Virus record (IMG/VR): IMGVR_UViG_3300028045_000001
Location: 175,961-239,960 of that record
DNA from: a virus
Length of the DNA: 64,000 nucleotides
Strand: one strand, 5' to 3'
A model generated the notes under the pieces. That model worked only from the letters and a program-made list of their open reading frames with translations. It made no database searches and had not been told where the DNA came from. Positions 1 to 64,000 of the stretch are shown piece by piece. Every line of letters starts with the position of its first letter. Within the stretch, counting starts at the first letter, position 1. A program made the translations under genes and the position numbers.

Positions 1-1
1 A

Positions 2-1645
2 GCTCCTAATACGCTTGTTAAAGCGAACACACCATTTACGGAACCACCTGGCGGTGGGGAGTTGGGTTGCAATGCAATGGTGGCAATGATGCGGTCCATA
101 TATACTTCAGAAGATGCTTTCGCTATAAGTGAATCATTTGCTAAAAGGAATCAAACTTATGGTATGTCGAAAGCATTCGTAGAAATCAACAAAAATCAAA
201 TACCCGCTAACATAATGGGCGATGAAGAAGAATATAAATTCATGCCCGATATAGGAGAGCAAGTTGGCGACGATGGGATACTGTGCGCCATAAAGACACC
301 AAAGGTAGATGTGATACTCAATGAGCTCTCCGATAATTCAACGAGGCCAGACTATCTACATGACGCATTGTACAAAGTCCCACCTGGAGCAACGATAGTT
401 AACATCGAAGTATATTGTGATCCAAAATTTAATAAAAACAAATCAAAATATTTTGATCAGTTAAGGAAATACAGAGATCAAAGTAAACGTTACTGGACGG
501 AATTAATTGAAGTATATAAAAAATTAAAATCAGATAGGGTCAAACTCTCGCCAACGCTACATGCACTGTTCGCTAGAGCTTTGTCCTTTGCTCCTATCCA
601 TACTAAGAAACAAGGTAACTTAATGGTCGAGGGTGGTGTCCAGGTCAAGTTCATTTATATTGAAGTGACCTACTCATGGATACAATCGGTACAGCGGGGA
701 TTTAAGTTCACTGGGACAGAAGGTGGGAAAGGAACTATTTGCGAGATACTGCCGGACGAATTTATGCCTACAAATGAGTACGGAGAGACAGCAGATGTTA
801 TAATCGATCCTATCACTGTTTTAAATAGAATGAATCTGGGGCAAGATTATGTAATGTTTTTAAATAGAACCTCCGATACAATAATGCGCTTTATGAACAT
901 AGGTATAGATGCAGATGATTTAAACAAGACCTCCCGCACAATTGTAAGCGACATAAATAACGGACACATCGCAGACCCGTATGAGTATATATTAAAATAT
1001 TTGACAATGGTAAACGAAAACTACGCCAATCTTATAAGAGGATTGTACGATAATGATCGGGATACTTTTGTGGGCATGTGTGTGGCGGACGGGATACATA
1101 TAAATTATCCCCCATATCTAAATACACTCACTAAGGAGCGCATTATAGAAATAGCAGATACCTTTTGTGTAAGGAACACTCCTGTCTCTTTCTGTATTAG
1201 AAAGAGGGATGGTACCATCAAACGGGTGACCACTGAGAATCCAGTACCCATGGGAAGGAAGTATATGATGGTACTATGTAAGGTGCCACATGTGAATAGT
1301 GCTGGCGTTGGGAGGGTATCTCAATTCTTGGTACCTATAAAGCCAAATTCTACGGACAAAGTATTGAAGAAAAGAACTGCAGTACGTTCAACTGCAATCA
1401 GGTTCGGTGAAGATGAGATTAGAAACTTACATATGTCCGCTGGGGTTGAAGCAACTGCAAGATTACTGTGTGTGTATGGATGTACTCCAGATGCAACATA
1501 TATGCTAATGCAAGAAATATTGAATGCAGCCAAACCGAGTCATATAAATAGGATACCAATGAAAACTTCAGAGTGTATAAAAAAGAACAGGTACATAAGT
1601 ATTCAAAAAAGCATGATGGCTATAGCTGGAATAGAGGTTGAGTAA
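2..1645 (+). CDS. Phage multi-subunit RNA polymerase, beta subunit C-terminal part (5' end outside window)
   Basis: The reading frame is open from base 2, so the first apparent start (TTG at 62) is internal and the gene is cut by the window edge. Early on it shows the bacterial beta sequence around GELxxGxNxxVAFM...EDAI, here as GELGCNAMVAM followed by SEDAFAISES (about residues 20-45). It then has the GGKG form of the active-site GNKG loop (about 241) and the following MPxxExG...DxxxxPxxVxxRMNxGQ segment. Near the end RFGEDEI (about 468) matches the RFGEMEV of beta. The active-site lysine of GxKG is kept. In phiKZ-like phages beta and beta-prime are split into separate chains, and this would be the C-terminal beta chain. 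It cannot be said from this window alone whether it belongs to the virion or the non-virion enzyme. Confidence 0.9.
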   Translation, partial: APNTLVKANTPFTEPPGGGELGCNAMVAMMRSIYTSEDAFAISESFAKRNQTYGMSKAFVEINKNQIPANIMGDEEEYKFMPDIGEQVGDDGILCAIKTPKVDVILNELSDNSTRPDYLHDALYKVPPGATIVNIEVYCDPKFNKNKSKYFDQLRKYRDQSKRYWTELIEVYKKLKSDRVKLSPTLHALFARALSFAPIHTKKQGNLMVEGGVQVKFIYIEVTYSWIQSVQRGFKFTGTEGGKGTICEILPDEFMPTNEYGETADVIIDPITVLNRMNLGQDYVMFLNRTSDTIMRFMNIGIDADDLNKTSRTIVSDINNGHIADPYEYILKYLTMVNENYANLIRGLYDNDRDTFVGMCVADGIHINYPPYLNTLTKERIIEIADTFCVRNTPVSFCIRKRDGTIKRVTTENPVPMGRKYMMVLCKVPHVNSAGVGRVSQFLVPIKPNSTDKVLKKRTAVRSTAIRFGEDEIRNLHMSAGVEATARLLCVYGCTPDATYMLMQEILNAAKPSHINRIPMKTSECIKKNRYISIQKSMMAIAGIEVE

Positions 1646-1648
1646 TAG

Positions 1649-1684
1649 CATAAGTAGTTGAGGGAAGTCCCTCAACTACTTATG
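1649..1684 (+). terminator. Inverted repeat after beta C-terminal gene
   Basis: A perfect 17-bp stem with a 2-nt loop begins 4 nt after the stop codon. No T-tract follows (next bases TAACACGTG). It probably acts as a transcript end or a 3' stabilising hairpin. Confidence 0.55.
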
Positions 1685-1750
1685 TAACACGTGAATAGAA
1701 TTCGGCAATATGCCGTCCGGTACACTAACAATAAATTTCAATCACACTTT

Positions 1751-1763
1751 ATTTATATGTTAC
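1751..1763 (+). promoter_or_regulatory. Promoter-like motif ATTTATATGTTAC
   Basis: It differs by one base from the 13-nt ATTTATATATTAC found exactly at 9606, 11101 and 49392. It lies between the hairpin at 1649-1684 and the beta-prime gene, which supports a start downstream of 1763 for that gene. Confidence 0.45.
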
Positions 1764-1805
1764 ATGTATGGAATCTTGACTATGGACATAACTAACGGGG
1801 TACAC

Positions 1806-3923
1806 ATGAAGATAACTTTAAAGAACATATCAAATCCGGATTTTGTGGATGAGCAATTAGAAAATGAACCAAGGGGAATGGCCACAATGGAACTAACTGA
1901 TGGCTCATTTGAGGTCCCTATTCGACGGGCATTATTGACAGCGCATCTAATGAAGCCGATGATCGGTAGAGTCCCTATAACAAGTGAATTTATTTATACT
2001 GAGGAAAAATTTAACACAAAGGGGATAACGAAATTATATAATAGAATAGCCGACGCATGGTCAGTTCGTTCACCAAGAAAATCCAAGGTGGAGAAGGAGC
2101 TGAGAGCGTTTCAAATAGATATTGCAATGAACATTGATGGACTCAACAACCTTGCACTTGAACATATGCAAGGGTACCAAGACTCATTTGACCTAGTGGA
2201 CATCTGCAGAATGATGGAACAGAAGCCGTTAAAAGAGCTGTGTGACAATTTAAAATTAGATAACAACGAGGGTACAAAAGTAGCAGAAAAGAAAATAGCA
2301 ATGGCTGGAAAAGAGCTCGGTCGTATACTTCGCGCAGGAACAGATGTGATCGATTTTAATCCACTGTATCCACACATAGAATATATTAATATGAATCAAT
2401 TAATACAAATATTAATATCATATGGTCCGAGGTCAGATATCGATGATAGTATGCTATCGCATGTTGTAAAAGGAAATGCATTGGACGGCCTAATGGATTT
2501 TGATGATTTCTATACCGAGGCACACTCAGCTAAAAAGTCAGCATGGGTATCTAAAGGAGCTATAAAGGAGGCACAGTATAATTCAAGAAAAGTTCAGTTG
2601 GCTTGTTTTGAATTAATACATATGGTAGCTGGAGATTGTAACACTACTGTCACAATCCAAATGATAATAGCGCCAGAAATAAAGCATAACTTTATAGGTA
2701 AGTTTGTAGATACTGGCGATAGCGGCCGAGGCATCCTATTGACAGAGGACAATATAGATGATTTTTTAAATAAGCCGATTAAGCTATACTCAGCATTCGG
2801 CTGTAAAGTAAAAAATGGAGTATGCGAGCACTGCTTCGGCAAAGCCGGTCAGGCTATTCAAAAAGCTATACATATTGGCATCCTATGCGCGAGCATAGTG
2901 CTTTCCGCTATAACTCAGAAAATACTATCAGCCAAGCATCTTGTGCGAACCGCATCTCAAATGTACAAACTTCCAAATGAATTGAAGTCTTTATTTATAA
3001 CCAATTACTCCAAGGAACAAGGAACCTATAAGTATACTGACGAAGAATTAAAAGAACAGATAACTGCATTCGCAAAAGTCGAGGGATCAGACGATGAGGA
3101 TGAGGACGGTATCGATGAGTTGGTCCGTGGTGAGATGGACGTAGACACCTATCGCTCTCTTATAGAGAACGAGGTGATCAATGACACTGAAGTATTTTGG
3201 AGGCCAGCACACGAGCGGTATCTACAAAGTGGACTAAAATTAATAATCCCTTTGGATGTGTTTAATGGAGTATTGTCCGACATCGCTTTGGATCCTGTGG
3301 CTAAATCATTCACAACTATACGAGAACTCGCTATACACAACGATTCCATGCGCTCCCCACTTCCACTAAAATTTATAGGCGACGACAAAGATAACTCAGT
3401 ATATTTTTCAAAGTATACATTGGAGTTTATACACGATAGGGTAACAAGAGAATTGGTTACCATACCTAATAATAAAGTCATCCATGTTCCTTTGGCTGGA
3501 TTCGATATAACAAAAGCATTCGTTATAAGTCCTACCATAAATATCGATGTTGTAAAATTTGTAGCACATGTTAATAGTTTCTTACAGTCTAAGCTTCCAA
3601 AATACACATCAGCGACAGAAGGGCTAACTGATTTCTTAAATCTAGTATACAGGGAATCCACAGTTCCTGTGTCTCATGTTGAGGTAGTGTTAAAAGCATT
3701 TACTATTACAAGCAGTGAGGATAAACGGATACCGGTAATAACGGATCCAAACAATATGGTGTTTGCTAACACAAATGATACCATTTCAAGAACTGCATCT
3801 GGGAAGATGTCATATGAGGATCTAAATAGATACTATGCACGTCCGGATACATATTTAGCTGAACCTGCAGTGGGCCTAGTGGATCCATTGTTCGGCTCAA
3901 TTGAACGCATTGTGGATAAATAA
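1806..3923 (+). CDS. Phage multi-subunit RNA polymerase, beta-prime subunit C-terminal part
   Basis: Two stretches match bacterial beta-prime. LDGLMDFDDFYTEAHSAKKS (about residue 226) corresponds to GLxxxEYFxxxxGARKG of the bridge-helix and trigger-loop region. GVCEHCFG (about 338), followed by an HIG...LSAITQKIL stretch, corresponds to GVCxxCYG followed by GEAVGxIAAQSIGEP. The chain thus carries the C-terminal half of beta-prime, while the DxDxD half is at 15840-17534. I chose ATG 1806 because GGGG lies 5 nt upstream and a promoter-like motif overlaps the longer frame; ATG 1782 and a far upstream start at 1710 are in the same frame. An acidic segment near residues 430-440 looks like a lineage-specific insertion. 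Confidence 0.85.
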   Translation: MKITLKNISNPDFVDEQLENEPRGMATMELTDGSFEVPIRRALLTAHLMKPMIGRVPITSEFIYTEEKFNTKGITKLYNRIADAWSVRSPRKSKVEKELRAFQIDIAMNIDGLNNLALEHMQGYQDSFDLVDICRMMEQKPLKELCDNLKLDNNEGTKVAEKKIAMAGKELGRILRAGTDVIDFNPLYPHIEYINMNQLIQILISYGPRSDIDDSMLSHVVKGNALDGLMDFDDFYTEAHSAKKSAWVSKGAIKEAQYNSRKVQLACFELIHMVAGDCNTTVTIQMIIAPEIKHNFIGKFVDTGDSGRGILLTEDNIDDFLNKPIKLYSAFGCKVKNGVCEHCFGKAGQAIQKAIHIGILCASIVLSAITQKILSAKHLVRTASQMYKLPNELKSLFITNYSKEQGTYKYTDEELKEQITAFAKVEGSDDEDEDGIDELVRGEMDVDTYRSLIENEVINDTEVFWRPAHERYLQSGLKLIIPLDVFNGVLSDIALDPVAKSFTTIRELAIHNDSMRSPLPLKFIGDDKDNSVYFSKYTLEFIHDRVTRELVTIPNNKVIHVPLAGFDITKAFVISPTINIDVVKFVAHVNSFLQSKLPKYTSATEGLTDFLNLVYRESTVPVSHVEVVLKAFTITSSEDKRIPVITDPNNMVFANTNDTISRTASGKMSYEDLNRYYARPDTYLAEPAVGLVDPLFGSIERIVDK

Positions 3924-3934
3924 GTAAGTTTGCT

Positions 3935-3956
3935 GGTAGGGGCACTGTCCCCTATC
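3935..3956 (+). terminator. Short inverted repeat after beta-prime C-terminal gene
   Basis: An 8-bp stem (one G-U pair) closes a 6-nt loop. This is weaker than the other intergenic hairpins, but it is in the same position relative to a stop codon. No T-tract follows. Confidence 0.35.
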
Positions 3957-4028
3957 AACATCATTTATATTGGGCCTATCGAGTATTGGTAGGAAAGCAC
4001 ATATTCTTTTTAAATAAGAAGGTAACGT

Positions 4029-5540
4029 ATGTATAACAATAGTGATTATAAATTGTCGTTATTAAAACACTCCACGTATTTCACTATAGACTTTAATAAC
4101 GCACTTAGAGATAGACACCTTCGAATAAATAATATAATTAGGAGCTTTTTAAAGCAGGAACTAACGGCTCTAAAGTATCATGCAAGGTATAGGAGATGGA
4201 TACCTCAGTATATGTATTATTTAGTGACCTCAGATTGGTACAGGCTACCTATAGCTTACTTTCCAAAGCTTTGTAGAGCTTTGGACTCCAACCAGATAAA
4301 ATACGTTGCAACAGAAATGGCTCCAGTTGAACATAGTACAATGGGAGCATTGCCCGATTTGAGGTGGAGTCCCAGAGAGATACAACTTGTCCCGTTAGAT
4401 TTTTTAAGCGAGGGTAGTCGGCCGCAATCAGCGCTGTCCTTGGCTACAGGGAATGGTAAAACTTTTACAGCTATAAGAAGCGCATTGAACTTAAATCAGA
4501 CTACATTGATTCTTTGTACTGGATTAATAGAAGTTTGGTATAATTCAATACTGGCACAGACTAACTGTTCGAAAGATGATGTTTGGATCATGCAGGGATA
4601 TGCCACAGTGCATAGTTTAAATAGTATGGTAGACAATGGATACAAACCGAAATTCGTTATAGCCTCCATACCTACAGTGTATAACTTTATTCTAAGAAAA
4701 AACAAATATGAGTACATCGATTATACTTTTTCCGAGTTAGTAGAAAAGATAGGGTTCGGTACAAAAATAATCGACGAGTGTCATCAGCGATTAAGTCAAC
4801 TAGTGACGATTGATCTTGTCGCCAATATTAAAAATAACATTTATTTATCCGCAACCTATCTCGCCACAAATAAGATCATAAGTAGGATATTTAATACTAT
4901 CTTTAACAAAGCTATTAAACTTGTCGGAGCTGAGGGGATCAGACATTGCAATATAGAAAGATACACTTATCATGTTCTAGTGTCCGAGAGGAAATGTAAA
5001 ACTTCCCAGGGATATAATCATGCTAAGTATGAGCAATATATTCTCAAACGAAAAACTCTATGGGCGGCATTTGAGGAGTCCGTGTTACGTCCAATAGTAA
5101 TATCGAGATTCATCAGGGATAGGAGATCTTTCCATAGAGGATTAATATTTTGTAGTACCTTTGACATGGCGGACAGGATCATCGAATCTATAAGGAAAGC
5201 TTTTCCAGAGATTCGTGTAGCGAGATACTTTTCATCCAAGGGGGATAAGATAGATGATACGCTATATAACAAAGCTGTGGATCTATGTGTCACAACACCT
5301 GGATCATCTGGTACCGGGAAAGATATTCCCGATCTATGGTTCATATTGAACACTATTTCATTTTCTTCCGAACTAATGGCTATACAAATGATAGGTCGAC
5401 TGCGGCCATTGGATGGATTTGAAACTAGATTTATTGACATATCAAATGATTTTGTCGAATCCCACAAGAGGCATCTAAGAGATAGGAATTCCATATGGAA
5501 TTATCTTGGATTATCCTGTGTAGATTACAACATACCATAA
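4029..5540 (+). CDS. SF2 DNA/RNA helicase (UvsW-like ATPase)
   Basis: A 503-residue superfamily 2 helicase with motif I ATGNGKT (139-145), motif II DECH (249-252), motif III SAT (274-276) and motif VI QMIGRLR near residue 450. The two RecA-like lobes are preceded by about 100 residues of unknown fold. Overall it resembles phage T4 UvsW-type helicases, which remodel recombination and replication intermediates, but a specific substrate is inference. It follows the beta-prime gene and is closed by a perfect palindrome at 5549. The start has AGAAGGTAA just upstream. Confidence 0.85.
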   Translation: MYNNSDYKLSLLKHSTYFTIDFNNALRDRHLRINNIIRSFLKQELTALKYHARYRRWIPQYMYYLVTSDWYRLPIAYFPKLCRALDSNQIKYVATEMAPVEHSTMGALPDLRWSPREIQLVPLDFLSEGSRPQSALSLATGNGKTFTAIRSALNLNQTTLILCTGLIEVWYNSILAQTNCSKDDVWIMQGYATVHSLNSMVDNGYKPKFVIASIPTVYNFILRKNKYEYIDYTFSELVEKIGFGTKIIDECHQRLSQLVTIDLVANIKNNIYLSATYLATNKIISRIFNTIFNKAIKLVGAEGIRHCNIERYTYHVLVSERKCKTSQGYNHAKYEQYILKRKTLWAAFEESVLRPIVISRFIRDRRSFHRGLIFCSTFDMADRIIESIRKAFPEIRVARYFSSKGDKIDDTLYNKAVDLCVTTPGSSGTGKDIPDLWFILNTISFSSELMAIQMIGRLRPLDGFETRFIDISNDFVESHKRHLRDRNSIWNYLGLSCVDYNIP

Positions 5541-5548
5541 TGTAATAC

Positions 5549-5578
5549 TTGGTATGGCATCCATGGATGCCATACCAA
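5549..5578 (+). terminator. Perfect 30-bp palindrome after helicase gene
   Basis: Fully self-complementary from 5549 to 5578. It runs directly into the promoter-like TATTATATAC and has no T-tract. Read as operon punctuation. Confidence 0.55.
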
Positions 5579-5588
5579 TATTATATAC
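5579..5588 (+). promoter_or_regulatory. Promoter-like TATTATATAC
   Basis: It lies 44 nt before the ATG of the virion gene at 5632, straight after a palindrome. The same core recurs at 17563, 27339, 40162, 42999 and 44763 at similar distances from start codons. Confidence 0.5.
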
Positions 5589-5631
5589 ACAACTTAATTT
5601 TTTCAAATAATTGTCACTAAAGGAGTTTCCT

Positions 5632-6990
5632 ATGTCTAAGGAAATCATATGTGGGTATATCGTCGATGAGGCTATGTTCAAGGAACGCAATTTATTGCCG
5701 GGTACGCCTGATCAAACATCGCCAGGTATCCTCAACACTAATATCCATTCATTTTTTGCGGACCCAGTTATAACGACTGCCTTACACAGCGATAGGTATA
5801 CGAATCTTCCTGACTATGAGACAGGAAAAGGCGACATGGGAATAATATTTGATACACCTTATTCTCCCCTATTTGCCAATAAGGTCGATAATAATCCAAG
5901 ATCTTCCGACATCATAAATATTTTTAATATCGTCGAATATTTATTACGGTCTAATTGTTTAACCACATCTAAACAAGCAGAGCTTGAAGAATACCTTGTG
6001 ACAAATACAGGCAACATATTTACTGGATATGTTCAAAATACAATGTCTGTAAGTAAGACGCACATAGAAGGGGAATGGAATAGTGTACAGTCAGGCCCTG
6101 GGAAGTTCGATTTCGAAACGAGCATAACATTTGAATTTAATGATGGGACAAACACCTATGTGTTTAAGTTATATGTCGATCCGGAAACATTTGTAAACGA
6201 ATATTTATACAGTACTATCGGTCAGGTAATCCCGCCGTGCGATCCAATCAATATCATAAATACAAATTTTCAAAGTAACTTGGATGCCATTATTGTCTCC
6301 AGTACCTACATTAACAAACAAATAAAACTTGCATCTGTTAATAAAAACTATACCAGCAACGTTGTCTTTAAAACGGATTATAATAAAGATGCCGCAACCA
6401 ACCCTGGGTTTCCATTTGGTATTCTGTACCATGGAAAAGAGCCGACGGTTGCCCAACAAAGGGGAGCTATACGAACATTCCTAACGGACACCGGAATAGT
6501 GACTGATGAGGAATGGTTAGCCATATTCCCAGAGATCTATACGGATAACCGATATCTGATCATCCCTGCTTGGGACAACGTATATGCGCTACCTGGGTTC
6601 GACCTTTTAAAGTGCTCAATACATTCAAGTAAGACATCATCGCTCAAGTCGTTACTTCCAGAAATAGATCCTATTTTAATAGATACCTATACAGATATTC
6701 TTGTAGAGCCAAATGGGTCGCTATTTTTATTTGCTATTCCCGATGGGTCGGTGAGTGCACATATCTCTGACTTACATCCAACATACCAAAGTTGCGATGC
6801 AACCGGGACCATGTATGCATTCCAAACAGAAGAGACAAAGAATTTCAATGAACGACTGTCTGCATGCTTAGCACAACTAAAGGGGACGTATAACACTTAT
6901 GTGTTCAATGATACCGAATTCTATGGCATAGAGTTTAAAACATTTTATGTGAACACTGTAGAATATTGTGTGATGAAGAAACCAGACTAA
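5632..6990 (+). CDS. Probable virion structural protein (baseplate or tail-like)
   Basis: A 452-residue protein with no recognisable catalytic motif. I start it at ATG 5632 because AAAGGAG sits 6 nt upstream; a TTG at 5611 is in frame but overlaps that site. The sequence is beta-rich and acidic, without signal peptide or membrane segment. It is the first of three co-directional genes (to 9528) separated by 20 nt or less, the pattern of a virion assembly operon. The likely role is baseplate or tail structure, inferred from context only. Confidence 0.6.
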   Translation: MSKEIICGYIVDEAMFKERNLLPGTPDQTSPGILNTNIHSFFADPVITTALHSDRYTNLPDYETGKGDMGIIFDTPYSPLFANKVDNNPRSSDIINIFNIVEYLLRSNCLTTSKQAELEEYLVTNTGNIFTGYVQNTMSVSKTHIEGEWNSVQSGPGKFDFETSITFEFNDGTNTYVFKLYVDPETFVNEYLYSTIGQVIPPCDPINIINTNFQSNLDAIIVSSTYINKQIKLASVNKNYTSNVVFKTDYNKDAATNPGFPFGILYHGKEPTVAQQRGAIRTFLTDTGIVTDEEWLAIFPEIYTDNRYLIIPAWDNVYALPGFDLLKCSIHSSKTSSLKSLLPEIDPILIDTYTDILVEPNGSLFLFAIPDGSVSAHISDLHPTYQSCDATGTMYAFQTEETKNFNERLSACLAQLKGTYNTYVFNDTEFYGIEFKTFYVNTVEYCVMKKPD

Positions 6991-7010
6991 TCAAATAAAA
7001 AGAGGTCGAT

Positions 7011-7616
7011 ATGTTAGTACCTGGAAGCACATATAAGTTTGAATTTGTTCCGGTATTAGCTGGCATAAATGGCATATATGAAGTTACATCTATAGTTTCG
7101 TATAATCAGTATGTCTTAGATGGGGGAGATACGCTAAAAGATCTATTTGAAACAAACAGTTTAACGGAGGCAGAATATGCAACACACGCTGAAGAAATTG
7201 TTGGTTCAAAAGTAGCATATCTGTTATCTAAGACCACTGTCCAGCCAGCCATTCCGGTACCACTGTGTCTATTTCCAAAACATCCAGACACTAATCTGAA
7301 ACCGTATGGAAGATTAATTGTAACCTTAGATCTTGGGATATTTGGAGACCAGACAAGACTTGAGGCATTGATGAGTGCAATGAAGGATATAGCGCTCACA
7401 TCTGTTGGAATTGATAATGATCCAGTGTTGATGAATATAGACACCAAATGGTTAACCGATGCTGAGTATGCTGCCATAAGACAAACCCGCGAAGATCTAA
7501 TAACAAATGAGGTCACGTATTATAGTGAATTCAAACGAGTACAGGAAGCACTGAATAGAGCCAATGATAAAATATCAGCTTACGAGGCAGGACTCATCGC
7601 ACTACAAAATCCATAA
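7011..7616 (+). CDS. Probable virion-associated protein, unknown function
   Basis: A 201-residue protein with AAAGAGG upstream of ATG 7011. The first part is beta-rich and the C-terminal 50 residues look helical and charged, possibly a short coiled coil. There are no membrane segments. It lies between two larger virion-like genes with gaps of about 20 nt on both sides, so it is probably co-translated with them and may be a small tail or baseplate subunit. Confidence 0.5.
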   Translation: MLVPGSTYKFEFVPVLAGINGIYEVTSIVSYNQYVLDGGDTLKDLFETNSLTEAEYATHAEEIVGSKVAYLLSKTTVQPAIPVPLCLFPKHPDTNLKPYGRLIVTLDLGIFGDQTRLEALMSAMKDIALTSVGIDNDPVLMNIDTKWLTDAEYAAIRQTREDLITNEVTYYSEFKRVQEALNRANDKISAYEAGLIALQNP

Positions 7617-7635
7617 TTTATTAGGAGAATAGTAA

Positions 7636-9528
7636 ATGATAGAAATTGATCCAACTGGAGAGAATCCTGAATTTTTCGTAGCTGATAAAAGATTCATGGT
7701 CCACCAGCCAGCACAAATAATAGACCTTGGTGGGATCTACTTCGAGAAAGGGTTTACGCTATATCAAGTAGAGAATGCATTAAAGATCGAACTCATTGAA
7801 GATCAGGACTACCGAATAACCGATTCTGATTTAGCCGAACAAGCTTTGGGTAAGCTATTGTTGACCTACGATGATTTCAATGAGGTTATAATCAAATCGA
7901 TCACAATTTTAAAGCCATCCAATGTTAGGTACATGGTGTCCTGGGCAGGGAATGTGCTTAACAAAACATCAATCAGTGACCCCATAACCTTAACCGATGA
8001 ACTTATGGATATTCTTATATCGCAAGAATCTGACATCGATGATATCAAGAAGTCTATGATAAGCAATATCGGTGGAGTAGATCCATACACTTCGCCCTAT
8101 ATGTTAGAGAACGATATACACGGCGCTAATCCAGATAATCTTATTACCGGCGAAGTGCATAAAGTTGACGGGACAAAGGCGTACAATCAACTCATCTCTC
8201 CTGCCGCTGGACCATTCTTTGGGGATACATTAGAAGTTATAATGGTAGCAACTGGACAGCCAGTACTGCCATCAGAGTATAGTCCGATCTCCATCGATCT
8301 TGAACTGTCAGGTGAAAGTAATTATAAGGCACCTATATTCAAGTATATCTTTTTCAAGAACACTATCGTTGGCGATGTTGCTATAAACTACCATGCCGTT
8401 GGTGGGAGAGTAACTGTAGAAAACATGCGTTCGCTGGATCTTGAATTCAGGAACCTAACTTCATTTATGGGTGGAGGCAATATCATAACCTCCAATAATT
8501 TAAACAAGGCACCTACCTTTTTATCGTTAATTGAACGACTGGTTAAGATGGAGGATACTGTGAGAAGATTATTAGTTCAAAATTTGGCTGATTACTCAGA
8601 CGTTAGCGATGGCCAATCAATATTACTTCAAGTAACATCTCCTGATGCAGACATGCATTGGTATGACATAGCAACTTTATATAAAGTTTCTGGATCAGAT
8701 GATATAACTGAAGTTGATCAGTGTGTACTTAAGATTGGAACTGGCCAATCTAGAATGATATGCACCACTGTCATCACAACTAACTTACATGCGCAGAAGG
8801 GCAACCAGTTTTCTTTATCTGTACACGATGCATCTGTCCCGCAAAAATATAAAGATTTTGTGGACTATGTTTCAGTCGATGATCGCGTTATACCAATGTT
8901 CAGGATTGTATGGTCTAAGGATCCAAGTGACGGCATTGGCTCTGGCGTCGTGCTGCAGATGGGACTGAGATTAAAATTGTTTTCTTCAGAACAAATTGCC
9001 GTTGAGAGTATGTCCGGGGTTGAGTCCTGCTGGAAGCTGCTCCCACAACCAGCTGTGGCCATGGGGCCAAATGATGACCTTATCCAACTTCCGGACGGAA
9101 GAGTATGGGCATCGGGAGATTCAGTAGGCGCAATGCCAACATGCTTTGTTGAAGCGCTTCCTTTGCCCTTGCCAAATGGTATACTTGGATACGGTGGTGG
9201 GATACCTGCAGCTACACTTGTTGGTTGGACTATCATAGCCAACATCATGCCTCCGGAAGTGGACCTTTCAAAAACAAAGAAGGTCCGGATAGATATAACG
9301 GACAGCATCACTTCAGAGGTATCTTCATCAACCATAGAGTTCGCCAGGAATCAAAGTGTCCTTATGGGATCTGGTAATATAACAGGGGATACAACTGGTA
9401 GGCAAGTATTGATTAAGATCGATAATTCGCTTCCTCCAGAATCTCGTGTGGCTATAAGAGTTGATGTAGCGGCAGAAGATAATATTGCGGATAAATTTTT
9501 AGTAAATCAAATATTGTTTTATTTTTAA
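7636..9528 (+). CDS. Probable large virion structural protein (baseplate-like)
   Basis: A 630-residue protein, start ATG 7636 with TTAGGAG upstream. It is a long beta-rich chain with few cysteines. The short KMEDTVRRLLVQNL helix (about residues 303-317) probably links an N-terminal and a C-terminal beta domain. This build is common in baseplate or fibre-base proteins, but I recognise no named family. It is the last gene of its operon and is followed by a 36-nt perfect hairpin. Confidence 0.6.
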   Translation: MIEIDPTGENPEFFVADKRFMVHQPAQIIDLGGIYFEKGFTLYQVENALKIELIEDQDYRITDSDLAEQALGKLLLTYDDFNEVIIKSITILKPSNVRYMVSWAGNVLNKTSISDPITLTDELMDILISQESDIDDIKKSMISNIGGVDPYTSPYMLENDIHGANPDNLITGEVHKVDGTKAYNQLISPAAGPFFGDTLEVIMVATGQPVLPSEYSPISIDLELSGESNYKAPIFKYIFFKNTIVGDVAINYHAVGGRVTVENMRSLDLEFRNLTSFMGGGNIITSNNLNKAPTFLSLIERLVKMEDTVRRLLVQNLADYSDVSDGQSILLQVTSPDADMHWYDIATLYKVSGSDDITEVDQCVLKIGTGQSRMICTTVITTNLHAQKGNQFSLSVHDASVPQKYKDFVDYVSVDDRVIPMFRIVWSKDPSDGIGSGVVLQMGLRLKLFSSEQIAVESMSGVESCWKLLPQPAVAMGPNDDLIQLPDGRVWASGDSVGAMPTCFVEALPLPLPNGILGYGGGIPAATLVGWTIIANIMPPEVDLSKTKKVRIDITDSITSEVSSSTIEFARNQSVLMGSGNITGDTTGRQVLIKIDNSLPPESRVAIRVDVAAEDNIADKFLVNQILFYF

Positions 9529-9536
9529 TGTTTAAT

Positions 9537-9572
9537 TATAACAGCAGGTGGGAAATCCCACCTGCTGTTATA
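9537..9572 (+). terminator. 17-bp inverted repeat ending the virion operon
   Basis: Perfect 17-bp stem with a 2-nt AA loop. No T-tract follows directly. Confidence 0.55.
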
Positions 9573-9605
9573 TGTATGTAATAAAAACATTTTCATCCCC
9601 TTTTT

Positions 9606-9618
9606 ATTTATATATTAC
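9606..9618 (+). promoter_or_regulatory. Promoter-like ATTTATATATTAC
   Basis: The 13-nt element is identical to 11101-11113 and 49392-49404, each time preceded by a pyrimidine-rich run. Its TATATTAC core is the motif I recall being reported for phiKZ early promoters. It probably drives the small accessory genes from 9675 or 9812 onward. Confidence 0.6.
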
Positions 9619-9674
9619 AGTAATGATATTAGAAATTACATTTTAAACAACTGTTCAAATGGAGAAAACTATTT

Positions 9675-9755
9675 ATGGAGATTACAACTGAACTACACGA
9701 CTATGTAAATGAATCACTTAGTCATATTGGAAAAGGGAAATTCATACAAGGTTAA
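9675..9755 (+). CDS. Possible 26-residue peptide
   Basis: ATG 9675 opens a 26-codon frame just after the promoter-like motif, with GGAG about 10 nt upstream. It has no recognisable features and may be a leader peptide or chance. Confidence 0.25.
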   Translation: MEITTELHDYVNESLSHIGKGKFIQG

Positions 9756-9811
9756 AATAACTTCAAGTGTCACATTGAATTTACTATTAGTAACGAGGAG
9801 GTGCTTTAAGA

Positions 9812-10273
9812 ATGGATGCAATGGTGAATACTGTAAAAGAACTTTTGAAGGAGGCATTTGGCGACGATGTAAAATATAGCTTGCTGGTTATTGAGTCGGC
9901 GACTAAAAGAAAACTATCTGTAATTTCCAATTTATCCTCTACTTTTGAACTATCGACATTTAAAGGATTGATAAAGTTTATAGAAAGTAATACAGATGCA
10001 TGGGTAGACCATGTCAAATATATTAGAGGGATTGTAGCTCGCCCGGATACCGAGGACGCCATAGTCATGGGTCTATTAAAAACTGTGTTTAAAGGCAATA
10101 GCATTATATTAAATATATCGTCTTCGAAAAGTCCAAGCCGGACCATGTCTTATATGATCCCCGCACACACCGGGACCACAGTCCCACTGGAGGCAATATA
10201 CATTAGGGTACATGACCTAGAAGTAAGAGAGGCCGTTAGAAAAATAGAGAGCGGATCTGTCCCCATACATTAA
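9812..10273 (+). CDS. Hypothetical protein, 153 residues
   Basis: The start ATG 9812 is preceded by GAGGAGG. The protein appears soluble and mixed alpha/beta, without cysteine clusters, membrane segments or a known motif. It is the first sizeable gene after the promoter-like element at 9606 and is followed 16 nt later by another unknown gene. Its position suggests an early host-takeover product, but nothing in the sequence shows a function. Confidence 0.6.
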   Translation: MDAMVNTVKELLKEAFGDDVKYSLLVIESATKRKLSVISNLSSTFELSTFKGLIKFIESNTDAWVDHVKYIRGIVARPDTEDAIVMGLLKTVFKGNSIILNISSSKSPSRTMSYMIPAHTGTTVPLEAIYIRVHDLEVREAVRKIESGSVPIH

Positions 10274-10289
10274 AAAAGGAGAATTCGAT

Positions 10290-10727
10290 ATGCAAGTGGT
10301 AGTGATAACTGGCGAAATAAAAGAACGAATAGAAAAAGCTATAGAACTCGCATCTAACAACCCAAGAACAGTAGACGCTCTAACCAAGCTGATGGAATCA
10401 ACTGATGAGTTGCCAGATGATTTTCATGCAGAGTACACCGTACTTATACCAATGGGTATCTCGGTTACATATACCCACGATGAAGCGATGGAAGGGTTGA
10501 TGTGTAGACATATTTCAATTTGTGGTAACGTAAAAGAAAAAGTAGTTGATCCCCATACTGTAAAAATGATAATGGAGGAGTATGGATTCATCAATACCCA
10601 TGTAAACGACCCAGAGCACGAAAAACGCCCGATAGTTCGCTTGGAGTATAATGACTCTGGAGCTGGGATCATCCATGCCCTCGAACCATTAGATGGAGAT
10701 ATGAGTAAACTGCGAAAACAGGCGTAG
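10290..10727 (+). CDS. Hypothetical acidic protein, 145 residues
   Basis: AAAAGGAG precedes ATG 10290. The protein is acidic and alpha-beta, with scattered histidines but no clear metal motif. It probably shares a transcript with 9812-10273, and a 43-nt hairpin follows at 10741. Family unknown. Confidence 0.6.
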   Translation: MQVVVITGEIKERIEKAIELASNNPRTVDALTKLMESTDELPDDFHAEYTVLIPMGISVTYTHDEAMEGLMCRHISICGNVKEKVVDPHTVKMIMEEYGFINTHVNDPEHEKRPIVRLEYNDSGAGIIHALEPLDGDMSKLRKQA

Positions 10728-10740
10728 TATACATAGTCCA

Positions 10741-10783
10741 GTGCCTAACAAGTACATAGCAATGCTATGTACTTGTTAGGCAC
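10741..10783 (+). terminator. 20-bp inverted repeat
   Basis: Perfect 20-bp stem with a 3-nt loop, 13 nt after the stop of the preceding gene. No T-tract. Confidence 0.55.
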
Positions 10784-10814
10784 AACTGATTTATAAATTA
10801 TAGGACGGTGATAA

Positions 10815-11048
10815 ATGGATAGTTCATACAACGATGGATTCAAAGCTGGAGTTTTAAATGGAAGGGAACAAGTGCTTGAAAACATGAGAGAGATCGCCGC
10901 CACAATTGATGTCTGTAGGGCTTCCTCAAACTACATAGAAAAACAATTACACATTGGGCATTCGACTATGTACGACATATATGAATATAAATCAAATCTA
11001 TTGGATACCTTATTAAATAAAATAGATGGGATGATGGTGGACGACTAA
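10815..11048 (+). CDS. Small helical protein, 77 residues
   Basis: TAGGACGG lies upstream of ATG 10815. The protein is predicted largely helical, with an N-terminal aromatic and glycine patch and a central stretch that could form a short coiled coil. Function unknown. It stands between a hairpin and the promoter-like motif at 11101. Confidence 0.55.
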   Translation: MDSSYNDGFKAGVLNGREQVLENMREIAATIDVCRASSNYIEKQLHIGHSTMYDIYEYKSNLLDTLLNKIDGMMVDD

Positions 11049-11100
11049 AATAGATGGGGGCAAGTGCCAAGTTATTGATTAGCGCTTATTAGATCTTTTC

Positions 11101-11113
11101 ATTTATATATTAC
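11101..11113 (+). promoter_or_regulatory. Promoter-like ATTTATATATTAC
   Basis: Identical to the elements at 9606 and 49392. It lies 49 nt before the first zinc-knuckle gene and is the best candidate promoter for the 11162-15784 block, which contains no other obvious promoter or hairpin until 15784. Confidence 0.6.
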
Positions 11114-11161
11114 TACTATGTGTAAGGTATATGTATGTAGTTTTTAATATAGGAGAATAAT

Positions 11162-11353
11162 ATGGAAATATGTCAAGTCGATGGATGTAATAGAAAACAC
11201 TATGTCAAGGGCCATTGTGAAAAACACAATAAAGAAATGCAGATATGCGGCAGGATACTCCCAGTTATAAAGTGTAAGTTCGAAGGATGCGATGAAGAGC
11301 GTTTTAAGGAGGGGTACTGTCATGGATGCTACATGCGGATGTATAAACCATGA
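11162..11353 (+). CDS. Two-repeat CCCH zinc-knuckle protein
   Basis: A 63-residue protein, TAGGAG upstream of ATG 11162. It holds two copies of a CxxxxC...(K/E)G(H/Y)CxxH repeat; in the second the last ligand position is Cys (CHGC). The repeat resembles the small zinc-binding module found next to HNH endonuclease domains in phages, but no HNH domain is present. It probably binds nucleic acid or protein. It is the most diverged of the three adjacent array genes. Confidence 0.7.
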   Translation: MEICQVDGCNRKHYVKGHCEKHNKEMQICGRILPVIKCKFEGCDEERFKEGYCHGCYMRMYKP

Positions 11354-11378
11354 CAGAATAACATCATAGGAGAATAAT

Positions 11379-12164
11379 ATGAAAATATGTAAGGTTGATG
11401 GATGTGATAGAAAACACCATGCTAAAGGTTACTGTCACAAACATTATCTACAAATACAAAAATATGGCAAGATCCTGCCAGATAGAGTTATAACTGTTGG
11501 ATGTAAAGTCGATAGATGCGATGAAAAGCACCATGCTAAAGGATACTGTAGGAAACACTATCTACAAGTGCAACAACATGGCAAGACCATGTCTGATAGA
11601 GTTAAGCCAGTTGGATGTAAAGTCGATAGATGTGATGGAAAACGCTATGCTAAAGGGTATTGTAGTAGACACTATCGACAAGTGCATAAGCGTGACAAGA
11701 TCCTGCCAGATAGAGTTAAGCCCGTTGGATGTAAAGTCGATAGATGTGACGGAAAACACTATGCTAAAGGGTATTGTAGCAAACATTATCGCCGGATGAG
11801 AAGACATGGTAAGATTCTGCCAGATAGAGTCAAACCCGTTGGATGTACAGTCGATAGATGTAATGAAGAGCGTGTAGCTAAGGGGTATTGTCACAAACAC
11901 TATCATCAGATGCAGAGGAAGGGCAAGCTCCTGCCAGATAGAGTTGTTGGATGTAAAGTTGATGGATGTAAGGGAAAACACTATGCTAAAGGCCACTGTA
12001 GGAAACATTATCTACAAATGCATAGGTACGGTAAGATCCTACCAGATAAAGTCAAACACGTTGGATGTAAATTCAAAGGATGTGATGAAAAATACAAAGC
12101 CAAGGGCTATTGTAATACACATTACAATCAAATATGGCGACTTGGCAAGATCATAGGAGAATGA
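11379..12164 (+). CDS. Seven-repeat CCCH zinc-knuckle protein
   Basis: The 261 residues consist almost entirely of seven tandem repeats of about 38 residues. Each contains CxxxxC, then AKGYC or AKGHC, then HY after two residues, and ends in a basic GKxLPDRV linker. The ligand pattern (three Cys, one His) is complete in all seven copies. Linkers are nearly identical, so the array grew recently by tandem duplication. The protein is strongly basic, which suits nucleic-acid binding along a groove, but the target is unknown. The ATG at 11379 has TAGGAGAATAAT upstream, the same leader as the neighbouring array genes. Confidence 0.8.
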   Translation: MKICKVDGCDRKHHAKGYCHKHYLQIQKYGKILPDRVITVGCKVDRCDEKHHAKGYCRKHYLQVQQHGKTMSDRVKPVGCKVDRCDGKRYAKGYCSRHYRQVHKRDKILPDRVKPVGCKVDRCDGKHYAKGYCSKHYRRMRRHGKILPDRVKPVGCTVDRCNEERVAKGYCHKHYHQMQRKGKLLPDRVVGCKVDGCKGKHYAKGHCRKHYLQMHRYGKILPDKVKHVGCKFKGCDEKYKAKGYCNTHYNQIWRLGKIIGE

Positions 12165-12597
12165 TATGAAAATATGTAAAGTTAGCTGGTGTGATAGGGG
12201 GCGTGTAGCTAAGGGGTATTGCATTACACACTACCAACAAATGCGGAGGAAGGGGAAGCTCCTACCAGACGGACCCGCAGTATGTAAAGTCGATGGGTGC
12301 GATGGAAAGCACTATGCTAAAGGCTACTGTCAAAAACACTATCTACAAATGCATAAGCGTGGCAAGACCATGCCAGATAGAGTTGCTGAATGTCAAGTCG
12401 ATGGGTGTGATAGAAAACACCATGCTAAAGGGTATTGTAGTAGACACTATCGACAAGTGCAAAAACATGGCAAGACCATGTCTGATAGAGTTATAACTGT
12501 TGGATGTAAAGTTGATGGATGTAAGAGAAAATACTATGCTAAAGGCCACTGTAGTAAACACTATCTACAAATATGGAAGCATGGTGAGATCATAAAA
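11379..12597 (+). repeat. Tandem ~114-bp repeats coding for zinc knuckles
   Basis: Eleven head-to-tail units of roughly 114 bp (seven in one gene, four in the next) with long near-identical stretches. Such repeats can expand, contract or recombine between the two genes. Confidence 0.75.
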
Positions 12598-12600
12598 TAA
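12166..12600 (+). CDS. Four-repeat CCCH zinc-knuckle protein
   Basis: 144 residues with four tandem copies of the same CxxxxC...AKGYCxxHY repeat and GKxxPDRV linker as the gene 1 nt upstream. All ligands are present except that repeat 1 has a diverged SWC spacer (its cysteines remain). The preceding stop and this start are separated by one base, so translation is probably coupled. Stretches nearly identical at DNA level to 11379-12164 suggest duplication of part of that gene. Confidence 0.78.
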   Translation: MKICKVSWCDRGRVAKGYCITHYQQMRRKGKLLPDGPAVCKVDGCDGKHYAKGYCQKHYLQMHKRGKTMPDRVAECQVDGCDRKHHAKGYCSRHYRQVQKHGKTMSDRVITVGCKVDGCKRKYYAKGHCSKHYLQIWKHGEIIK

Positions 12601-12640
12601 AAGTGTGCACTTAATCACACGCGATAGGAGGTAGTTGGAC

Positions 12641-13120
12641 ATGCACGAATGCATAGGTTCGTCTGTAATCCATGCGATGATGGCAGATGATGACTCGTAT
12701 ATAGCGCAGGAATTGTACGACTATTGCGCCTATAGTTTCGACAGAGATATTTATTTAGAAAGTGTCAATGAAAACTTCGAGATTATTCCTGGACTATTAA
12801 GAACCACTATGCGATCTGATACAGCCACCAATATGTATGTACTGACGGTGCACACTCTATGTGGATATGTGCTCACTATCCATACATCCAATAATTCGGG
12901 GTTACTTGATGCTTCTGGTGGGATCCTACAATTTAAAGACGTGTATATAGGTAAACACATATTGACATATTCTGGTGGATATGTTGGACCCGGTAGAATC
13001 CTCGACATCAAATGGGCTTGTTGCGCCATACCTTACTATGTGGACCTATACATGGACTACGGGATAAACTACCCCATTATTGATGGGGCAATAGTGCCAC
13101 CGATTAAATCAATTCTATAA
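12641..13120 (+). CDS. Degenerate Hint-like protein 1
   Basis: Start ATG 12641 rather than TTG 12635, because AGGAGG ends 9 nt upstream. The 159-residue protein follows the Hint (hedgehog/intein) order. It has a Cys near the N-terminus (MHEC), an acidic helix, an IYLESVNEN strand, a YVLTVHT strand, an IHTSNNS segment where inteins have TxxH, an IGKHIL turn, then a final PIIDGAIVP strand where inteins end NGIxVHN. The block-B His and the terminal Asn are absent, so splicing is unlikely. It is closest to the sixth member at 15275. The fold assignment is my inference from motif order. Confidence 0.6.
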   Translation: MHECIGSSVIHAMMADDDSYIAQELYDYCAYSFDRDIYLESVNENFEIIPGLLRTTMRSDTATNMYVLTVHTLCGYVLTIHTSNNSGLLDASGGILQFKDVYIGKHILTYSGGYVGPGRILDIKWACCAIPYYVDLYMDYGINYPIIDGAIVPPIKSIL

Positions 13121-13135
13121 GGGAGGACGAATAAC

Positions 13136-13657
13136 GTGACTCACTATGGTACAAAAGAGTCCAAAGTATATGGAACATTATTCGGCGAGAACGAGTACAC
13201 TCTTGAAGATCTATTCGAATACTACTACGTGAGTATGTATGAGACCGATGAGCTCCCATATGCATTCGAGGAACTCGATGTCCCGACGTACATAGACAGT
13301 GTTGACAACAGAGGCTATTTAGTGCCAGCAGCGCTGATGGATATGTACTATGTTGGCGATCACCACTTATGCTACAGGATAACTACACAAGCTAATAATT
13401 ACAATTGTAATATTATTTCAACTAAAACTTCCAGGGACAGTTATTTTGTAGGGGTAGGAGGAGAGCTATTGCACGTGAGCCAATTGCAACAAGGTACTTC
13501 GATATTGGTATGCCCATTCCCTCCAGATGGAAATTTGTCCATAGGAGTGATAAGCGATGTAACTATATTGCCTCCAGAAGAAATATATGGGATAGTATTA
13601 GAGGCCGATGTACAATACTACATCAAGGATGGGTTTGTAGTCCCATCGAACACATAA
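13136..13657 (+). CDS. Degenerate Hint-like protein 2
   Basis: GTG start at 13136 with GGGAGGA upstream. The 173 residues contain the most complete Hint-like series: YTLEDLFEYY helix, YIDSVDNRGYLVPA, LCYRITTQ, TKTSRDSYFVGVGGELLHVS, QLQQGTSIL, then IYGIVLEA and YYIKDGFVVPSN at the end. This mirrors intein blocks A, B, F and G, with TxxH changed to TxxS and the terminal HN changed to SN. The N-terminal nucleophile position holds no Cys. The chain ends one residue after the Asn, so there is no extein. Function unknown. Confidence 0.62.
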   Translation: MTHYGTKESKVYGTLFGENEYTLEDLFEYYYVSMYETDELPYAFEELDVPTYIDSVDNRGYLVPAALMDMYYVGDHHLCYRITTQANNYNCNIISTKTSRDSYFVGVGGELLHVSQLQQGTSILVCPFPPDGNLSIGVISDVTILPPEEIYGIVLEADVQYYIKDGFVVPSNT

Positions 13658-13673
13658 TAGTTGGAGAATAAAT

Positions 13674-14156
13674 ATGCACTATTGTACCATATGCGCAGAA
13701 GCAACATATGAAAATAGATGGTTATACACCATGTTTGATATAATTGAGATGCTTAAGCAACCGGACAGCTTATTAGTAGATGGAATAAATGCGAACGGAG
13801 AAACTATACTGACACCAGTACTCGGACTTAGTCCTGCTAAAGAAGCATCGTGCTACACCGTGGTAGCCAGAGTAGTACGTGGACTCACATATTCAATGGC
13901 GACGCGCACTTCTTCGGATAGTTATTTTGTTAAACTAGGTGGCGAACTAGTGGCAGTGACCCAACTTAAAGAAGGAGCAACTATATTGATGCATCCATAC
14001 ATGAATGCTTTGACGCCAGGGGTGGTCTTGAGTATTAGCGTAGACCAGATAAGAACAATGTGGGCATTAGAAGTAGACTATAAAACACCATATTACATTA
14101 AAGATGGGTTCGTAGTACCATCAAACAATATATTACAATTGGCCAACATGAGGTGA
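13674..14156 (+). CDS. Degenerate Hint-like protein 3
   Basis: TTGGAGAATAAAT precedes ATG 13674. 160 residues, starting MHYCT (Cys at position 4) and continuing with a long helix, an INANGETILTPVL strand pair, SSDSYFVKLGGELVAVTQL, KEGATIL, then ALEVDYKTPYYIKDGFVVPSN. The C-terminal strand is almost identical to that of the preceding gene, marking a duplication. The intein block-B histidine is replaced by serine. Same proposed Hint-like fold. Confidence 0.6.
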   Translation: MHYCTICAEATYENRWLYTMFDIIEMLKQPDSLLVDGINANGETILTPVLGLSPAKEASCYTVVARVVRGLTYSMATRTSSDSYFVKLGGELVAVTQLKEGATILMHPYMNALTPGVVLSISVDQIRTMWALEVDYKTPYYIKDGFVVPSNNILQLANMR

Positions 14157-14160
14157 TTGA

Positions 14161-14685
14161 ATGTACTATTTATCTGAATGTGAATATTTTCTTCATAGGA
14201 GCAAACGATACGATCTGCCCGAACTAAGTAAACAGACCGAATGTGGCACCATGCCTTCAATACAATTGCTCTCTATTAATAACAATGGTGGATTCCAAAT
14301 AGCCAATATACTGAGTGTGAATCAACTCAGTTACATAGATATACGCTACTTCGTTGCGGTTAGATCGCCTATATGTGAACATGGTCGTAGGGTAGATGAC
14401 ATATTCGCATTGAATGCTGCGCCCAACACTACATTTATTAAATTGGGAGGAGAGCCAATAAGAGCATCTCAATTAAAGAAGGGCCTCGCTATACTAATGT
14501 GTTCTCCGGAATTACAAGTAATAGAGGGGTCTGCTGCTAATGTGGGATACGGTGTGGTGGAGTCTATAACTGAATTACGCGATAGTAACATTTATGGCGT
14601 GGAACTTGAAGCTGACGATATCGCATACAACATTAAGAATAATTTCATTATTGCCAATGCTATGGCCATACAGGCGCTTAACTAA
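14161..14685 (+). CDS. Degenerate Hint-like protein 4
   Basis: Starts 4 nt after the previous stop, with the GAGGTGA of that gene's end as ribosome site. 174 residues. The array signature is present as TTFIKLGGEPIRASQLKKGLAIL, then IYGVELEADDIAYNIKNNFIIAN. It is more diverged at the N-terminus (MYYLSEC) and the terminal PSN is IAN. Same family by order of motifs and length. Confidence 0.58.
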   Translation: MYYLSECEYFLHRSKRYDLPELSKQTECGTMPSIQLLSINNNGGFQIANILSVNQLSYIDIRYFVAVRSPICEHGRRVDDIFALNAAPNTTFIKLGGEPIRASQLKKGLAILMCSPELQVIEGSAANVGYGVVESITELRDSNIYGVELEADDIAYNIKNNFIIANAMAIQALN

Positions 14686-14700
14686 TTTGGGGATTTATAA

Positions 14701-15267
14701 ATGTATTACGGAACAGAAGATACTTATGTACATTACAATGGATTAGATGTCACTCTATCAGAACTACATGACCGCAATATGGTCAATGATAGTGGGGGAA
14801 GGCCTATGTCCATTTACGGCATAAGCAAGTACGGCAATCTAATGGCCGCTAATATAGTAGCGACACAGTACGTTGGCGAGCTAATGTGCCGTACGGTGAC
14901 TGCAGTACCTAACGGATATCTTGGTGAAACATGCAGAATAACTATCGCCCATTACAGTTACTTTGTTGGAATTGGGGGACAGTTAATAAAAAGTGCACAG
15001 TTACAAAAAGGCGCGACAGTTGCAGTGTTCCCAAACTACATGTACCTGCCACATGTCCCAAAGAACTTGTGTCGATTTATAACACCTGGAAGAATATCCC
15101 ACATAAGTAAAACATCCATTAAAAAGATATACTGCTTAGCACCATCGACATATATCCCAGTTTTAATTGATAGTGGATTCATCACTTCCCACGACCAATG
15201 GGAGTACTGCAGGGCCTTCCAACAATCACCAATCTACAAAAGAATACAACTTATTGGAAAGGATTAA
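14701..15267 (+). CDS. Degenerate Hint-like protein 5
   Basis: 188 residues, preceded by GGGGATTTATAA. It has MYYGTED at the N-terminus, the HYSYFVGIGGQLIKSAQL and QKGATVAVF segments, then a diverged C-terminal strand (IPVLIDSGFITSHDQ) and an extra 20-residue tail. It lacks the C-terminal PSN. Of the six array members it has drifted furthest in the last third. Confidence 0.55.
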   Translation: MYYGTEDTYVHYNGLDVTLSELHDRNMVNDSGGRPMSIYGISKYGNLMAANIVATQYVGELMCRTVTAVPNGYLGETCRITIAHYSYFVGIGGQLIKSAQLQKGATVAVFPNYMYLPHVPKNLCRFITPGRISHISKTSIKKIYCLAPSTYIPVLIDSGFITSHDQWEYCRAFQQSPIYKRIQLIGKD

Positions 15268-15274
15268 TAAATAT

Positions 15275-15784
15275 ATGTATATGTGCACAAAGGAATCAGT
15301 CGTATATGCAATGGCCCGTGGGGATGGAGCTTACGTGGCATGTAATCTTTTTGACTCGCACAATTGGGACATCAATGAGGGCATATTTATTGAGAGTATA
15401 GACAATGAGTTTGCTCCGATGCCATCTCTGTTGTATGGGATAATAAAGACCGGCAATAAAAGCATATTTTGTGTTGAGATACTCACTGCATCAAAGGTTG
15501 ACATTACGATACACATGTCTATAGACTCATGTTTAATTGATCTCTGTGGAGGTATAATAAAACCTATAAATGTATCTATTGGTAAACATGTGCTAACATT
15601 TAAAGGCACCGTTATTGAACCGGGCGTAATAACTAACATCACGCGGTCCGAGGCAACGATGACATATTGTTTAGATCTGCACTTGGGTGAGGATACCGAA
15701 GAATATGTATGTTATCCGGTGATAGATGGTGTAGTGGTCCCAGCATTTAATCATAGGGATGCATCCAGCAGGGTAGACTTTTAG
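15275..15784 (+). CDS. Degenerate Hint-like protein 6
   Basis: A longer frame opens at 15167 inside the preceding gene, but ATG 15275 lies 8 nt after that gene's stop and gives the family N-terminus MYMCT (Cys at position 4). The 169 residues show IFIESIDNE, FCVEILT, IHMSIDSCLIDLCGG, IGKHVL and a closing PVIDGVVVPAFN. It pairs with the first array gene. The final Asn is kept but the preceding His is Phe. A strong bidirectional hairpin overlaps the stop codon. Confidence 0.58.
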   Translation: MYMCTKESVVYAMARGDGAYVACNLFDSHNWDINEGIFIESIDNEFAPMPSLLYGIIKTGNKSIFCVEILTASKVDITIHMSIDSCLIDLCGGIIKPINVSIGKHVLTFKGTVIEPGVITNITRSEATMTYCLDLHLGEDTEEYVCYPVIDGVVVPAFNHRDASSRVDF

Positions 15785-15823
15785 CACTCCGATACTGTCC
15801 ACTGATGGACAGTATCGGAGTGC
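15784..15823. terminator. Bidirectional terminator between convergent genes
   Basis: Perfect 18-bp stem with a 4-nt loop, followed on the plus strand by a run of eight T (15830-15837). It lies between the end of the Hint-like array and the end of the minus-strand beta-prime gene, so it can serve both. It is one of only two hairpins in the window followed by a T-run. Confidence 0.75.
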
Positions 15824-15839
15824 CGGATATTTTTTTTAT

Positions 15840-17534
15840 TTACTGCAATGCCTCTATCTCTGTCGGTAAGAATGGCCTCGTCAAAGCATATAAGTTTGCT
15901 TTTGTAAATCCATTATGTTCGAACCTAAGTTTCCTATCTGGCGTTATAACTCCATTCAGTGAGAATAAGAAATCTTCTATGTTTTTATTTGCCTCTGTGG
16001 TTAGTATAGCGGAGCCATTGAGTGCATCGCCATCATAGTCAGCGTCAAAAGTACTTAAGGTTCCAGGATGAACGATCATCGAATCTACATATCCGTTACC
16101 GATTATTGGGTAATGGGGAAGTGTTATGAATACATCTGGATCGAACATAGTCGTTAGCCTAACCAATCTATCTGGCTTCGTGGTCGCAACTCTTATCCTT
16201 GGAGTTATAGTGTTATCGTCATTAGTTACTGGGTATCTGGTACATAGGCCATGTTTTCCTTTTGTGGCATGAAATGCAACTATGTAGAACATCTCGATGT
16301 AAGTTAACGGTCGTATATAGCTCTTATCTATATCGCCTTCACGATATGTCGATAACTCATTTATATCCCTAAAGATTATAACTTGCTCACCATCATCATA
16401 GACATTATAAATGTTCCATGTCTTACCATCAAGATCTTCCAGAGTAACGTTACTTGCTCTAAACGAGGCATCCTCAAATCTTTTAATGGTAGTACTAATT
16501 CCGTCAGAAGATACAAATCGATCTCGCATTTTTGGGGATATTTCAGTATAATGTAAGGACAGGCTCTTTGGGTCAATTACAGGTATCTGAGTAGAGGTTT
16601 CTTGCACCACCTGATTAAAGAACATTCTTTTAAGATAGTATATAGCTATCGGTTGAGTTACATTTATTGATTGTAGTGTCCCCATAATACACTCGTGGGA
16701 TTTCAACATCCTAGGATCAGTCGGAGAGTCTCCCGCTATTGTTGCAGCACTGATCACATTTCTTGCGCCATGTACTATACTTCGTTTTTGAAATTTGTCT
16801 TGAGCCCAACCATGTTTGTCGCTCATGAAATTCGTATAGTAATCAAAGATCTCATTAGCCTTTCTTTGGATAGCGTATCTAACAGTATCATATACTGGAT
16901 TTACTTTATAACTACCAGACGGCAAAGCCTGTGATAAGGCTATCAATGACATATATAGTTTGTTGGCATCGTCGTAGTTATCGATGTCGCCCATATTAAT
17001 ATCTCTGATGCCGGCCATCATAATTAGATATTTGTCGATATGCATACTTTCTATATGGTTATCTATCAGCTTTACTTTATAGCTCCGCTGTAAAGATTTG
17101 CTCGCTTTAAATTTTATTTTTTGTACATACTCCATAAAGAAACTATATCCTGTGCGAGCACGCTCGTCCTCTCTATCGATTTTAATTAAATCGCCAACTT
17201 CTTCATCAAAGTATGCAAAAGTATTACTCGACATTATTTCTCCGTATAATTTTTTTAGGGAGAGGAGGGTCTTGTATATTTTTGGATGAAATATCTTTGT
17301 CCTAAGGTTTATGTAGCCAAAATTTAACATCCTTTCAGGAGAACCTATTTCCCCAAAAATAGTTTGACTGAATAATCCATTTGGATCTAATTCATTGCTG
17401 GAGGGGACACGTATAAATTGTGAGGTAACTTCCCCAATATTGTTTTCTTTTATGTATTTGTCTACATCAAGTAAAGCTATTTTATACGGTTCTTTAGTGT
17501 CAGTGATTGTTGGCTCTTCTATTTGTATACTCAT
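15840..17534 (-). CDS. Phage multi-subunit RNA polymerase, beta-prime subunit N-terminal part
   Basis: 564 residues. Near the C-terminus DADYDGD (about 497-503) matches the Mg-binding NADFDGD loop of beta-prime with all three aspartates kept. The N-terminal GLFSQTIFG (about 53-61) matches GLFxxxIFG of beta-prime. The zinc-ribbon cysteines that normally follow are missing. The chain ends about 60 residues past the catalytic loop, so the rest must come from another gene; 1806-3923 carries a beta-prime C-terminal half. It is the only minus-strand gene here. Its place next to the tape-measure gene recalls phiKZ, where virion polymerase genes lie beside the tape-measure-like gene, so the virion enzyme is likely. 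Confidence 0.88.
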   Translation of the reverse strand: MSIQIEEPTITDTKEPYKIALLDVDKYIKENNIGEVTSQFIRVPSSNELDPNGLFSQTIFGEIGSPERMLNFGYINLRTKIFHPKIYKTLLSLKKLYGEIMSSNTFAYFDEEVGDLIKIDREDERARTGYSFFMEYVQKIKFKASKSLQRSYKVKLIDNHIESMHIDKYLIMMAGIRDINMGDIDNYDDANKLYMSLIALSQALPSGSYKVNPVYDTVRYAIQRKANEIFDYYTNFMSDKHGWAQDKFQKRSIVHGARNVISAATIAGDSPTDPRMLKSHECIMGTLQSINVTQPIAIYYLKRMFFNQVVQETSTQIPVIDPKSLSLHYTEISPKMRDRFVSSDGISTTIKRFEDASFRASNVTLEDLDGKTWNIYNVYDDGEQVIIFRDINELSTYREGDIDKSYIRPLTYIEMFYIVAFHATKGKHGLCTRYPVTNDDNTITPRIRVATTKPDRLVRLTTMFDPDVFITLPHYPIIGNGYVDSMIVHPGTLSTFDADYDGDALNGSAILTTEANKNIEDFLFSLNGVITPDRKLRFEHNGFTKANLYALTRPFLPTEIEALQ

Positions 17535-17539
17535 GCGTA

Positions 17540-17600
17540 TCCACCTTTTTTATATAGTAACTTATTATATACTTTACAATAGTAGTTATATATAATAATT
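17540..17600. promoter_or_regulatory. Divergent promoter region
   Basis: The 90-nt gap between the divergent genes is extremely AT-rich. On the plus strand it holds TATTATATAC (17563-17572) 53 nt before ATG 17625. On the minus strand GTTACTATATAA, facing the beta-prime gene, is the likely counterpart. Confidence 0.5.
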
Positions 17601-17624
17601 TGACTCTAACAAAAAGGATGCGTC

Positions 17625-18434
17625 ATGGGAAAGGACATAGATTGGAATGAGGTCTCAGAGGACATCGTCCGCAGCAAATTAAAGCGAGTAGATTCCGTAT
17701 ACATTGACCTGGCTATGATTAAAGACATACGCATTATGGCGTATATACTGCTTAATTTGGCTAAGGATCGCTATGTTAAAATAATGGACGAGATAAAGGG
17801 ATACAATGCACGATATGATCATGAGGTTGTAAAACATTTTTCATTGAAGGATTACACAGAGGAAGATATCGACAACTACATTAATGATAAAACAAATCAT
17901 CCATTACTGAGTGCTGCACCTGAGACCTCTGTAGTTACTTTCGTTACCAGAACTATAGATGAAATAATTAAGCATAACCGAGTGTGTGAAACCACTGAAA
18001 ATAATATAACCGTATATTTAAATATGAAAAATATACAACTGACAGATGAAGTTAAAGAATACTATAAGGTGATATTTAAACACCAACATGCCACAAATCT
18101 CATTTTCCTTAGCGTGCCATTTAATGAGATAGAAGAGAAGTTACTACGCTCCATAGATTTCTTTTTCTTAGATGATATACCAACTTATTTGGAAGTTGAG
18201 TCTAAGTATATGGAACAGTATGACGATGTAGAGGACTACCCCGATCCAGAAGAAATGGATAACCTGTTTGCAAAATTATTCTACAAATTGGTTTTTCAAA
18301 GAAAGCATGTTGTGTCATCTATGCAAATATTGGATAGGGATCCAAATATGGATGTAGAAGATATATTTAAAAAAACCAAAGTTATTTTAGATATGTTCAC
18401 ATCCTTCTCATATATTGAGAAATTACTCATTTAA
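17625..18434 (+). CDS. Hypothetical protein upstream of tape measure
   Basis: 269 residues, AAAAAGGATG just before ATG 17625. Acidic and predominantly helical, no membrane segments or enzymatic motifs. It sits directly upstream of the tape-measure-like gene, where many tailed phages encode tail assembly chaperones, so that role is possible; there is no sequence match I can point to. No sign of a frameshifted extension was seen. Confidence 0.55.
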   Translation: MGKDIDWNEVSEDIVRSKLKRVDSVYIDLAMIKDIRIMAYILLNLAKDRYVKIMDEIKGYNARYDHEVVKHFSLKDYTEEDIDNYINDKTNHPLLSAAPETSVVTFVTRTIDEIIKHNRVCETTENNITVYLNMKNIQLTDEVKEYYKVIFKHQHATNLIFLSVPFNEIEEKLLRSIDFFFLDDIPTYLEVESKYMEQYDDVEDYPDPEEMDNLFAKLFYKLVFQRKHVVSSMQILDRDPNMDVEDIFKKTKVILDMFTSFSYIEKLLI

Positions 18435-18445
18435 GGAGTTTGATT

Positions 18446-21400
18446 ATGTCTGATGAAATATTTGGGGACGACACCTCGGGCGATGACGTCATGTTTGATT
18501 TCGAGGACGATCTTACTGACGACCGTAAAGCGGTCAGCTTACCAAAGGCCATTACAAAAACAGCGTTTCAGGGTTTAACAAAAGGATCCACCGCTGGAAT
18601 ACGTGCCGGTATATCGAATGTTCTTCCAGAAGTAGGTGCCGTTGCTGCAGATTTTATCAGTGAAAAAGACAATGCATTACAGACCATAACTGACGTTCAA
18701 GACGAAGGTTCAGAAGCCTTCTTGTCGATTAAAAAAACTACTGAGAAACTCCTGCCGAGAGCTAAGAGCTTTATACCTAAGCGGATATACGATGTGATGA
18801 GTGACTTCGCTACATCTTATGAGCCTGAAGTCGATTCCGCAGCAGAGGTAACGGAAGAAGATCAGCGGGAACTTGATATAGCTGATCGATTGGCTACTAT
18901 CTTTTCCATAAAAGCCGAACAAGAAAGAGATTTAGCAGTAACCGAAAATCTGGAAACTAATATAAGCAGACAGTTAGACTTAAACATGCATAGTTCTAGG
19001 ATGAGTGTCGCCAAACAAACAGCATTCTCACTTAGAAATATAGCGGACTTTTCGTACAACCAAACAATGGCATACATGAAAGAATCTTTGTATGCTAAAT
19101 GGCGACATATTTATATCTCCAAAGATATTCTTAGCTCTATCAAAATACTTACTGGAATGAGTGAGAAGAATCTAAGAATTATATCTAAGAATACTGGATT
19201 GCCCGATATACAAAAGAAACGGTTATTAGAGTCACTTAAAGAAACTTCTGTTGGTGGCCTATCCTCCTCAATAAGTGGAAAAGTAAGTGGGTATGCCGGT
19301 AGAGTGTTGTCTAAATTAAAAGATGATGCACTGTCCCCAGGCATAGAACTTATGGGCGGGATAGCCGATGCAGGCGACGCTACAAATGAGCTACTTGAAA
19401 TGCAGGACTCCATGAGGGACATGGGCGACGACGACGGTGGGCTGGCTGGAATGGCAGCTGGAGCTGGAGCCGGTGGGATCGGATCGTTGTTGGGTAGATC
19501 ATTTATAAGTAAGAAATTGCAAGAAATTTTTGATACAAGATCTCTAAATGAAACTGTAGGTAACATAAAAACCAAGGGGATATTGGGGTTAGGGGATATT
19601 GCAGAACGAGGTGGGCTAATTGGAACGCTGGCTGCAAGCTTACCTGGATTGTCTGAGGAAAGTAACATACTCAAAGCCAAAGAAGAGGTGGACGACGGCG
19701 GTGTTCGTCTTGCTACAGTGGAGGTTATCCCTGGACTGCTAAGTAGAATACTGCAAGAAATAAATGCGCTAAGAATTGGAGAGGTTAGTGAGTTACAAGT
19801 TTATGATCCAAAGGCATCGGAATTTGTAGATGCAAGTGAACGTAAGCAACGTATGGTCACTCAGATATTCGGTGATAGAGACATACGGGCAGAACGAGCA
19901 GCAGATGCGATCGGTACTCTGAAAGCAGCGTTCCTTCAATCAAAAGACGACGATATCGATATAGAGGAATTCGATGATCTTAGTTTAGATATGGCCAGAG
20001 TAGCAAATAATATGGCCCATAGTGAGACCCTACTTAAGCCAAAGAAATTAATTGAGTACAATGAAGACCCATCAAATGTTAGTTTCTATATGAGTAAACT
20101 TATAGATGGGGTAGAGAATCCAGAAGAAGTTGTTAATACTATCCTACAATCTGTGACCGATGGGACAGGGGATATCTTAAAATCGACCGTAGGCATATTC
20201 AATAATAAAATTATTAATATGATGAATCGAGCTTCGCATCTTGATCTAATACAGAAGATGTGGGACAGTGAGTCCGGCGAGGTAATGAAAGACTTGCGGG
20301 ATACGTCCGGTAAGATAAGTCAAAAATTTATATCAGAAAGTTTTTCCGATATTGATAAAGAGACCTTCGCCAAACAAACAACCAATCGGGTTGAATTGCT
20401 GTCTAAAGAAATAGAAGGTTCAGTTGCTAACAAGAATAAAGTAAAACATAGCGTACGATCCACTGCCCTTAAAGGGGCCGAATTGGTAATGTCAGACGAT
20501 AGGTTTGAGAGTTTCTTTCTTGAACATATTAGAAACAGTGAGTTTAAAAAAGAAGCTGCCGATATAATCGATGCCGTTAATTCCGATCCAGACATACTTG
20601 GAAGAGATAGATTTAAAGTAATACGGGATCGCATAGAGCAAGTAATCGACGCCAAGTATCCATCTTCTCCTGGCATAAAAGAAAGTCTCGGGAGAGCGTT
20701 GGATGGATTGAAGTTGGCACCGACCTACATTAAGGGGGCCGTCAAGCGAGTGATCTCTCCTTCTTATGCTAAAATGATAAGTGGCATAAGTGAAGAAGTC
20801 TTGCAGACTTCAGTTAGAGACATAGTCAATTCCGTATTACTTGACCAGACTATTCCAGTTAAGGATCAGATCAACGCGATACGTTCCAGAGTTACTGAAT
20901 TGTTAAGTCAGGATATATATCGAGAAGATCGTCCAAGACTCACAAGAGAGTTCGATGTAGCTTTACGAAAAATACGTCTTTCTTCTTATGACGACGAGGG
21001 CCAGTTGAAGGAGCACTCTCGTAATATATTTGATAAATCCGACCCTATCAACGTTGTTCTTGATAGGACCCAACGTGAGAACGAAGCAAAATTAAACGAA
21101 GAGTACGATAATGTACTGTCCGGTATGTCTGTAGTAGTGGAGGAATCCATTGCTGCTATAAATGAAAAACTTAACACCGCCGCTGATGGGATCAAAGATA
21201 GGGTAGCTCAAGCAGATGACAAGTATGGAGTTAGCGAACGAGTACATTCCATTAAAGATGTTGTACGCAATAGAGTTGACCAACTTAAGGACAATGTAAA
21301 AGATAGCAGTGAGGCAGTCGACGAGTCCATTACAAATGCAGCTTCTGAGAATGAACTTGCTCCCGAAGCAGATTCATTTGCAGCTGTGGATAAATTGTTG

Positions 21401-24400
21401 GAAGATTCAAGAAATATAAACGAGCAGATTGCAGAACTCAAAGATAAGTTAGGTATAGATAAGCTCATTCCGGCCGTCGGTTCCACCATCAAGGAACTGC
21501 GGGGCATATTGCATGTTACAACGGAAGACCTCGAAGTGTCCGACGATGATAAAGTCGTCGATGCGATGGAGATAGTCCAACCGACTTCAATAGAACTTCC
21601 GCAAAGACTAACAGACTTTTTAACAACAGTCGCGAAAAAAACTGAGGACATAAAAGAGAACGTAATTCAGCCGGCACAGGAGCAGGCACGGACTCGAGTT
21701 CAGAGTATGAAAGACTTCTTATCCACTACAGTTAGTGTAGAGGACACTGGAAATGAGATAGCTGGATTTGTTCGTGAGATTGCAGAGACTGTCGCTGAAC
21801 ATGGAGAGCCCGATCTAACTCAAGGAGAAGAAACAGAAACAGCCGTAGATCACCTCAGTAGTGTAAAGGATACAAATGAGAAAATAGTTAGCATCCTATC
21901 CGAAAGTAGTGATAGTCGGGGCGGTAGAGAGCTTCTTGATAGTGTTCTTCAAATACAGAAGAACGTTATGACGTTGTCCTCCAAAGAACATACTCTTGAG
22001 TGGAAGGATGCGCTAAAGGAAGTTCATTATAGTTCAGAGAATCCAATTGTATCTGGCCTAAATGAAATTGTACATAGATTGAATACCCTGAATGAAACCT
22101 TTACAGGTAGTGAACAACTCACATCGCAAGATGGAGATGGTACTTCTCCTAAATCTAAGAAACGTGGGGTATTTGGTATCATGCAGGATGGGTTTAACTC
22201 TGTTGGATCCATTGCGGCGGCAGGGGCTAAAGGATATGCCTCTCTATATGGCAACTTAATTAAATCAAGTGGATCTGCTGCTGGATCGATACTCGAAGGT
22301 GGTGGGAACCTACTCGGCAAAGCAGGTGAATTAGCCGGCAAAGCATTACCTGGCGCATTCAATATGTACAAAGATGTTCTAACAGGAACCATCGGTGCCA
22401 CTACAACAGGTGCATCTAAAATACTTGGCTCAGTTTTTGGAAGAGGAGGGAAAGTCGAGCCATTTGTAAATGTATACCTTAAGGATAGTATAGACCCAGG
22501 CAATCCGCTGTTATCAAAGAGGCTGCAGAAAAAAGGAGTCTTCTTTGAGGATGGGAGTGAACTAGAAGCATCAGATGAAATAACGGAACCTATCTTTAAT
22601 ACCGATGGAGAAGTTCTTGTAACTGAGGAAGATATCGATACTGGACTTGTGGACGTAGATAATAACCCATTAGGAACAAAATCAGTATTTGATAAAGTTA
22701 CAACGAAGGGCGGAGGAACAATCGGCAAACTCTTTGGTGGGCTAAAAGACATCGGAGGCTTACTCGCCGGAAAAGCGTTACCCGCGTATTACAAAGGTAT
22801 ATTTGGATTGGGATCATCCTTGGTTAAGGGCGGAACCGATATGGTCTCTGGACTGTTCGGTGTCCGGTCCAATAAAAAGGATCTCGAGACCATCGTAGGA
22901 ACTAGGCTGGACGCGATCTTAGATATAATAGACACACGTACAGAGACCATTATAGAGTCCATGAAAAAGGATGAAACAAAATCTATATTCGGTGATACAG
23001 ATGGCGATGGCGACGTAGAGGGCTCGTACAAGGATAGACTTGGAAAAACTAAATCGAAGTCTAAGACTTCATCAGAAGTAAGGAACGCTATTGCCCGCAA
23101 AACAAACATAACCCAGAAAAAACCTGGCATTGCGGCTAAGGCTGGTATATTGAGTTCGATAGCTGGTGGTGCTGGATACTTAGCGAGGAGTGCTGGTCGT
23201 AAGTTGGGACTCAGTGATAAACAAAGCGAAGTTGCTGGGTTAGCCGGTGGTGGGACAGCGATGGGCGTAGCCGGACTTGGTGCAACTGGGGTCGGACGCA
23301 AGGCGATGACTACCGTTGGTAGACAATTAGGGAAGACTGCTCTTTCAATCGGAGGGCGAGTACTCGCTACTGGTGCTGCAACTGGCATGGGAAGTGCAGC
23401 TATGGGTGGACTGGCTACAGCTGGCGGGGCATTGGCAACAGGTGCCGCTTCTATAGCTGCTTCTCCAGTGTTGTTGGCTGGTCTTGCTGCTGCTGGCGTT
23501 GGGGCTGTCGGGTATGGTCTCTATAAGCATTTAACTAAGGACAAAAGTATTAAAGAAGGCAATGATCTTGCACGACTCATGGTCGATCAAGGATTCATGC
23601 ATGATGGAATAGGTTGGGCAGATTGGGATCTTACAGAAGAAGGCGAAGAAGCGATCCAAATGAGCTTCGATAAAAAAGAATTAGAAATTCTAATGAAATC
23701 GGATAAGATTTCTGATGAAGCTAAGGAATATATACAAGCTCGTTTGGATAATTGGGAAGCTATCATACGTCTAAGAAAAAAAAGTGACCCTAACCGTAAG
23801 ATCAGTAGTAAGGTAGATGATATTACAAAGGCCAGTGATGAAAAGATTAAAGACCGTGAGGAGAGTGGCGAATTTAAAGGGAAGATAAAAGCAGCATTAA
23901 AGGAAAGTGCTATATTCGCTTTGGGTCCCACTGCAGTAGCGGCAGCTGGAATATATAAATATTTTTCTAGAGGAGACGAAGTAAAAAACGCTAACGAATT
24001 TGCGAGGAAGATGGTGGATTCTGGACTTCTTCATGATGGCTGGGGCTGGGCAGATTGGAGTTTAACGGAAGATGGCAAAGAAGCCGTGTCGACAACATTC
24101 ACAATTGAAGAGCTTAAGCTACTCATTGACTCCGATCAAATTGATGATGATGCTAAGGAATTTATACAGGCGCAGCTTGATAAATTGGAGTTAAAATCAG
24201 CCAAGAGATTAGATCCGAAGAAGATCAAACTATCTAATTTAAACAAAACATATGTGAACGAATCAGGGGCAATTGATCCGTTTAAAGTTCCAGTGAATAA
24301 GGATATCATTGGTGCGGATCGAGTTCCTAACTCTTTATCTTTTAATGATCCAAGTAATACGTCTGTATACGGCCAAGCCACTGTTGCGGCGAATGATGCA

Positions 24401-24700
24401 ACTATAAAAGAACAACCAATTGTAGTTAACACTAACACCGACAATACTGAACTTATAAATGCAATAAGGGAACAAACCTCGGTGATGTCCGGCAAACTTG
24501 GCAACATAGCAGACAATACTTTAGAAGCGGCCAATAAAGAGATCAAGGTCGATGTTCTTGTACCGGCCGATAACGGATCAAAGAATCCAGTACCCCCACA
24601 GGTGGGGATACATGAGATAGATAAGACTACTTCTAAAGTAGTTAGAACACAAACTCTCTCTACCATGAAGGAGGCGGCCACGCCTCCATTGTTCAGCTAA
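18446..24700 (+). CDS. Tail tape-measure-like giant virion protein
   Basis: 2084 residues from ATG 18446 (AAGGAG 7 nt upstream; a TTG at 18440 overlaps it). It has the tape-measure build. The first 1200 residues are long charged helices. Gly/Ala-rich segments follow at about 1240-1330 and, strongly hydrophobic, 1570-1700. A GDTDGDGDVEG acidic loop near 1515 may bind calcium. Near the C-terminus a motif of about 60 residues (xxARxMVDxGxxHDGxGWADWxLTE...) occurs twice, around 1710 and 1855. It lies just upstream of lysozyme and hub-like genes. It is comparable in size and place to phiKZ gp181. The exact role is inference from size and composition. Confidence 0.7.
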   Translation: MSDEIFGDDTSGDDVMFDFEDDLTDDRKAVSLPKAITKTAFQGLTKGSTAGIRAGISNVLPEVGAVAADFISEKDNALQTITDVQDEGSEAFLSIKKTTEKLLPRAKSFIPKRIYDVMSDFATSYEPEVDSAAEVTEEDQRELDIADRLATIFSIKAEQERDLAVTENLETNISRQLDLNMHSSRMSVAKQTAFSLRNIADFSYNQTMAYMKESLYAKWRHIYISKDILSSIKILTGMSEKNLRIISKNTGLPDIQKKRLLESLKETSVGGLSSSISGKVSGYAGRVLSKLKDDALSPGIELMGGIADAGDATNELLEMQDSMRDMGDDDGGLAGMAAGAGAGGIGSLLGRSFISKKLQEIFDTRSLNETVGNIKTKGILGLGDIAERGGLIGTLAASLPGLSEESNILKAKEEVDDGGVRLATVEVIPGLLSRILQEINALRIGEVSELQVYDPKASEFVDASERKQRMVTQIFGDRDIRAERAADAIGTLKAAFLQSKDDDIDIEEFDDLSLDMARVANNMAHSETLLKPKKLIEYNEDPSNVSFYMSKLIDGVENPEEVVNTILQSVTDGTGDILKSTVGIFNNKIINMMNRASHLDLIQKMWDSESGEVMKDLRDTSGKISQKFISESFSDIDKETFAKQTTNRVELLSKEIEGSVANKNKVKHSVRSTALKGAELVMSDDRFESFFLEHIRNSEFKKEAADIIDAVNSDPDILGRDRFKVIRDRIEQVIDAKYPSSPGIKESLGRALDGLKLAPTYIKGAVKRVISPSYAKMISGISEEVLQTSVRDIVNSVLLDQTIPVKDQINAIRSRVTELLSQDIYREDRPRLTREFDVALRKIRLSSYDDEGQLKEHSRNIFDKSDPINVVLDRTQRENEAKLNEEYDNVLSGMSVVVEESIAAINEKLNTAADGIKDRVAQADDKYGVSERVHSIKDVVRNRVDQLKDNVKDSSEAVDESITNAASENELAPEADSFAAVDKLLEDSRNINEQIAELKDKLGIDKLIPAVGSTIKELRGILHVTTEDLEVSDDDKVVDAMEIVQPTSIELPQRLTDFLTTVAKKTEDIKENVIQPAQEQARTRVQSMKDFLSTTVSVEDTGNEIAGFVREIAETVAEHGEPDLTQGEETETAVDHLSSVKDTNEKIVSILSESSDSRGGRELLDSVLQIQKNVMTLSSKEHTLEWKDALKEVHYSSENPIVSGLNEIVHRLNTLNETFTGSEQLTSQDGDGTSPKSKKRGVFGIMQDGFNSVGSIAAAGAKGYASLYGNLIKSSGSAAGSILEGGGNLLGKAGELAGKALPGAFNMYKDVLTGTIGATTTGASKILGSVFGRGGKVEPFVNVYLKDSIDPGNPLLSKRLQKKGVFFEDGSELEASDEITEPIFNTDGEVLVTEEDIDTGLVDVDNNPLGTKSVFDKVTTKGGGTIGKLFGGLKDIGGLLAGKALPAYYKGIFGLGSSLVKGGTDMVSGLFGVRSNKKDLETIVGTRLDAILDIIDTRTETIIESMKKDETKSIFGDTDGDGDVEGSYKDRLGKTKSKSKTSSEVRNAIARKTNITQKKPGIAAKAGILSSIAGGAGYLARSAGRKLGLSDKQSEVAGLAGGGTAMGVAGLGATGVGRKAMTTVGRQLGKTALSIGGRVLATGAATGMGSAAMGGLATAGGALATGAASIAASPVLLAGLAAAGVGAVGYGLYKHLTKDKSIKEGNDLARLMVDQGFMHDGIGWADWDLTEEGEEAIQMSFDKKELEILMKSDKISDEAKEYIQARLDNWEAIIRLRKKSDPNRKISSKVDDITKASDEKIKDREESGEFKGKIKAALKESAIFALGPTAVAAAGIYKYFSRGDEVKNANEFARKMVDSGLLHDGWGWADWSLTEDGKEAVSTTFTIEELKLLIDSDQIDDDAKEFIQAQLDKLELKSAKRLDPKKIKLSNLNKTYVNESGAIDPFKVPVNKDIIGADRVPNSLSFNDPSNTSVYGQATVAANDATIKEQPIVVNTNTDNTELINAIREQTSVMSGKLGNIADNTLEAANKEIKVDVLVPADNGSKNPVPPQVGIHEIDKTTSKVVRTQTLSTMKEAATPPLFS

Positions 24701-24707
24701 CCAAGGT

Positions 24708-24741
24708 ACCAGTTGCACTACAATACATCGGTGCAACTGGT
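24708..24741 (+). terminator. Inverted repeat after tape-measure gene
   Basis: 11-bp stem with a 12-nt loop, 8 nt after the stop codon. No T-tract. It may be processed or leaky, since the lysozyme gene follows 30 nt later. Confidence 0.4.
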
Positions 24742-24770
24742 GCATTCAACTATAGACAGGAGAATACAAC

Positions 24771-25415
24771 ATGATTGCGAAGAATGAAAATAAGTACATA
24801 GCTATGCTTTCAATTGCTGGATATGAGGGGTGTCGACTATCTAAATACAAGGACACAAAAGGTTATTGGACAATAGGATTTGGTCACCTTATACTGGAAG
24901 GTGAATCATACAACAAAAAATTATCTTTTTCTGCAGCAGATCATTTGTTTGAACAGGATTTCGAAACATGCATGGAAGCTGCCACATCTGTTCCTAACTA
25001 TAGTGAGCTAAACGATGCCAGAAAGATCGCGATCTTAAACATCGTCTACAATATGGGAGCCCCAGGATTTATAAAGAAATTTCCATCATGCATTAGAGCT
25101 ATAAAAAACCTTAACTTTAAGGAGGCTGCCGCTCAATTACTATGTGGGAGCTCTAAAAATGTTAAAAGTAAGTATTTAAAGGAGGTTGGCCAAAGGGCAT
25201 TGGATGTGGCTAAGTTATTGGAGTCGGGTAAGCTTGAGGATGTGGTCATCAATGAGGTCAACTATGGACCGGATGGCGCTAGGAAATCTAAGTCCTACTT
25301 CTGGGAACATCTGAATGTAAATAAGCCAAAGTACACTGAACGGGTAACTGCGTCGCTTCCAAAGGACCTGTATGTCGCACTGGTTGCAAGTGGAGCAGAT
25401 GTATTAAAAGCATAA
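24771..25415 (+). CDS. T4-type lysozyme (GH24 muramidase) with C-terminal extension
   Basis: The N-terminal 150 residues match phage T4 lysozyme. EGCRLSKYKDTKGYWTIGFG contains the catalytic Glu (about 19), Asp (about 28) and Thr (about 34) in T4 spacing. It hydrolyses the MurNAc-GlcNAc bond of peptidoglycan. The final 60 residues are extra and unlike the plain enzyme. No signal peptide or holin neighbour is seen. Lying between tape-measure and hub-like genes it is more likely a virion-borne lysin that opens the wall at infection than the release endolysin. AGGAG precedes ATG 24771. Confidence 0.85.
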   Translation: MIAKNENKYIAMLSIAGYEGCRLSKYKDTKGYWTIGFGHLILEGESYNKKLSFSAADHLFEQDFETCMEAATSVPNYSELNDARKIAILNIVYNMGAPGFIKKFPSCIRAIKNLNFKEAAAQLLCGSSKNVKSKYLKEVGQRALDVAKLLESGKLEDVVINEVNYGPDGARKSKSYFWEHLNVNKPKYTERVTASLPKDLYVALVASGADVLKA

Positions 25416-25442
25416 CATCATATCTGCAATGGGGTGAACCAT

Positions 25443-27290
25443 ATGAGTTCGAATATTATATTGAGGGACAATGATCCATCTTGGGTCAAGAACCCAACGG
25501 CCATTCGCATAGGCGAGGAATTCAGTAAGCTGAGTGATATGATGGCTAACATTATGCGGGATGATGATGGGAACCGTGAGGCCAGCGCGGAAAATTTAAA
25601 ATCATTAATAGAGAGTCTCCCTAAATCATTCTTTAGACATACTTACCAATCATCAGAGCCAGGTGGGAATGATGCTATGAATCCTGTCTGGCAATTTTGT
25701 GAGTACGATGATGTTCCAGCTCAATTGTCAGATAACGGAGTTCCAGGGGAAGGAGTTGGTAGAGTTTACGACGATATGTATAATCGTAATCAGCAGATAT
25801 TGTGGATGACTTTTGGGGTACCTCAATACAGTGACCCTACGACATTCTTTTCTGAAGCCGCTTCTTCTGGATTGTCACATCTAATGAATACTGGAGAACA
25901 AAGTATCCCGGGTACATTAGGGAGACTATTAGGCAAGACGCTTAATGTAGCATTTAAAATTCCACTTTATCCAATCATATGGATACAAGATTTAGGAAAG
26001 GCTATGGCCGGAAAGGAGCAGACGATCACTGAGTACTGCTCGTTAAAAAATACTCAATTATTGTACCTTAAGGGAGTTAACTCATTACTCACTCCACTTG
26101 CGGTATCATTAGGCATACTGCCTAATGGTATAGAAGGGGACGCAGTGTCCAGTACTGGTGCAAGTGGCTCGGAAGTTACACTTAAGGAAAGATATGATGC
26201 TTCCGGGCTTCCGGGAATAATGAAGCATGGGCCAGATATATTGTCCATAATGACGAGCAAGGCTCGAAGGCGAAAGAGTGCAGATAGCTCAGTCTTAAGC
26301 ACAGATCAAATATACGAAGAGTTGATGGCGGACAAAGCTATTAAAAAAGAACCTACTGCTGCAGATAAGTTTGCAGATGCCCTCGCTGTATCGGCCTTAG
26401 ATGGAGCTCAATATATAGGGTTTCGTGTAGAGAAAGGTTCCGTTCCAACAGAGACTTTCTCTAACACGGCTGGTCCATCTGCCATGGCATCTACTCTTAA
26501 CAACGTTAGCAAGAGTAAAAAAGATAAGAAGTTCATGTTGAGTGGATTGAAGGAAGGCGATGGAATACTTGGTGCGCTTGCATCTGTAGTAACTGGTGCC
26601 ACTGATTTTGCAGCCAAAGCTATATCAGAACTGACGGGGTTTGCTGGAGCAGTTGAGCTGGCTTCCGGCAATGGATACTTTGCATTACCGGAAATGTATT
26701 TGGATAGTAAGTTTTCAACCTCATTTAGTATGAGTTTGCAACTGAGGGCCAGAGCAGGAGATCCTGTAAGTGTGTTCCAATCGGTATATATTCCACTATG
26801 TTGTTGGATCGCAGCTGTGTCCCCAAGAGCCATAGGGGCCAACATGTACACTTCCCCATTCCTGTTTAGAGCATATAGCAAAGGCCAAGTATCAATACCA
26901 TTTGGATTAGTTGAGTCATTAAGTATTAAACGTGGAGTTGGTGAGTTTGGATGGAGTCGACAGATGCTACCAACAGCAATAGATTTGGATATATCTTTAA
27001 GGAACTTGAACCCTGCGCTGTTTATGACAATAGGTGGGGACAATACTTTGATGCAGCAGATCTTCGCTAAGAACTCCGGCATGTCTGAGTACTTGACCAC
27101 TTTATCTGGGATAGGATTATATGACCGGGAAAGTGTCAAATCGCGCATGGCATTAAAATTCAACACAATGTTGCAGACGCTTAAGCTCAAGCATAGTCCA
27201 ACTCACTACGGTATGGGATTAGGTGATACTACCATCGCTAAACTCGTAGCAGCAGTCGGTCCGTGGAAAATGAAGGTACCTAGAAATTAG
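25443..27290 (+). CDS. Virion protein, tail hub or tube-initiator-like
   Basis: 615 residues from ATG 25443 (GGGGTG upstream; an in-frame GTG at 25434 is less likely). The C-terminal third, beginning with PEMYLDSKFS, has a pattern of SF(S)MSLxLRA...DPVSVF...PLCCWIAAVSPR...SPFLFRAYSKG...FGLVESLSIKRG...LPTAIDLDISL. I associate this with hub or tube-initiator proteins of large myophages. A hydrophobic stretch (about 160-190) could insert or pack. It lies between lysozyme and the beta-like polymerase gene, ahead of a perfect palindrome. Confidence 0.6.
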   Translation: MSSNIILRDNDPSWVKNPTAIRIGEEFSKLSDMMANIMRDDDGNREASAENLKSLIESLPKSFFRHTYQSSEPGGNDAMNPVWQFCEYDDVPAQLSDNGVPGEGVGRVYDDMYNRNQQILWMTFGVPQYSDPTTFFSEAASSGLSHLMNTGEQSIPGTLGRLLGKTLNVAFKIPLYPIIWIQDLGKAMAGKEQTITEYCSLKNTQLLYLKGVNSLLTPLAVSLGILPNGIEGDAVSSTGASGSEVTLKERYDASGLPGIMKHGPDILSIMTSKARRRKSADSSVLSTDQIYEELMADKAIKKEPTAADKFADALAVSALDGAQYIGFRVEKGSVPTETFSNTAGPSAMASTLNNVSKSKKDKKFMLSGLKEGDGILGALASVVTGATDFAAKAISELTGFAGAVELASGNGYFALPEMYLDSKFSTSFSMSLQLRARAGDPVSVFQSVYIPLCCWIAAVSPRAIGANMYTSPFLFRAYSKGQVSIPFGLVESLSIKRGVGEFGWSRQMLPTAIDLDISLRNLNPALFMTIGGDNTLMQQIFAKNSGMSEYLTTLSGIGLYDRESVKSRMALKFNTMLQTLKLKHSPTHYGMGLGDTTIAKLVAAVGPWKMKVPRN

Positions 27291-27291
27291 C

Positions 27292-27323
27292 TTATAGTCT
27301 GCCCTACGTAGGGCAGACTATAA
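27292..27323 (+). terminator. Perfect 32-bp palindrome
   Basis: Fully self-complementary from 27292 to 27323, 2 nt after the stop codon; an A-run rather than a T-run follows on the plus strand. Confidence 0.55.
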
Positions 27324-27338
27324 AAAATACAATAATGA

Positions 27339-27348
27339 TATTATATAT
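27339..27348 (+). promoter_or_regulatory. Promoter-like TATTATATAT
   Basis: It lies 51 nt before the beta-like gene and 15 nt after a palindrome, the same arrangement as at 40162, 42999 and 44763. Confidence 0.5.
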
Positions 27349-27398
27349 CAAAAGAATTCTTAAATCAAATGTATAACTTTTTTAATTGAGAGGTTGCA

Positions 27399-30300
27399 AT
27401 GTTAAAATACCCCCAATTTTATAGAAAATATGGCGTTTATAATTCGTCTGGATTTAAAACAATAATTACTCATAGAGAGGGACAACTAACAGAACTCCCA
27501 ATGGATTCAAGGCTACATATATTTGATAGTGTCTATAACTATACTAAAAACTATACTGTGGCGTTTGATATGAATCAGCCTTACTTCGGGAAGAAGAAGT
27601 TTGGAGTCTACAACATCCATAACACTTCGGCTGGGATCATTCCAAAAGATACTAAGCTTCAGTTCCCAACAAAAGATTTAAAACTTAAAACATTGGAGTT
27701 TGCAAACACTAATAAATCGAGATTCATTACTATCCCGGATGATCGTAAAATAGATAGCACTATGCCTATGAATTTAGTGGTTATTAATTACAACGCTTTA
27801 TCTAGAGTTAGGTTGATGGGTAAATTTATAGAGCAGAGACTTGTTGAACTGTTTTTAACAGAAGCAGTGAACCGAATAAATAAGTACAATGGGAACCATT
27901 TCGTATATGTCCCACTCGATACTATGACTTTTGTGCAGCAAGATTTTACAAGAACATATAAGGCATTTGTACCAGTCAGTTTTAAGTATACAACTAACGT
28001 ACAGTATATTCTAACGGTGCATATATTGAACTTGCTTAACATAGATTCGATTAATGGTACACTAAGTAAGTTACCTCCACACAAATATGACAGCGTTACA
28101 TTCATATTTAATGTTGGAGACAAATACGTGTATTACAATCTTGGAGAGATCTTTAAACTAAATGAAAAGAATAAAGCTTTCTTGCAGATTCAACGTCAAT
28201 TTAATGACTTAAGCGTGGCAGGAAGACCTACTGCGACAAAAGATCTAACCGCCATAGACCCAGAAAAAAATATAGATGCTCGTAGTTGCGATGTCCTGGT
28301 TGATGCGTTATCAGATTCTAAAACTGAAGTAACTCCAACCATTATAGATAGTGTTGCTGAAGTTGATCTCGCTGGGGAAATAGCTATCGAGCGGAGTAAG
28401 GAGCGCCTAACTACCAAACAATATGCGAAATTGAAAAAAATTTCAGTTAAGTATAAGGACGTTGTTTTAGAAAAGGGGTCCGGGGAAACCCTAGAGGCAA
28501 TATTAAATACTCCTATAGAACAAACCAATACCCTCGACATAGCGAACTTGGATTATTTAAAAGATGTCGTTCCAGACCAATCTATGTTGAGTACTTCGAT
28601 ACTGACTTCAAGAATACAGTATATGCAAAAGGCCTTTAAAAAAGATCTTGCCGGGACACTAACTGATTTTTCTAAGAATGGTTTGTTTCTAGTTGGGATT
28701 GAAAAGAATGAGGCACGTACAGAACTATCCAGAATAGATCATTATTCTGTGACATATGTTAACGAGAGGCAAGAGCAAACGACTATAAAATTTCATCTCC
28801 CTCATGTTGACAAAGATGGCGATATACTGGTCAACGGGATTAAGATGCGCTTGCGTTATCAAAATATAACAAAGCCTATATGTAAAATATCCAAGGACAC
28901 TGTTTCTTTATCATCAAACAATAACAAGGCTTTAGTGCAAAGACACCGGACAAAGGCCACGACATTCAATGAACACTTATTGAAGCATATCGTTAAACGG
29001 GGCGAAGATAAGATAAATCTTATATACGGGGTAGTTGCACCTATAGGTGACGTTCGGGCAAAGTTGCCGTATGAGTATACTTCACTTTCAGAAAAAATTA
29101 CTCAGATGCAAATTAAAGATCCGAAAATGGGGTCTGCTGAAATCGAGTTTAATTTTGAGTATACCGACCGGCTTCATGGGCTAACTGACAAAACTTCTAA
29201 GTTTGTAGAAAAGTTCGAGGAAGACAACAATACGGTGTATCTGGGTGGAAACACCACTACCCTATTTTTTATTGAGATCCAAGGGAAACTTTCTATCATA
29301 GACGTAAAAACCCTGGCAGTAATTCCAAACTCCCCAGATACATTACTGGACTACATATATGGCGTAGTAGGGCCACCATCAAAGCCACTTGCCAATTGGG
29401 TTGACTTGAGAATCCTCAGTAAAGATTTCCCAATGATTTTTATACTTGGATATAGATTTGGATTATCAAAGATATTGAAGTATCTAAATATAGATTACGC
29501 AGAATTCCCAAAAGGAGTCCGAGTTGTTGCCAAAGATCGATCCGACGTCATAATTGCTTTCCAGGATAAGTCCATAGTATTTAAACGATCGCCGTTAGCT
29601 AAATCGCTATTTTCTAATGGACTGAGATGGATGGATCTAAGGAAGTATTATTTTGAGGACATGGATGATCCACAAAAATATATCAATATATTACTTGATA
29701 AAAAAATTGGACCGCATTATTTGAGGGGCATCAGCAATTTCTTTGAAATGTTCTTAGACTACAAAACAAAAGAGGTTCTTTCGCAGATGGGAGAGCCAAC
29801 CAACATGTTAGACTTACTTGTAAGGGCTACCACTATGTTGGTCGATCAACAACACTTACCTCCAGCCAGTGTTGAGAATTTTAGAACGAGAACATACGAG
29901 AAATTCATCGATGTAATATATAACGAAATGAGTAGAGCACTTGGGCAACAAAAATATGCTGGACATCTAAGTAAGGAGAAGTTCACTATAAATCCCAATG
30001 CTGTATTTAATTCGGTTATGTCGGACACCCTCATGGATAATGTCTCAACGATAAATCCGATACATCAGGTTAAGATGGATTCTGCTTTCTCATACACTGG
30101 GATAGGCGGCAGGGATCAACAGTCGTTTGTTCACAGGGACAGACAATTTCCAGAGGACGGCGTGGGCGTTATATCTGAAGCAACTGTCGATAGTGGTAGG
30201 GTTGCCCTTAATTCCTGCTTCAGTCAAAATCCCAGTATAACTAATAACAATGGAATAATTAAACCAGTTGATTTAGATGAAGTTGAACCTGGACAGATGT

Positions 30301-31496
30301 TATCGGTCACTGGATTACTTATGCCTGGGGTTACATCTGATGATGGGAAGCGTGCCAACTTTGTTAATGGCCAATTTAGTCAATTTGTAGCAACTGAAGA
30401 TAGTGACATCTGTAAAGTTCGAACTGGGTATGATAAAGTAATTGCATCCCTATCGCGATATCCATTCGCAGTAGTAGCGAAGCAACCTGGAGTTGTGGTG
30501 GATGTTAATGAAAAACTTAAGATGTTTAAGATACAATACAAAGATGGGACAGTACGGTCTTATGAGTATGGAGCTATACCGACCATGGTTACTGGCGTAA
30601 GTGTAACTCAAAACATAGACTGTATAGTTAAAAAGGGCCAGAAGTTCCAGCGAGGTGACACACTATGTTACAATAGAGATTATTTTAAATTAACCTCGGA
30701 TGGCATACCGACATTTAAAATGGGCGTCCTTATGAATATCGCATTTATTGAGAACGACAATACCATAGAGGATAGTTCGGGGGTATCTAAAAGAGCCGCA
30801 AGTAGGATGGGGTATGAGCCGGTGCACAGAAGATCTATATCTATACATAAAGATTCTATTGTGTTTGATATAGTGAAACTTGGACAAGCAGTATTGAACA
30901 CTCATAACCTTCTAATATTTGACGATGGCGATATACCACAAATGTTCTTAAAAAATGAGTATATTGACGAGATATCAGAGCTAAATAGATCTACACCAAA
31001 ATGTAAATTCTCTGGAAAGATTCTGAGAATAAATGTTGTTTACAATTGTGAGCTATCTGATATGTCGGAGTCTCTAAGAGCAGTCGTCAAAGAAATCACT
31101 AGGCCTCAAAACTCCAAAGCTAACTTTTCTAATGACCCCGACGAAGGATTCGTTAAATCAAAGCCACTTATCGGAGAAAATAAATTAGGAAAGGTTACAG
31201 TGGACGAGGACAGTGTAGTGTTTGATTTCTACATCCAGGAAAAAGATAGCCTAGATGCTGGAGATAAAATATTCATAGCGTCCTCTTTAAAATCCGTTAT
31301 ATCTGAGATATTTGAGGAGCCCATAATAGCATCTGATCTAAAGGACGTTGACACTGGCAAACCACTCGAGATAGATTGTTTATTCTCTCAGACCAGTGTG
31401 TCGAATAGAATAGTGACATCACCTATGATACTTGGACTGGGAACACGATGGTGCGATGCCTTAGAAAAAAAACTATTGGACATATGGGAAGCTTGA
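27399..31496 (+). CDS. Phage RNA polymerase beta-like large subunit (probable virion RNAP)
   Basis: 1365 residues, GAGAGG before ATG 27399. The last 400 residues follow bacterial beta. MLSVTGLLMPGVTSDDGKRA then NFVNGQFSQFVATED match the SxxxxLIPFxxHDDxNRALMGSNMQRQ region (about 965-1000). VRTGYDKVI (about 1007) matches the TGxE segment. A degenerate IEDSSGVSKRA (about 1122) stands for FEDAIxxS. GDKIFIASSLKSVIS (about 1285-1300) stands for GDKxxxRHGNKGVIS, keeping the lysine. It therefore spans both beta halves, unlike the C-terminal beta chain at 2-1645, and is much more diverged. Next to tail genes, it probably belongs to the virion-packaged polymerase, like phiKZ gp178; that assignment is inference. 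Confidence 0.82.
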   Translation: MLKYPQFYRKYGVYNSSGFKTIITHREGQLTELPMDSRLHIFDSVYNYTKNYTVAFDMNQPYFGKKKFGVYNIHNTSAGIIPKDTKLQFPTKDLKLKTLEFANTNKSRFITIPDDRKIDSTMPMNLVVINYNALSRVRLMGKFIEQRLVELFLTEAVNRINKYNGNHFVYVPLDTMTFVQQDFTRTYKAFVPVSFKYTTNVQYILTVHILNLLNIDSINGTLSKLPPHKYDSVTFIFNVGDKYVYYNLGEIFKLNEKNKAFLQIQRQFNDLSVAGRPTATKDLTAIDPEKNIDARSCDVLVDALSDSKTEVTPTIIDSVAEVDLAGEIAIERSKERLTTKQYAKLKKISVKYKDVVLEKGSGETLEAILNTPIEQTNTLDIANLDYLKDVVPDQSMLSTSILTSRIQYMQKAFKKDLAGTLTDFSKNGLFLVGIEKNEARTELSRIDHYSVTYVNERQEQTTIKFHLPHVDKDGDILVNGIKMRLRYQNITKPICKISKDTVSLSSNNNKALVQRHRTKATTFNEHLLKHIVKRGEDKINLIYGVVAPIGDVRAKLPYEYTSLSEKITQMQIKDPKMGSAEIEFNFEYTDRLHGLTDKTSKFVEKFEEDNNTVYLGGNTTTLFFIEIQGKLSIIDVKTLAVIPNSPDTLLDYIYGVVGPPSKPLANWVDLRILSKDFPMIFILGYRFGLSKILKYLNIDYAEFPKGVRVVAKDRSDVIIAFQDKSIVFKRSPLAKSLFSNGLRWMDLRKYYFEDMDDPQKYINILLDKKIGPHYLRGISNFFEMFLDYKTKEVLSQMGEPTNMLDLLVRATTMLVDQQHLPPASVENFRTRTYEKFIDVIYNEMSRALGQQKYAGHLSKEKFTINPNAVFNSVMSDTLMDNVSTINPIHQVKMDSAFSYTGIGGRDQQSFVHRDRQFPEDGVGVISEATVDSGRVALNSCFSQNPSITNNNGIIKPVDLDEVEPGQMLSVTGLLMPGVTSDDGKRANFVNGQFSQFVATEDSDICKVRTGYDKVIASLSRYPFAVVAKQPGVVVDVNEKLKMFKIQYKDGTVRSYEYGAIPTMVTGVSVTQNIDCIVKKGQKFQRGDTLCYNRDYFKLTSDGIPTFKMGVLMNIAFIENDNTIEDSSGVSKRAASRMGYEPVHRRSISIHKDSIVFDIVKLGQAVLNTHNLLIFDDGDIPQMFLKNEYIDEISELNRSTPKCKFSGKILRINVVYNCELSDMSESLRAVVKEITRPQNSKANFSNDPDEGFVKSKPLIGENKLGKVTVDEDSVVFDFYIQEKDSLDAGDKIFIASSLKSVISEIFEEPIIASDLKDVDTGKPLEIDCLFSQTSVSNRIVTSPMILGLGTRWCDALEKKLLDIWEA

Positions 31497-31581
31497 TAAC
31501 TTATTTTTATGTACAGTTGTTATGTTATAACCTATTTCATTTGGAACACCAATAACTTTATTATTAAGTATGGAGGAAAAC

Positions 31582-32055
31582 ATGATTAATTTACTTAGGA
31601 CTTTTGGTATGAAAATACTTAGTTTCCTTGTTGGACTAAGTCTCACAGATGTTATCAATTTCGCTGAGGGAGCATCTAAGGGCATCGGCGCTATAGAGGC
31701 ACTCAAGGCCTCATACAGAGTCATACGTATTGCACTGGGGGATAGGGAATACGAGCAAATACTTACGGAGCTTTACAATATAGACTCTACCGTAGATGAG
31801 CTCAAGGTATCCCATCCAGGCATTGAAACACTTGTCATGCATATTGTCGATGAATTGAACGATTATTTTCATTTGCCGGAAAACATTGAGAAGGATAAGA
31901 ACGATGGCATTGTCAACGTAAGTACATTAAAGACCATCGATAAATTTATAACCAAACATGGCGTCAAGGATCTCCCAGTAGATGCGCTTGGCAAAAAAGC
32001 ACTTAAGTATATATCAGAGACAATAGTGCAGGATAGATTGGCTGTCCCAGAATAG
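31582..32055 (+). CDS. Hypothetical protein, 157 residues
   Basis: I start it at ATG 31582 because GGAGG lies 6 nt upstream; ATG 31570 would place that site inside the gene. The N-terminal 20 residues are hydrophobic with one Lys (about KILSFLVGLSL) and could be a weak membrane anchor. The rest is helical. It lies between the beta-like polymerase gene and the adhesin array, with a hairpin after it. No family recognised. Confidence 0.55.
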   Translation: MINLLRTFGMKILSFLVGLSLTDVINFAEGASKGIGAIEALKASYRVIRIALGDREYEQILTELYNIDSTVDELKVSHPGIETLVMHIVDELNDYFHLPENIEKDKNDGIVNVSTLKTIDKFITKHGVKDLPVDALGKKALKYISETIVQDRLAVPE

Positions 32056-32081
32056 TACCATGTTGAATTTTATAACACTGC

Positions 32082-32118
32082 TACCTTGGCCTTGCCTACT
32101 ATAGGCAAGGCCAAGGTA
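32082..32118 (+). terminator. 17-bp inverted repeat before the adhesin array
   Basis: Perfect 17-bp stem, 3-nt loop, no T-tract. About 50 nt later comes an AT-rich stretch (AATTATATAAAC near 32165) that may be the promoter for 32248. Confidence 0.55.
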
Positions 32119-32247
32119 ACTAATGAGTTTATCTATCCCATGTGCAATTAAATACATACATTGTAATTATATAAACTGAACTGTATATATTTAAAGATCG
32201 AATATTAATATAAATTTTATAATTTTAATACATAGGGGAATGTTGCC

Positions 32248-33075
32248 ATGAGTCCTAATTTACCAATAAATGATTATACTATCGCCCAACAACAAGCATT
32301 GGTTAAAGTCAATGCAAAGACACAACTGGCCAATGGTAGCAATAGGACGTTGACTGAGATAAAGTCTGAAGTATTGGATACTAAGACTACATTAGAAAGC
32401 AAGGTCAATGGAATGTCCCCAAGACTCGACAATGTGAATGTAGCCATCCCTAATAAAGTGATCGAATTTGGTGCCCTTATAGCGGAAGAAGAAACATTAT
32501 ACCAGAGCATCTCCCAAGTTGCTACTACAAAATTCACAATGACACTTGACGGCAGTGTTGAAAAATTTTATCCTGTATGGTTTAAGTTTAATTCCGAAAC
32601 CATTAATTTTTTGGAGATATATAGGAATAAGAATCTAAACAGTGAGTTATTTGTTTTAGATAAAACTATACCAAGTGGGTACATATACATTGAAGGATGC
32701 GGGTACGACCCACTTACAGAATTACCCGGTAGACTAACCGTACGGTCATTCAATGAAATCGGAAATAAATGCATGAGTCTACCTAGTCCTAATCTGTATA
32801 GCAGTAGAGAAATTAATTCTGAAAAGGGGTACTACACAGTTGGGATCTCTGGAATTTATCTGCGTGGAGGATTAACCTATAATTTCCGATGTAACGATCT
32901 TGATGTTATACACAATATTGAAACCATATTTAACGATGGAACCAAAGACGCTTACACCATAACTGGCGTGGATGGAGAAGAGTACTATGCAGAAGCTACT
33001 ACAGTCGAAGACTGTGATAAAATAGATTGGGATGCGTCAATAAGCCCATTGTACGGAACCCAACAACAACCATAA
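32248..33075 (+). CDS. Adhesin-array protein 1 (FYP/YLRGG module)
   Basis: 275 residues, start ATG 32248 with AGGGGAATG upstream. The first 95 residues are helical, likely a trimerising coiled coil. The shared module then runs from FTMTLDGSVEKFYPVWFKF (FYPV at 107-110) to a GIYLRGG motif near 205, ending with a strand and a short acidic tail. The whole protein is N-terminal stalk plus module and has no further domain. With its nine neighbours it is probably a tail-fibre or receptor-binding unit; this rests on copy number, modular layout and phage context. Confidence 0.65.
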   Translation: MSPNLPINDYTIAQQQALVKVNAKTQLANGSNRTLTEIKSEVLDTKTTLESKVNGMSPRLDNVNVAIPNKVIEFGALIAEEETLYQSISQVATTKFTMTLDGSVEKFYPVWFKFNSETINFLEIYRNKNLNSELFVLDKTIPSGYIYIEGCGYDPLTELPGRLTVRSFNEIGNKCMSLPSPNLYSSREINSEKGYYTVGISGIYLRGGLTYNFRCNDLDVIHNIETIFNDGTKDAYTITGVDGEEYYAEATTVEDCDKIDWDASISPLYGTQQQP

Positions 33076-33185
33076 AGCATTTGACTGTTCAACCGGAACT
33101 GATAGTGTGGATTGTAGAAACCTTCTACCGACAATCTGGTGCCATGCTTCGGTATCAAACGCATAAAGATTAAGGGATATTGATT

Positions 33186-34964
33186 ATGAGTGCAAATTTA
33201 TTAACGAGTGAATATATTCGAGCTCAACGAACCAACATAGCTACCGTTGAAGACAAAATACCAAGTGCTGATAAAACTAGGACCGATATATCGGAACGCC
33301 TTGTTGAAGATGCGACTTATGCCACAGAAAAAAATATATTGTTAAATAGTAGAGACGCTAAAAGTACGGAGTTAGAGAACCACAGTAATGATAATAACGA
33401 ACTCCTGACTGAGGCAACTACGACGATAAATTCTAATGATGCGATAGTTAAATATAACTATAAGAATGAAATAGAGTTTGTTGTGAACGGAGAAATAAAT
33501 AAATTCTATCCAGTCTGGTTTCTTACTGGAACAGTAGGGCCGGCACCATCTCAAATATATGGAAGTATTTACATAGACGTTATCCGAACATCTGATATGG
33601 ATAGGCTATTGTTTGCCAATGACCCATCAAAGACTCCGACCGTTTATATGCACATCGATGCTGACAGCACAGATAGATGTAAGAATGTACCAACTGATTT
33701 TAAAGTTAGAAACTACTCTCCTAAACATGTAGAGTGTATCGCTATACCGAATAAAAAGTTATATTGTTCAAAGACACGATTTCCTTGGTTGCCCAAATAC
33801 CAACATCCGGTGTTATCTGGATTCTATGTTAGGGGCGGTATTAAATTTAAAATTTTTACCGATAGTGAGCAAGTTTCTAATGCACTCATAGCCAGAATGG
33901 AGTTACCGGCACTGGATGAGTACAACATTCAATCTTCTGGAGAGGATGACTACTATTGTAGAACTATAAAGGAAGAACACATTACACACATCCCATGGGG
34001 CATATCTGCATATAACTACCCTACGGAATATGCTCCGTTGGTTGGGGATACAGGATTATTGGTTGGTGGCACCTCCGCAGGCGATATTATAACCAGAAAT
34101 GAAATAGGCTATATATCAACTAAAGCCGCTACAATTGGTGCAGGTAACTTAAGTTTCCATATGGTACAACCGGAATGTGCCTCGAACGGTGGGAATGATA
34201 TCTGTGTTACAACTGGGGATGACGACGATAGTCTTGGGAACAGTCACGATGCGCAGTCTATTGTATCGACGGGATCCGACACACTTACGACTGCTGCGAT
34301 GTCTAAAGGCGTTAGTCTCAGTAAAGGAACATCCAACAATGTAAGTGATGTAGCTGTATTTACTGGAGGAGTAGGGTCGGGTGTACCCCTAACTGATATA
34401 CGGAGGGTTGCAGTACCGACTGTGGCCGAACATGCAGTTGTCGGTAATTTATTGGGAGCCGTAGTTGGCCATGTGTGTGATTCTAATGGGACACTTGATC
34501 AGGCAGTAGTAGTTGGGGGACATGAACTCGATGGAACACAATCCTCGATAGTGCAACAGTTCATTATTTCAACTGGATCGAACTCTGCGAAGACAGCTGA
34601 CCTGACAACGTATACCAAGTATGGAGAGTCCACCTCAATTGGTAATAGCGTAGGCGACCAAATTACAATTGCTGGTGGAAAAGATATGGAAAATGGGGAT
34701 GTTGTTATCCCACACATATACAGTTCTGTTGTGTCAACAGGAGCGGATGTAAATACGACGAGTGACCTTTCTATAGCTACGGCTACAACTGGAGGTACCT
34801 CAAATGGCACAGGTGATATTGGAACTATATATGGAGTTGGAGGAGATGGCGGGGTTATGTCAGACGAGTTACAGCAACTTGTTGTCTCTACCGGAACCTA
34901 TAGTTCGCAAACTAACAACGTTGCGACTGCTTCCATTTTAAATGGCGCTGCATCTAATGCATAG
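33186..34964 (+). CDS. Adhesin-array protein 2 (FYP/YLRGG module plus kelch-like repeats)
   Basis: 592 residues from ATG 33186 (GGGAT upstream; TTG 33180 is also in frame). A helical stalk of about 95 residues is followed by the module (KFYPVWF about 107; FYVRGG about 214). From about 285 to the end come repeats of about 50-60 residues built as (I/V)STG...L...(T)SNG...GD...GG. They resemble the kelch-like GDL...SNGTRGxFGGG repeats of other phage tail proteins and probably form a beta-propeller. The propeller end may contact the receptor. Confidence 0.65.
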   Translation: MSANLLTSEYIRAQRTNIATVEDKIPSADKTRTDISERLVEDATYATEKNILLNSRDAKSTELENHSNDNNELLTEATTTINSNDAIVKYNYKNEIEFVVNGEINKFYPVWFLTGTVGPAPSQIYGSIYIDVIRTSDMDRLLFANDPSKTPTVYMHIDADSTDRCKNVPTDFKVRNYSPKHVECIAIPNKKLYCSKTRFPWLPKYQHPVLSGFYVRGGIKFKIFTDSEQVSNALIARMELPALDEYNIQSSGEDDYYCRTIKEEHITHIPWGISAYNYPTEYAPLVGDTGLLVGGTSAGDIITRNEIGYISTKAATIGAGNLSFHMVQPECASNGGNDICVTTGDDDDSLGNSHDAQSIVSTGSDTLTTAAMSKGVSLSKGTSNNVSDVAVFTGGVGSGVPLTDIRRVAVPTVAEHAVVGNLLGAVVGHVCDSNGTLDQAVVVGGHELDGTQSSIVQQFIISTGSNSAKTADLTTYTKYGESTSIGNSVGDQITIAGGKDMENGDVVIPHIYSSVVSTGADVNTTSDLSIATATTGGTSNGTGDIGTIYGVGGDGGVMSDELQQLVVSTGTYSSQTNNVATASILNGAASNA

Positions 34965-34978
34965 GGAGATATTTTGTA

Positions 34979-37900
34979 ATGAGTGATAAAAAAATAATAA
35001 TCGGGGATAAAACTATATCCGACATATCAGATGACATTTCAATATCCAACAGCGATAGTACCATATTGGCATCTGGCAAAGCGTATGATTCTGTTTATAA
35101 AGAATTGACCAGTATTATCCAAGGTACGAAACAAGGCCAAATAACTGCACTTAATCAGAGACTAATAGAAGCACTCGATGCATTACAAGAAATAATCGAT
35201 GAGAATAATGATAGTTTATTTGATATCCAAGATGACGATCTGTCTGCATTGAGAACTGTTCTTGAAAGAGGAAACCTGATACGAGCAGATATTGTGAATA
35301 GTGGCATACAATATGAACTCACTGAAACCGGACATGACGTCAATGAATACGCCATAGACTGCTTAGAGCAATTTGTAGCGGGTTTAATTACAGACACCGG
35401 ACACTCTGCCATAGTAACCGTCGGCGGTGATGCTACTAAATTTTACCCCATTGTTTGGCCATTTCCAACTGGTTATGTTGGCACTGTTCGGATTGAGCGA
35501 GATAACACTCTGCCAACTGGTCACTCCGACCTAAGTATGTCGTTGTTCTTTAAGTGTTATGGATTTGGTTCGGGTGTAGATGTGAATGAATCACATGAGT
35601 TCAGAATAACTGACTTTACTGAGGCGAATGGAATATCCCTTAGGCTCGCAAGTCAGGATGTGTTCAATACTCCAAGCGGACTAGATCCAGTGAAACATGG
35701 CACTTACTCCTGCCCTATTGGAAACTGTGTGTTTTTAAGAGGGAATACGCAATACAAAATAACATGCAGCGATGTAGCTATACTGGCAGCTATCCAAGTT
35801 TCAGCCGATAACGTCGTGTCGAATTCCTTGCATGAAATAAACGGATACACTTACAATGTATCATGCATAGATGAGTCTATTATAACTAATATAATTAGTG
35901 ACGAGCGATTAAAATGGCTATTCCGTCAGCAGCATGTTATTAATACTAATAAGGTCAATGCTGTAACAGGTATGAATGTCCCAGTCGACTCAACTACTGG
36001 GAATTATTCAATAACATGGGGTACAACGAGTACTGCGGACGCAGAGTATGTTCTCGAACAAGCAACAGATTCTAATTTTTCAGATACTGTCGAATTGTAC
36101 AGTGGCCCGAATAGACAATTGGAGTTCATCGACCATGGTCCAGGGATTTTCTACTATAGAGTTAAAGCTATCAAATCTGGCTTAGCTGGAAGTGATTGGG
36201 TAGTTGGATCCGACACATGCTCTGTTGTTAAGTATCTATCTCGACCAACGGGCCTCACTGTTCCTGAGATGAGTACAAACGATGGCGAATTCACTGCGAA
36301 TTGGGCAGGCACATTACCAGTTAATGCAGAATACGTTCTTGAGTATGCCTTACAACACCAGTACTTGGATGCAGTTTCGATATACCAAGGGACAGATACA
36401 AGTAAACAATTTGTACATCTGGAACTTCCCCAAGATAGGTATTATTTTAGAGTTAAGATTATTAAAGAGAACTATACGGATAGTAGTTACTTCGGCGGAA
36501 CTACATGCTTAGTCATTATAGTTGCACATGCACCAGATTCAGTTAGCGTACCAGATGAAAATGAGTCTGGTTCTTTTACTACCACTTGGGCTCCAACAAC
36601 AACGGCGGATGGTAGCTATATACTTGAACGAGCTACTGAATCCGACTTCAGTGATGCGACTCAGTTCCCAATTACTACGAACCAGTATGACAATATCGAC
36701 CTACTAACGGATACGTATTATTTTCGTGTAAAGACGGTATGTGTTGGCATGACGGATAGTGATTGGGTGGAATCAATTCCATGTGTTGTTACAAGAACCA
36801 TTGTCAAGCCCTCAGAGTTCATCGTGCCGTCCGATAATTCGACTGGGGATTTCATGGTACGTTGGACCCGCTCACCTGAAAGCGACGTTACCTATATTGT
36901 TCAGTATTCAAATGATTCTGACTTCGGGGATGATGCTATAGTTGAAATACAGACTACTGGCACTACCCATAGCTACACCGACATATACCCAGATGTGCTA
37001 TATTTTAGAATAAAGGCTATTAAGGATAACATGTACGATAGCCCATGGGAAGGTGGATCTACCAGTATAACTGTAACAAGAACAGTAGAGACTCCAATGG
37101 ATATCGTTGTTCCATCAGACAACAGTGATGGGACTTACACTATCAGTTGGACTGCTACAGAGACGCCTGAGGTCATGTATACACTTGAAGAGTTTACAGA
37201 CAGTGACTCTCCTGATAGCACTGTTACAAGAAGCATCGATTGCACTGACGCGTTCTTTACCTTTTTGGAACAAGTTCCCGGAACATACTACTACAGAGTA
37301 CGTGCCAGTAAAGAACCAGATTGGTATCATAGTGACTGGGGAACAGGGGAAACTGGATGTGAGGTCGAACGAACTGTAGAGCTTCCGTCATTAACAGTCC
37401 CACCAAACGACCATGATGGGGATGGTGTATTTAATATAGTTATAGGTCCATCTGAAACTGCAGGTGCGTCATATGTAATTGAAGTCACTGCAACTGATGG
37501 CTTCTCTGATGAAATCAATGTAGCAGCCGGCTCCTCGCTGACTATTGCAATGTTGGATTTGGATCCAGACATTTATTCTTTTAAAATCATGGCTACGAAA
37601 CCGGAATGGGAGAATAGTGATTGGGTAGATGGTAGTGATCCATGCGACGTTCGAAGAATTATAGAGCCTCCAACAAATTTTATTGTTACTGATTCTAATC
37701 TTACTGGGGATCTTACCGTAGCTTGGACAGCTTCTCCAGAAGAAGATGTCGCATATGTTCTTCAGCGTGCCACAGATGATTTATTCCCAACAGAATCTAC
37801 ACTTGAAGTGCAAGTAACAGGTACTTCATATAGTTACACAGATGTCCAACCAGGAGAACATTATTTTAGGGTCAAGGCCACCAAGTCTGAATGGAGGGAT

Positions 37901-40072
37901 AGCGATTGGGCGATCGGTAGTTGCGAAGTGAACAGGCAACCTGCCCCACCAATAAGCCTATCGGTTCCAAGCAACTCTCCAATTGACACTGTTGGTTTAG
38001 TGGAACTGACTATAGTGCCGCCTTCTGTCGCTAGTGACATTAGCAACTATGTTATCGAACGATCTACTCAATCAACCTTCGATCCATCGGATACAGTTGA
38101 AGTGTATTCTGGTTCTGGACTCAATCCAACCATCACTGAAACCATGCCAGGCACATATTGGTACCGAGTTAGAGCCATAGGATTAGATCCAGCTACTTGG
38201 GATCCGAGTCCTTGGACAGTTGGCGGTAGTTGCGAGGTAGAAATAAAAGTTGCAAAACCAAGTTCATTAACTGTGCCTGAAACTAACGACGACGGATCGC
38301 CGGTCTTAAATATAGTTGCATCTAGTTCCAATGTAACTTATGTGGTAAACCGCGCAAGAGCATCGAATTTTTCAGATGCAACTGAAATTTATAGGGGAGG
38401 GGGATTAGTTGTCATTGGCGGATCCAACTTGAATCCAGGTACTTACTACTACCAAGTCCGAGCTATTAGGAATAATTGGAAAGACAGTGACTGGACTAAT
38501 TCACATATCTCATGTGTGGTGAGTAGGACTGTCGTCAACCCAACGGGATTAACCGTGCCGCCAAACAGCGCTGGAGGAAATATAGCCTTGACAATAGGTG
38601 CATCTTCTACGCAAGGCTGCGTGTATGTCGTAGAAAGAGCCCTTAATCAAAGTTTTACACAGGGAAGACAGACTGTCTACACTGGCCAAACGCCATCCTG
38701 TTCGGCTCCTGTAGGAGGGGTTCCAAATAGGTATTATTTTAGAGTTAGGGGAATTAAAACGAACAATTGGAAAAGTAGTGCTTGGGTACCTGGCAATACC
38801 TCTTGCTTGATTACACCAAAGTTGAGAAATCCAACATATTTATCTATACCGCCAAGGTCTGTAAAGGACGCTCTTATGCCGGTAGTTATAGGGGCATCTC
38901 CAGATGCACCAGATTATTATGGAATATACATGTCCCGCTACAGTGACATGGCTAATCAATATCAAGTGTATCAAGGCCCTGCTCAAAATCCTAAAATTAC
39001 TATAGGTTCAGTTATTGGGGCATCGTATTTTCGAGTTAAAGCGTTTAAATCACAATGGGCCAGTAGCGATTATGTGGGAGGCAATAGGCCGACCAATAGC
39101 CTACGATATGGCGACGATGGTATGTTTACGGGAGGAACACAAGATAATGCTTATTTAGATAGTGCCCATAACGTAAAGATATCTACCGGCGCTATATCTT
39201 TTAATAGCGGCAACGTCACCAAGAGATCATATCATGGCATGGCATCCGACAGTCACAATGATAATTACATAGTACACGCAGGCCGCAAAGGACCAGATAG
39301 TGGAGACTTGCTCCAAAGTTCTGTCTATGGCAATGTATCGACAAGTAGTGTTGCAACAGTAGGAGGTGTTATTTCAACATGTCGCCTTTCCCTTTATTTA
39401 GATAATGACGTTGAAGGCCAATATGTTGTACTTGGTGGCTATAAGTCCAGTGGCAATAGGGATGTCTTAAAGGGCCACATATCCACTAGGCAAGAGACAC
39501 TTTCTGCGGTCGGCGACAATACTGCCGTATATGGTTCTGTTGGAGGAAATAAGGAGGATGTAGGATTCTTTATCCCGGGAGCATTCTCTTGGACCAGTTC
39601 CGGTAACTATCGAAGAAGCGTATTGGATGCGAGTGCGCATTTCATTATTTCTACTGAAGTAAGAAGTGAAACCACTGAAAGTATTTCTACAAGACACTTC
39701 TCTAGTTCCGTAGATAATAATAGTGGCGATACCATGATAGTTGTCAATGGGAGAAGATACCTTAAGTGGACAATATACGGGCCGAACAATAGATTGCGCT
39801 CTTATTACTACGAGGATGATATTACTTCAAATGATAAATATATCATGTCGACTGGAGTGCTATCTATGGGCGTCAGCGATTTATCAGAACCTTATGGGAT
39901 CGGCGGCTGTCAAAGCGGAGCAAATAACTCTATTAATTCCGAAGGGGTCATAATGGGAGGTAATGCCTCTGTAACAAAAATAACAATTGACACAAATGCT
40001 ACAGCCACAGATATTGGTTCTTTGCCAAATCCAAATGTGCTCATGAATCCTGCCGCAACCAGCAATGGGTAA
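34979..40072 (+). CDS. Adhesin-array protein 3: 11 FN3-like repeats plus kelch-like domain
   Basis: 1697 residues, the largest in the array. Order: an N-terminal module starting MSDKKIIIGDKTISDIS shared with 44805, 47486 and 47664; coiled-coil region; the FYP module (KFYPIVWPF about 154; FLRGN about 253); then 11 fibronectin-III-like domains of about 90 residues (about 325-1370). Each FN3-like domain has a YYFRVKA-type G strand and a DSDW motif. Kelch-like STG...SNG...GG repeats finish the chain (about 1380-1697). The FN3 stack gives a long extensible arm with a propeller tip, as in a long tail fibre. GGGAG lies about 13 nt before the ATG. Confidence 0.72.
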   Translation: MSDKKIIIGDKTISDISDDISISNSDSTILASGKAYDSVYKELTSIIQGTKQGQITALNQRLIEALDALQEIIDENNDSLFDIQDDDLSALRTVLERGNLIRADIVNSGIQYELTETGHDVNEYAIDCLEQFVAGLITDTGHSAIVTVGGDATKFYPIVWPFPTGYVGTVRIERDNTLPTGHSDLSMSLFFKCYGFGSGVDVNESHEFRITDFTEANGISLRLASQDVFNTPSGLDPVKHGTYSCPIGNCVFLRGNTQYKITCSDVAILAAIQVSADNVVSNSLHEINGYTYNVSCIDESIITNIISDERLKWLFRQQHVINTNKVNAVTGMNVPVDSTTGNYSITWGTTSTADAEYVLEQATDSNFSDTVELYSGPNRQLEFIDHGPGIFYYRVKAIKSGLAGSDWVVGSDTCSVVKYLSRPTGLTVPEMSTNDGEFTANWAGTLPVNAEYVLEYALQHQYLDAVSIYQGTDTSKQFVHLELPQDRYYFRVKIIKENYTDSSYFGGTTCLVIIVAHAPDSVSVPDENESGSFTTTWAPTTTADGSYILERATESDFSDATQFPITTNQYDNIDLLTDTYYFRVKTVCVGMTDSDWVESIPCVVTRTIVKPSEFIVPSDNSTGDFMVRWTRSPESDVTYIVQYSNDSDFGDDAIVEIQTTGTTHSYTDIYPDVLYFRIKAIKDNMYDSPWEGGSTSITVTRTVETPMDIVVPSDNSDGTYTISWTATETPEVMYTLEEFTDSDSPDSTVTRSIDCTDAFFTFLEQVPGTYYYRVRASKEPDWYHSDWGTGETGCEVERTVELPSLTVPPNDHDGDGVFNIVIGPSETAGASYVIEVTATDGFSDEINVAAGSSLTIAMLDLDPDIYSFKIMATKPEWENSDWVDGSDPCDVRRIIEPPTNFIVTDSNLTGDLTVAWTASPEEDVAYVLQRATDDLFPTESTLEVQVTGTSYSYTDVQPGEHYFRVKATKSEWRDSDWAIGSCEVNRQPAPPISLSVPSNSPIDTVGLVELTIVPPSVASDISNYVIERSTQSTFDPSDTVEVYSGSGLNPTITETMPGTYWYRVRAIGLDPATWDPSPWTVGGSCEVEIKVAKPSSLTVPETNDDGSPVLNIVASSSNVTYVVNRARASNFSDATEIYRGGGLVVIGGSNLNPGTYYYQVRAIRNNWKDSDWTNSHISCVVSRTVVNPTGLTVPPNSAGGNIALTIGASSTQGCVYVVERALNQSFTQGRQTVYTGQTPSCSAPVGGVPNRYYFRVRGIKTNNWKSSAWVPGNTSCLITPKLRNPTYLSIPPRSVKDALMPVVIGASPDAPDYYGIYMSRYSDMANQYQVYQGPAQNPKITIGSVIGASYFRVKAFKSQWASSDYVGGNRPTNSLRYGDDGMFTGGTQDNAYLDSAHNVKISTGAISFNSGNVTKRSYHGMASDSHNDNYIVHAGRKGPDSGDLLQSSVYGNVSTSSVATVGGVISTCRLSLYLDNDVEGQYVVLGGYKSSGNRDVLKGHISTRQETLSAVGDNTAVYGSVGGNKEDVGFFIPGAFSWTSSGNYRRSVLDASAHFIISTEVRSETTESISTRHFSSSVDNNSGDTMIVVNGRRYLKWTIYGPNNRLRSYYYEDDITSNDKYIMSTGVLSMGVSDLSEPYGIGGCQSGANNSINSEGVIMGGNASVTKITIDTNATATDIGSLPNPNVLMNPAATSNG

Positions 40073-40111
40073 TCGGTACAACTGTATTTAAAGTTAAATT
40101 ATTTTTACATC

Positions 40112-40145
40112 ATGAGGAAGTTCTCCTGTAGGAGAACTTCCTCAT
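40112..40145 (+). terminator. 16-bp inverted repeat
   Basis: Perfect 16-bp stem, 2-nt loop, 40 nt after the stop of the 1697-residue gene, no T-tract. Confidence 0.55.
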
Positions 40146-40161
40146 TAATAATGTTTTAAGA

Positions 40162-40171
40162 TATTATATAC
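40162..40171 (+). promoter_or_regulatory. Promoter-like TATTATATAC
   Basis: It lies 16 nt after the hairpin and 41 nt before ATG 40212. Confidence 0.5.
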
Positions 40172-40211
40172 AACTAATTCAATATTATTAAGTTATCTAT
40201 GAGGTGAGATT

Positions 40212-42950
40212 ATGAGTGGCAACACTACTGTAGATGTACCAGTCACGGACGATGACATGGCTGAAAAAGCATGGTTAGAGAACAGAATGGAGGATGAATT
40301 CAACGAAATGAATTCCAATACTTCTGAACTTGAAGCATTTAAAAATGAAGGCAACATTGTAAAGCAGAATATATTCAACAACCAAGTGCTGATCGATAAA
40401 GAAAATGCAGAATTAGAATTGAATCTATCGAAGCAGGCACAGAACTTAACTGACCATGCAATTCGATTGGAAAATATCCAAGACGAATTGGCAGAGCTAA
40501 AGTCTGGAGTTAACTATACCTTAACTTTTACTATGGGTGGGAACTTAAATCAATTTTTTCCAATGGCATGGGCCATAACTTATGACGCTATAGTTAGAGT
40601 CATTCTATCAAGAGGATCTGATCAAAATACTGAATTGTTTACTGGCGACGCTATCCCTCCGGGAGTATACTTTGATTTGATTCAAAAGTTTGACAATGCT
40701 GCAACAAACAAAGTCGGTTTTTTTAGAGTCAATACAGATCGGTATACGGGGCAAGCATGTGTGAAAATACCAAGTGATAAGTTACTTTCCACACTAACTG
40801 AAAATGGCAACCTTAGTACCTATGATTATCAGAATACCGGATACAGTGGATTTTGGTTACGTGGGGCACTCACCTACACTGTTGCCACCAATGATCCAGA
40901 CGTCATGCTCGATTTACAAAACTGTATTGATAAGAGCAACGAGAGTGATCCAATTTATAACTGGGATGATAACAAGCCACAGGCGCTGCCACCTACTAAT
41001 TTTCAAGTACCTGATACAAGCACATCTGGTACCATCCTATTGTCCTGGCTCGCATCCGATTCCCCGTTAGCTTCATACATTGTGGAGGAATCAAAGCTCC
41101 CAGATTTTCACACGTCAGAGATAGTATATACTGGGGATGATGCTTCCATAGAGTTAGAGTATATGGAGCCCGGTACATACCACTACCGGGTCAGAGCAAC
41201 CAAATCACAATATGGCGACAGCCCCTGGGTTGGATCCACAGAATGTGTTGTTACGAGGACTACGGAGATCCCGGATACAATCTATGTGCCAAGTACTAAT
41301 GATGATGGGGACTTAGTTGTGTCCTGGACTACTTCCGAAACCCCACATGCGTCATACACATTAGAAGAAGATACCGATCCATTGTTTAGTGATCCTACCC
41401 AATTATATATTGGTTCTGATACGACCCACTCTATAGTCAACCAATTAGAAGGAGTGTATCACTATAGGGTCAAATCAATTCGCTCTGGGTATGCGGATAG
41501 TGATTGGGTAGAAGCAACAAATTCACTTTCCGTAACTAAGAATATGAGTCCAATTGATGGTATGGATATACCGACAACCTCCTCTGGAATATACATTGTG
41601 ACATGGAGCGCCCTATCTAATCCGACTTCCGATATAATCTACACCATAGAAGAGGCGACGAATGTAGGGTTCACTGAGAACCTCATATCGCGGATCACTG
41701 CGGATACATTTGCGAACTTCGACCACGATGAATTAGAACTCGGGGCGTTCTATTACCGAGTAAAGGCATCTAAAGTTGGATGGAATGATACCGGTTGGAC
41801 AGAAGGATCAAATGCCTGCATCATATCAAAAACTGTGGAGCCACTGAGTGATCTTGTGATCCCAACTTATAATGAGACCGGTGAATTTACAATAAGTTGG
41901 GCACCCTCCCCAACTGAGAATATAATATACGAAATACAGGAAGCAATCGATATAGACTTTAGCAATGCCCAGTCTATCGCACTTCAAACTGGACTGTCAG
42001 TTGAACTCACTGGCAAAGTTGAGGGAGAGTATTACTATAGGGTTAGAGGAATAAGAACTAACTTTACGTCGAGCGCGTGGACACTCGGGGAGAATCCGTG
42101 CTTTGTACGAAGAGTCGTACCTACTCCATATTTCACCGAATATCCAGAGACAAGTGAATCTGGCAATTATTCCATCTCTTGGGATGACATGTTGCCAGGA
42201 TGTACATACACTTTACAGGAATCTACTTCTGGGGAGCTGTCTGACTTTAACACAATATTTATTGGCACCGCCCGTACCTATCACATAGAGGCTCAAGATC
42301 CTGGAGAATACTACTACCGAATCAAGGCCTCGAGAGATCCGCTCAATGATAGTGATTGGCAAGCATATCAAGCTGCAGTGAATGTGTCAAGAGTTACTCT
42401 CAAGGCATCCAATGTCATTGTGCCAGTCAATAATGGAACTGGGGACTACGGCATAACGTGGGATGCCTCAGAAACAGCTGGTGTTACCTATGAACTACAA
42501 GAATCCACTTCCGTTGATTTTTCGACTGTAGCAGTGATATACGTGGGTAGCAATACTACAACTTCCATATCGGATAAAGCGCCTGGCACGTACTATTATC
42601 GAGTCAGAACACTTAAGAGTGGATGGGTATCTTCATATTCTGAAAGTGTGGATGGCTGTCAAGTTATACGAACCACTGATCCAGCGGGAGAGATCTCCAT
42701 TACAGCTACTGGCACTAAAATTGATATAGACTGGCCTAACTCTGAAACATCAGATGTAACCTATGGGGTCAACGTGGTGTGGTCCGGGGAAACAACTGGG
42801 CACTATTATAGCGTAAGTAGTTTGACATCGTCCATCCTAAGCATCGACGCATCCAATTGGGAAGCAGGCCAATATACATTTAATGTTACTGTCGATAAGC
42901 CGGGCTGGTTTAGTTCGAACACGTACAGTGCACCTTATACATGGTCGTAA
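40212..42950 (+). CDS. Adhesin-array protein 4: FYP-type module plus seven FN3-like repeats
   Basis: 912 residues, GAGGTGAG upstream. The first 100 residues are acidic and helical. The module is recognisable but altered (QFFPMAW about 114; WLRGA about 215). Seven FN3-like domains of about 90 residues then run to the C-terminus, most with YYYRVRA and DSDW motifs, the last more diverged. Unlike protein 3 there is no kelch-like tip. Domains resemble those of protein 3 closely enough to suggest exchange between the two genes. Confidence 0.7.
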   Translation: MSGNTTVDVPVTDDDMAEKAWLENRMEDEFNEMNSNTSELEAFKNEGNIVKQNIFNNQVLIDKENAELELNLSKQAQNLTDHAIRLENIQDELAELKSGVNYTLTFTMGGNLNQFFPMAWAITYDAIVRVILSRGSDQNTELFTGDAIPPGVYFDLIQKFDNAATNKVGFFRVNTDRYTGQACVKIPSDKLLSTLTENGNLSTYDYQNTGYSGFWLRGALTYTVATNDPDVMLDLQNCIDKSNESDPIYNWDDNKPQALPPTNFQVPDTSTSGTILLSWLASDSPLASYIVEESKLPDFHTSEIVYTGDDASIELEYMEPGTYHYRVRATKSQYGDSPWVGSTECVVTRTTEIPDTIYVPSTNDDGDLVVSWTTSETPHASYTLEEDTDPLFSDPTQLYIGSDTTHSIVNQLEGVYHYRVKSIRSGYADSDWVEATNSLSVTKNMSPIDGMDIPTTSSGIYIVTWSALSNPTSDIIYTIEEATNVGFTENLISRITADTFANFDHDELELGAFYYRVKASKVGWNDTGWTEGSNACIISKTVEPLSDLVIPTYNETGEFTISWAPSPTENIIYEIQEAIDIDFSNAQSIALQTGLSVELTGKVEGEYYYRVRGIRTNFTSSAWTLGENPCFVRRVVPTPYFTEYPETSESGNYSISWDDMLPGCTYTLQESTSGELSDFNTIFIGTARTYHIEAQDPGEYYYRIKASRDPLNDSDWQAYQAAVNVSRVTLKASNVIVPVNNGTGDYGITWDASETAGVTYELQESTSVDFSTVAVIYVGSNTTTSISDKAPGTYYYRVRTLKSGWVSSYSESVDGCQVIRTTDPAGEISITATGTKIDIDWPNSETSDVTYGVNVVWSGETTGHYYSVSSLTSSILSIDASNWEAGQYTFNVTVDKPGWFSSNTYSAPYTWS

Positions 42951-42962
42951 TAAAAAGCAAGC

Positions 42963-42996
42963 CATATGTCCCTTCTCATATGAGAAGGGACATATG
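42963..42996 (+). terminator. Perfect 34-bp palindrome
   Basis: Fully self-complementary, 12 nt after the preceding stop codon, no T-tract. Confidence 0.55.
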
Positions 42997-42998
42997 AA

Positions 42999-43008
42999 TA
43001 TTATATAA
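42999..43008 (+). promoter_or_regulatory. Promoter-like TATTATATAA
   Basis: It begins 2 nt after the palindrome and ends 42 nt before ATG 43050. Confidence 0.5.
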
Positions 43009-43049
43009 CTAAAAAAAGACAAATCCTTAAAATAAGAGAAGGTGAGAGT

Positions 43050-43871
43050 ATGGCTAATGGCGATGTAACTGATGCGCAGATGGATATGAAGGACGAACTC
43101 GAGGATACAAAACTCGGGCAGGATATTTCGATAGAGTATACTGTCCAGAGAGTCGATAGTCTTAACGCGGACGTCCCAACTAAAATCGAAGGTGTGTCCG
43201 ACATAGTCAATTCTACAAATGCAAGCATTATAAATTTGGAAGCGACCTTTAATAACTATACCACTAATTATTTAAATCGCATCAATAGATTACCTATAAT
43301 CCAGACCGCGTACGATAATTACGAACACAGACTATGGCGATTAACTTTCCTACTGCACGGGACTATTTCTAACTTCTATCCTATTCGCCTCAAGCTCAAT
43401 GGTGATGTGCTAAAAAAATTCTCTATATATAGGAATAAAAATCAGGAGACAGCAGCATTCGTGGCATTGGGTATACCAAGTGGCGGAGTCCGACTAAACG
43501 CACATACTATTGGAAACAGTAACTCAGACGGAAATAGAGTTTTTAGGATTTTAAATTATGAGGAAGAGGGGTCTAAGTGCATCGGGGCGATAGGGTTAGA
43601 TTTATATGGATCAGTATCTGGAGAAGACCCAGGTTATGATTGTAACTCTCATGCTGGGCTATATTTACGAGGTGGGATAAGCTACACTCTTGAAACCAAT
43701 GATCGGGAACTGATGAATGATCTTCAGGATTTTTTGGAGTACGCCGGATCTACTGATCCATGGATAATTGGGGACTTTATAGCAACAGCACTAACCCTTG
43801 AAGAAATTTCTTTACTGGATAATGACCCGAGATTAAATCTTAACTACCTTGAGGGCAGGGGTGGGATATAA
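43050..43871 (+). CDS. Adhesin-array protein 5 (FYP/YLRGG module)
   Basis: 273 residues, GAAGGTGAG before ATG 43050. Acidic helical stalk, then the module with NFYPIRLKL (about 108), IYRNKNQE, and LYLRGGISYTLE (about 205). It lacks accessory domains. The IYRNKN motif is shared with protein 1, and RGGISYT with protein 6, so this is one of the canonical copies. Confidence 0.65.
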   Translation: MANGDVTDAQMDMKDELEDTKLGQDISIEYTVQRVDSLNADVPTKIEGVSDIVNSTNASIINLEATFNNYTTNYLNRINRLPIIQTAYDNYEHRLWRLTFLLHGTISNFYPIRLKLNGDVLKKFSIYRNKNQETAAFVALGIPSGGVRLNAHTIGNSNSDGNRVFRILNYEEEGSKCIGAIGLDLYGSVSGEDPGYDCNSHAGLYLRGGISYTLETNDRELMNDLQDFLEYAGSTDPWIIGDFIATALTLEEISLLDNDPRLNLNYLEGRGGI

Positions 43872-43909
43872 GCCTTATATCCTTATTTGAACAACGAAGG
43901 AATAAAATC

Positions 43910-44692
43910 ATGACAGAGTTCGCAACTGATGTACAAATGACTTTAAAGCAGTCTACGGATGCGCAACGTGAAGAACAACATCCAACAATAATTGCAAACC
44001 GTGAGGTCATTAACGAGATAGACACGGTCTCCTTTATAATAGGAAAAGTAAATGTTGTCAACCTTGTTGATGACCGAGTCACCGTAACCGAAGAAACCCT
44101 ACAAGCATTGATTGATAACTATGCTGTAGATTATTCTGATTATCGATCAAAATTAAATTCATTCAAGACTTCTGATATGGGATTGATAGAATATAAGTTC
44201 ACTATGTTCGGAGACATAAATAATTTTTATCCACTCCCATTTAAATTTAACAGCGACATAGTTAAACGGTTTTCTATATACAGAGGGATTCATGATGACT
44301 CATCTACATTCACCGCAAATGGGAAACAGCCCAGTGGAGGACTGATCCAACTAACTGGCTCTAATGCCATATTTAGAATAAATGCCTACTCTAACGTTGG
44401 AGACATATGCATGCAGCTCCTTAATCAGCGACTGTACTCCTCATACAATGGGGACCCTGAGACATTTAGTTGTAGCGAGACTAATGGGGTGTACCTTAGG
44501 GGAGGAATAAGTTACACAATAGTTGCCGATTCATTTAGCATGATCTCAGACATAACTGCCCACATATCCATGGGACTCCAACCGAATTGGGCATGGGGAC
44601 TACATGTGGCAGAATCTATACCTGACACCAACATAGAAAGTATAGAACAATCTAATGTATATGAGAATGACAATCATCTGGAAGGCAGGTAA
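43910..44692 (+). CDS. Adhesin-array protein 6 (FYP/YLRGG module)
   Basis: 260 residues, AAGGAATAAA before ATG 43910. Helical N-terminus of about 90 residues, NFYPLPFKF (about 106), FSIYRG and VYLRGGISYTI (about 195). Ends with a short tail after the module. Cotranscribed with protein 5 (38-nt gap). A 42-bp palindrome follows. Confidence 0.65.
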   Translation: MTEFATDVQMTLKQSTDAQREEQHPTIIANREVINEIDTVSFIIGKVNVVNLVDDRVTVTEETLQALIDNYAVDYSDYRSKLNSFKTSDMGLIEYKFTMFGDINNFYPLPFKFNSDIVKRFSIYRGIHDDSSTFTANGKQPSGGLIQLTGSNAIFRINAYSNVGDICMQLLNQRLYSSYNGDPETFSCSETNGVYLRGGISYTIVADSFSMISDITAHISMGLQPNWAWGLHVAESIPDTNIESIEQSNVYENDNHLEGR

Positions 44693-44710
44693 TACCTCCA
44701 CATAATATAC

Positions 44711-44752
44711 TTCTATGGCCCACTCCTTTTATAAAAGGAGTGGGCCATAGAA
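44711..44752 (+). terminator. Perfect 42-bp palindrome
   Basis: The longest uninterrupted palindrome in the window, 18 nt after the stop codon, with no T-tract. Confidence 0.58.
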
Positions 44753-44762
44753 TACTATAGGC

Positions 44763-44772
44763 TATTATATAA
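44763..44772 (+). promoter_or_regulatory. Promoter-like TATTATATAA
   Basis: It ends 33 nt before ATG 44805 and begins 11 nt after the palindrome. Confidence 0.5.
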
Positions 44773-44804
44773 CTAAACAAACTTTTCATTACAGGTGATA
44801 AACT

Positions 44805-46664
44805 ATGTCTGATAAAAATGTACTGATAGAAGATAAAATAATAAAGGGTATATCGGACGAATGTCCAGAAACGGATGGGTCAGAAAATATACTGGTATCT
44901 ACAAAAGGACTGTACGATCTAAGGCAAGAACTGTTGGCCCAAATTATAGCGGCCGATGGTAACATAATTGAAGTGGTTAACAACGAACTAATAGTTGCCT
45001 TGACTAAACAACTAGGAATCATAAACTCTAATTCCCAGCTAATAGCTGAGATAGATACCATCATTGACACAGGCTTCGATGACATAGAGAACTCGGTTTC
45101 AGTCATAGAAGGAGAGGTGACTACAGTAAATGAGAATATGATTGAGTTAGAAGAGAAAAGTGCACAGTCCACTACTAATTTAAATAATCTAAATTCGGCC
45201 CTGGCCCGTATGGAAGTTCGCGATTTTGTCAGCATAACAATAGATGGCGATGATGACAAATTTTATCCGGTATACTGGAAATTTGACAATCACGAACCCT
45301 GCACTATAGTCATCAAAAGGGACGGTGCTGGGGAAAGTAACAGGGGAGTATATATAGAACTGGTCGGTATTGGAGGTAACGTCAAAGAAGAGTATGCCAG
45401 ATCATTATTCATAAAAGAGTTCACCGATAAGGGCGGGATCAGTGCAAAATTATTAAGTTTAAATATGTACTCATTTGAGGGCACCGGCAATCAGGGAAAC
45501 TCTGATTTTATAGCACATTGTGCAAGTGGACTGTATCTTAGGGGTGCGGCAACATATCAATTATATTGTGAGCTACAGTCAATACGAGTCGCTATACAAA
45601 GCCAAGTTATGGATGGGGTAGCTAGTGTAAAATCTGTAAGTGAGAACAGTCGAACGTACATGATGATCCCCATATCTGAATCTGACATGGTGGCGCTACC
45701 ATCTGATCCAGCACTGCGATTTGAAAATTCCATAAACAAATACATCATGCCTGGCGACATAGCGGTTCACCATGGTGGACAATATACATTTAACTCTGAT
45801 TTAACTCAAACAAATAGTATCCACCAATCATCTGTGTCTACTGGCGCTGCTGCTGTCATCACAGGAACCTTGCCGATTGCTTTATGGGGCATGGTGGCAA
45901 CATCAAATAGTTCCGGAGACATTGCACTCTCCGCAAGCGGTGAATCGGACATAACTTCCTTCGCATTTAAATATAAGTCCATTATATCTACTGGTGGAGA
46001 TGCCATACCTCTGATTTCTTTGGCTAACCCACAAAAAAACATGGCATCAACTTCCAATGGGTATAAGGACATGGCCTGCTTCATTGGAGGTGGGTCCGAT
46101 GGAAACTATTCAAGTTCCATTGAAAAAAATATAATTTCAACGGATGTCGTTGTGACAACTACGCCACAGATGGCAGTAGCAACTGGGAATAGTGGCGCAA
46201 CCTCTAACTTGATCTACGATACTGGAATATTGGTAGGTGGACAAGTTGACAACGGTAACAGTATGGCAGTGTTGACCGACGCCATACATCAATTTGTTGT
46301 ATCCAATGATGTAGATTCCATTGTAACAGGCGCACTAAATATATCCTGCGACGGTGGGCGGCTTGTTTCAAATGGCATCGCTGATACTTGTCTGGATGTA
46401 GAGGGATCCCCCGTTGTAGAGTATGCTAGAACTATCATCATATCTACCGCAGCTAACTCCGTACTCTCCGGGAGCATAAATACATACGGTTATAAATCAG
46501 CATCCCAAGCATCGAATTCAGTTGGGGATAGGGCAGTCTACGCTGGTGGGGACGCATACACTGACACCATAAGACAGTATGTTATTTCCACCCCATCGTG
46601 CGCACTTGCACCAGGGGCACTAACAGAATCATTACGAGCTGCTGCCGGTACATCCAATGGATAG
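44805..46664 (+). CDS. Adhesin-array protein 7 (FYP/YLRGG module plus kelch-like repeats)
   Basis: 619 residues. It begins with the MSDKNVLIEDKIIKGIS module shared with proteins 3 and 9 and the orphan at 47486. A coiled-coil stretch (about 60-140), the FYP module (KFYPVYWKF about 152; LYLRGA about 244) and kelch-like ISTG...TSNG...GG repeats (about 320-619) follow. It has the same plan as protein 3 without the FN3 arm. AGGTGA precedes the ATG. Confidence 0.68.
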   Translation: MSDKNVLIEDKIIKGISDECPETDGSENILVSTKGLYDLRQELLAQIIAADGNIIEVVNNELIVALTKQLGIINSNSQLIAEIDTIIDTGFDDIENSVSVIEGEVTTVNENMIELEEKSAQSTTNLNNLNSALARMEVRDFVSITIDGDDDKFYPVYWKFDNHEPCTIVIKRDGAGESNRGVYIELVGIGGNVKEEYARSLFIKEFTDKGGISAKLLSLNMYSFEGTGNQGNSDFIAHCASGLYLRGAATYQLYCELQSIRVAIQSQVMDGVASVKSVSENSRTYMMIPISESDMVALPSDPALRFENSINKYIMPGDIAVHHGGQYTFNSDLTQTNSIHQSSVSTGAAAVITGTLPIALWGMVATSNSSGDIALSASGESDITSFAFKYKSIISTGGDAIPLISLANPQKNMASTSNGYKDMACFIGGGSDGNYSSSIEKNIISTDVVVTTTPQMAVATGNSGATSNLIYDTGILVGGQVDNGNSMAVLTDAIHQFVVSNDVDSIVTGALNISCDGGRLVSNGIADTCLDVEGSPVVEYARTIIISTAANSVLSGSINTYGYKSASQASNSVGDRAVYAGGDAYTDTIRQYVISTPSCALAPGALTESLRAAAGTSNG

Positions 46665-46711
46665 TGACAATATATAAATATATAAATGCATAGATGTATA
46701 GCGAGGTAACT

Positions 46712-47455
46712 ATGACGACACCAATGAAATTTAAAACGACATTGAAACAAGCTTTAATTTCATCTAAAGAGCTACATAGGAATAGCAAGAGATTATATAA
46801 AAAACATAGCTCGCTTCAAGGTAATCAGCGGGCCACATCTATTCAGTTGCGAACACAGAATGAACTGCACAAAAACTCTATCGATTTAATCAAGGCGAAG
46901 CTATCTTACGCTAAGTCAATGATCGATCGTATCGACTCAGATAAACTAAAGAATGCGGATGCCCTATCTTTTATAAGACCAAAGGAAGTTACTTTCATGG
47001 TGAGTGGAGATGAGAACACATTCTATCCAATCATGTGGGACTTTCCAAACGACACCGACTCCGTCATTATAATAGCACGTGATGCGAGTAATGTACACTG
47101 TAGTACTGCGCCTTCGCGTGTACCAAGATTGTTTTTCAGGATGGTGTCAGGATCGATTCCAATAGATGGAGTCCGTTACTGTGCGGATGTGGATATGTTT
47201 GTACAGGATGGGGATGAGGTATTATTACACCCCTCCAATCAAATGCTATCGTCACTAAATGATCCGAAAGCTGAGAAGCACCACCATTGTCCAACTAAGT
47301 GTGGGTGCTTTCTTAAGGGTGGCACAGAATACAGATTGCTTTATAGCACAAAGTCGGTAAAGGATCAAATATTGCACTGGGCCGAAAACACTGTCGATGA
47401 GACAATGCTCACTTCAGGCGACGATAAGTATTTTGTACATTCTATAGTTAGCTAA
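46712..47455 (+). CDS. Adhesin-array protein 8 (FYP/YLRGG module, basic stalk)
   Basis: 247 residues from ATG 46712 (GCGAGGT upstream; ATG 46694 is in frame without a site). The N-terminal stalk is strongly basic, unlike the acidic stalks of its neighbours. The module shows TFYPIMWDF (about 104) and FLKGGTEYRLL (about 200), with a His/Cys cluster just before it (HHHC...C.C) that could bind metal. Confidence 0.63.
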   Translation: MTTPMKFKTTLKQALISSKELHRNSKRLYKKHSSLQGNQRATSIQLRTQNELHKNSIDLIKAKLSYAKSMIDRIDSDKLKNADALSFIRPKEVTFMVSGDENTFYPIMWDFPNDTDSVIIIARDASNVHCSTAPSRVPRLFFRMVSGSIPIDGVRYCADVDMFVQDGDEVLLHPSNQMLSSLNDPKAEKHHHCPTKCGCFLKGGTEYRLLYSTKSVKDQILHWAENTVDETMLTSGDDKYFVHSIVS

Positions 47456-47485
47456 TATAAATCAACACATGAGGAAACTACTGTA

Positions 47486-47659
47486 ATGAGCAATAAGCAA
47501 ATCCAAGTAGGTAAAACTATAGTCGTTGGTCTGATGGGAGAGTACGACGAAACCAATGTCCACAGTGGCACTGTTATAACCCAAGCGGATCTTACGGAGT
47601 TGGCCACAAAAATGAAGAACGCTATCCAAGATGCGATAGAATCAGACTCGGGGGATTAA
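47486..47659 (+). CDS. Orphan N-terminal module of the adhesin family, 57 residues
   Basis: ATG 47486 with GAGGAAAC upstream opens a 57-codon frame ending TAA 47657-47659. Its start, MSNKQIQVGKTIVVG, matches the N-terminal modules of the proteins at 34979, 44805 and 47664. It stops where those proteins go on to the coiled coil. It could be a stand-alone attachment or chaperone subunit, or the remnant of a deleted fibre gene. The intact start, ribosome site and stop favour real expression. Confidence 0.6.
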   Translation: MSNKQIQVGKTIVVGLMGEYDETNVHSGTVITQADLTELATKMKNAIQDAIESDSGD

Positions 47660-47663
47660 GGAT

Positions 47664-48572
47664 ATGGCTGACATCAAGGTACTGATTGATGGTGTTAAAA
47701 TAACTAAAGTTGTAAATGAGTACAATCCAAATTTAGCTCCATCTGAGAAAACCGTAGTGTCGCAAAGCATAATACCACAAATGTACGACATGGTTCGAGA
47801 TGGATTGGCGATAGGAGAGGATGATGCTTCTGTGCAAGAATTACTGTCTGCATCTAATGCGGAATTAGATGCGGCAGAAGTGACCATGAAATTCACTGGG
47901 GATAATATCGACCTACATAATGACTATGCCGATATCATCACTACGGTAGAGGAGATGGAAATAGTAAATGCTCAGGCTCTCGCCGCCGTTACAGCTGCGG
48001 AAGCCGCCGCCACTGCAGCCCAAGCAGAGTTATATGCTGTACCAAAAGTTCATGAAAGAACCTATCGCTTGGGAGGCAGTGACAAGTGTTTCTATCCAAT
48101 CTGGTTTGTTTCCCATCCAACTGAGTTACATACATTAATAGTATCTAATGCGGAGTTGCTGTGTGAAATAGATATCATAGGTGGAGGCGATGAAAATTTA
48201 AATGTTAGAGCTATGCATATAACTTCTATCACACAGGACCCAGAAAACAAATTACTATTGTTGCCAGGAGTGAGCATGTATAGTCGTAAGGGCAATTCCG
48301 CGTATGGGTATTCGTGTTCGAACAGGCACGGCATCTATCTTAGAGGAGGGAGATCCTACACGGTTCAGTCATACTACAAAACAATGATAGATGAGCTGGC
48401 TGCTCCATTTGTAATTGGAACTGTCGATAGTTCGGTGGAGCAGGATACATCAGCTATCGAAGAAACCTTCCATTTGGTGTTTGATTCCATCAGGTATACA
48501 ATGAAAAAACTCACTGAAACCGAGGTTGACGCGATACCTATCGATCTGAGGGTTTCTGGGGCAACGGTATAA
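47664..48572 (+). CDS. Adhesin-array protein 9 (FYP/YLRGG module)
   Basis: 302 residues, starting 4 nt after the orphan module. It has the MADIKVLIDGVKITKV N-terminal module, an Ala-rich coiled coil (about 95-125, many AA pairs), CFYPIWFV (about 143) and IYLRGGRSYTV (about 225). There is no added tip domain. The module is intact and lies directly behind its shortened paralogue. Confidence 0.65.
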   Translation: MADIKVLIDGVKITKVVNEYNPNLAPSEKTVVSQSIIPQMYDMVRDGLAIGEDDASVQELLSASNAELDAAEVTMKFTGDNIDLHNDYADIITTVEEMEIVNAQALAAVTAAEAAATAAQAELYAVPKVHERTYRLGGSDKCFYPIWFVSHPTELHTLIVSNAELLCEIDIIGGGDENLNVRAMHITSITQDPENKLLLLPGVSMYSRKGNSAYGYSCSNRHGIYLRGGRSYTVQSYYKTMIDELAAPFVIGTVDSSVEQDTSAIEETFHLVFDSIRYTMKKLTETEVDAIPIDLRVSGATV

Positions 48573-48589
48573 AAGGGATAGAAAATATC

Positions 48590-49348
48590 ATGATTGAAGA
48601 AATGGATAAGTCAACAAATGCGGATAGGTTGATTCTACGCGATCGTGTGGTTGATATGAGACGAACACTAAAAGAAAAACACACCGCATATATCAGCTTG
48701 AAAAATAATCAACAGAAGGTTAGAAACTTAGCCACTCATAAATTGAGTCAAATTAGCAATGCTATATCTGACTCCAATAAGCACATAGATGCCACTTCAA
48801 CTGCTTTGGCTACTGCTACTCAGATACAATCGGGGTTCCATGGAGCACTGGTTAAAAATAAACATCGGGTGAGACAGCAAGTTATACTCCCCTTAACCGG
48901 GGAGCCTGATAAGTTTTATCCAATCATACTAACGGGAATCGACGAATGTAAAATTAGGTTTTCTATAGCTACCGGCCACAGTCAAGATGATTACCTTATT
49001 GAAAAAATCTCTATCCTCGGCTCAAATAGCGGTAGCTCTATATGTGAGTTGAAAGAGGAGTTTCTTAGTGCTAAAGGGAAGAGATATATTTGCCTCTTGA
49101 ATACTAAAATGTGGTGTGAGTTGAATGGACACCCTGCATCCTTTAGTTGTCTACATCATCAAGGATTTTATTTAAGAGGAGGTACAACTTATACAGTTTG
49201 TTCAGATCATCAAGATATACTAACTAAATTAATAATTAACTTTAGTCGACCTATGTCTGATACATACACACTCACTAATAAATCCGATACTATGATCTTT
49301 AGATCAATACGTGATACAGAACTTATTCAAACATTAGATCGAATGTAA
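48590..49348 (+). CDS. Adhesin-array protein 10 (FYP/YLRGG module)
   Basis: 252 residues, AAGGGATAG upstream of ATG 48590. Basic helical stalk (about 1-95) like protein 8, then KFYPIILT (about 108) and FYLRGGTTYTV (about 193). It is the last array member. The next gene is a membrane protein behind a different promoter type. Confidence 0.65.
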   Translation: MIEEMDKSTNADRLILRDRVVDMRRTLKEKHTAYISLKNNQQKVRNLATHKLSQISNAISDSNKHIDATSTALATATQIQSGFHGALVKNKHRVRQQVILPLTGEPDKFYPIILTGIDECKIRFSIATGHSQDDYLIEKISILGSNSGSSICELKEEFLSAKGKRYICLLNTKMWCELNGHPASFSCLHHQGFYLRGGTTYTVCSDHQDILTKLIINFSRPMSDTYTLTNKSDTMIFRSIRDTELIQTLDRM

Positions 49349-49391
49349 CACCGATGCAGTAGCCGTAAAGTCACATACTCACCACATTTTT

Positions 49392-49404
49392 ATTTATATA
49401 TTAC
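49392..49404 (+). promoter_or_regulatory. Promoter-like ATTTATATATTAC
   Basis: Identical 13-nt element to 9606 and 11101, preceded by a T-run, 69 nt before ATG 49473. It marks the change from virion genes to accessory genes. Confidence 0.6.
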
Positions 49405-49472
49405 TATTATAGCTATAAGAATAAATGCATCTTTTATACACATTAAAGACTTCGAGTCAAAGGAGTGCAACT

Positions 49473-50000
49473 ATGTTAACCATGGACATTTTTCGAGAGG
49501 CAGCTATATGTTTTATAATTGGGGTACCTACAACGATATTGTTATTCGGGATAGGCTACCTCAAACTTGTAATGATTAATAAAAATGATAGGAGGGATGC
49601 GTATAAAAAATTCTTCAAGCGCTGCGAATTTGAATATATCGAAGAGTTGCTGCATTTGTATTACACAAGAAACGATGAACTATGGGGAGCGTTGCAAGAC
49701 TTGCAGCGAATACGGAGACTATTCGTGAAATACGATACTATGTTACGGAATGGCTTCCATATTGATGGGGTAAAAAGAAGACGCATACGTGTAATACAGT
49801 CATATATTCCAACATACATTAAACGAGCACGCGATGGGTTCAAGAATCACCCATGTGCGATCAGCGAAAATAAGTTAGCTAACTACTTAGCATCAATAGA
49901 GTCAGTCGTCGATAGTGTACGAATGTACCAAGACGACGTTCCAATTGACAGCGCTATATGGGAAGGGCCAGGGAGAGGATACTATGAGCCGAATACCTGA
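49473..50000 (+). CDS. Single-pass membrane protein, 175 residues
   Basis: Start ATG 49473 with AAAGGAG 7 nt upstream; a longer frame from 49425 has no site. Residues about 7-28 (AAICFIIGVPTTILLFGIGY) form one clear membrane helix, followed by a basic, helical cytoplasmic domain. The positive residues after the helix suggest N-out, C-in. Possible inner-membrane host-takeover or lysis-control protein; no family recognised. Its end overlaps the start of the next gene. Confidence 0.6.
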   Translation: MLTMDIFREAAICFIIGVPTTILLFGIGYLKLVMINKNDRRDAYKKFFKRCEFEYIEELLHLYYTRNDELWGALQDLQRIRRLFVKYDTMLRNGFHIDGVKRRRIRVIQSYIPTYIKRARDGFKNHPCAISENKLANYLASIESVVDSVRMYQDDVPIDSAIWEGPGRGYYEPNT

Positions 50001-50427
50001 TACGATATACGATATGGAGGACTGTGACCGCTTATCCATAAGGGACATCTCATTTCCTAGAAAGGAGGTTTGGACATCTTTGGAATCTATATCCGAGTCA
50101 ATAATAGCTGATATAGAAGAGGCCAAGATAAATGATAGCACCTTTATAGCGTCATTTACAGTTTTAAACACATACAAAGTAGCATTGGAAAAGTTATGTG
50201 AAGGGAAGTTACACGGTGTTTCTGAGGCAGATGGATTGGCGGCACTTGGGATAGACTCGAGGGACATTATGGTGACGTTTGAGTACACTACCGAATATGT
50301 TTCGGCGGTGCTTGGGGAAATAGATGTACGTCTACGATCAAAGATAATAGAGTACATCGTTCGACTGATTAATTTTAAAAAATTAGTACTGGCTATGGAG
50401 AAAAATATAACATGTCCAATAAATTAG
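49984..50427 (+). CDS. Hypothetical helical protein, 147 residues
   Basis: ATG 49984 with GGGAGAGG upstream, chosen over the longer frame from 49915 that runs inside the previous gene. Acidic, mostly helical, no catalytic motif. It overlaps the preceding gene by 17 nt and thyX by 16 nt, so the three are translationally coupled and probably act together or at the same time. Confidence 0.55.
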   Translation: MSRIPDTIYDMEDCDRLSIRDISFPRKEVWTSLESISESIIADIEEAKINDSTFIASFTVLNTYKVALEKLCEGKLHGVSEADGLAALGIDSRDIMVTFEYTTEYVSAVLGEIDVRLRSKIIEYIVRLINFKKLVLAMEKNITCPIN

Positions 50428-51653
50428 AATTAGTGGAACAGAGCGCAACGTTATTAGATGCTTACGGATTGGAATGCATAGAAAAAGCTGGGAGAACTTG
50501 CTATGCTTCAGTTAGTAAAACTGACTGTAAAGATAAAACTGGCTTAACTTGCGCTAACCTTGGAGAACCGTGTGGAGAATGCGAACACCACTCTTCCTAT
50601 CGATTCACAAAGTCTATCATAGGGTCCAAGCACGAGGCCATGTTGGAGCACCTTAACACAGCCTTTATTATACCCGATAATCTCAAAGATGAACTTAATA
50701 AAATCCAACATGTTTATTTAAAGTATTTCAATATCACTGATTTTGATCGATGTGTTATTTCTGGTAACATGCGAGCGTGGAGAGAATTGGTACTGCATCT
50801 GCCAACCCAATTTGTATTAGCGCTTGCATTCGCAGTCAAAGAAAAATACGATCTAATGTTTTCAGGACTGTCAATGGAAGTAGATGCGTTATTAGATAAC
50901 CATGTGCCACTGTTTGAGCCAGTCGTGGTGGAACCTTTAGATATGCCATTTAAAGAAAGGGTATATCATCAGTATATAAGCATGGTATTGGAGACGAATA
51001 GATCTACGTGTATGTGTGTCATACGGCATCGTCCGAATAGTTTTGCTATGACATCCACCAGATGGATTAAGTTTGATGCTCTAAAAATAACGTTGCCAGT
51101 GTGGGCAGATAAAAAATTGTTGAGAACCATGTTCGATTCAAAAGATACACATGAATTGATATTTGATTTAGTGCCTGGCTCTTTCCAACAATTTCCACAT
51201 TCAAATGATTCTTGTAAAATAAACGATTTTTATTCTGATGCGCAAACTAAGTTGGATAAAATTCCGGAGTGGTTATTTTACATGTCGTGCATGCAAGCCC
51301 AGCAAAGATATACCCAGCTTATGGAAGCAGGCTGGGATAGAGGTGAGGCACGAGAAGTTCTTCCAAATGGACTTCATGCCAGTCTTGTAGTTACTACCAA
51401 CATACGGGAATGGTGGGTCATGTTGAACATCCGAAAGTATGGCCTAACTGGAAAACCACATGCTCAGATTAAGGACCTGTTTACAAAAGTTCACACTTTA
51501 CTTGAAGGACAATACCCAGATCATTTTGGCAAATGGTATAAAGAAAGGATAAATGCTTTAAAAAATAAACTTGAACACTCATTACACCCAATGGAGTTCA
51601 TTAGAGTTTTGGAGGATCGGGATGCCATACTATGCGAAAAACAAAAAACTTAG
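50412..51653 (+). CDS. thyX: Flavin-dependent thymidylate synthase ThyX
   Basis: The RHRx7S signature is present as R205-H206-R207 with Ser 215. GSKHEAMLEH (71-80) matches the substrate-binding SGHxSxLEH segment. The C-terminal AREVLPNG...TTNIREWW...AQIKDLF matches the usual ARxxLPxxxYT...NxRxLxxF...AQxEI. The enzyme methylates dUMP to dTMP with methylene-folate and FAD. At 413 residues it is far longer than the usual 220-250. Residues about 30-60 hold a Cys-rich insert (C30, C39, C47, C54, C57, then HH) that could bind metal, and there are further insertions before RHR. It raises dTMP supply for phage DNA. GGAG lies about 10 nt upstream. Confidence 0.9.
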   Translation: MSNKLELVEQSATLLDAYGLECIEKAGRTCYASVSKTDCKDKTGLTCANLGEPCGECEHHSSYRFTKSIIGSKHEAMLEHLNTAFIIPDNLKDELNKIQHVYLKYFNITDFDRCVISGNMRAWRELVLHLPTQFVLALAFAVKEKYDLMFSGLSMEVDALLDNHVPLFEPVVVEPLDMPFKERVYHQYISMVLETNRSTCMCVIRHRPNSFAMTSTRWIKFDALKITLPVWADKKLLRTMFDSKDTHELIFDLVPGSFQQFPHSNDSCKINDFYSDAQTKLDKIPEWLFYMSCMQAQQRYTQLMEAGWDRGEAREVLPNGLHASLVVTTNIREWWVMLNIRKYGLTGKPHAQIKDLFTKVHTLLEGQYPDHFGKWYKERINALKNKLEHSLHPMEFIRVLEDRDAILCEKQKT

Positions 51654-51849
51654 AAAGGCTTATACCGTTATTATAGATGACGTTATAAATGCCAGCGATG
51701 ATGCCCCAATAAAGAATGGACATTCAACATTATACATGAGTGGGAGTAGTTTAATGAGGAGCTTCTTTATTAAGTTACTCGTCGGAAAAAATACTCTGTT
51801 CATTAGAGGCACCAGGGAGTTTGAAAAGAAATTTGATACTACTCCGTAG
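51622..51849 (+). CDS. Small basic protein, 75 residues
   Basis: ATG 51622 with GGAGG 6 nt upstream, overlapping the end of thyX by 32 nt. Basic, with a hydrophobic SSLMRSFFIKLLVG stretch that could be an amphipathic helix rather than a true membrane span. Function unknown; coupled to thyX and the DHH gene that follows 8 nt later. Confidence 0.5.
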   Translation: MPYYAKNKKLRKAYTVIIDDVINASDDAPIKNGHSTLYMSGSSLMRSFFIKLLVGKNTLFIRGTREFEKKFDTTP

Positions 51850-51857
51850 GAGGTTAC

Positions 51858-52718
51858 ATGAGCGACATACTTTGTTTTTATCACAAAGACTTGGATGGCA
51901 TATGTGCGGCCTCCATAGTCAAACATAAATTTCCAGATTGTGAATGTATCGGATTAACATACGAAAAGGATCTCCCAAACCTCCCAGAAAAAGGCAAGAC
52001 AATCTATATAGTTGACTACACGTTCCCGGTTGATTATATGCATCAATTAAATGAAGACCATATAGTGCACTGGATAGATCACCATCACAATGCCATATCG
52101 GAGGTTAAAAGTTCTGGGTTTAAGGCATCTGGATCTGAAACGTTAGATCCATCTTATAGTGGAGCCGCACTAACTTGGATGCACTTTAACCGTCATATAA
52201 AACTTCCACGATTTATCGAATTAGTTAGTAACTGGGACCTATGGAAACACGATGATCCAGAATGTGTATATTTTCATTACGGTATTTTTTGTAATGCGGA
52301 CACAAGTCCAGGTGCTGAAGTGTGGAATAAATTAAATAATGCCGCCCACCTATCTTTGGTATCAGAAACCATCATACGTGAAATTGTCGAGTGTGGTAAA
52401 AAAGCACGGTCATACCAAGGTATAATTGATAAAGACCACGTACAAAGATTTGCATACGTTGTTGATTTCGAAGGACATAAGGCATTGGTCGCCAATTACC
52501 ACAGGGGGACCTCAGAAATATTTGACTCTATAATAGAGGAAGATAAATACAGGTGCGACGTTATGATAATTTATAGCCATAGGAAGAATGGATACAAGTA
52601 TTCAATACGATCCAACGACGATACTGTGGACGTTGCACTCATCGCAAAAAAGTATGGGGGTAACGGACATAGGGCATCCGCTGGCTTCTGGCACGACACC
52701 CTATTGTGGGAGACATAG
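51858..52718 (+). CDS. DHH/DHHA1 family phosphoesterase
   Basis: 286 residues. HKDLDGICAA (9-18), VDYTF (about 52-56) and the DHHH motif (74-77) make the two-metal DHH active site. GGNGHRASAGF (267-277) is the DHHA1 substrate-binding GGGGHxxAAGF. Family members include nano-RNases that degrade short oligonucleotides and cyclic-dinucleotide phosphodiesterases. In a phage it could recycle nucleotides or remove defence signals; both are inference. TAGGAGG precedes ATG 51858, and the gene is in the thyX operon. Confidence 0.88.
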   Translation: MSDILCFYHKDLDGICAASIVKHKFPDCECIGLTYEKDLPNLPEKGKTIYIVDYTFPVDYMHQLNEDHIVHWIDHHHNAISEVKSSGFKASGSETLDPSYSGAALTWMHFNRHIKLPRFIELVSNWDLWKHDDPECVYFHYGIFCNADTSPGAEVWNKLNNAAHLSLVSETIIREIVECGKKARSYQGIIDKDHVQRFAYVVDFEGHKALVANYHRGTSEIFDSIIEEDKYRCDVMIIYSHRKNGYKYSIRSNDDTVDVALIAKKYGGNGHRASAGFWHDTLLWET

Positions 52719-52722
52719 GACC

Positions 52723-52764
52723 ACACTTAGACGCTGATAGGATGTCCTATCAGCGTCTAAGTGT
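52723..52764 (+). terminator. 20-bp inverted repeat
   Basis: Perfect 20-bp stem, 2-nt loop, 4 nt after the stop codon, no T-tract. AATATAATTATAA follows and may be the next promoter. Confidence 0.55.
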
Positions 52765-52788
52765 AATATAATTATAAAGGAGATGAAA

Positions 52789-54027
52789 ATGTATCTTGAG
52801 GGCTGGATAAGAAAAACCATATGTAAACAAAAATATTATGAAAGTATCGATGAGGAAGATGGTTCACTGTTACTAACTCCTTACGTGGTAGTGAATAGGT
52901 ATGTGAGAGAAGGAGTTACTGACAAGAAAGGCGATGTCATACACGGAGAGTGGATACCTGCAGATCATCCCAAAGTACCAGATCAAATTTGTGACGTACC
53001 TGAGGAGCGAATCAATTGCACCATAGCCGAAGTATCTATTATGTTAAAGTATAACCTTAGACCTGACGAGCCAAGTCCGACCTATCGTATATTTCGTCGA
53101 GATAACTCGCATATCGGGGTAGCATGTCCATCATTGCCAGGTTACTTTGATAGTGAGATAACTTGGCTACGAACAATACAACTCAATATGGTGGATAGTC
53201 ATGTTGTACAAAAATGCATGATCAGTGGACTAACTATAGATCGAGTGGGTGACCCACAAATGGATAGGATGTGTAAACTATATGAAGGTAAGGTATACGT
53301 CTACTTTAATCCAAGTGCCAAAGAACCGGATGAATATTGGAAATTAGAGTACTGCGTTCCGATGAAGGTAACTTCGGGACAGTATTACGGCGATAACCCA
53401 AGCGGCGATATCATTAATAGGATTGATGGCATAGATAATTACATTCACAAAAAGACATCAATAATTGATCAGATACTGCGCAGTAATAATAAATTTACTG
53501 CAATAAAGGATAAGGTAGTTGGATTTATATATGGTGGAAGAGGATACCACTCTCCTTCTATTAATGCGGATGGACCAGATTTTGTATCTGGAAAAGCAAT
53601 AGATGGCGTGGGGCTATTCCTTCCAAGTGGAAATGCCTCAGGGCGATTCTCCGTTGATTTGCACAAGCATCGCATAAGCCTCATGTATGAACACACACTG
53701 TATGCTGTCAGGGATAAGCTATATTTAAATGGCTGCAGAGTTGGGGGCGATCACATGGGTTTAAATAACATGACGATCAATGAGCTTGAGCTCTCCCTTA
53801 GAACTTATCTTTCTAAGGGTAGAAGTGCGGATGCTTTAGTGGCATGCCTAATAAATAAATCTTTGCCAGACGTAAGATGTATCGAGGTAATTAAATCGCC
53901 AGCTGTACAAATGGCCCCGGCCCCCAGGCAGTATTATGTAAATGATGTACGCATAGATATATTGGAAGAAAGGGACAGGACAGATGGCTTCAAAAAAGAA
54001 TTAGCTTTTATACAGAATGGAGATTAA
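52789..54027 (+). CDS. Unknown protein A of a paralogous pair, 412 residues
   Basis: ATG 52789 with AAAGGAG 6 nt upstream; ATG 52783 is two codons earlier. It shares order and motifs with the protein at 54475. These are a C(K/Q)Q(K/Q)YxE start, PYVxVxxYxR, W(I)PAxH, a PGYxxxxIxxLxxxQL segment, YWKxxY...MxVTSGxYxG, VGFIYxGRGY, then (Y)xVRDKxYLNG. The VGFIYxGRGY block is the most conserved. No nucleotide-binding or nuclease motif stands out. The two paralogues enclose a cysteine-protease-like gene. Function unknown. Confidence 0.62.
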   Translation: MYLEGWIRKTICKQKYYESIDEEDGSLLLTPYVVVNRYVREGVTDKKGDVIHGEWIPADHPKVPDQICDVPEERINCTIAEVSIMLKYNLRPDEPSPTYRIFRRDNSHIGVACPSLPGYFDSEITWLRTIQLNMVDSHVVQKCMISGLTIDRVGDPQMDRMCKLYEGKVYVYFNPSAKEPDEYWKLEYCVPMKVTSGQYYGDNPSGDIINRIDGIDNYIHKKTSIIDQILRSNNKFTAIKDKVVGFIYGGRGYHSPSINADGPDFVSGKAIDGVGLFLPSGNASGRFSVDLHKHRISLMYEHTLYAVRDKLYLNGCRVGGDHMGLNNMTINELELSLRTYLSKGRSADALVACLINKSLPDVRCIEVIKSPAVQMAPAPRQYYVNDVRIDILEERDRTDGFKKELAFIQNGD

Positions 54028-54438
54028 ATGAAATTCATTGATCAAATGGTTTTTGAAAAAGGAAAGGGTGACTGTGTAAGAGCTTGTTTGGCCTCAATTT
54101 TAGAATTTCCAATCAAAGACATGCCAAATTTTTGGGAAGTAGCGTATAATGTAGAGGAATTTTGGAAATTAGTAAATACATGGATATCAGACAATTATAA
54201 CTATAATTGTCTGATAACTAAAAATTTACCTACTTTAGAATGTAAAGATATCCTATGCATCGCCATCGGCTCTCCTGCTCATTGTGATGGAAAAGAATGC
54301 GAAGAAGTGCATGCAGTTATTTGGTTTGAGGGAAAGGTAATATTTGATCCACATCCTAATAGAGCTGGTCTAAGTAAAATAAACTCATTCCTTTTTCTAA
54401 TACCTACAATTAATCGATTCAAAGATCCAACTGCCTAA
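54028..54438 (+). CDS. Papain-like (C39-type) cysteine peptidase-like protein
   Basis: 136 residues, starting directly after the previous stop. GKGDCVRACLASIL (about 12-25) holds the nucleophile Cys at a helix start. HAVIWFEGKVIFDPHP (about 93-108) supplies the His and an Asp, in the order and spacing of papain-fold and C39-like peptidases. The compact size is typical of phage C39-like proteins. It may process a phage or host protein, or act on an isopeptide bond; the target is unknown. It is sandwiched between two paralogues (52789 and 54475), which are candidate partners. Confidence 0.7.
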   Translation: MKFIDQMVFEKGKGDCVRACLASILEFPIKDMPNFWEVAYNVEEFWKLVNTWISDNYNYNCLITKNLPTLECKDILCIAIGSPAHCDGKECEEVHAVIWFEGKVIFDPHPNRAGLSKINSFLFLIPTINRFKDPTA

Positions 54439-54474
54439 CAAATTAAATTATCAAACTTTTTAAGGATGAATTAA

Positions 54475-55869
54475 ATGGAACTAACAACTCAAATTAGCGA
54501 TAATGATGACCATATGATAACTGATTGTTGGATACATAAATTCGTATGTCAACAACAATACCACGAGGCAGTAACTGTGGATTGGGAACTGATGCTATCT
54601 CCATATGTAAAAGTGAAACAGTATATGCGGAGAGTGTCGATTGTAGACGGTGACCTTAAGAGCACTGCCTGGATTCCCGCAAACCATGATGATGTTCCAC
54701 CTGCACATAGAGCGGCCGATGAACGGATAATTCATTGTGATATAGAAGACATTTCAATTCTATTGAATACTGATATTGTGACCAAAAAGAGATCGAGTAT
54801 ATTTATAAACAAGCCGAATAAAGATCCTATAACCAATGAATACCGAAACGGTACTCATTCAAAGATACCAGGCTATATCAATACGGGAATAGATGGATTG
54901 TGGTCATTTCAACTTACCATCGAGCAGAGATGCAACATCGGTCGTTTCCATAAAAGACCATCGCAGTTAAGTATCGATACTACATATAAGCTACAGGAAG
55001 GTCAAATAGAGATTTATTTTGATCCTAACATGGAAGATACGCTTGAGTATTGGAAAACTCTCTATAACGATGCGATGCCAGTAACTTCTGGAGTGTACAA
55101 CGGGGGGAATTTAAGTAATTACGTTTTTAATGAGATAGGAGGCATCGAAGGATATCTAACTATTAAATATTTAATAACAGATTCGTTTACTTCATGCAAA
55201 CATGGAGACGAAGAGATTGTTGGATTTATATATGAGGGTAGAGGATATAACCTACGATCTTTTTCTGCTAGCTCTGGTAGGATTGGTGGAGAGTTGATTG
55301 ATAAGACAGTCTTTTTTGATACCAATGATGAATTAGATGATGTCGTTATAGACATATATAAAAGCTACATTAAATTGATGCGCAAGAATATATTGTATAT
55401 TGTAAGAGACAAGGTATACTTGAATGGGGACCCTATAGAAGTAATAAATCCAGAAATGTTTGTTAGTGAATTTAGAGAATCACTTAAAAAATACATTACA
55501 ATGGATTGTGGCATTGGTCCATTAACCACATGCTATATAAACATAATGCTTCCAGAAGTATTGTATATTCAGATGGGCACTGAAACGGTGGACGTCTATG
55601 AGAGAAAAAATAGATGCAATCAATTTAAAGAAGAGATCCCTTTTATACTTGATTGTCCTAGAACAAGAGTTGGGGATATAGGAAACGGCCCATTTCAATT
55701 TGAAAATCATGAGAATACCGACACCGTATCAAAGCAAGTATTAGACGACATGAAACATGGTTATGAAATGCTTCTGATGGATACGGAAGTGTGTCAACCT
55801 AAGGAAGTCGATGTGCCCGCTGATGTAGGTTATGAAATAAAACTTGAGGATGATCCGGAGTTTGAATAA
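54475..55869 (+). CDS. Unknown protein B of a paralogous pair, 464 residues
   Basis: AAGGATGAATTAA precedes ATG 54475. It is homologous along its length to 52789-54027 (C(V/K)QQ start, PYVKVKQYMR, WIPANH, PGYINTGIDGLWSFQL, MPVTSGVYNGG, VGFIYEGRGY, YIVRDKVYLNG). It also has an extra acidic C-terminal tail of about 60 residues ending DDPEFE. The duplication is old, since only motifs are kept. Function unknown. Confidence 0.62.
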   Translation: MELTTQISDNDDHMITDCWIHKFVCQQQYHEAVTVDWELMLSPYVKVKQYMRRVSIVDGDLKSTAWIPANHDDVPPAHRAADERIIHCDIEDISILLNTDIVTKKRSSIFINKPNKDPITNEYRNGTHSKIPGYINTGIDGLWSFQLTIEQRCNIGRFHKRPSQLSIDTTYKLQEGQIEIYFDPNMEDTLEYWKTLYNDAMPVTSGVYNGGNLSNYVFNEIGGIEGYLTIKYLITDSFTSCKHGDEEIVGFIYEGRGYNLRSFSASSGRIGGELIDKTVFFDTNDELDDVVIDIYKSYIKLMRKNILYIVRDKVYLNGDPIEVINPEMFVSEFRESLKKYITMDCGIGPLTTCYINIMLPEVLYIQMGTETVDVYERKNRCNQFKEEIPFILDCPRTRVGDIGNGPFQFENHENTDTVSKQVLDDMKHGYEMLLMDTEVCQPKEVDVPADVGYEIKLEDDPEFE

Positions 55870-55893
55870 CTAAATGATAGAAGGGAGTTTAAA

Positions 55894-56295
55894 ATGGCAG
55901 AAACAGAGTGTGATATTAGATTTGGACCGTATCTAATTGATATTATCAATGGGTATTGTTCGATACGACGAGAAGATGGTGCGCCAGTTGAACCCACCTT
56001 TTTTGAAATGCAGTACATAAAGGATACTGTGTTTGGTGTGGATGCTATAGGAATTGAAATATTCCCTGCCACAGGTAAAGCCTTCAATTTTACAGAAGTG
56101 ACTTCCGAGCCACCTAAACGATATTTGTGGAGGATGGGAATAGATGCTATCGATGAAACAGTTGGTGCATTTACGTCATATACAGGAGATGAAGAGGCGG
56201 AGCTACAACGTGAGGAGGATGCTAAAAAGCATGCCTCCGATGACGTAGTATGTATGTCCACTTACTACAAGCGCAATAAATTAGGGAATAAATAG
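55894..56295 (+). CDS. Small phage protein, DUF7694-like
   Basis: 133 residues, AGAAGGGAG upstream. It shows CSIRREDGAPVE, then FEMQYIKDTVFG, then IGIEIFPATGKAFNF and a YLWRMG end. This fits small phage proteins of the pattern 'rdg.apv.W..lQ.IKne..G....aiElyP.e...hlW'. Those proteins have no established role. A charged tail of about 35 residues (EEAELQREEDAKKH) is extra. Confidence 0.55.
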   Translation: MAETECDIRFGPYLIDIINGYCSIRREDGAPVEPTFFEMQYIKDTVFGVDAIGIEIFPATGKAFNFTEVTSEPPKRYLWRMGIDAIDETVGAFTSYTGDEEAELQREEDAKKHASDDVVCMSTYYKRNKLGNK

Positions 56296-56323
56296 GGGTA
56301 TGTCAAATAGAGGGAGAATCACT

Positions 56324-56890
56324 ATGTTTGAATCTAAATTCAAAGCAATGCGACACGTTGAAACTGTAAGAAATTTTATTTCTACTGTAATTAAAGAATT
56401 ACTTAATCGACAGGAACTCCACGATCAAACAAAACTCCAATCCCCTGAAGCTGAGATATTCGCGGAGCACACACCGAAGTTAAGGGATAGCGCTTACGCT
56501 TCTGAGGAATATAATGAGTGTCTAAAGGAAATGAATGTCGCATTGGAACATCATTACAAGAACAGCCGACATCATCCAGAGCATTTCGGTCACATGCGAT
56601 GTGCCGCTTGTATGGACACATACACTATTGATCCGGATGCTCATTGTGTCGATTGTAGTAGGAACGGTATTCCGAAACACAGTATACTTTCAATGAACCT
56701 AATTGATATGATCGAGATGTTATGCGATTGGAAGGCAGCTACATTACGTCATGACACTGGTGACCTATATCAAAGTATCGAATTGAATCAAAAACGTTTT
56801 GGGTATGGGAATGAAATAAAGAAACTATTGATCAACACTGCTAAATGGCTGGATGAGCAGGATACCTTCCACCATGCAAAAGAAAGTTGA
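56324..56890 (+). CDS. DUF5662-like phage protein
   Basis: I start it at ATG 56324 (AGGGAGA 7 nt upstream); ATG 56300 is in frame. The order HxxxVRNF, LxxRxxLHDQTKLQSPE, EYNE...LEHHYKNSRHHPEHF, MNLIDMIEMLCDWKAA, then a helix and INTAKW matches phage DUF5662 proteins. Their His/Asp pattern suggests an HD-like metal site. Between about 100 and 122 lie four Cys (CAAC...CVDC), a probable zinc ribbon inserted in the domain. A nucleotide-phosphohydrolase-like role is possible but unproved. Confidence 0.65.
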   Translation: MFESKFKAMRHVETVRNFISTVIKELLNRQELHDQTKLQSPEAEIFAEHTPKLRDSAYASEEYNECLKEMNVALEHHYKNSRHHPEHFGHMRCAACMDTYTIDPDAHCVDCSRNGIPKHSILSMNLIDMIEMLCDWKAATLRHDTGDLYQSIELNQKRFGYGNEIKKLLINTAKWLDEQDTFHHAKES

Positions 56891-56929
56891 TACTACTATA
56901 ACAATACTACCATAGCTTTGGAGAATTAA

Positions 56930-57403
56930 ATGGAGTTTATAGATATATGCCGTACTTACGACTACGCAATGTATGATTCGCATATTTGTGAAATGCGAGA
57001 CGCCATGGAAGTGGAGATGCTCGACCACATACCTGAGAACTTACATGCGTTTTATAAAGAAGTTTACTCATACGTTCCAAAGTCAATCCATGACTTTTCA
57101 ATGACAATATTCCATGATCCACACAGAAGGTTTTTTATACTGAAGAACGACAATGTGATCGTAGGATACATATACCTCATGCTACATGAGCCAGTCATAC
57201 ATATAGAGGAGATATATATTTATAGGAAATACCGGGGCAAGCAGATAGGACCTGCCGTTATACAAAAATTAAGCGACAGTATGAAGGATTTTACTTCGAT
57301 TAATTTAAATGTAATAGTTGCTAACAGTGCAGCTTTAAGCATGTATATAAAGTTGGGGTTTAGCATGCATACGATGACTATGTATAAGAAAATAAATCAA
57401 TAA
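56930..57403 (+). CDS. GNAT-family N-acetyltransferase
   Basis: 157 residues, TTGGAG upstream. Motif A is present as IEEIYIYRKYRGKQIGPAVIQKL (R-G-K-Q-I-G for acetyl-CoA pyrophosphate binding, around 100-120), followed by VIVANSAALSMYIKLGF, the motif B tail. The fold is complete. The substrate is unknown; candidates are host proteins, polymerase, tRNA, toxins or antibiotics. It lies in a run of takeover-type genes, and a palindrome follows. Confidence 0.8.
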   Translation: MEFIDICRTYDYAMYDSHICEMRDAMEVEMLDHIPENLHAFYKEVYSYVPKSIHDFSMTIFHDPHRRFFILKNDNVIVGYIYLMLHEPVIHIEEIYIYRKYRGKQIGPAVIQKLSDSMKDFTSINLNVIVANSAALSMYIKLGFSMHTMTMYKKINQ

Positions 57404-57414
57404 TTTATTATTTC

Positions 57415-57442
57415 TACGGATGGTTCATATGAACCATCCGTA
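57415..57442 (+). terminator. Perfect 28-bp palindrome
   Basis: Fully self-complementary, 11 nt after the acetyltransferase stop codon, no T-tract. Confidence 0.55.
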
Positions 57443-57482
57443 CTATAAATTTAATTAAAATAAAGGGGGCTAATAAAAAAAA

Positions 57483-58214
57483 ATGGAAGTTGGATACCCA
57501 CATAAAAACTCTATTATTTACATTGCAGATATTGGAGATGATATAGATGATCAAATTGCTGTTGAATATCTTCATCTGTCTGGTTGCTTAAATGGCGTTG
57601 TTTTAGATGGTACAAAGAGCTCTAATCAAATAGAATCACGAATAAAATTTTTAAAAGATAGGGGGGTGCAATTTTACGACACTGTCCCACTTGGAACAGA
57701 AATTATATTTTGTGGTGGAAGACTAACTAAAGTGGCAAGGTACATTGAAGATGGAGGACATTTGGAATTTCTTTGTATGAATGGAGGATTTGCTGGTAAA
57801 AATTGTGTAGCAAAAAAACATATACTTGAAAAATTTAAAAAGCACACTACAGTAAGAACTTACAATTTTAACATGGACGTGTCCGCTGCAATGAATGTGA
57901 TAGATTCACTACATATAGATTCTATTCTTTTAGTTAGTAAAAATATATGCCACCACAAAAAGAATACTTTTCCAAACTTACATAAAGAATTATTTCTTGA
58001 AAAATATAAATTACGGGAAACAAAGTGTTTACATGACTTATTGGCTGTAAAAGAAGGCATGGCGTTTTTAAACAAACAACATATGCTATGCCAATATTTA
58101 CCAGTTAAAGTTTACAATAAGTATAACGAAAAAAATGAAACCATGACTGAATGGGGGGCACACTTTAATCCAAATTCACATGTATTAATATCTGTCGGTT
58201 GGGAAATAAAATAA
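57483..58214 (+). CDS. Nucleoside-hydrolase-like protein (IUNH fold)
   Basis: 243 residues; AAAGGGGG lies upstream. The N-terminal IADIGDDIDDQIA (14-26) matches the Ca-binding Asp cluster DxDxGxDDxxAL. FCGGRLTKVARYI matches the GPLTNxA loop, and MNGGFAG matches the MGG turn. TYNFNMDVSAAMNVI matches EFNxxxDPEAA, and HDLLAV matches HDPLAV with its catalytic-site His. Such enzymes split ribosides (nucleosides, in some cases NAD-related ribosides). It is more AT-rich than its neighbours, with poly-A/T runs, hinting at later arrival. It may be salvage or a response to NAD- or nucleoside-based defence, both inference. Confidence 0.72.
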   Translation: MEVGYPHKNSIIYIADIGDDIDDQIAVEYLHLSGCLNGVVLDGTKSSNQIESRIKFLKDRGVQFYDTVPLGTEIIFCGGRLTKVARYIEDGGHLEFLCMNGGFAGKNCVAKKHILEKFKKHTTVRTYNFNMDVSAAMNVIDSLHIDSILLVSKNICHHKKNTFPNLHKELFLEKYKLRETKCLHDLLAVKEGMAFLNKQHMLCQYLPVKVYNKYNEKNETMTEWGAHFNPNSHVLISVGWEIK

Positions 58215-58246
58215 TTTAAATATTTAATAAAAGGTATAAATTTGAT

Positions 58247-58365
58247 ATGTTTAAACTGATTAAAAAGATTTCATTGGCCAGTATCCTTATTCTACAAATG
58301 AATCTATTATAGAAGAACTTAAAAAGGAATATACATTAGGTAACGAAGATAGTGTCATACATTAA
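58247..58365 (+). pseudogene. Possible frameshifted 39-residue gene
   Basis: ATG 58247 starts MFKLIKK and stops early at a TAG after 21 codons. In another frame from the AAAAAG run (58262-58267), an open stretch DFIGQYPYST...EELKKEYTLGNED runs to TAA 58363-58365. One extra A in the run would join them into 39 codons. This may be a decayed gene, a slippery programmed shift or a sequence error. Confidence 0.35.
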
Positions 58366-58395
58366 TGTAGAATTATTTAAAGGAAAATATTTAAG

Positions 58396-58788
58396 ATGAG
58401 CAATGAATTGCCATATGATCCAAAATTAAAAGAAGCAATGGCCGAAATAAAAGTGATTCTAAAGAAACACGATATTGCGGGAGCGGTTTCGTTGGTATCT
58501 GAAACACATTCAGAATATCTCTATGACTTTCCATCATGGTCTGGCATTAAACTTACTGGCGACGGATTAAAAATGGATATAAAACATAAAGATTTTAAAG
58601 CTAAAGCAGATTTCAATGAAGCCGCCACTATAGCGATGCACGTACTTCATCAAATAAGGGATATAGGTGGTAAATCATTTATGATATTCGAAAAGGTCAT
58701 AAATACGATAATTGAAAAAACCGGTATAGAAGTGGAGCATGAGCCATTTCACAATTCTACCCACATAGAAACAATTAAAGTAAAATAA
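58396..58788 (+). CDS. Conserved-looking hypothetical protein, 130 residues
   Basis: AAAGGAAAAT precedes ATG 58396. The sequence begins PYDPKLKEAMAEIKVILKKHDIAG, followed by beta strands with SETHSEYLY and PSWSGIKL. I associate this pattern with small phage proteins of unknown function. It is soluble with no membrane part. It follows the AT-rich segment and ends just before a 34-nt hairpin. Confidence 0.55.
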   Translation: MSNELPYDPKLKEAMAEIKVILKKHDIAGAVSLVSETHSEYLYDFPSWSGIKLTGDGLKMDIKHKDFKAKADFNEAATIAMHVLHQIRDIGGKSFMIFEKVINTIIEKTGIEVEHEPFHNSTHIETIKVK

Positions 58789-58795
58789 ACTTTTA

Positions 58796-58829
58796 TGTAA
58801 CATGTTGGTGCGTACACCAACATGTTACA
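58796..58829 (+). terminator. 15-bp inverted repeat with downstream T-run
   Basis: Perfect 15-bp stem closing CGTA. A run of T follows about 12 nt later, near 58842, so it could work as an intrinsic terminator only weakly. Confidence 0.55.
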
Positions 58830-58913
58830 GCCAAGCCTTTATTTTTTTTTATCATTTAATAATGGATAATTACATTGACGACCATCTGATCAAAAATTAG
58901 GGAGATAGAGTAG

Positions 58914-59903
58914 ATGAAAAAGTTACTTAGCTTGGCTGGAATCGAGGATGCGAGACTTACTGCCGATTCATATATTGAGCGCGAGAAGCAATTCTCTGAC
59001 CTACATGACATTCTAGTTATAACGATTGCCTTGAAAGAGAATATAGAAACGCATGGCTTCACCAAACAGATTGCAGAGTATGTACAAACAATAGGTGGCG
59101 ACACATTCTTTACTGATGCCACTGTCTCACTCCAAGGCTTTCTCGATGGAACTGATGACCAGCATGAGGTGTCAGAAATAGCAATGAATGGGATATCTAG
59201 TGCTATAGCTTCCGCTATAAAAAAAATTAAAGGGATTATAAAAAAGGCAGTCGATAAATTAAAAGCCCTATTTAAAGAAGTGGATGGCGCTACACTAGAC
59301 CTAAATGAGTTCCTTAAAAATAATGCAGTTCTTCTAACTGATAAAGTTGATTGGGACTCCATTAAGGATAAAAGGATCCCTGGGCCGCGCATTATAAAAT
59401 TAAAGCCACTGATGAAATCACTCACATCTTTTTCTAAATGGGATATTCTTGAATTAACCAATCTTCTTGACATAAGTAGAATCACCACATTACAAGATAT
59501 ACCGAACACTGCCTCCATATCAAAAGATATGTATATAGTGTGTACAGATGATCTCAGGGATATCAAGAATATGCAAAATATCGAAAAGGATCTCCTAAAA
59601 ATGCCCAATATCACAACACTAAAGGTAAAGGATAACATCAAAGAATTGTATGACACAGTCGTTGTATTATTAAAGCATGTGTCGAAACTATTCGAGAGTC
59701 GGGACGAACTGTTTGCTGCCTTGAATTCATTTATAGTGGACCTACAGAATTTGCCAGATGCCGAGTTTAATAAACGGATTCAACATTCGAGCATATCGGA
59801 GGCTTGGTTCATATCAACCATCTTCGAGGTGATGCTTGAATCAAAGAATGTTTTTCTAAGGGCTAGTTACAAGGTGTTTGATACCGTACACGAAGGTATA
59901 TGA
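58914..59903 (+). CDS. Internal-head-protein-like protein 1
   Basis: 329 residues, GGGAGATAGAG before ATG 58914. It shares a segment with 62769-63854: ExxGxTxxxAxxxQxxGGxxxF(F/D)xxxxISLQG(F/Y)(I/L)D...EIxMNGxxxxxxxxIxKI, then a basic amphipathic helix (KKIKGIIKKAVDKLKALF, about 102-119). The rest differs. The plan of a short acidic prodomain, conserved block and variable body resembles the internal head proteins of phiKZ-like phages, which are cut by the prohead protease and packaged with DNA. No catalytic motif. The assignment is inference. Confidence 0.55.
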   Translation: MKKLLSLAGIEDARLTADSYIEREKQFSDLHDILVITIALKENIETHGFTKQIAEYVQTIGGDTFFTDATVSLQGFLDGTDDQHEVSEIAMNGISSAIASAIKKIKGIIKKAVDKLKALFKEVDGATLDLNEFLKNNAVLLTDKVDWDSIKDKRIPGPRIIKLKPLMKSLTSFSKWDILELTNLLDISRITTLQDIPNTASISKDMYIVCTDDLRDIKNMQNIEKDLLKMPNITTLKVKDNIKELYDTVVVLLKHVSKLFESRDELFAALNSFIVDLQNLPDAEFNKRIQHSSISEAWFISTIFEVMLESKNVFLRASYKVFDTVHEGI

Positions 59904-59928
59904 TCTTATAAAGGTAGCTGTAACGCGT

Positions 59929-59968
59929 AGGTGGCTCTGGGTACCACATGTGGTACCCAGAGCCACCT
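59929..59968 (+). terminator. Perfect 40-bp palindrome
   Basis: Fully self-complementary, 26 nt after the stop codon. An apparent start at 59931 lies inside it, so the next gene is taken to start at 60009. Confidence 0.57.
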
Positions 59969-60008
59969 TCACTACAAGCATTATAAAATTATAAATAGGA
60001 TACTCATT

Positions 60009-61052
60009 ATGCAATACTACGCAGCCCCTATATCGGAAAATGATTTTAGTGATATAGATTCGCCACCTATATTGGAGTACAGTAATATGATCAATGGGGG
60101 GAATACAAATAAGCCCGTAGTTGGGGACGTGGCAGTCATAGTAGGCGGCCATACCGTTCATTCCGATATGGGTGACGGGAGCCCAATTAAGTCTACCCAA
60201 ATGACATTGGTATCAACCGGAGCAAGCTCACAACTATCTGGAGAACTAAATACCGTTAGGTCCTTTTTCGATTCAACCTCAAACAGCACCCTGGATCAGG
60301 CTGTGCATACAGGTGGGGTTGTTGGCGGTTGGAGCGAGGTGACTGAATATCGTACATTCGAGAGTCCACCGAATCCAATAGAGCAGACGGTTGTGTCAAC
60401 TGGTGGGACTACGACCAGAGTGGGCAATATGGCCCTTGCTTCACTCGCACACACTTCTACATCAAACGGAGAAAGGGACACACAAATAGTTACTTGTGGA
60501 ATAAGTATGACTGGTGCCTACGTCGCACTTATGCAACGCTCTACCATATCTACATGTACCGATGCAGTTGAAAGTGGGGACGGGAGTCAAGGTATACTAA
60601 GTGACCATGGTGGATCTACCTCTAGTGGCAAGAGCGACATAGCGCTTCATGTACACCAGCAAGTTATAGCCACTTCAGTTATCTCAACTGGTGCAAGCAT
60701 GGTTATAGTGGAACATACGCCCTACTCTTTATTCTCCAATTGTGGTGCTTCCAATGGTGTAGGGGATGTAGGTATTATGATAGGCGGATTGTCCAATGAT
60801 GTCGCCAAGTATGCGGTAGAGAGATACACTATATCCACTGGATCTTTTGTTGGGGGTACCGGCAGTTTAATTAAGAAAGTATTATTTGGTGGAGCCACTT
60901 CTAACGGGATTGACGACGTTGCCATAATTAGTGGCGGCCTTGCAGACGACGGAAGTATACAACAAAAGATTATATCTACCAACGATGATGCCATTGTCAC
61001 CGGAACATTGGTATCACATGCAACTGGAATTGCGGCTACTTGTAACAGTTGA
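60009..61052 (+). CDS. Kelch-like repeat tail protein
   Basis: 347 residues from ATG 60009 (TAGGATAC upstream). After MQYYAAPISEND, a start shared with the next gene, the chain is made of repeats of about 55 residues with a VSTG...L...TSNG...D.(A/V)...GG pattern. This is the same as the C-terminal parts of array proteins 2, 3 and 7 more than 14 kb away. It probably folds as a beta-propeller at a tail or fibre tip. There is no FYP module or stalk, so it is likely bound by its N-terminal peptide to a partner. Confidence 0.62.
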   Translation: MQYYAAPISENDFSDIDSPPILEYSNMINGGNTNKPVVGDVAVIVGGHTVHSDMGDGSPIKSTQMTLVSTGASSQLSGELNTVRSFFDSTSNSTLDQAVHTGGVVGGWSEVTEYRTFESPPNPIEQTVVSTGGTTTRVGNMALASLAHTSTSNGERDTQIVTCGISMTGAYVALMQRSTISTCTDAVESGDGSQGILSDHGGSTSSGKSDIALHVHQQVIATSVISTGASMVIVEHTPYSLFSNCGASNGVGDVGIMIGGLSNDVAKYAVERYTISTGSFVGGTGSLIKKVLFGGATSNGIDDVAIISGGLADDGSIQQKIISTNDDAIVTGTLVSHATGIAATCNS

Positions 61053-61075
61053 ATTTTTAAAAAATAGGTGATATT

Positions 61076-62734
61076 ATGGAATACTATGCCAAGCCCTTCT
61101 TAGAAGCGGAAATCGACGCCCTGCCAAATTATAAGAGAGGGTCATTATGCTACGGTAACATGATACAAGGTGGCACCATTATAGCTCCACCTAATGTATT
61201 GCCTGAAATAAATACTGTCACTATATCTGGAGTCACTGAAGCACCAAACGGCGAGTTAGTGAATGGCCGATATCCCCAGGCAGGTAGAGATGCAAATGGC
61301 TTTCCGTATTTCAAACATGAATCATATGATTATTATTTATGGTTTGTCGCAGACACATGGTACCTTGCTGAAACTACTGTGGCAGATGTTACAAATGCTG
61401 TACCTCCTGTTGATAATTTTTGGGCCCATGGGACTGACGACAATTATATAGTAGGTGCAATGTATACCCCATATGGAAGTTATATCTCGTTCCCAATAGT
61501 AAAATATATTTCAACGGAAGGTAATCAACATTTTGTTGGGGCTGCCAAAGCAGAGATAGCTAATCCATATTATATAGTTTCCCAGATAGGGCCGAGTGGT
61601 CCACCCGAACCAGGGGAGGCCGGATATGTGCCAACTGATGGTATAGATATCCCTGGGAATAACAGAGCCATTGTTGCTAATATAGCAGACATACCATCAG
61701 ATAATAAATCATTCAATGGTGTGTACTTGCACGAAGACAAATGGTCCGATAATGGATTCCCCTATTTTAAACATAACGTTAGTGATATATACATTTATTA
61801 TTCTAACGACCGTTGGTATCTTGCCGAGGCTTCTGAAGATACCGCAATAGTGGGGGATGTACCGCAAGGTAATTATTGGGAAAAGACGACTCTACCTACC
61901 AACTACAAGATAGATGGCGCTTTCCAACCTGTGGGATATGTAACAACTGGCGCTGTGATCTATCTATCCATATATGACGACACTTTCTTTTGGGGAGCAT
62001 TTGATGGCCAGAAAGCTAACCCATGTGCGCCTGGACTTGTTGGTGAAGGGACGTATAGTCCATGGGATAGTGATGGAAAGTGTAACTGGGCTGGATCATG
62101 GATATGCGGCGAAGGTCCAGATAGATGTATAGCTTGCTATTGTGATACCGATTGCAATTGTGTGTACGATCCAGAAGTGGAGCCACCATTGGACCTTATT
62201 ACTCCGACCGAAGCTAGTGAGTCTGGATATCCTATATCTTGGACACACTCTGAGACACCGGGAGTTACATATGAAATTGCTCGCTCTACTTCCATAGACA
62301 TGCGTAATCCAGAAGTAACTACGACTACACAAACTACTTTGACGTATGGTTCAACTGAGCCAAGGACATACTGGCACACAGTCATAGCCACACTTGATGG
62401 CGTTCGTAGCCCGATAGCTATGGGAGGCTCATGTAAAGTAACTGAAAATTATATACCGATAGCACCTCCAACAAATCTTATAGTCCCAGATACTGTAGTA
62501 GGGGAGGATGGGTACACTATATCGTGGACTGTTACTAACGAATTGGGTGCAGTGTATGAACTTGCCAGATCTATAAATTCTGATATGTCCGATTCAGAAA
62601 TCGCCACCATATCGTTCGGTCAATTTACTTACAGTAGAACAAGTCCCAACACATACTATCACACCATCCAAACAGTAGTAATTGGTACTGATCGTAGTGT
62701 TGTAATCGGCCCAGAAGCATGTATTGTTACTTAA
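61076..62734 (+). CDS. Mosaic adhesin: duplicated GFPYFKH domain, Cys-rich link, two FN3-like domains
   Basis: 552 residues, TAGGTGAT upstream. N-terminal MEYYAKPFLEAE resembles the start of the previous gene. A domain of about 100 residues with NGFPYFKH, YIYY or YYLW, and WYLAE occurs twice (about 60-170 and 200-320). A Cys-rich segment (about 330-362, eight Cys) follows, then two FN3-like domains (about 367-552) like those of 34979 and 40212. It is a receptor-binding or decoration protein by composition. The Cys-rich link is unusual for a cytoplasmically made phage protein. Confidence 0.62.
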   Translation: MEYYAKPFLEAEIDALPNYKRGSLCYGNMIQGGTIIAPPNVLPEINTVTISGVTEAPNGELVNGRYPQAGRDANGFPYFKHESYDYYLWFVADTWYLAETTVADVTNAVPPVDNFWAHGTDDNYIVGAMYTPYGSYISFPIVKYISTEGNQHFVGAAKAEIANPYYIVSQIGPSGPPEPGEAGYVPTDGIDIPGNNRAIVANIADIPSDNKSFNGVYLHEDKWSDNGFPYFKHNVSDIYIYYSNDRWYLAEASEDTAIVGDVPQGNYWEKTTLPTNYKIDGAFQPVGYVTTGAVIYLSIYDDTFFWGAFDGQKANPCAPGLVGEGTYSPWDSDGKCNWAGSWICGEGPDRCIACYCDTDCNCVYDPEVEPPLDLITPTEASESGYPISWTHSETPGVTYEIARSTSIDMRNPEVTTTTQTTLTYGSTEPRTYWHTVIATLDGVRSPIAMGGSCKVTENYIPIAPPTNLIVPDTVVGEDGYTISWTVTNELGAVYELARSINSDMSDSEIATISFGQFTYSRTSPNTYYHTIQTVVIGTDRSVVIGPEACIVT

Positions 62735-62768
62735 ATAAATAATGGAAGTCACCAAAGGAGACTCTGCA

Positions 62769-63854
62769 ATGAAAGATCTATTTGATGGGATTACAAACGA
62801 CGACGATATAGTAACCAATCCAAAAGAAATTATGTTGGAGATCAATGAGATACTCTCGGATATAAGTGCCAACTTTGAAGAGTTGTCTATATTGGAAGAT
62901 GCGATCGAAGATGTGTCTCTTATCAAGGACACTATTTCCGAACAGGGGCTTACTGTACCATTGGCCAAACTAATTCAGAATAAAGGTGGAGAAGTATTGT
63001 TCGATGGTACAGACATATCCCTGCAAGGATATATCGACAACATGCACACGTCCGAGGAATCCCAAGAAATCGTGATGAATGGTCTTGTGAAGACACTAAA
63101 GATTGGGTTAGATAAAATTTATAACTTCGTTATGTCGATTTTAAAAAAAGTAGGCGAAGCATTAAAAAAACTTTTTAAATTTTTAACTAGAAAAAATTGG
63201 GCTCATTATAAATGGAGATATTATTCGGATAAATTCATAATAGATGAAAAAATGAAGCACGGCTACGCTACTGCTCCTTGGAGTGTAGATAGTATGTCAA
63301 CCCTACTAATTGAATTAAGTAAGGGCTATAATAGAAAGTCATTGAAAGCACTCGATGTTTTTTATAGCGGAGTTCCATTGACGGAAGCATTAGATAAAGT
63401 CAGACATGAGCTACTCTTTAAATGTGCGTCAGAATGTATCGGACTTAATGTTATACTGGATACTACAACAGGGAACACAGCGGTACACCTTGAATATAAT
63501 GTAAGAGATAAATTTGACTATGATCCGGATCAACATATATCGCTTTACGATGCCGGATGGAGAGTTGGAAAATCAAAAGAAATAGAAAAGACATTCGAGG
63601 GATTATTGGCCCTTAATAGTACAATCAAAGCCATAGAGAATAAATCCAATTATATTGCTGTAGCACTAGGGGGGGCCAAGCGCGCTACTGAGAAAAACCC
63701 AACTGATCCGAACGCTGCAGAAAGATATGCTACAATGGTAAATAACAGTAAGTTCGTAATAAAATTCGTCAATACAAGCAGTCGTTGTCTCATTAAGCTG
63801 TTCAAGGAGATAGGTGATGACGTAGAGAAAGTAGATCGACTATGTAAAAAATAA
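62769..63854 (+). CDS. Internal-head-protein-like protein 2
   Basis: 361 residues from ATG 62769 (AAAGGAG 8 nt upstream; ATG 62742 is in frame). It opens MKDLFDG, shares the block ISEQGLTVPLAKLIQNKGGE...ISLQGYIDN...EIVMNGLVKTL with 58914 and has a basic amphipathic helix (about 128-150), after which it diverges. An acidic segment precedes the block. Same inferred role: packaged head-internal protein. Confidence 0.55.
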   Translation: MKDLFDGITNDDDIVTNPKEIMLEINEILSDISANFEELSILEDAIEDVSLIKDTISEQGLTVPLAKLIQNKGGEVLFDGTDISLQGYIDNMHTSEESQEIVMNGLVKTLKIGLDKIYNFVMSILKKVGEALKKLFKFLTRKNWAHYKWRYYSDKFIIDEKMKHGYATAPWSVDSMSTLLIELSKGYNRKSLKALDVFYSGVPLTEALDKVRHELLFKCASECIGLNVILDTTTGNTAVHLEYNVRDKFDYDPDQHISLYDAGWRVGKSKEIEKTFEGLLALNSTIKAIENKSNYIAVALGGAKRATEKNPTDPNAAERYATMVNNSKFVIKFVNTSSRCLIKLFKEIGDDVEKVDRLCKK

Positions 63855-63878
63855 TTTATTACTGGGGGCCATTCTATC

Positions 63879-64000
63879 ATGAAAAATCTATTCGATAACG
63901 AAACCGATGATCAAAAAAGGCGAAGACTGCATATACAAGAAGATGGATTTGATCTAATGCAATTCCTCATCAATGCCTCAGATAATATGGAAGTGCGCAC
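63879..64000 (+). CDS. Start of a third family member (cut by window end)
   Basis: GGGGGCC lies upstream of ATG 63879. The 40 codons seen are open to the window end and begin MKNLFDNETDDQ, close to MKDLFDGITNDDD of the preceding gene. This suggests a third tandem internal-head-like protein continuing outside. Confidence 0.6.
   Translation, partial: MKNLFDNETDDQKRRRLHIQEDGFDLMQFLINASDNMEVR

Follow-up and report, generated by a model that had tools for sequence, protein, structure and literature searches.

Six small genes were found head to tail between positions 12641 and 15784 of the window (the whole 64,000-nucleotide stretch analysed, which is positions 175961-239960 of a virus record of 239,960 bases; all coordinates are window positions unless marked contig), and their products are predicted to adopt the fold of Hint domains. 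A preliminary description, made from the letters of the DNA, had claimed six consecutive small genes at this locus; all six open reading frames (ORFs) were indeed intact, with 159-188 codons each and gaps of 4-16 nt between them. A purine-rich Shine-Dalgarno-like stretch preceded all six copies, least pronounced in copies 5 and 6. The genes were free-standing, as had also been claimed: only 3-4 residues precede position 1, the tail after block G is short or missing, and there are no exteins.

Three genes encoding zinc-knuckle proteins lie upstream of the array (Table 1). The best stretch of the 261-aa product fell on positions 6-79 of the 171 positions of the PHROG 5351 profile, and this protein is an HNH-associated module which lacks the HNH nuclease. 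The window also contains split RNA polymerase beta/beta' genes, together with tail and head genes related to those of phiKZ-type jumbo phages, which identifies the phage as a phiKZ-like jumbo phage. Its RNA polymerase fragments had at most about 32% identity to the best phages listed, and it is therefore placed in a deeply separate lineage. Virion and RNA polymerase genes are abundant on either side of the array.

Table 1. Features of the Hint-like array, its predicted transcription signals and two Hint-like genes outside the window
Feature	Position	Strand	Details
Second early-promoter copy	9607..9625	+	TTTATATATTAC-AGTAAT-G; before preceding small genes (9812-11048)
phiKZ-type early promoter	11102..11120	+	TTTATATATTAC-TACTAT-G(+1); predicted operon start
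Zinc-knuckle protein	11162..11353	+	63 aa; first gene of predicted early operon; repeat unit found
Tandem zinc-knuckle array protein	11379..12164	+	261 aa; PHROG 5351 E 1e-73; 114-nt repeats
Tandem zinc-knuckle array protein	12166..12600	+	144 aa; PHROG 5351 E 1e-34; repeats
Hint-like copy 1	12641..13120	+	159 aa; Cys1 kept; block B S-N-N-S; C-terminus DGAIVPP
Hint-like copy 2	13136..13657	+	173 aa; GTG start; Gly at Cys1; block B S-R-D-S; C-terminus DGFVVPSNT
Hint-like copy 3	13674..14156	+	160 aa; Cys1 kept; block B S-S-D-S; C-terminus DGFVVPSN + tail
Hint-like copy 4	14161..14685	+	174 aa; Leu at Cys1; block B A-P-N-T; C-terminus NNFIIAN + tail
Hint-like copy 5	14701..15267	+	188 aa; Gly at Cys1; block B A-H-Y-S; C-terminus SGFITSH + tail
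Hint-like copy 6	15275..15784	+	169 aa; Cys1 kept; block B S-I-D-S; C-terminus DGVVVPA + tail
Intrinsic terminator	15784..15823	+	18-bp stem, 4-nt loop, T-rich tail; directly after copy 6
Seventh Hint-like gene	contig 133386-133883		165 aa; follows early promoter at contig 133337
Lactobacillus phage P1 Hint protein	P1 61821-62249		143 aa; annotated hypothetical protein

The six genes share a common ancestor. The sequence motifs said to be common to them were real when the copies were aligned, and copy 2, used as a single query sequence, matched copies 3, 4 and 5 well above chance (E 9e-17 to 5e-9). Identity to copy 1 ranged from 14 to 32% across the array (about 22% for copy 2), and two subgroups were apparent, one of copies 1 and 6 (32% identical) and one of copies 2-5. 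A profile of the six copies found every one of them at E 2e-47 to 1e-66 (copy 3, 1e-58; copy 4, 2e-47; copy 5, 3e-51; copy 6, 4e-65), values which are no independent test as the profile was built from the copies themselves. The end branches of the array tree measured 0.6-2.6 changes per site, and the core glycines and motifs were conserved. A search of the whole record with the six-copy profile gave no further array copies at E<=10.

Structures were predicted for copies 1 and 2 with AlphaFold2 (pLDDT 82.1 and pTM 0.77 for copy 1; pLDDT 82.3 and pTM 0.78 for copy 2), in two runs which are not fully independent since both were fed the same six-sequence alignment; the fold of copies 3-6 is assigned by homology. 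When both models were compared with the PDB using Foldseek, the top 50 matches were all Hint proteins, inteins first, followed by hedgehog and bacterial or ciliate intein-like domains. The best match was 8ubs for both copy 1 (E 1.1e-7) and copy 2 (E 5.3e-8), TM scores by query were mostly 0.6-0.75, and identity to solved Hint domains was 7-18% in the matches listed. Among predicted viral proteins the best matches were proteins such as terminases and polymerases, in which the Hint match is most likely an intein; also matched were a small number of short free-standing proteins whose annotation is 'Hint module' or uncharacterised.

Profile comparison agreed with these models. The PDB profile matches were not individually significant (best intein E 0.15), and five of the eight obtained with the six-copy profile were inteins, two of them colinear over about 110 residues; the Npu DnaE inteins were matched at E 0.15-0.43 over 110-120 residues in order. 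All four matches of a profile of copies 2-5 (hmmsearch) were DnaE inteins (E 0.3-1.4), and DnaE-type inteins again ranked first when a seven-member profile was used. Alignment of the six copies with a profile of four phage inteins (hhalign) scored 32.9; the highest score among 150 column shuffles was 16.9, and the reversed alignment gave 13.1. In a screen of 263 ORFs of the phage (from the window and stretches near early promoters), the three that ranked best with the phage-intein profile were, in order, copy 2, a remote seventh member and copy 4. The preliminary description had named structure prediction and a fold search in advance as the test of a Hint fold, and for copies 1 and 2 both returned it; as predicted rather than solved structures, the models show the array proteins to have kept this fold. 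Scans of the six copies with Pfam, PHROGs, PADLOC and NCBIfam gave nothing meaningful, and no Pfam intein or PT-HINT match was obtained anywhere in the record. No canonical intein that could have been the source of the array was found when the rest of the contig was searched for one.

The register of the active-site residues was taken from two alignments, one with the Npu DnaE intein and one with phage inteins. In both, S-x-D/N-S of the copies (S-x-[D/N]-S is present in block B of four copies) aligned with T-x-N/D-H of block B, so that the block B His is replaced by Ser in five copies and by Thr in copy 4. The motifs listed in the preliminary description were borne out with this refinement, the lost block B His lying at the last residue of S-x-D/N-S. 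The array end 'DGFVVP[S]' aligned with the intein end 'NGFIVH[N]'; the penultimate His of block G was absent from all six copies (Pro in copies 1, 2, 3 and 6, Ala in copy 4, Ser in copy 5), as were the block F/G His residues generally, and the terminal Asn was in register in copy 4 only, being shifted by one residue towards the C-terminus in copies 2 and 3. Position 1 was Cys in copies 1, 3 and 6, Gly in copies 2 and 5 and Leu in copy 4, in a block A register which is uncertain by 1-2 residues. The alignments thus agree with the earlier claim that splicing residues were lost, the catalytic His being gone from all six copies and Cys1 from three, and by their sequences none of the copies has the full catalytic set. 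Because the same replacements recur across copies, these residues were probably lost before the duplications.

Exact copies of TTTATATATTAC were found 18 times on the forward strand of the 240-kb record, never on the reverse strand and never in a reversed control. In the 18 aligned sites a T-rich stretch preceded the core, and the fifth base after it was A (18/18), the sixth T (16/18) and the seventh a purine (18/18; 14 G, 4 A). The phiKZ early promoter is TATATTAC (PMC7058600), early transcription in the phiKZ group starts 6 nt downstream of the AT-rich element (PMC5312081), and the promoter at 11102 fits the TATATTAC-6N-purine layout of phiKZ-like early genes. A promoter-like motif had been described upstream of the array; it exists and is of the phiKZ early type, but it lies 1.5 kb upstream of copy 1 and not directly before it. 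Among the terminator-like sites listed, none was on the forward strand between 11102 and 15784. With the next forward terminator placed after copy 6, the simplest reading is a single early transcription unit, and the array and zinc-knuckle genes probably form one early operon extending from 11102 to 15784-15823, for which early transcription by the virion RNA polymerase is supported by these predicted signals. Sigma-70 promoters were no more frequent than expected by chance (30 found, 34 expected), and a guessed second promoter motif, ATTATATAACTAA, did not clearly exceed chance in the window.

The seventh Hint-like gene lies approximately 55 kb from the array. In a screen of 472 ORFs it matched the six-copy profile at E 3.8e-4 (next ORF, 0.33), and it aligned over 138 columns by hhalign, its end '..NDFLIPS..' resembling DGFVVPS of the array. 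As this gene also follows an early promoter, the fold was probably used at least twice among the early genes.

No sequence relatives of the array were found in viral contigs, phages or GTDB by scans which find close relatives best and which, for the viral contigs, included some with RNA polymerase genes as queries; likewise, no true relative was recovered from phages when tblastn was run with copies 2, 5 and 6 and the seventh member as queries. A weak 'DCYFVAVGGELIVTN' match in one stretch inspected was dropped as chance. The profile comparisons proposed at the outset yielded the similarity to Hint domains given above but no true relative in 18 phage records (including phiKZ, SPN3US, AR9 and Noxifer), in a search that lacked a positive control of its own. 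The same 18 records do give matches with the intein family.

To our knowledge, Hint domains are almost exclusively known as autocatalytic processors. With moderate confidence, the six proteins are read here as stand-alone, non-catalytic Hint proteins of intein-like origin which are made early and act by binding, most likely to host targets. The ancestor would have been an intein-like domain that had probably lost its splicing chemistry by the time tandem duplication made the array. Transcribed early by the virion RNA polymerase, from 11102 to 15784-15823, the operon would supply small binding proteins that act without catalysis; the fold would be maintained by the conserved core together with the remodelled former active site, and differences in loops and tails could give every copy its own binding partner. 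Such partners would most likely be a host factor or defence component met at the start of infection. The preliminary description had suggested binding or host interaction, and the evidence for an early promoter and operon makes that suggestion more plausible, although we still infer it.

Other explanations were weighed against this one. The genes could be remnants of selfish homing elements, HNH zinc-knuckle arrays and intein Hint domains without present function, as genes next to the array match HNH endonuclease families over the N-terminal part and lack the nuclease, and the Hint copies have neither exteins nor an endonuclease domain. Six intact ORFs which conserve core glycines and motifs despite very deep divergence, a strict promoter match with a terminator, and a seventh member at a distant site with an early promoter of its own speak against this, and it is considered unlikely. 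We regard as quite unlikely a partial Hint chemistry in copies 1, 3 and 6, which would make them small autoproteases or acyl carriers with Cys1 serving an N-S acyl shift, thioester formation or peptide-bond cleavage. These three copies do have Cys at residue 4, and copies 2 and 3 carry a Ser-Asn close to their ends, similar to the Ser-Asn with which the Npu DnaE intein terminates; however, the block B His is Ser or Thr throughout, the block F/G His is absent, Gly or Leu occupies position 1 of the other copies, and there is no N-extein past 3-4 residues to cleave.

It is very unlikely that the proteins are structural or chaperone-like parts of the inner body, tail or capsid encoded in a mixed region: virion and RNA polymerase genes flank the array in the window, but the predicted early promoter and separate terminator set the operon apart from its structural neighbours, and no PHROG structural family was matched. 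An origin of the Hint likeness by convergence on an all-beta fold, with no ancestry in common with inteins, would suit the 7-18% identity to solved Hint domains in the matches listed; it is nevertheless highly improbable, given that block order and profile similarity beat all shuffles and that the PDB profile matches were mostly inteins.

Extending the preferred reading of early, non-catalytic binding proteins, we propose more tentatively, and at somewhat less than an even chance, that the Hint fold was turned into a multi-copy non-catalytic scaffold for the first minutes of infection, with seven diverged paralogues each directed at a different host or defence target. If true, this would be a clear case of the reuse of a protein-splicing fold, in which the fold was kept, the chemistry lost and an early promoter placed in front. 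The array would then represent a set of small expressible proteins which can be tested as host-takeover or anti-defence factors, and which standard annotation (Pfam, PHROGs, NCBIfam, PADLOC) misses entirely.

Among known systems, mini-inteins (NrdJ-1, Mtu RecA and the Npu DnaB/DnaE splicing domains) share the fold with the array copies over nearly the whole chain and have the same block order; they are also similar in size (about 140-175 aa) and likewise lack an endonuclease domain. The array differs from them in having no exteins or host gene, no block B or block G His, Cys1 in three copies of six, and adjoining paralogues. BIL domains (2lwy, 6y75) have the fold in common with the array copies by Foldseek; they are part of larger proteins and keep their catalytic residues. 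The hedgehog Hog/Hint domain (1at0, 6tyy) is also of the same fold (Foldseek E 4.5e-5 to 1.3e-4), whereas the array has no signalling domain, sterol-recognition region or catalytic His, its proteins ending at or shortly past the Hint domain.

The expansion of one gene into a tandem array of paralogues has been reviewed for jumbo phages (PMC13282480), and the array resembles these cases in its growth from a single gene and differs in having the Hint fold as its unit, a use of the fold for which no description was found in the literature searched. The earlier statement that no such array had been described stood in that collection and literature searches were empty, although other phages do have individual degenerate Hint proteins that stand alone. 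One free-standing Hint protein is encoded by each of the Lactobacillus phages P1, P2, Maenad and Satyr, and the six-copy profile does not reach it. The P1 protein resembles the array copies in that Cys1, the block B His and the terminal Asn are replaced (G-F-A-A-G, T-G-N-Q and V-H-D), and the Lactobacillus phage protein differs from them in being a single gene with a weak Pfam Hint match and a retained penultimate His. Stand-alone degenerate Hint proteins of phages therefore occur elsewhere, and what is new at the present locus is their tandem expansion and their place in a predicted early operon.

The phiKZ-type early promoter (TTTATATATTAC-6N-purine) was found at 18 sites across the whole record, all on the + strand, and can be used genome-wide to list the early genes of the phage. 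Three zinc-knuckle genes are predicted to belong to the same early operon as the six Hint genes; their repeats match phage HNH endonuclease families over the N-terminal part of those enzymes, and the nuclease itself is absent. A seventh, remote Hint-like gene was also identified, with an early promoter directly upstream and an RNA polymerase gene (L073:112-1047) close by. Another expanded family within the early regions is a gene pair composed of repeats of DUF285, a family named from Mycoplasma.

Many genes in the window are followed by long, near-perfect intergenic hairpins, which probably represent a regular set of terminators or processing sites; a long T tail is missing from many of them.

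Coordinates of features (L063, L073 and L074, stretches of the phage record near early promoters; L031, Lactobacillus phage P1)
Feature	Position	Details
Early-promoter sites	window 9607, 11102, 49393	+ strand
Zinc-knuckle genes (three)	window 11162-12600	~10 tandem 38-aa repeats
Intergenic hairpins (examples)	window 1646-1709, 5541-5610, 27291-27398, 40073-40211, 42951-43049, 44693-44804, 52719-52782	
Seventh Hint-like gene	L063:150-647 (contig 133386-133883)	stand-alone, 165 aa; outside window
DUF285-repeat genes	L074:1629-3878, L074:5198-6349	paralogous, early-promoter; 749 and 383 aa; contig ~149-154 kb
Phage P1 Hint protein	61821-62249 (L031)	annotated hypothetical

Lactobacillus phage P1 encodes a single stand-alone Hint protein, in which Cys1, the block B His and the terminal Asn are all replaced.

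Follow-up and report, generated by a model that had tools for sequence, protein, structure and literature searches.

It was previously reported that the virion of the phiKZ-like phage SPN3US contains three families of paralogous proteins (PMC5694885). One of these, family B, has 20 members (17 of them consecutively numbered), belongs to the head and was detected in a tailless mutant; a gp131-like family is a candidate for baseplate or fibre components. The related proteins of phiKZ (gp131/133/134/135; SPN3US gp168-170) are described as a paralogous tail or baseplate set with a shared N-terminal part. For the jumbo phage phiKp24, fourteen putative fibres have been described, their folds being those of beta-helical depolymerases, together with a branching model derived from T4gp10-like domains (PMC9700779). 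The capsids of phages PTm1 and PTm5 are decorated with fibres, according to a 2026 review (PMC13282480).

The ten-gene array that we describe here recalls each of the first three systems in part. Its many short paralogous products, putative virion proteins of a phiKZ-like phage, are reminiscent of SPN3US family B, which differs in consisting of head proteins with no detectable sequence relation to the array. The phiKZ gp131/133/134/135 set resembles the array as a group of paralogs in the same phage group but lacks the module that defines it, and these proteins were rejected as relatives on the basis of blastp and of a profile built from modules outside the array. Like phiKp24, the array phage would be a jumbo phage with numerous fibre proteins of graded length; the phiKp24 fibres are beta-helical depolymerases, whereas the array genes have no depolymerase match. 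Homologous modules with FYP or YYP and LRGG in register are found in Aeromonas phage Ah1 (Ah1_00340), Vibrio phages Brizo and Ceto, Fusobacterium phage phiFN37 and the crAss-like phage cr114_1. Among titles and abstracts on tail fibres, paralogs, kelch repeats, branched fibres and phiKZ or SPN3US we found no description of a ten-gene array of this kind; the module has no name by which to search.

The array, its genes and its genomic setting

The window, which is the whole stretch of DNA analysed here, is the final 64 kb of a 239,960-base IMG/VR virus record whose source is, judging from its genes, a phiKZ-like jumbo phage. An ORF at 27399-31496 matches the virion RNA polymerase (vRNAP) beta family (E 1.7e-224), and further RNA polymerase subunits are encoded at 62-1645, 1710-3923 and 15840-17534. 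The vRNAP beta subunit matched 294 phage records, all at less than 60% identity. Megablast with bases 20000-44000 revealed no named phage that is close by DNA, and tblastn of array genes 1 and 5 against named phages gave no match. Scans of viral contigs for close relatives of gene 5, of the vRNAP beta subunit and of the repeat domain of gene 7 found none, and nothing was found in Rfam and tRNA scans.

Ten consecutive ORFs on the plus strand, at 32248-49348, each encode one homologous module. The array is flanked by the vRNAP beta gene on one side and, past two unassigned ORFs, by a ThyX-type gene on the other; about 7-14 kb upstream lie a lysozyme gene and a gene matching phrog_3201, 'tail fiber' (18440-24700). 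When 226 six-frame ORF stretches, each 60 aa or longer, were scanned for F[YF]P[VILM] followed, after a gap of 70-120 residues, by [YFW][LV][RK]G, we obtained 10 matches, one per array ORF, and none elsewhere in the window; the distance between the two motifs is 82-107 residues across the ten. A degenerate DNA scan for FYP...YLRGG gave three matches, none of which held an in-frame motif. In an all-against-all blastp every member matched another at E <= 3.5e-6, and a ten-gene profile run over the whole 239,960-base record found ten places, which are the array genes themselves. An earlier note on this DNA had proposed ten neighbouring genes with one module each, and the motif scan, blastp and the matches to phrog_10758 described below all agree with it. 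The motif that it gave, FYP(V/I/L/M) followed by Y/F-L-R-G-G, is present as a pair in all ten, but its exact letters vary: gene 4 has FFPM and WLRGA, and the second element reads YVRGG in gene 2, FLRGN in gene 3, YLRGA in gene 7 and FLKGG in gene 8. Pairwise identity of the modules to that of gene 1 is just 17-28%, so the duplications are old. Only four alignment columns (G, F, P and G) are invariant in all ten, and these look structural; the stretches between them differ in both length and sequence.

In genes 1, 5, 6, 8, 9 and 10 the module is the C-terminal part, with nothing beyond it. Gene 1 (32248-33075, 275 aa) joins a stalk modelled as helical to a module at ~32512-33009; genes 5 (43050-43871, 273 aa; module ~43320-43814) and 6 (43910-44692, 260 aa; module ~44171-44644) likewise consist of stalk and module, and gene 5 is the top blastp partner of gene 6. 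Genes 8 (46694-47455, 253 aa; module ~46967-47446) and 10 (48590-49348, 252 aa; module ~48860-49339) have basic stalks, and gene 9 (47664-48572, 302 aa; module ~48036-48533) has an IxxDK-type start. The remaining genes continue past the module. Gene 2 (33180-34964, 594 aa), which starts at a TTG with an ATG two codons downstream, encodes a stalk, the module (~33450-33983), a connector and six ~50-aa repeats; gene 7 (44805-46664, 619 aa) has an IxxDK-type start, the module (~45207-45686), a connector and again six ~50-aa repeats. In gene 4 (40212-42950, 912 aa) an acidic stalk and module (~40500-40976) are followed by FN3-type repeats with a period of 93-97 aa. Both kinds of repeat occur in gene 3 (34979-40072, 1697 aa), in which an IxxDK-type start and the module (~35387-35899) precede a connector, about ten FN3-type repeats and a ~50-aa-repeat domain (39134-40069).

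The stalks had been sorted into acidic or basic helical ones and ones with an IxxDK-type start. Net charge is +11 in gene 8, +8 in gene 10 and between -1 and -18 in the other eight, and the IxxDK start is common to genes 3, 7 and 9 only. As for the helicity, an AlphaFold2 model shows the stalk of gene 1 as helical at low confidence. The proposed variety of extensions (none, FN3-like or kelch-like) stands as none, FN3-type or ~50-aa repeats. Pfam fn3 exceeds its gathering score in gene 3 only (25.8 bits against 25; E 1.2e-5), and the repeats of gene 4, which have no fn3 match of their own, are homologous to those of gene 3 (blastp 1.6e-75). For the ~50-aa repeats, the periodicity of genes 2 and 7 exceeded 200 of 200 shuffles; that of gene 3 taken alone was equalled by 55 of 200. 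The kelch-like label is unproven, the predicted fold of this domain having a pLDDT of 28, and the domain gave no match in a PDB sequence search at E <= 0.1 or by tblastn. By eye, both ends of the repeat domain fall within a repeat, an arrangement that would be compatible with a propeller in which the two termini close the ring.

In most array members a short connector (YYxxxIsExe type) comes after the module, and it leads outside the array. A profile built from eight connectors (all but those of genes 4 and 6) matched a plus-strand satellite gene at 59931-61052 with an E of 4.1e-8; blastp related the same gene to gene 7 (E 3.5e-14 across 368 columns), and it consists of the connector and ~50-aa repeats. 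Because a perfect hairpin covers its GTG start at 59931, the ATG at 60009 is the likelier start, giving a gene at 60009-61052. A second satellite on the same strand (61076-62734) carries FN3-type repeats related to those of genes 3 and 4 (blastp against the repeats of gene 3, E 5.5e-12); the connector profile was not significant there (E 0.098). In the six-frame scan of the window the FYP...LRGG motif was absent from both satellites. They thus share accessory parts without the module, from which it follows that these parts are mobile relative to it and that the window holds a set of twelve or more genes, larger than first reported. The limits of 32248-49348 therefore enclose the ten module genes but not the related ones at 59931 and 61076.

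The module and its relatives in other phages

The earlier note could not assign the module to a named family. We found that phrog_10758 matches all ten copies, at E 2.5e-9 to 0.0018, and this places the module in PHROG 10758, a tail-fibre type that many other phages are known to carry. Weak matches to this profile are indecisive by themselves, as shown by Vibrio phage sm033, which matches at 8e-4 without the motif and was rejected as a carrier. The assignment was extended with nine outside modules, taken from seven phage records and two plasmids, all nine of which match phrog_10758. Aligned by hhalign with the ten array modules they scored 97.4% (E 1e-11), with FYP falling on FYP and LRGG on LRGG. 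A profile built from the nine and run against all ORFs of the window detected 6 of the 10 array genes at E <= 2.1e-4 and no non-array ORF at E <= 1.

Where these relatives occur is informative. In Aeromonas phage Ah1, residues 461-568 of a tail fibre match phrog_10758 (1.3e-10), and short-tail-fibre genes flank the module gene on both sides; Ah1_00340 reads KFYPV...VWLRGGG, and ME3_103 reads YYPV...VYLRGG. With the Ah1 domain, tblastn recovered 49 phage records (mostly near-identical Vibrio phages), 39 of them annotated as tail or tail-fibre protein, and five plasmids, four with a 'tail fiber domain-containing protein'. In a prophage (L109) a phrog_10758 match (1.1e-59) covers most of a 225-aa stalk-plus-module protein. 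This protein has the same architecture as the short array members, and its gene lies in the order baseplate wedge, tail protein, tail-fibre gene, stalk-plus-module gene, tail-fibre-assembly gene. In Pedobacter, two tandem genes carry the module and their products start with an apparent signal peptide (by eye); the module is therefore not confined to phage tails. The profile search in other phages that had been suggested thus led to homologues in tail-fibre proteins of unrelated phages.

Structure prediction points in the same direction. An AlphaFold2 model of gene 1, run on the alignment of the ten, contains a beta-rich domain at residues 91-260 with pLDDT blocks of 66-94, mostly at or above 84. 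Against predicted viral structures, Foldseek gave ten matches to this model at E <= 0.001, four of which are named tail or tail-fibre proteins; the first two, obtained for gene 1 only and with a probability of 1.00, were an S74-type protein of cr114_1 (2.2e-8) and the Ah1 tail fibre (3.9e-7), and ME3 was also matched with a probability of 1.00 (1.3e-5). Whole-model TM values to the ten were just 0.21-0.43. The PDB yielded no match, either by structure with the gene 1 model at E <= 0.001 or by sequence with the ten. VIA gave Z of at most 6.2, under the level at which the tool is trusted, and T4 gp9 and Acinetobacter tailspike C-termini were rejected as the family at Z 4.6-6.2.

The domain itself is known; the unusual feature is the presence of ten versions of it in one phage. 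Scans with five closer outside members yielded 57 viral and 9 genomic loci, and the outside-module profile counted one copy at 65 of these 66 loci and two at the other. Since this profile alone finds only 6 of the 10 array copies, it could overlook strongly diverged paralogs elsewhere; the counts at the 66 loci were unchanged with a joint profile able to detect every array copy. Most of the records behind these loci are fragments, and 35 drawn from them were searched whole: 32 hold one copy, often inside a long open frame, and three hold two, the second copies being split or containing a stop. We therefore rejected the idea that a count of ten is usual for the module. In a 77-row tree, rooted at the midpoint and to be read with care given its long branches, a branch supported at 100/99 sets the ten array modules apart, and their end branches are long, which fits expansion within one lineage.

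Proposed role of the array and alternative readings

Taken together, these results indicate that the array products are probably fibre or tip proteins with which a phiKZ-like jumbo phage binds receptors, forming a diversified family without enzymatic activity. The N-terminal stalk, probably a coiled coil, would dock each protein on the particle and be followed by a small beta-rich module of PHROG 10758 type with variable loops. In four members a further extension, made of FN3 spacers and/or a repeat domain that is probably a beta-propeller, would add a second, more distal binding surface. The variable stretches of the module and its fibre context elsewhere suit a coiled-coil stalk that ends in a receptor-binding tip. 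The proteins would be located on the tail or baseplate, would be trimeric and would bind receptors, and one particle may have several receptor specificities. Evidence from other phages, in the form of profiles, structure-library matches and gene neighbourhoods, thus supports the fibre or adhesin identity put forward earlier. An enzymatic role was rejected, as no conserved residue of the module is a catalytic candidate and none of the enzyme families scored above the Pfam cut-off in the ten. Several observations weigh against the fibre reading: the array is not among the recognised baseplate genes, the structural matches are weak by the PDB, VIA and TM measures given above, and the module is absent from 15 of 15 phiKZ-like relatives searched with the ten-gene profile.

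Furthermore, the largest virion paralog family of SPN3US is the 20-member head family (PMC5694885). This bears on a different reading, in which the array products are head-surface proteins (decoration proteins or head fibres) whose tail-fibre-type module holds the particle near cells or mucus. The genomic layout of family B resembles that of the array, and the two satellites sit between two paralogous genes, one of which matches phiKZ internal head proteins below the cut-off. However, with 17 of the 20 family B proteins hhalign scored the array at 0.1%, against 97.4% for the tail-fibre family by the same procedure, and blastp with these 17 gave no match at E <= 0.1; family B was rejected as a relative of the array. 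In addition, wherever annotation or neighbouring genes are informative, copies of the module outside the array lie in tail-fibre genes. We consider a head-surface role unlikely.

It is also conceivable, at rather long odds, that each virion bears ten or more structurally interchangeable fibre tips, all made from one duplicated module, as a combinatorial adhesin kit rather than a fixed fibre, possibly on head and tail; the acidic, basic and IxxDK stalks would then select partners or sockets, and the connector would be the swap point for FN3 or propeller extensions.

We give little credence to a branched tree of tail fibres as in phiKp24, with some members serving as hubs that carry others. The very unequal lengths of the members (252 to 1697 aa), the IxxDK start shared by three of them and the occurrence of the connector in genes with and without the module would agree with such a tree. 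However, Pfam and PHROGs revealed no docking domain in the ten, and the branching of phiKp24 relies on T4gp10-like domains, its fibres being beta-helical depolymerases (PMC9700779), neither of which was found in the array. The description of the set as branched was accordingly not upheld: no T4gp10-like docking domain was detected at E <= 1, a search that could miss distant versions, and the ten have no pectate-lyase or beta-helix families at the level of Pfam and PHROG profiles. That the proteins form heteromeric stalks instead of acting as ten individual fibres, with genes 8 and 10 contributing basic stalks that pair with acidic ones, is very improbable, the support for it being the contrast of +11 and +8 with -1 to -18, that is, charge alone.

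If the array does encode fibre tips, it would offer a testable way in which jumbo phages could reach a broad host range without depolymerases. More generally, a PHROG of 'unknown function' becomes a recognisable tail-fibre module in a P2-like prophage and in T5-like, T4-like and crAss-like phages, and its tenfold expansion in one lineage is a natural series in which to see how a small phage domain changes its target.

The phiKZ baseplate or tail protein gp131 has a counterpart in this phage as well. The gp131-type domain (phrog_13857) has five matches in phiKZ, several in SPN3US and OBP, and one in sm033; in the present record it has a single match (8101-8409 of the window) and none in the array genes. 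The plus-strand gene that contains it (7636-9528) thus encodes a gp131-type protein, identified by this profile match, which is a possible anchor for the array proteins.

Intergenic hairpins along the window

Thirteen of the window's intergenic gaps contain a perfect hairpin, its stem 14-21 bp long and its loop 0-4 nt (1649-1684, 5549-5578, 9537-9572, 10741-10783, 15784-15823, 27292-27323, 32082-32118, 40112-40145, 42963-42996, 44711-44752, 52723-52764, 57415-57442 and 58796-58829), even though sequence outside listed genes makes up just 6.7% of the window. The window holds 15 perfect hairpins in total, compared with none in 19 of 20 shuffled windows and a single one in the other. The intergenic hairpins lack a T-run and look like terminator or processing-site elements without one; if they act in this way, the array would be divided into genes 1-3, gene 4, genes 5-6, and gene 7 onward.

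The satellite genes and their neighbors

The GTG listed as the first codon of the ORF at 59931 is covered by a perfect palindrome of 20 bp (59929-59968), which makes the ATG at 60009 a more probable start. Both fibre-like satellites sit between a pair of paralogs at 58914-59903 and 62742-63854 (blastp 9e-13). The first of these paralogs matches PF12699, the family of phiKZ internal head proteins, below the cut-off (E 7.4e-6).

The module in other viral contigs and in bacteria

The large viral contigs L065 (402 kb) and L066 each carry one intact module copy, apart from a second, stop-containing match (G004:C1:321755-322081 and G005:C1:25016-25342, respectively). In Pedobacter (L122:5342-7186), each of two tandem genes encodes the module together with what, by eye, resembles a signal peptide and a coiled coil at the C-terminus. 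The module is therefore not limited to phage tails, being found also on bacterial proteins that are apparently exported.

ORFs with a tandem ~38-aa repeat

In the ORFs at 11379-12164 and 12166-12600, a unit of ~38 aa (CKVDxCDxKhxAKGYCxKHY) is repeated in tandem, with seven units counted by eye in the former. These repeats match HNH-endonuclease PHROGs and PF19067, and may be stand-alone zinc-finger-like units rather than nucleases.
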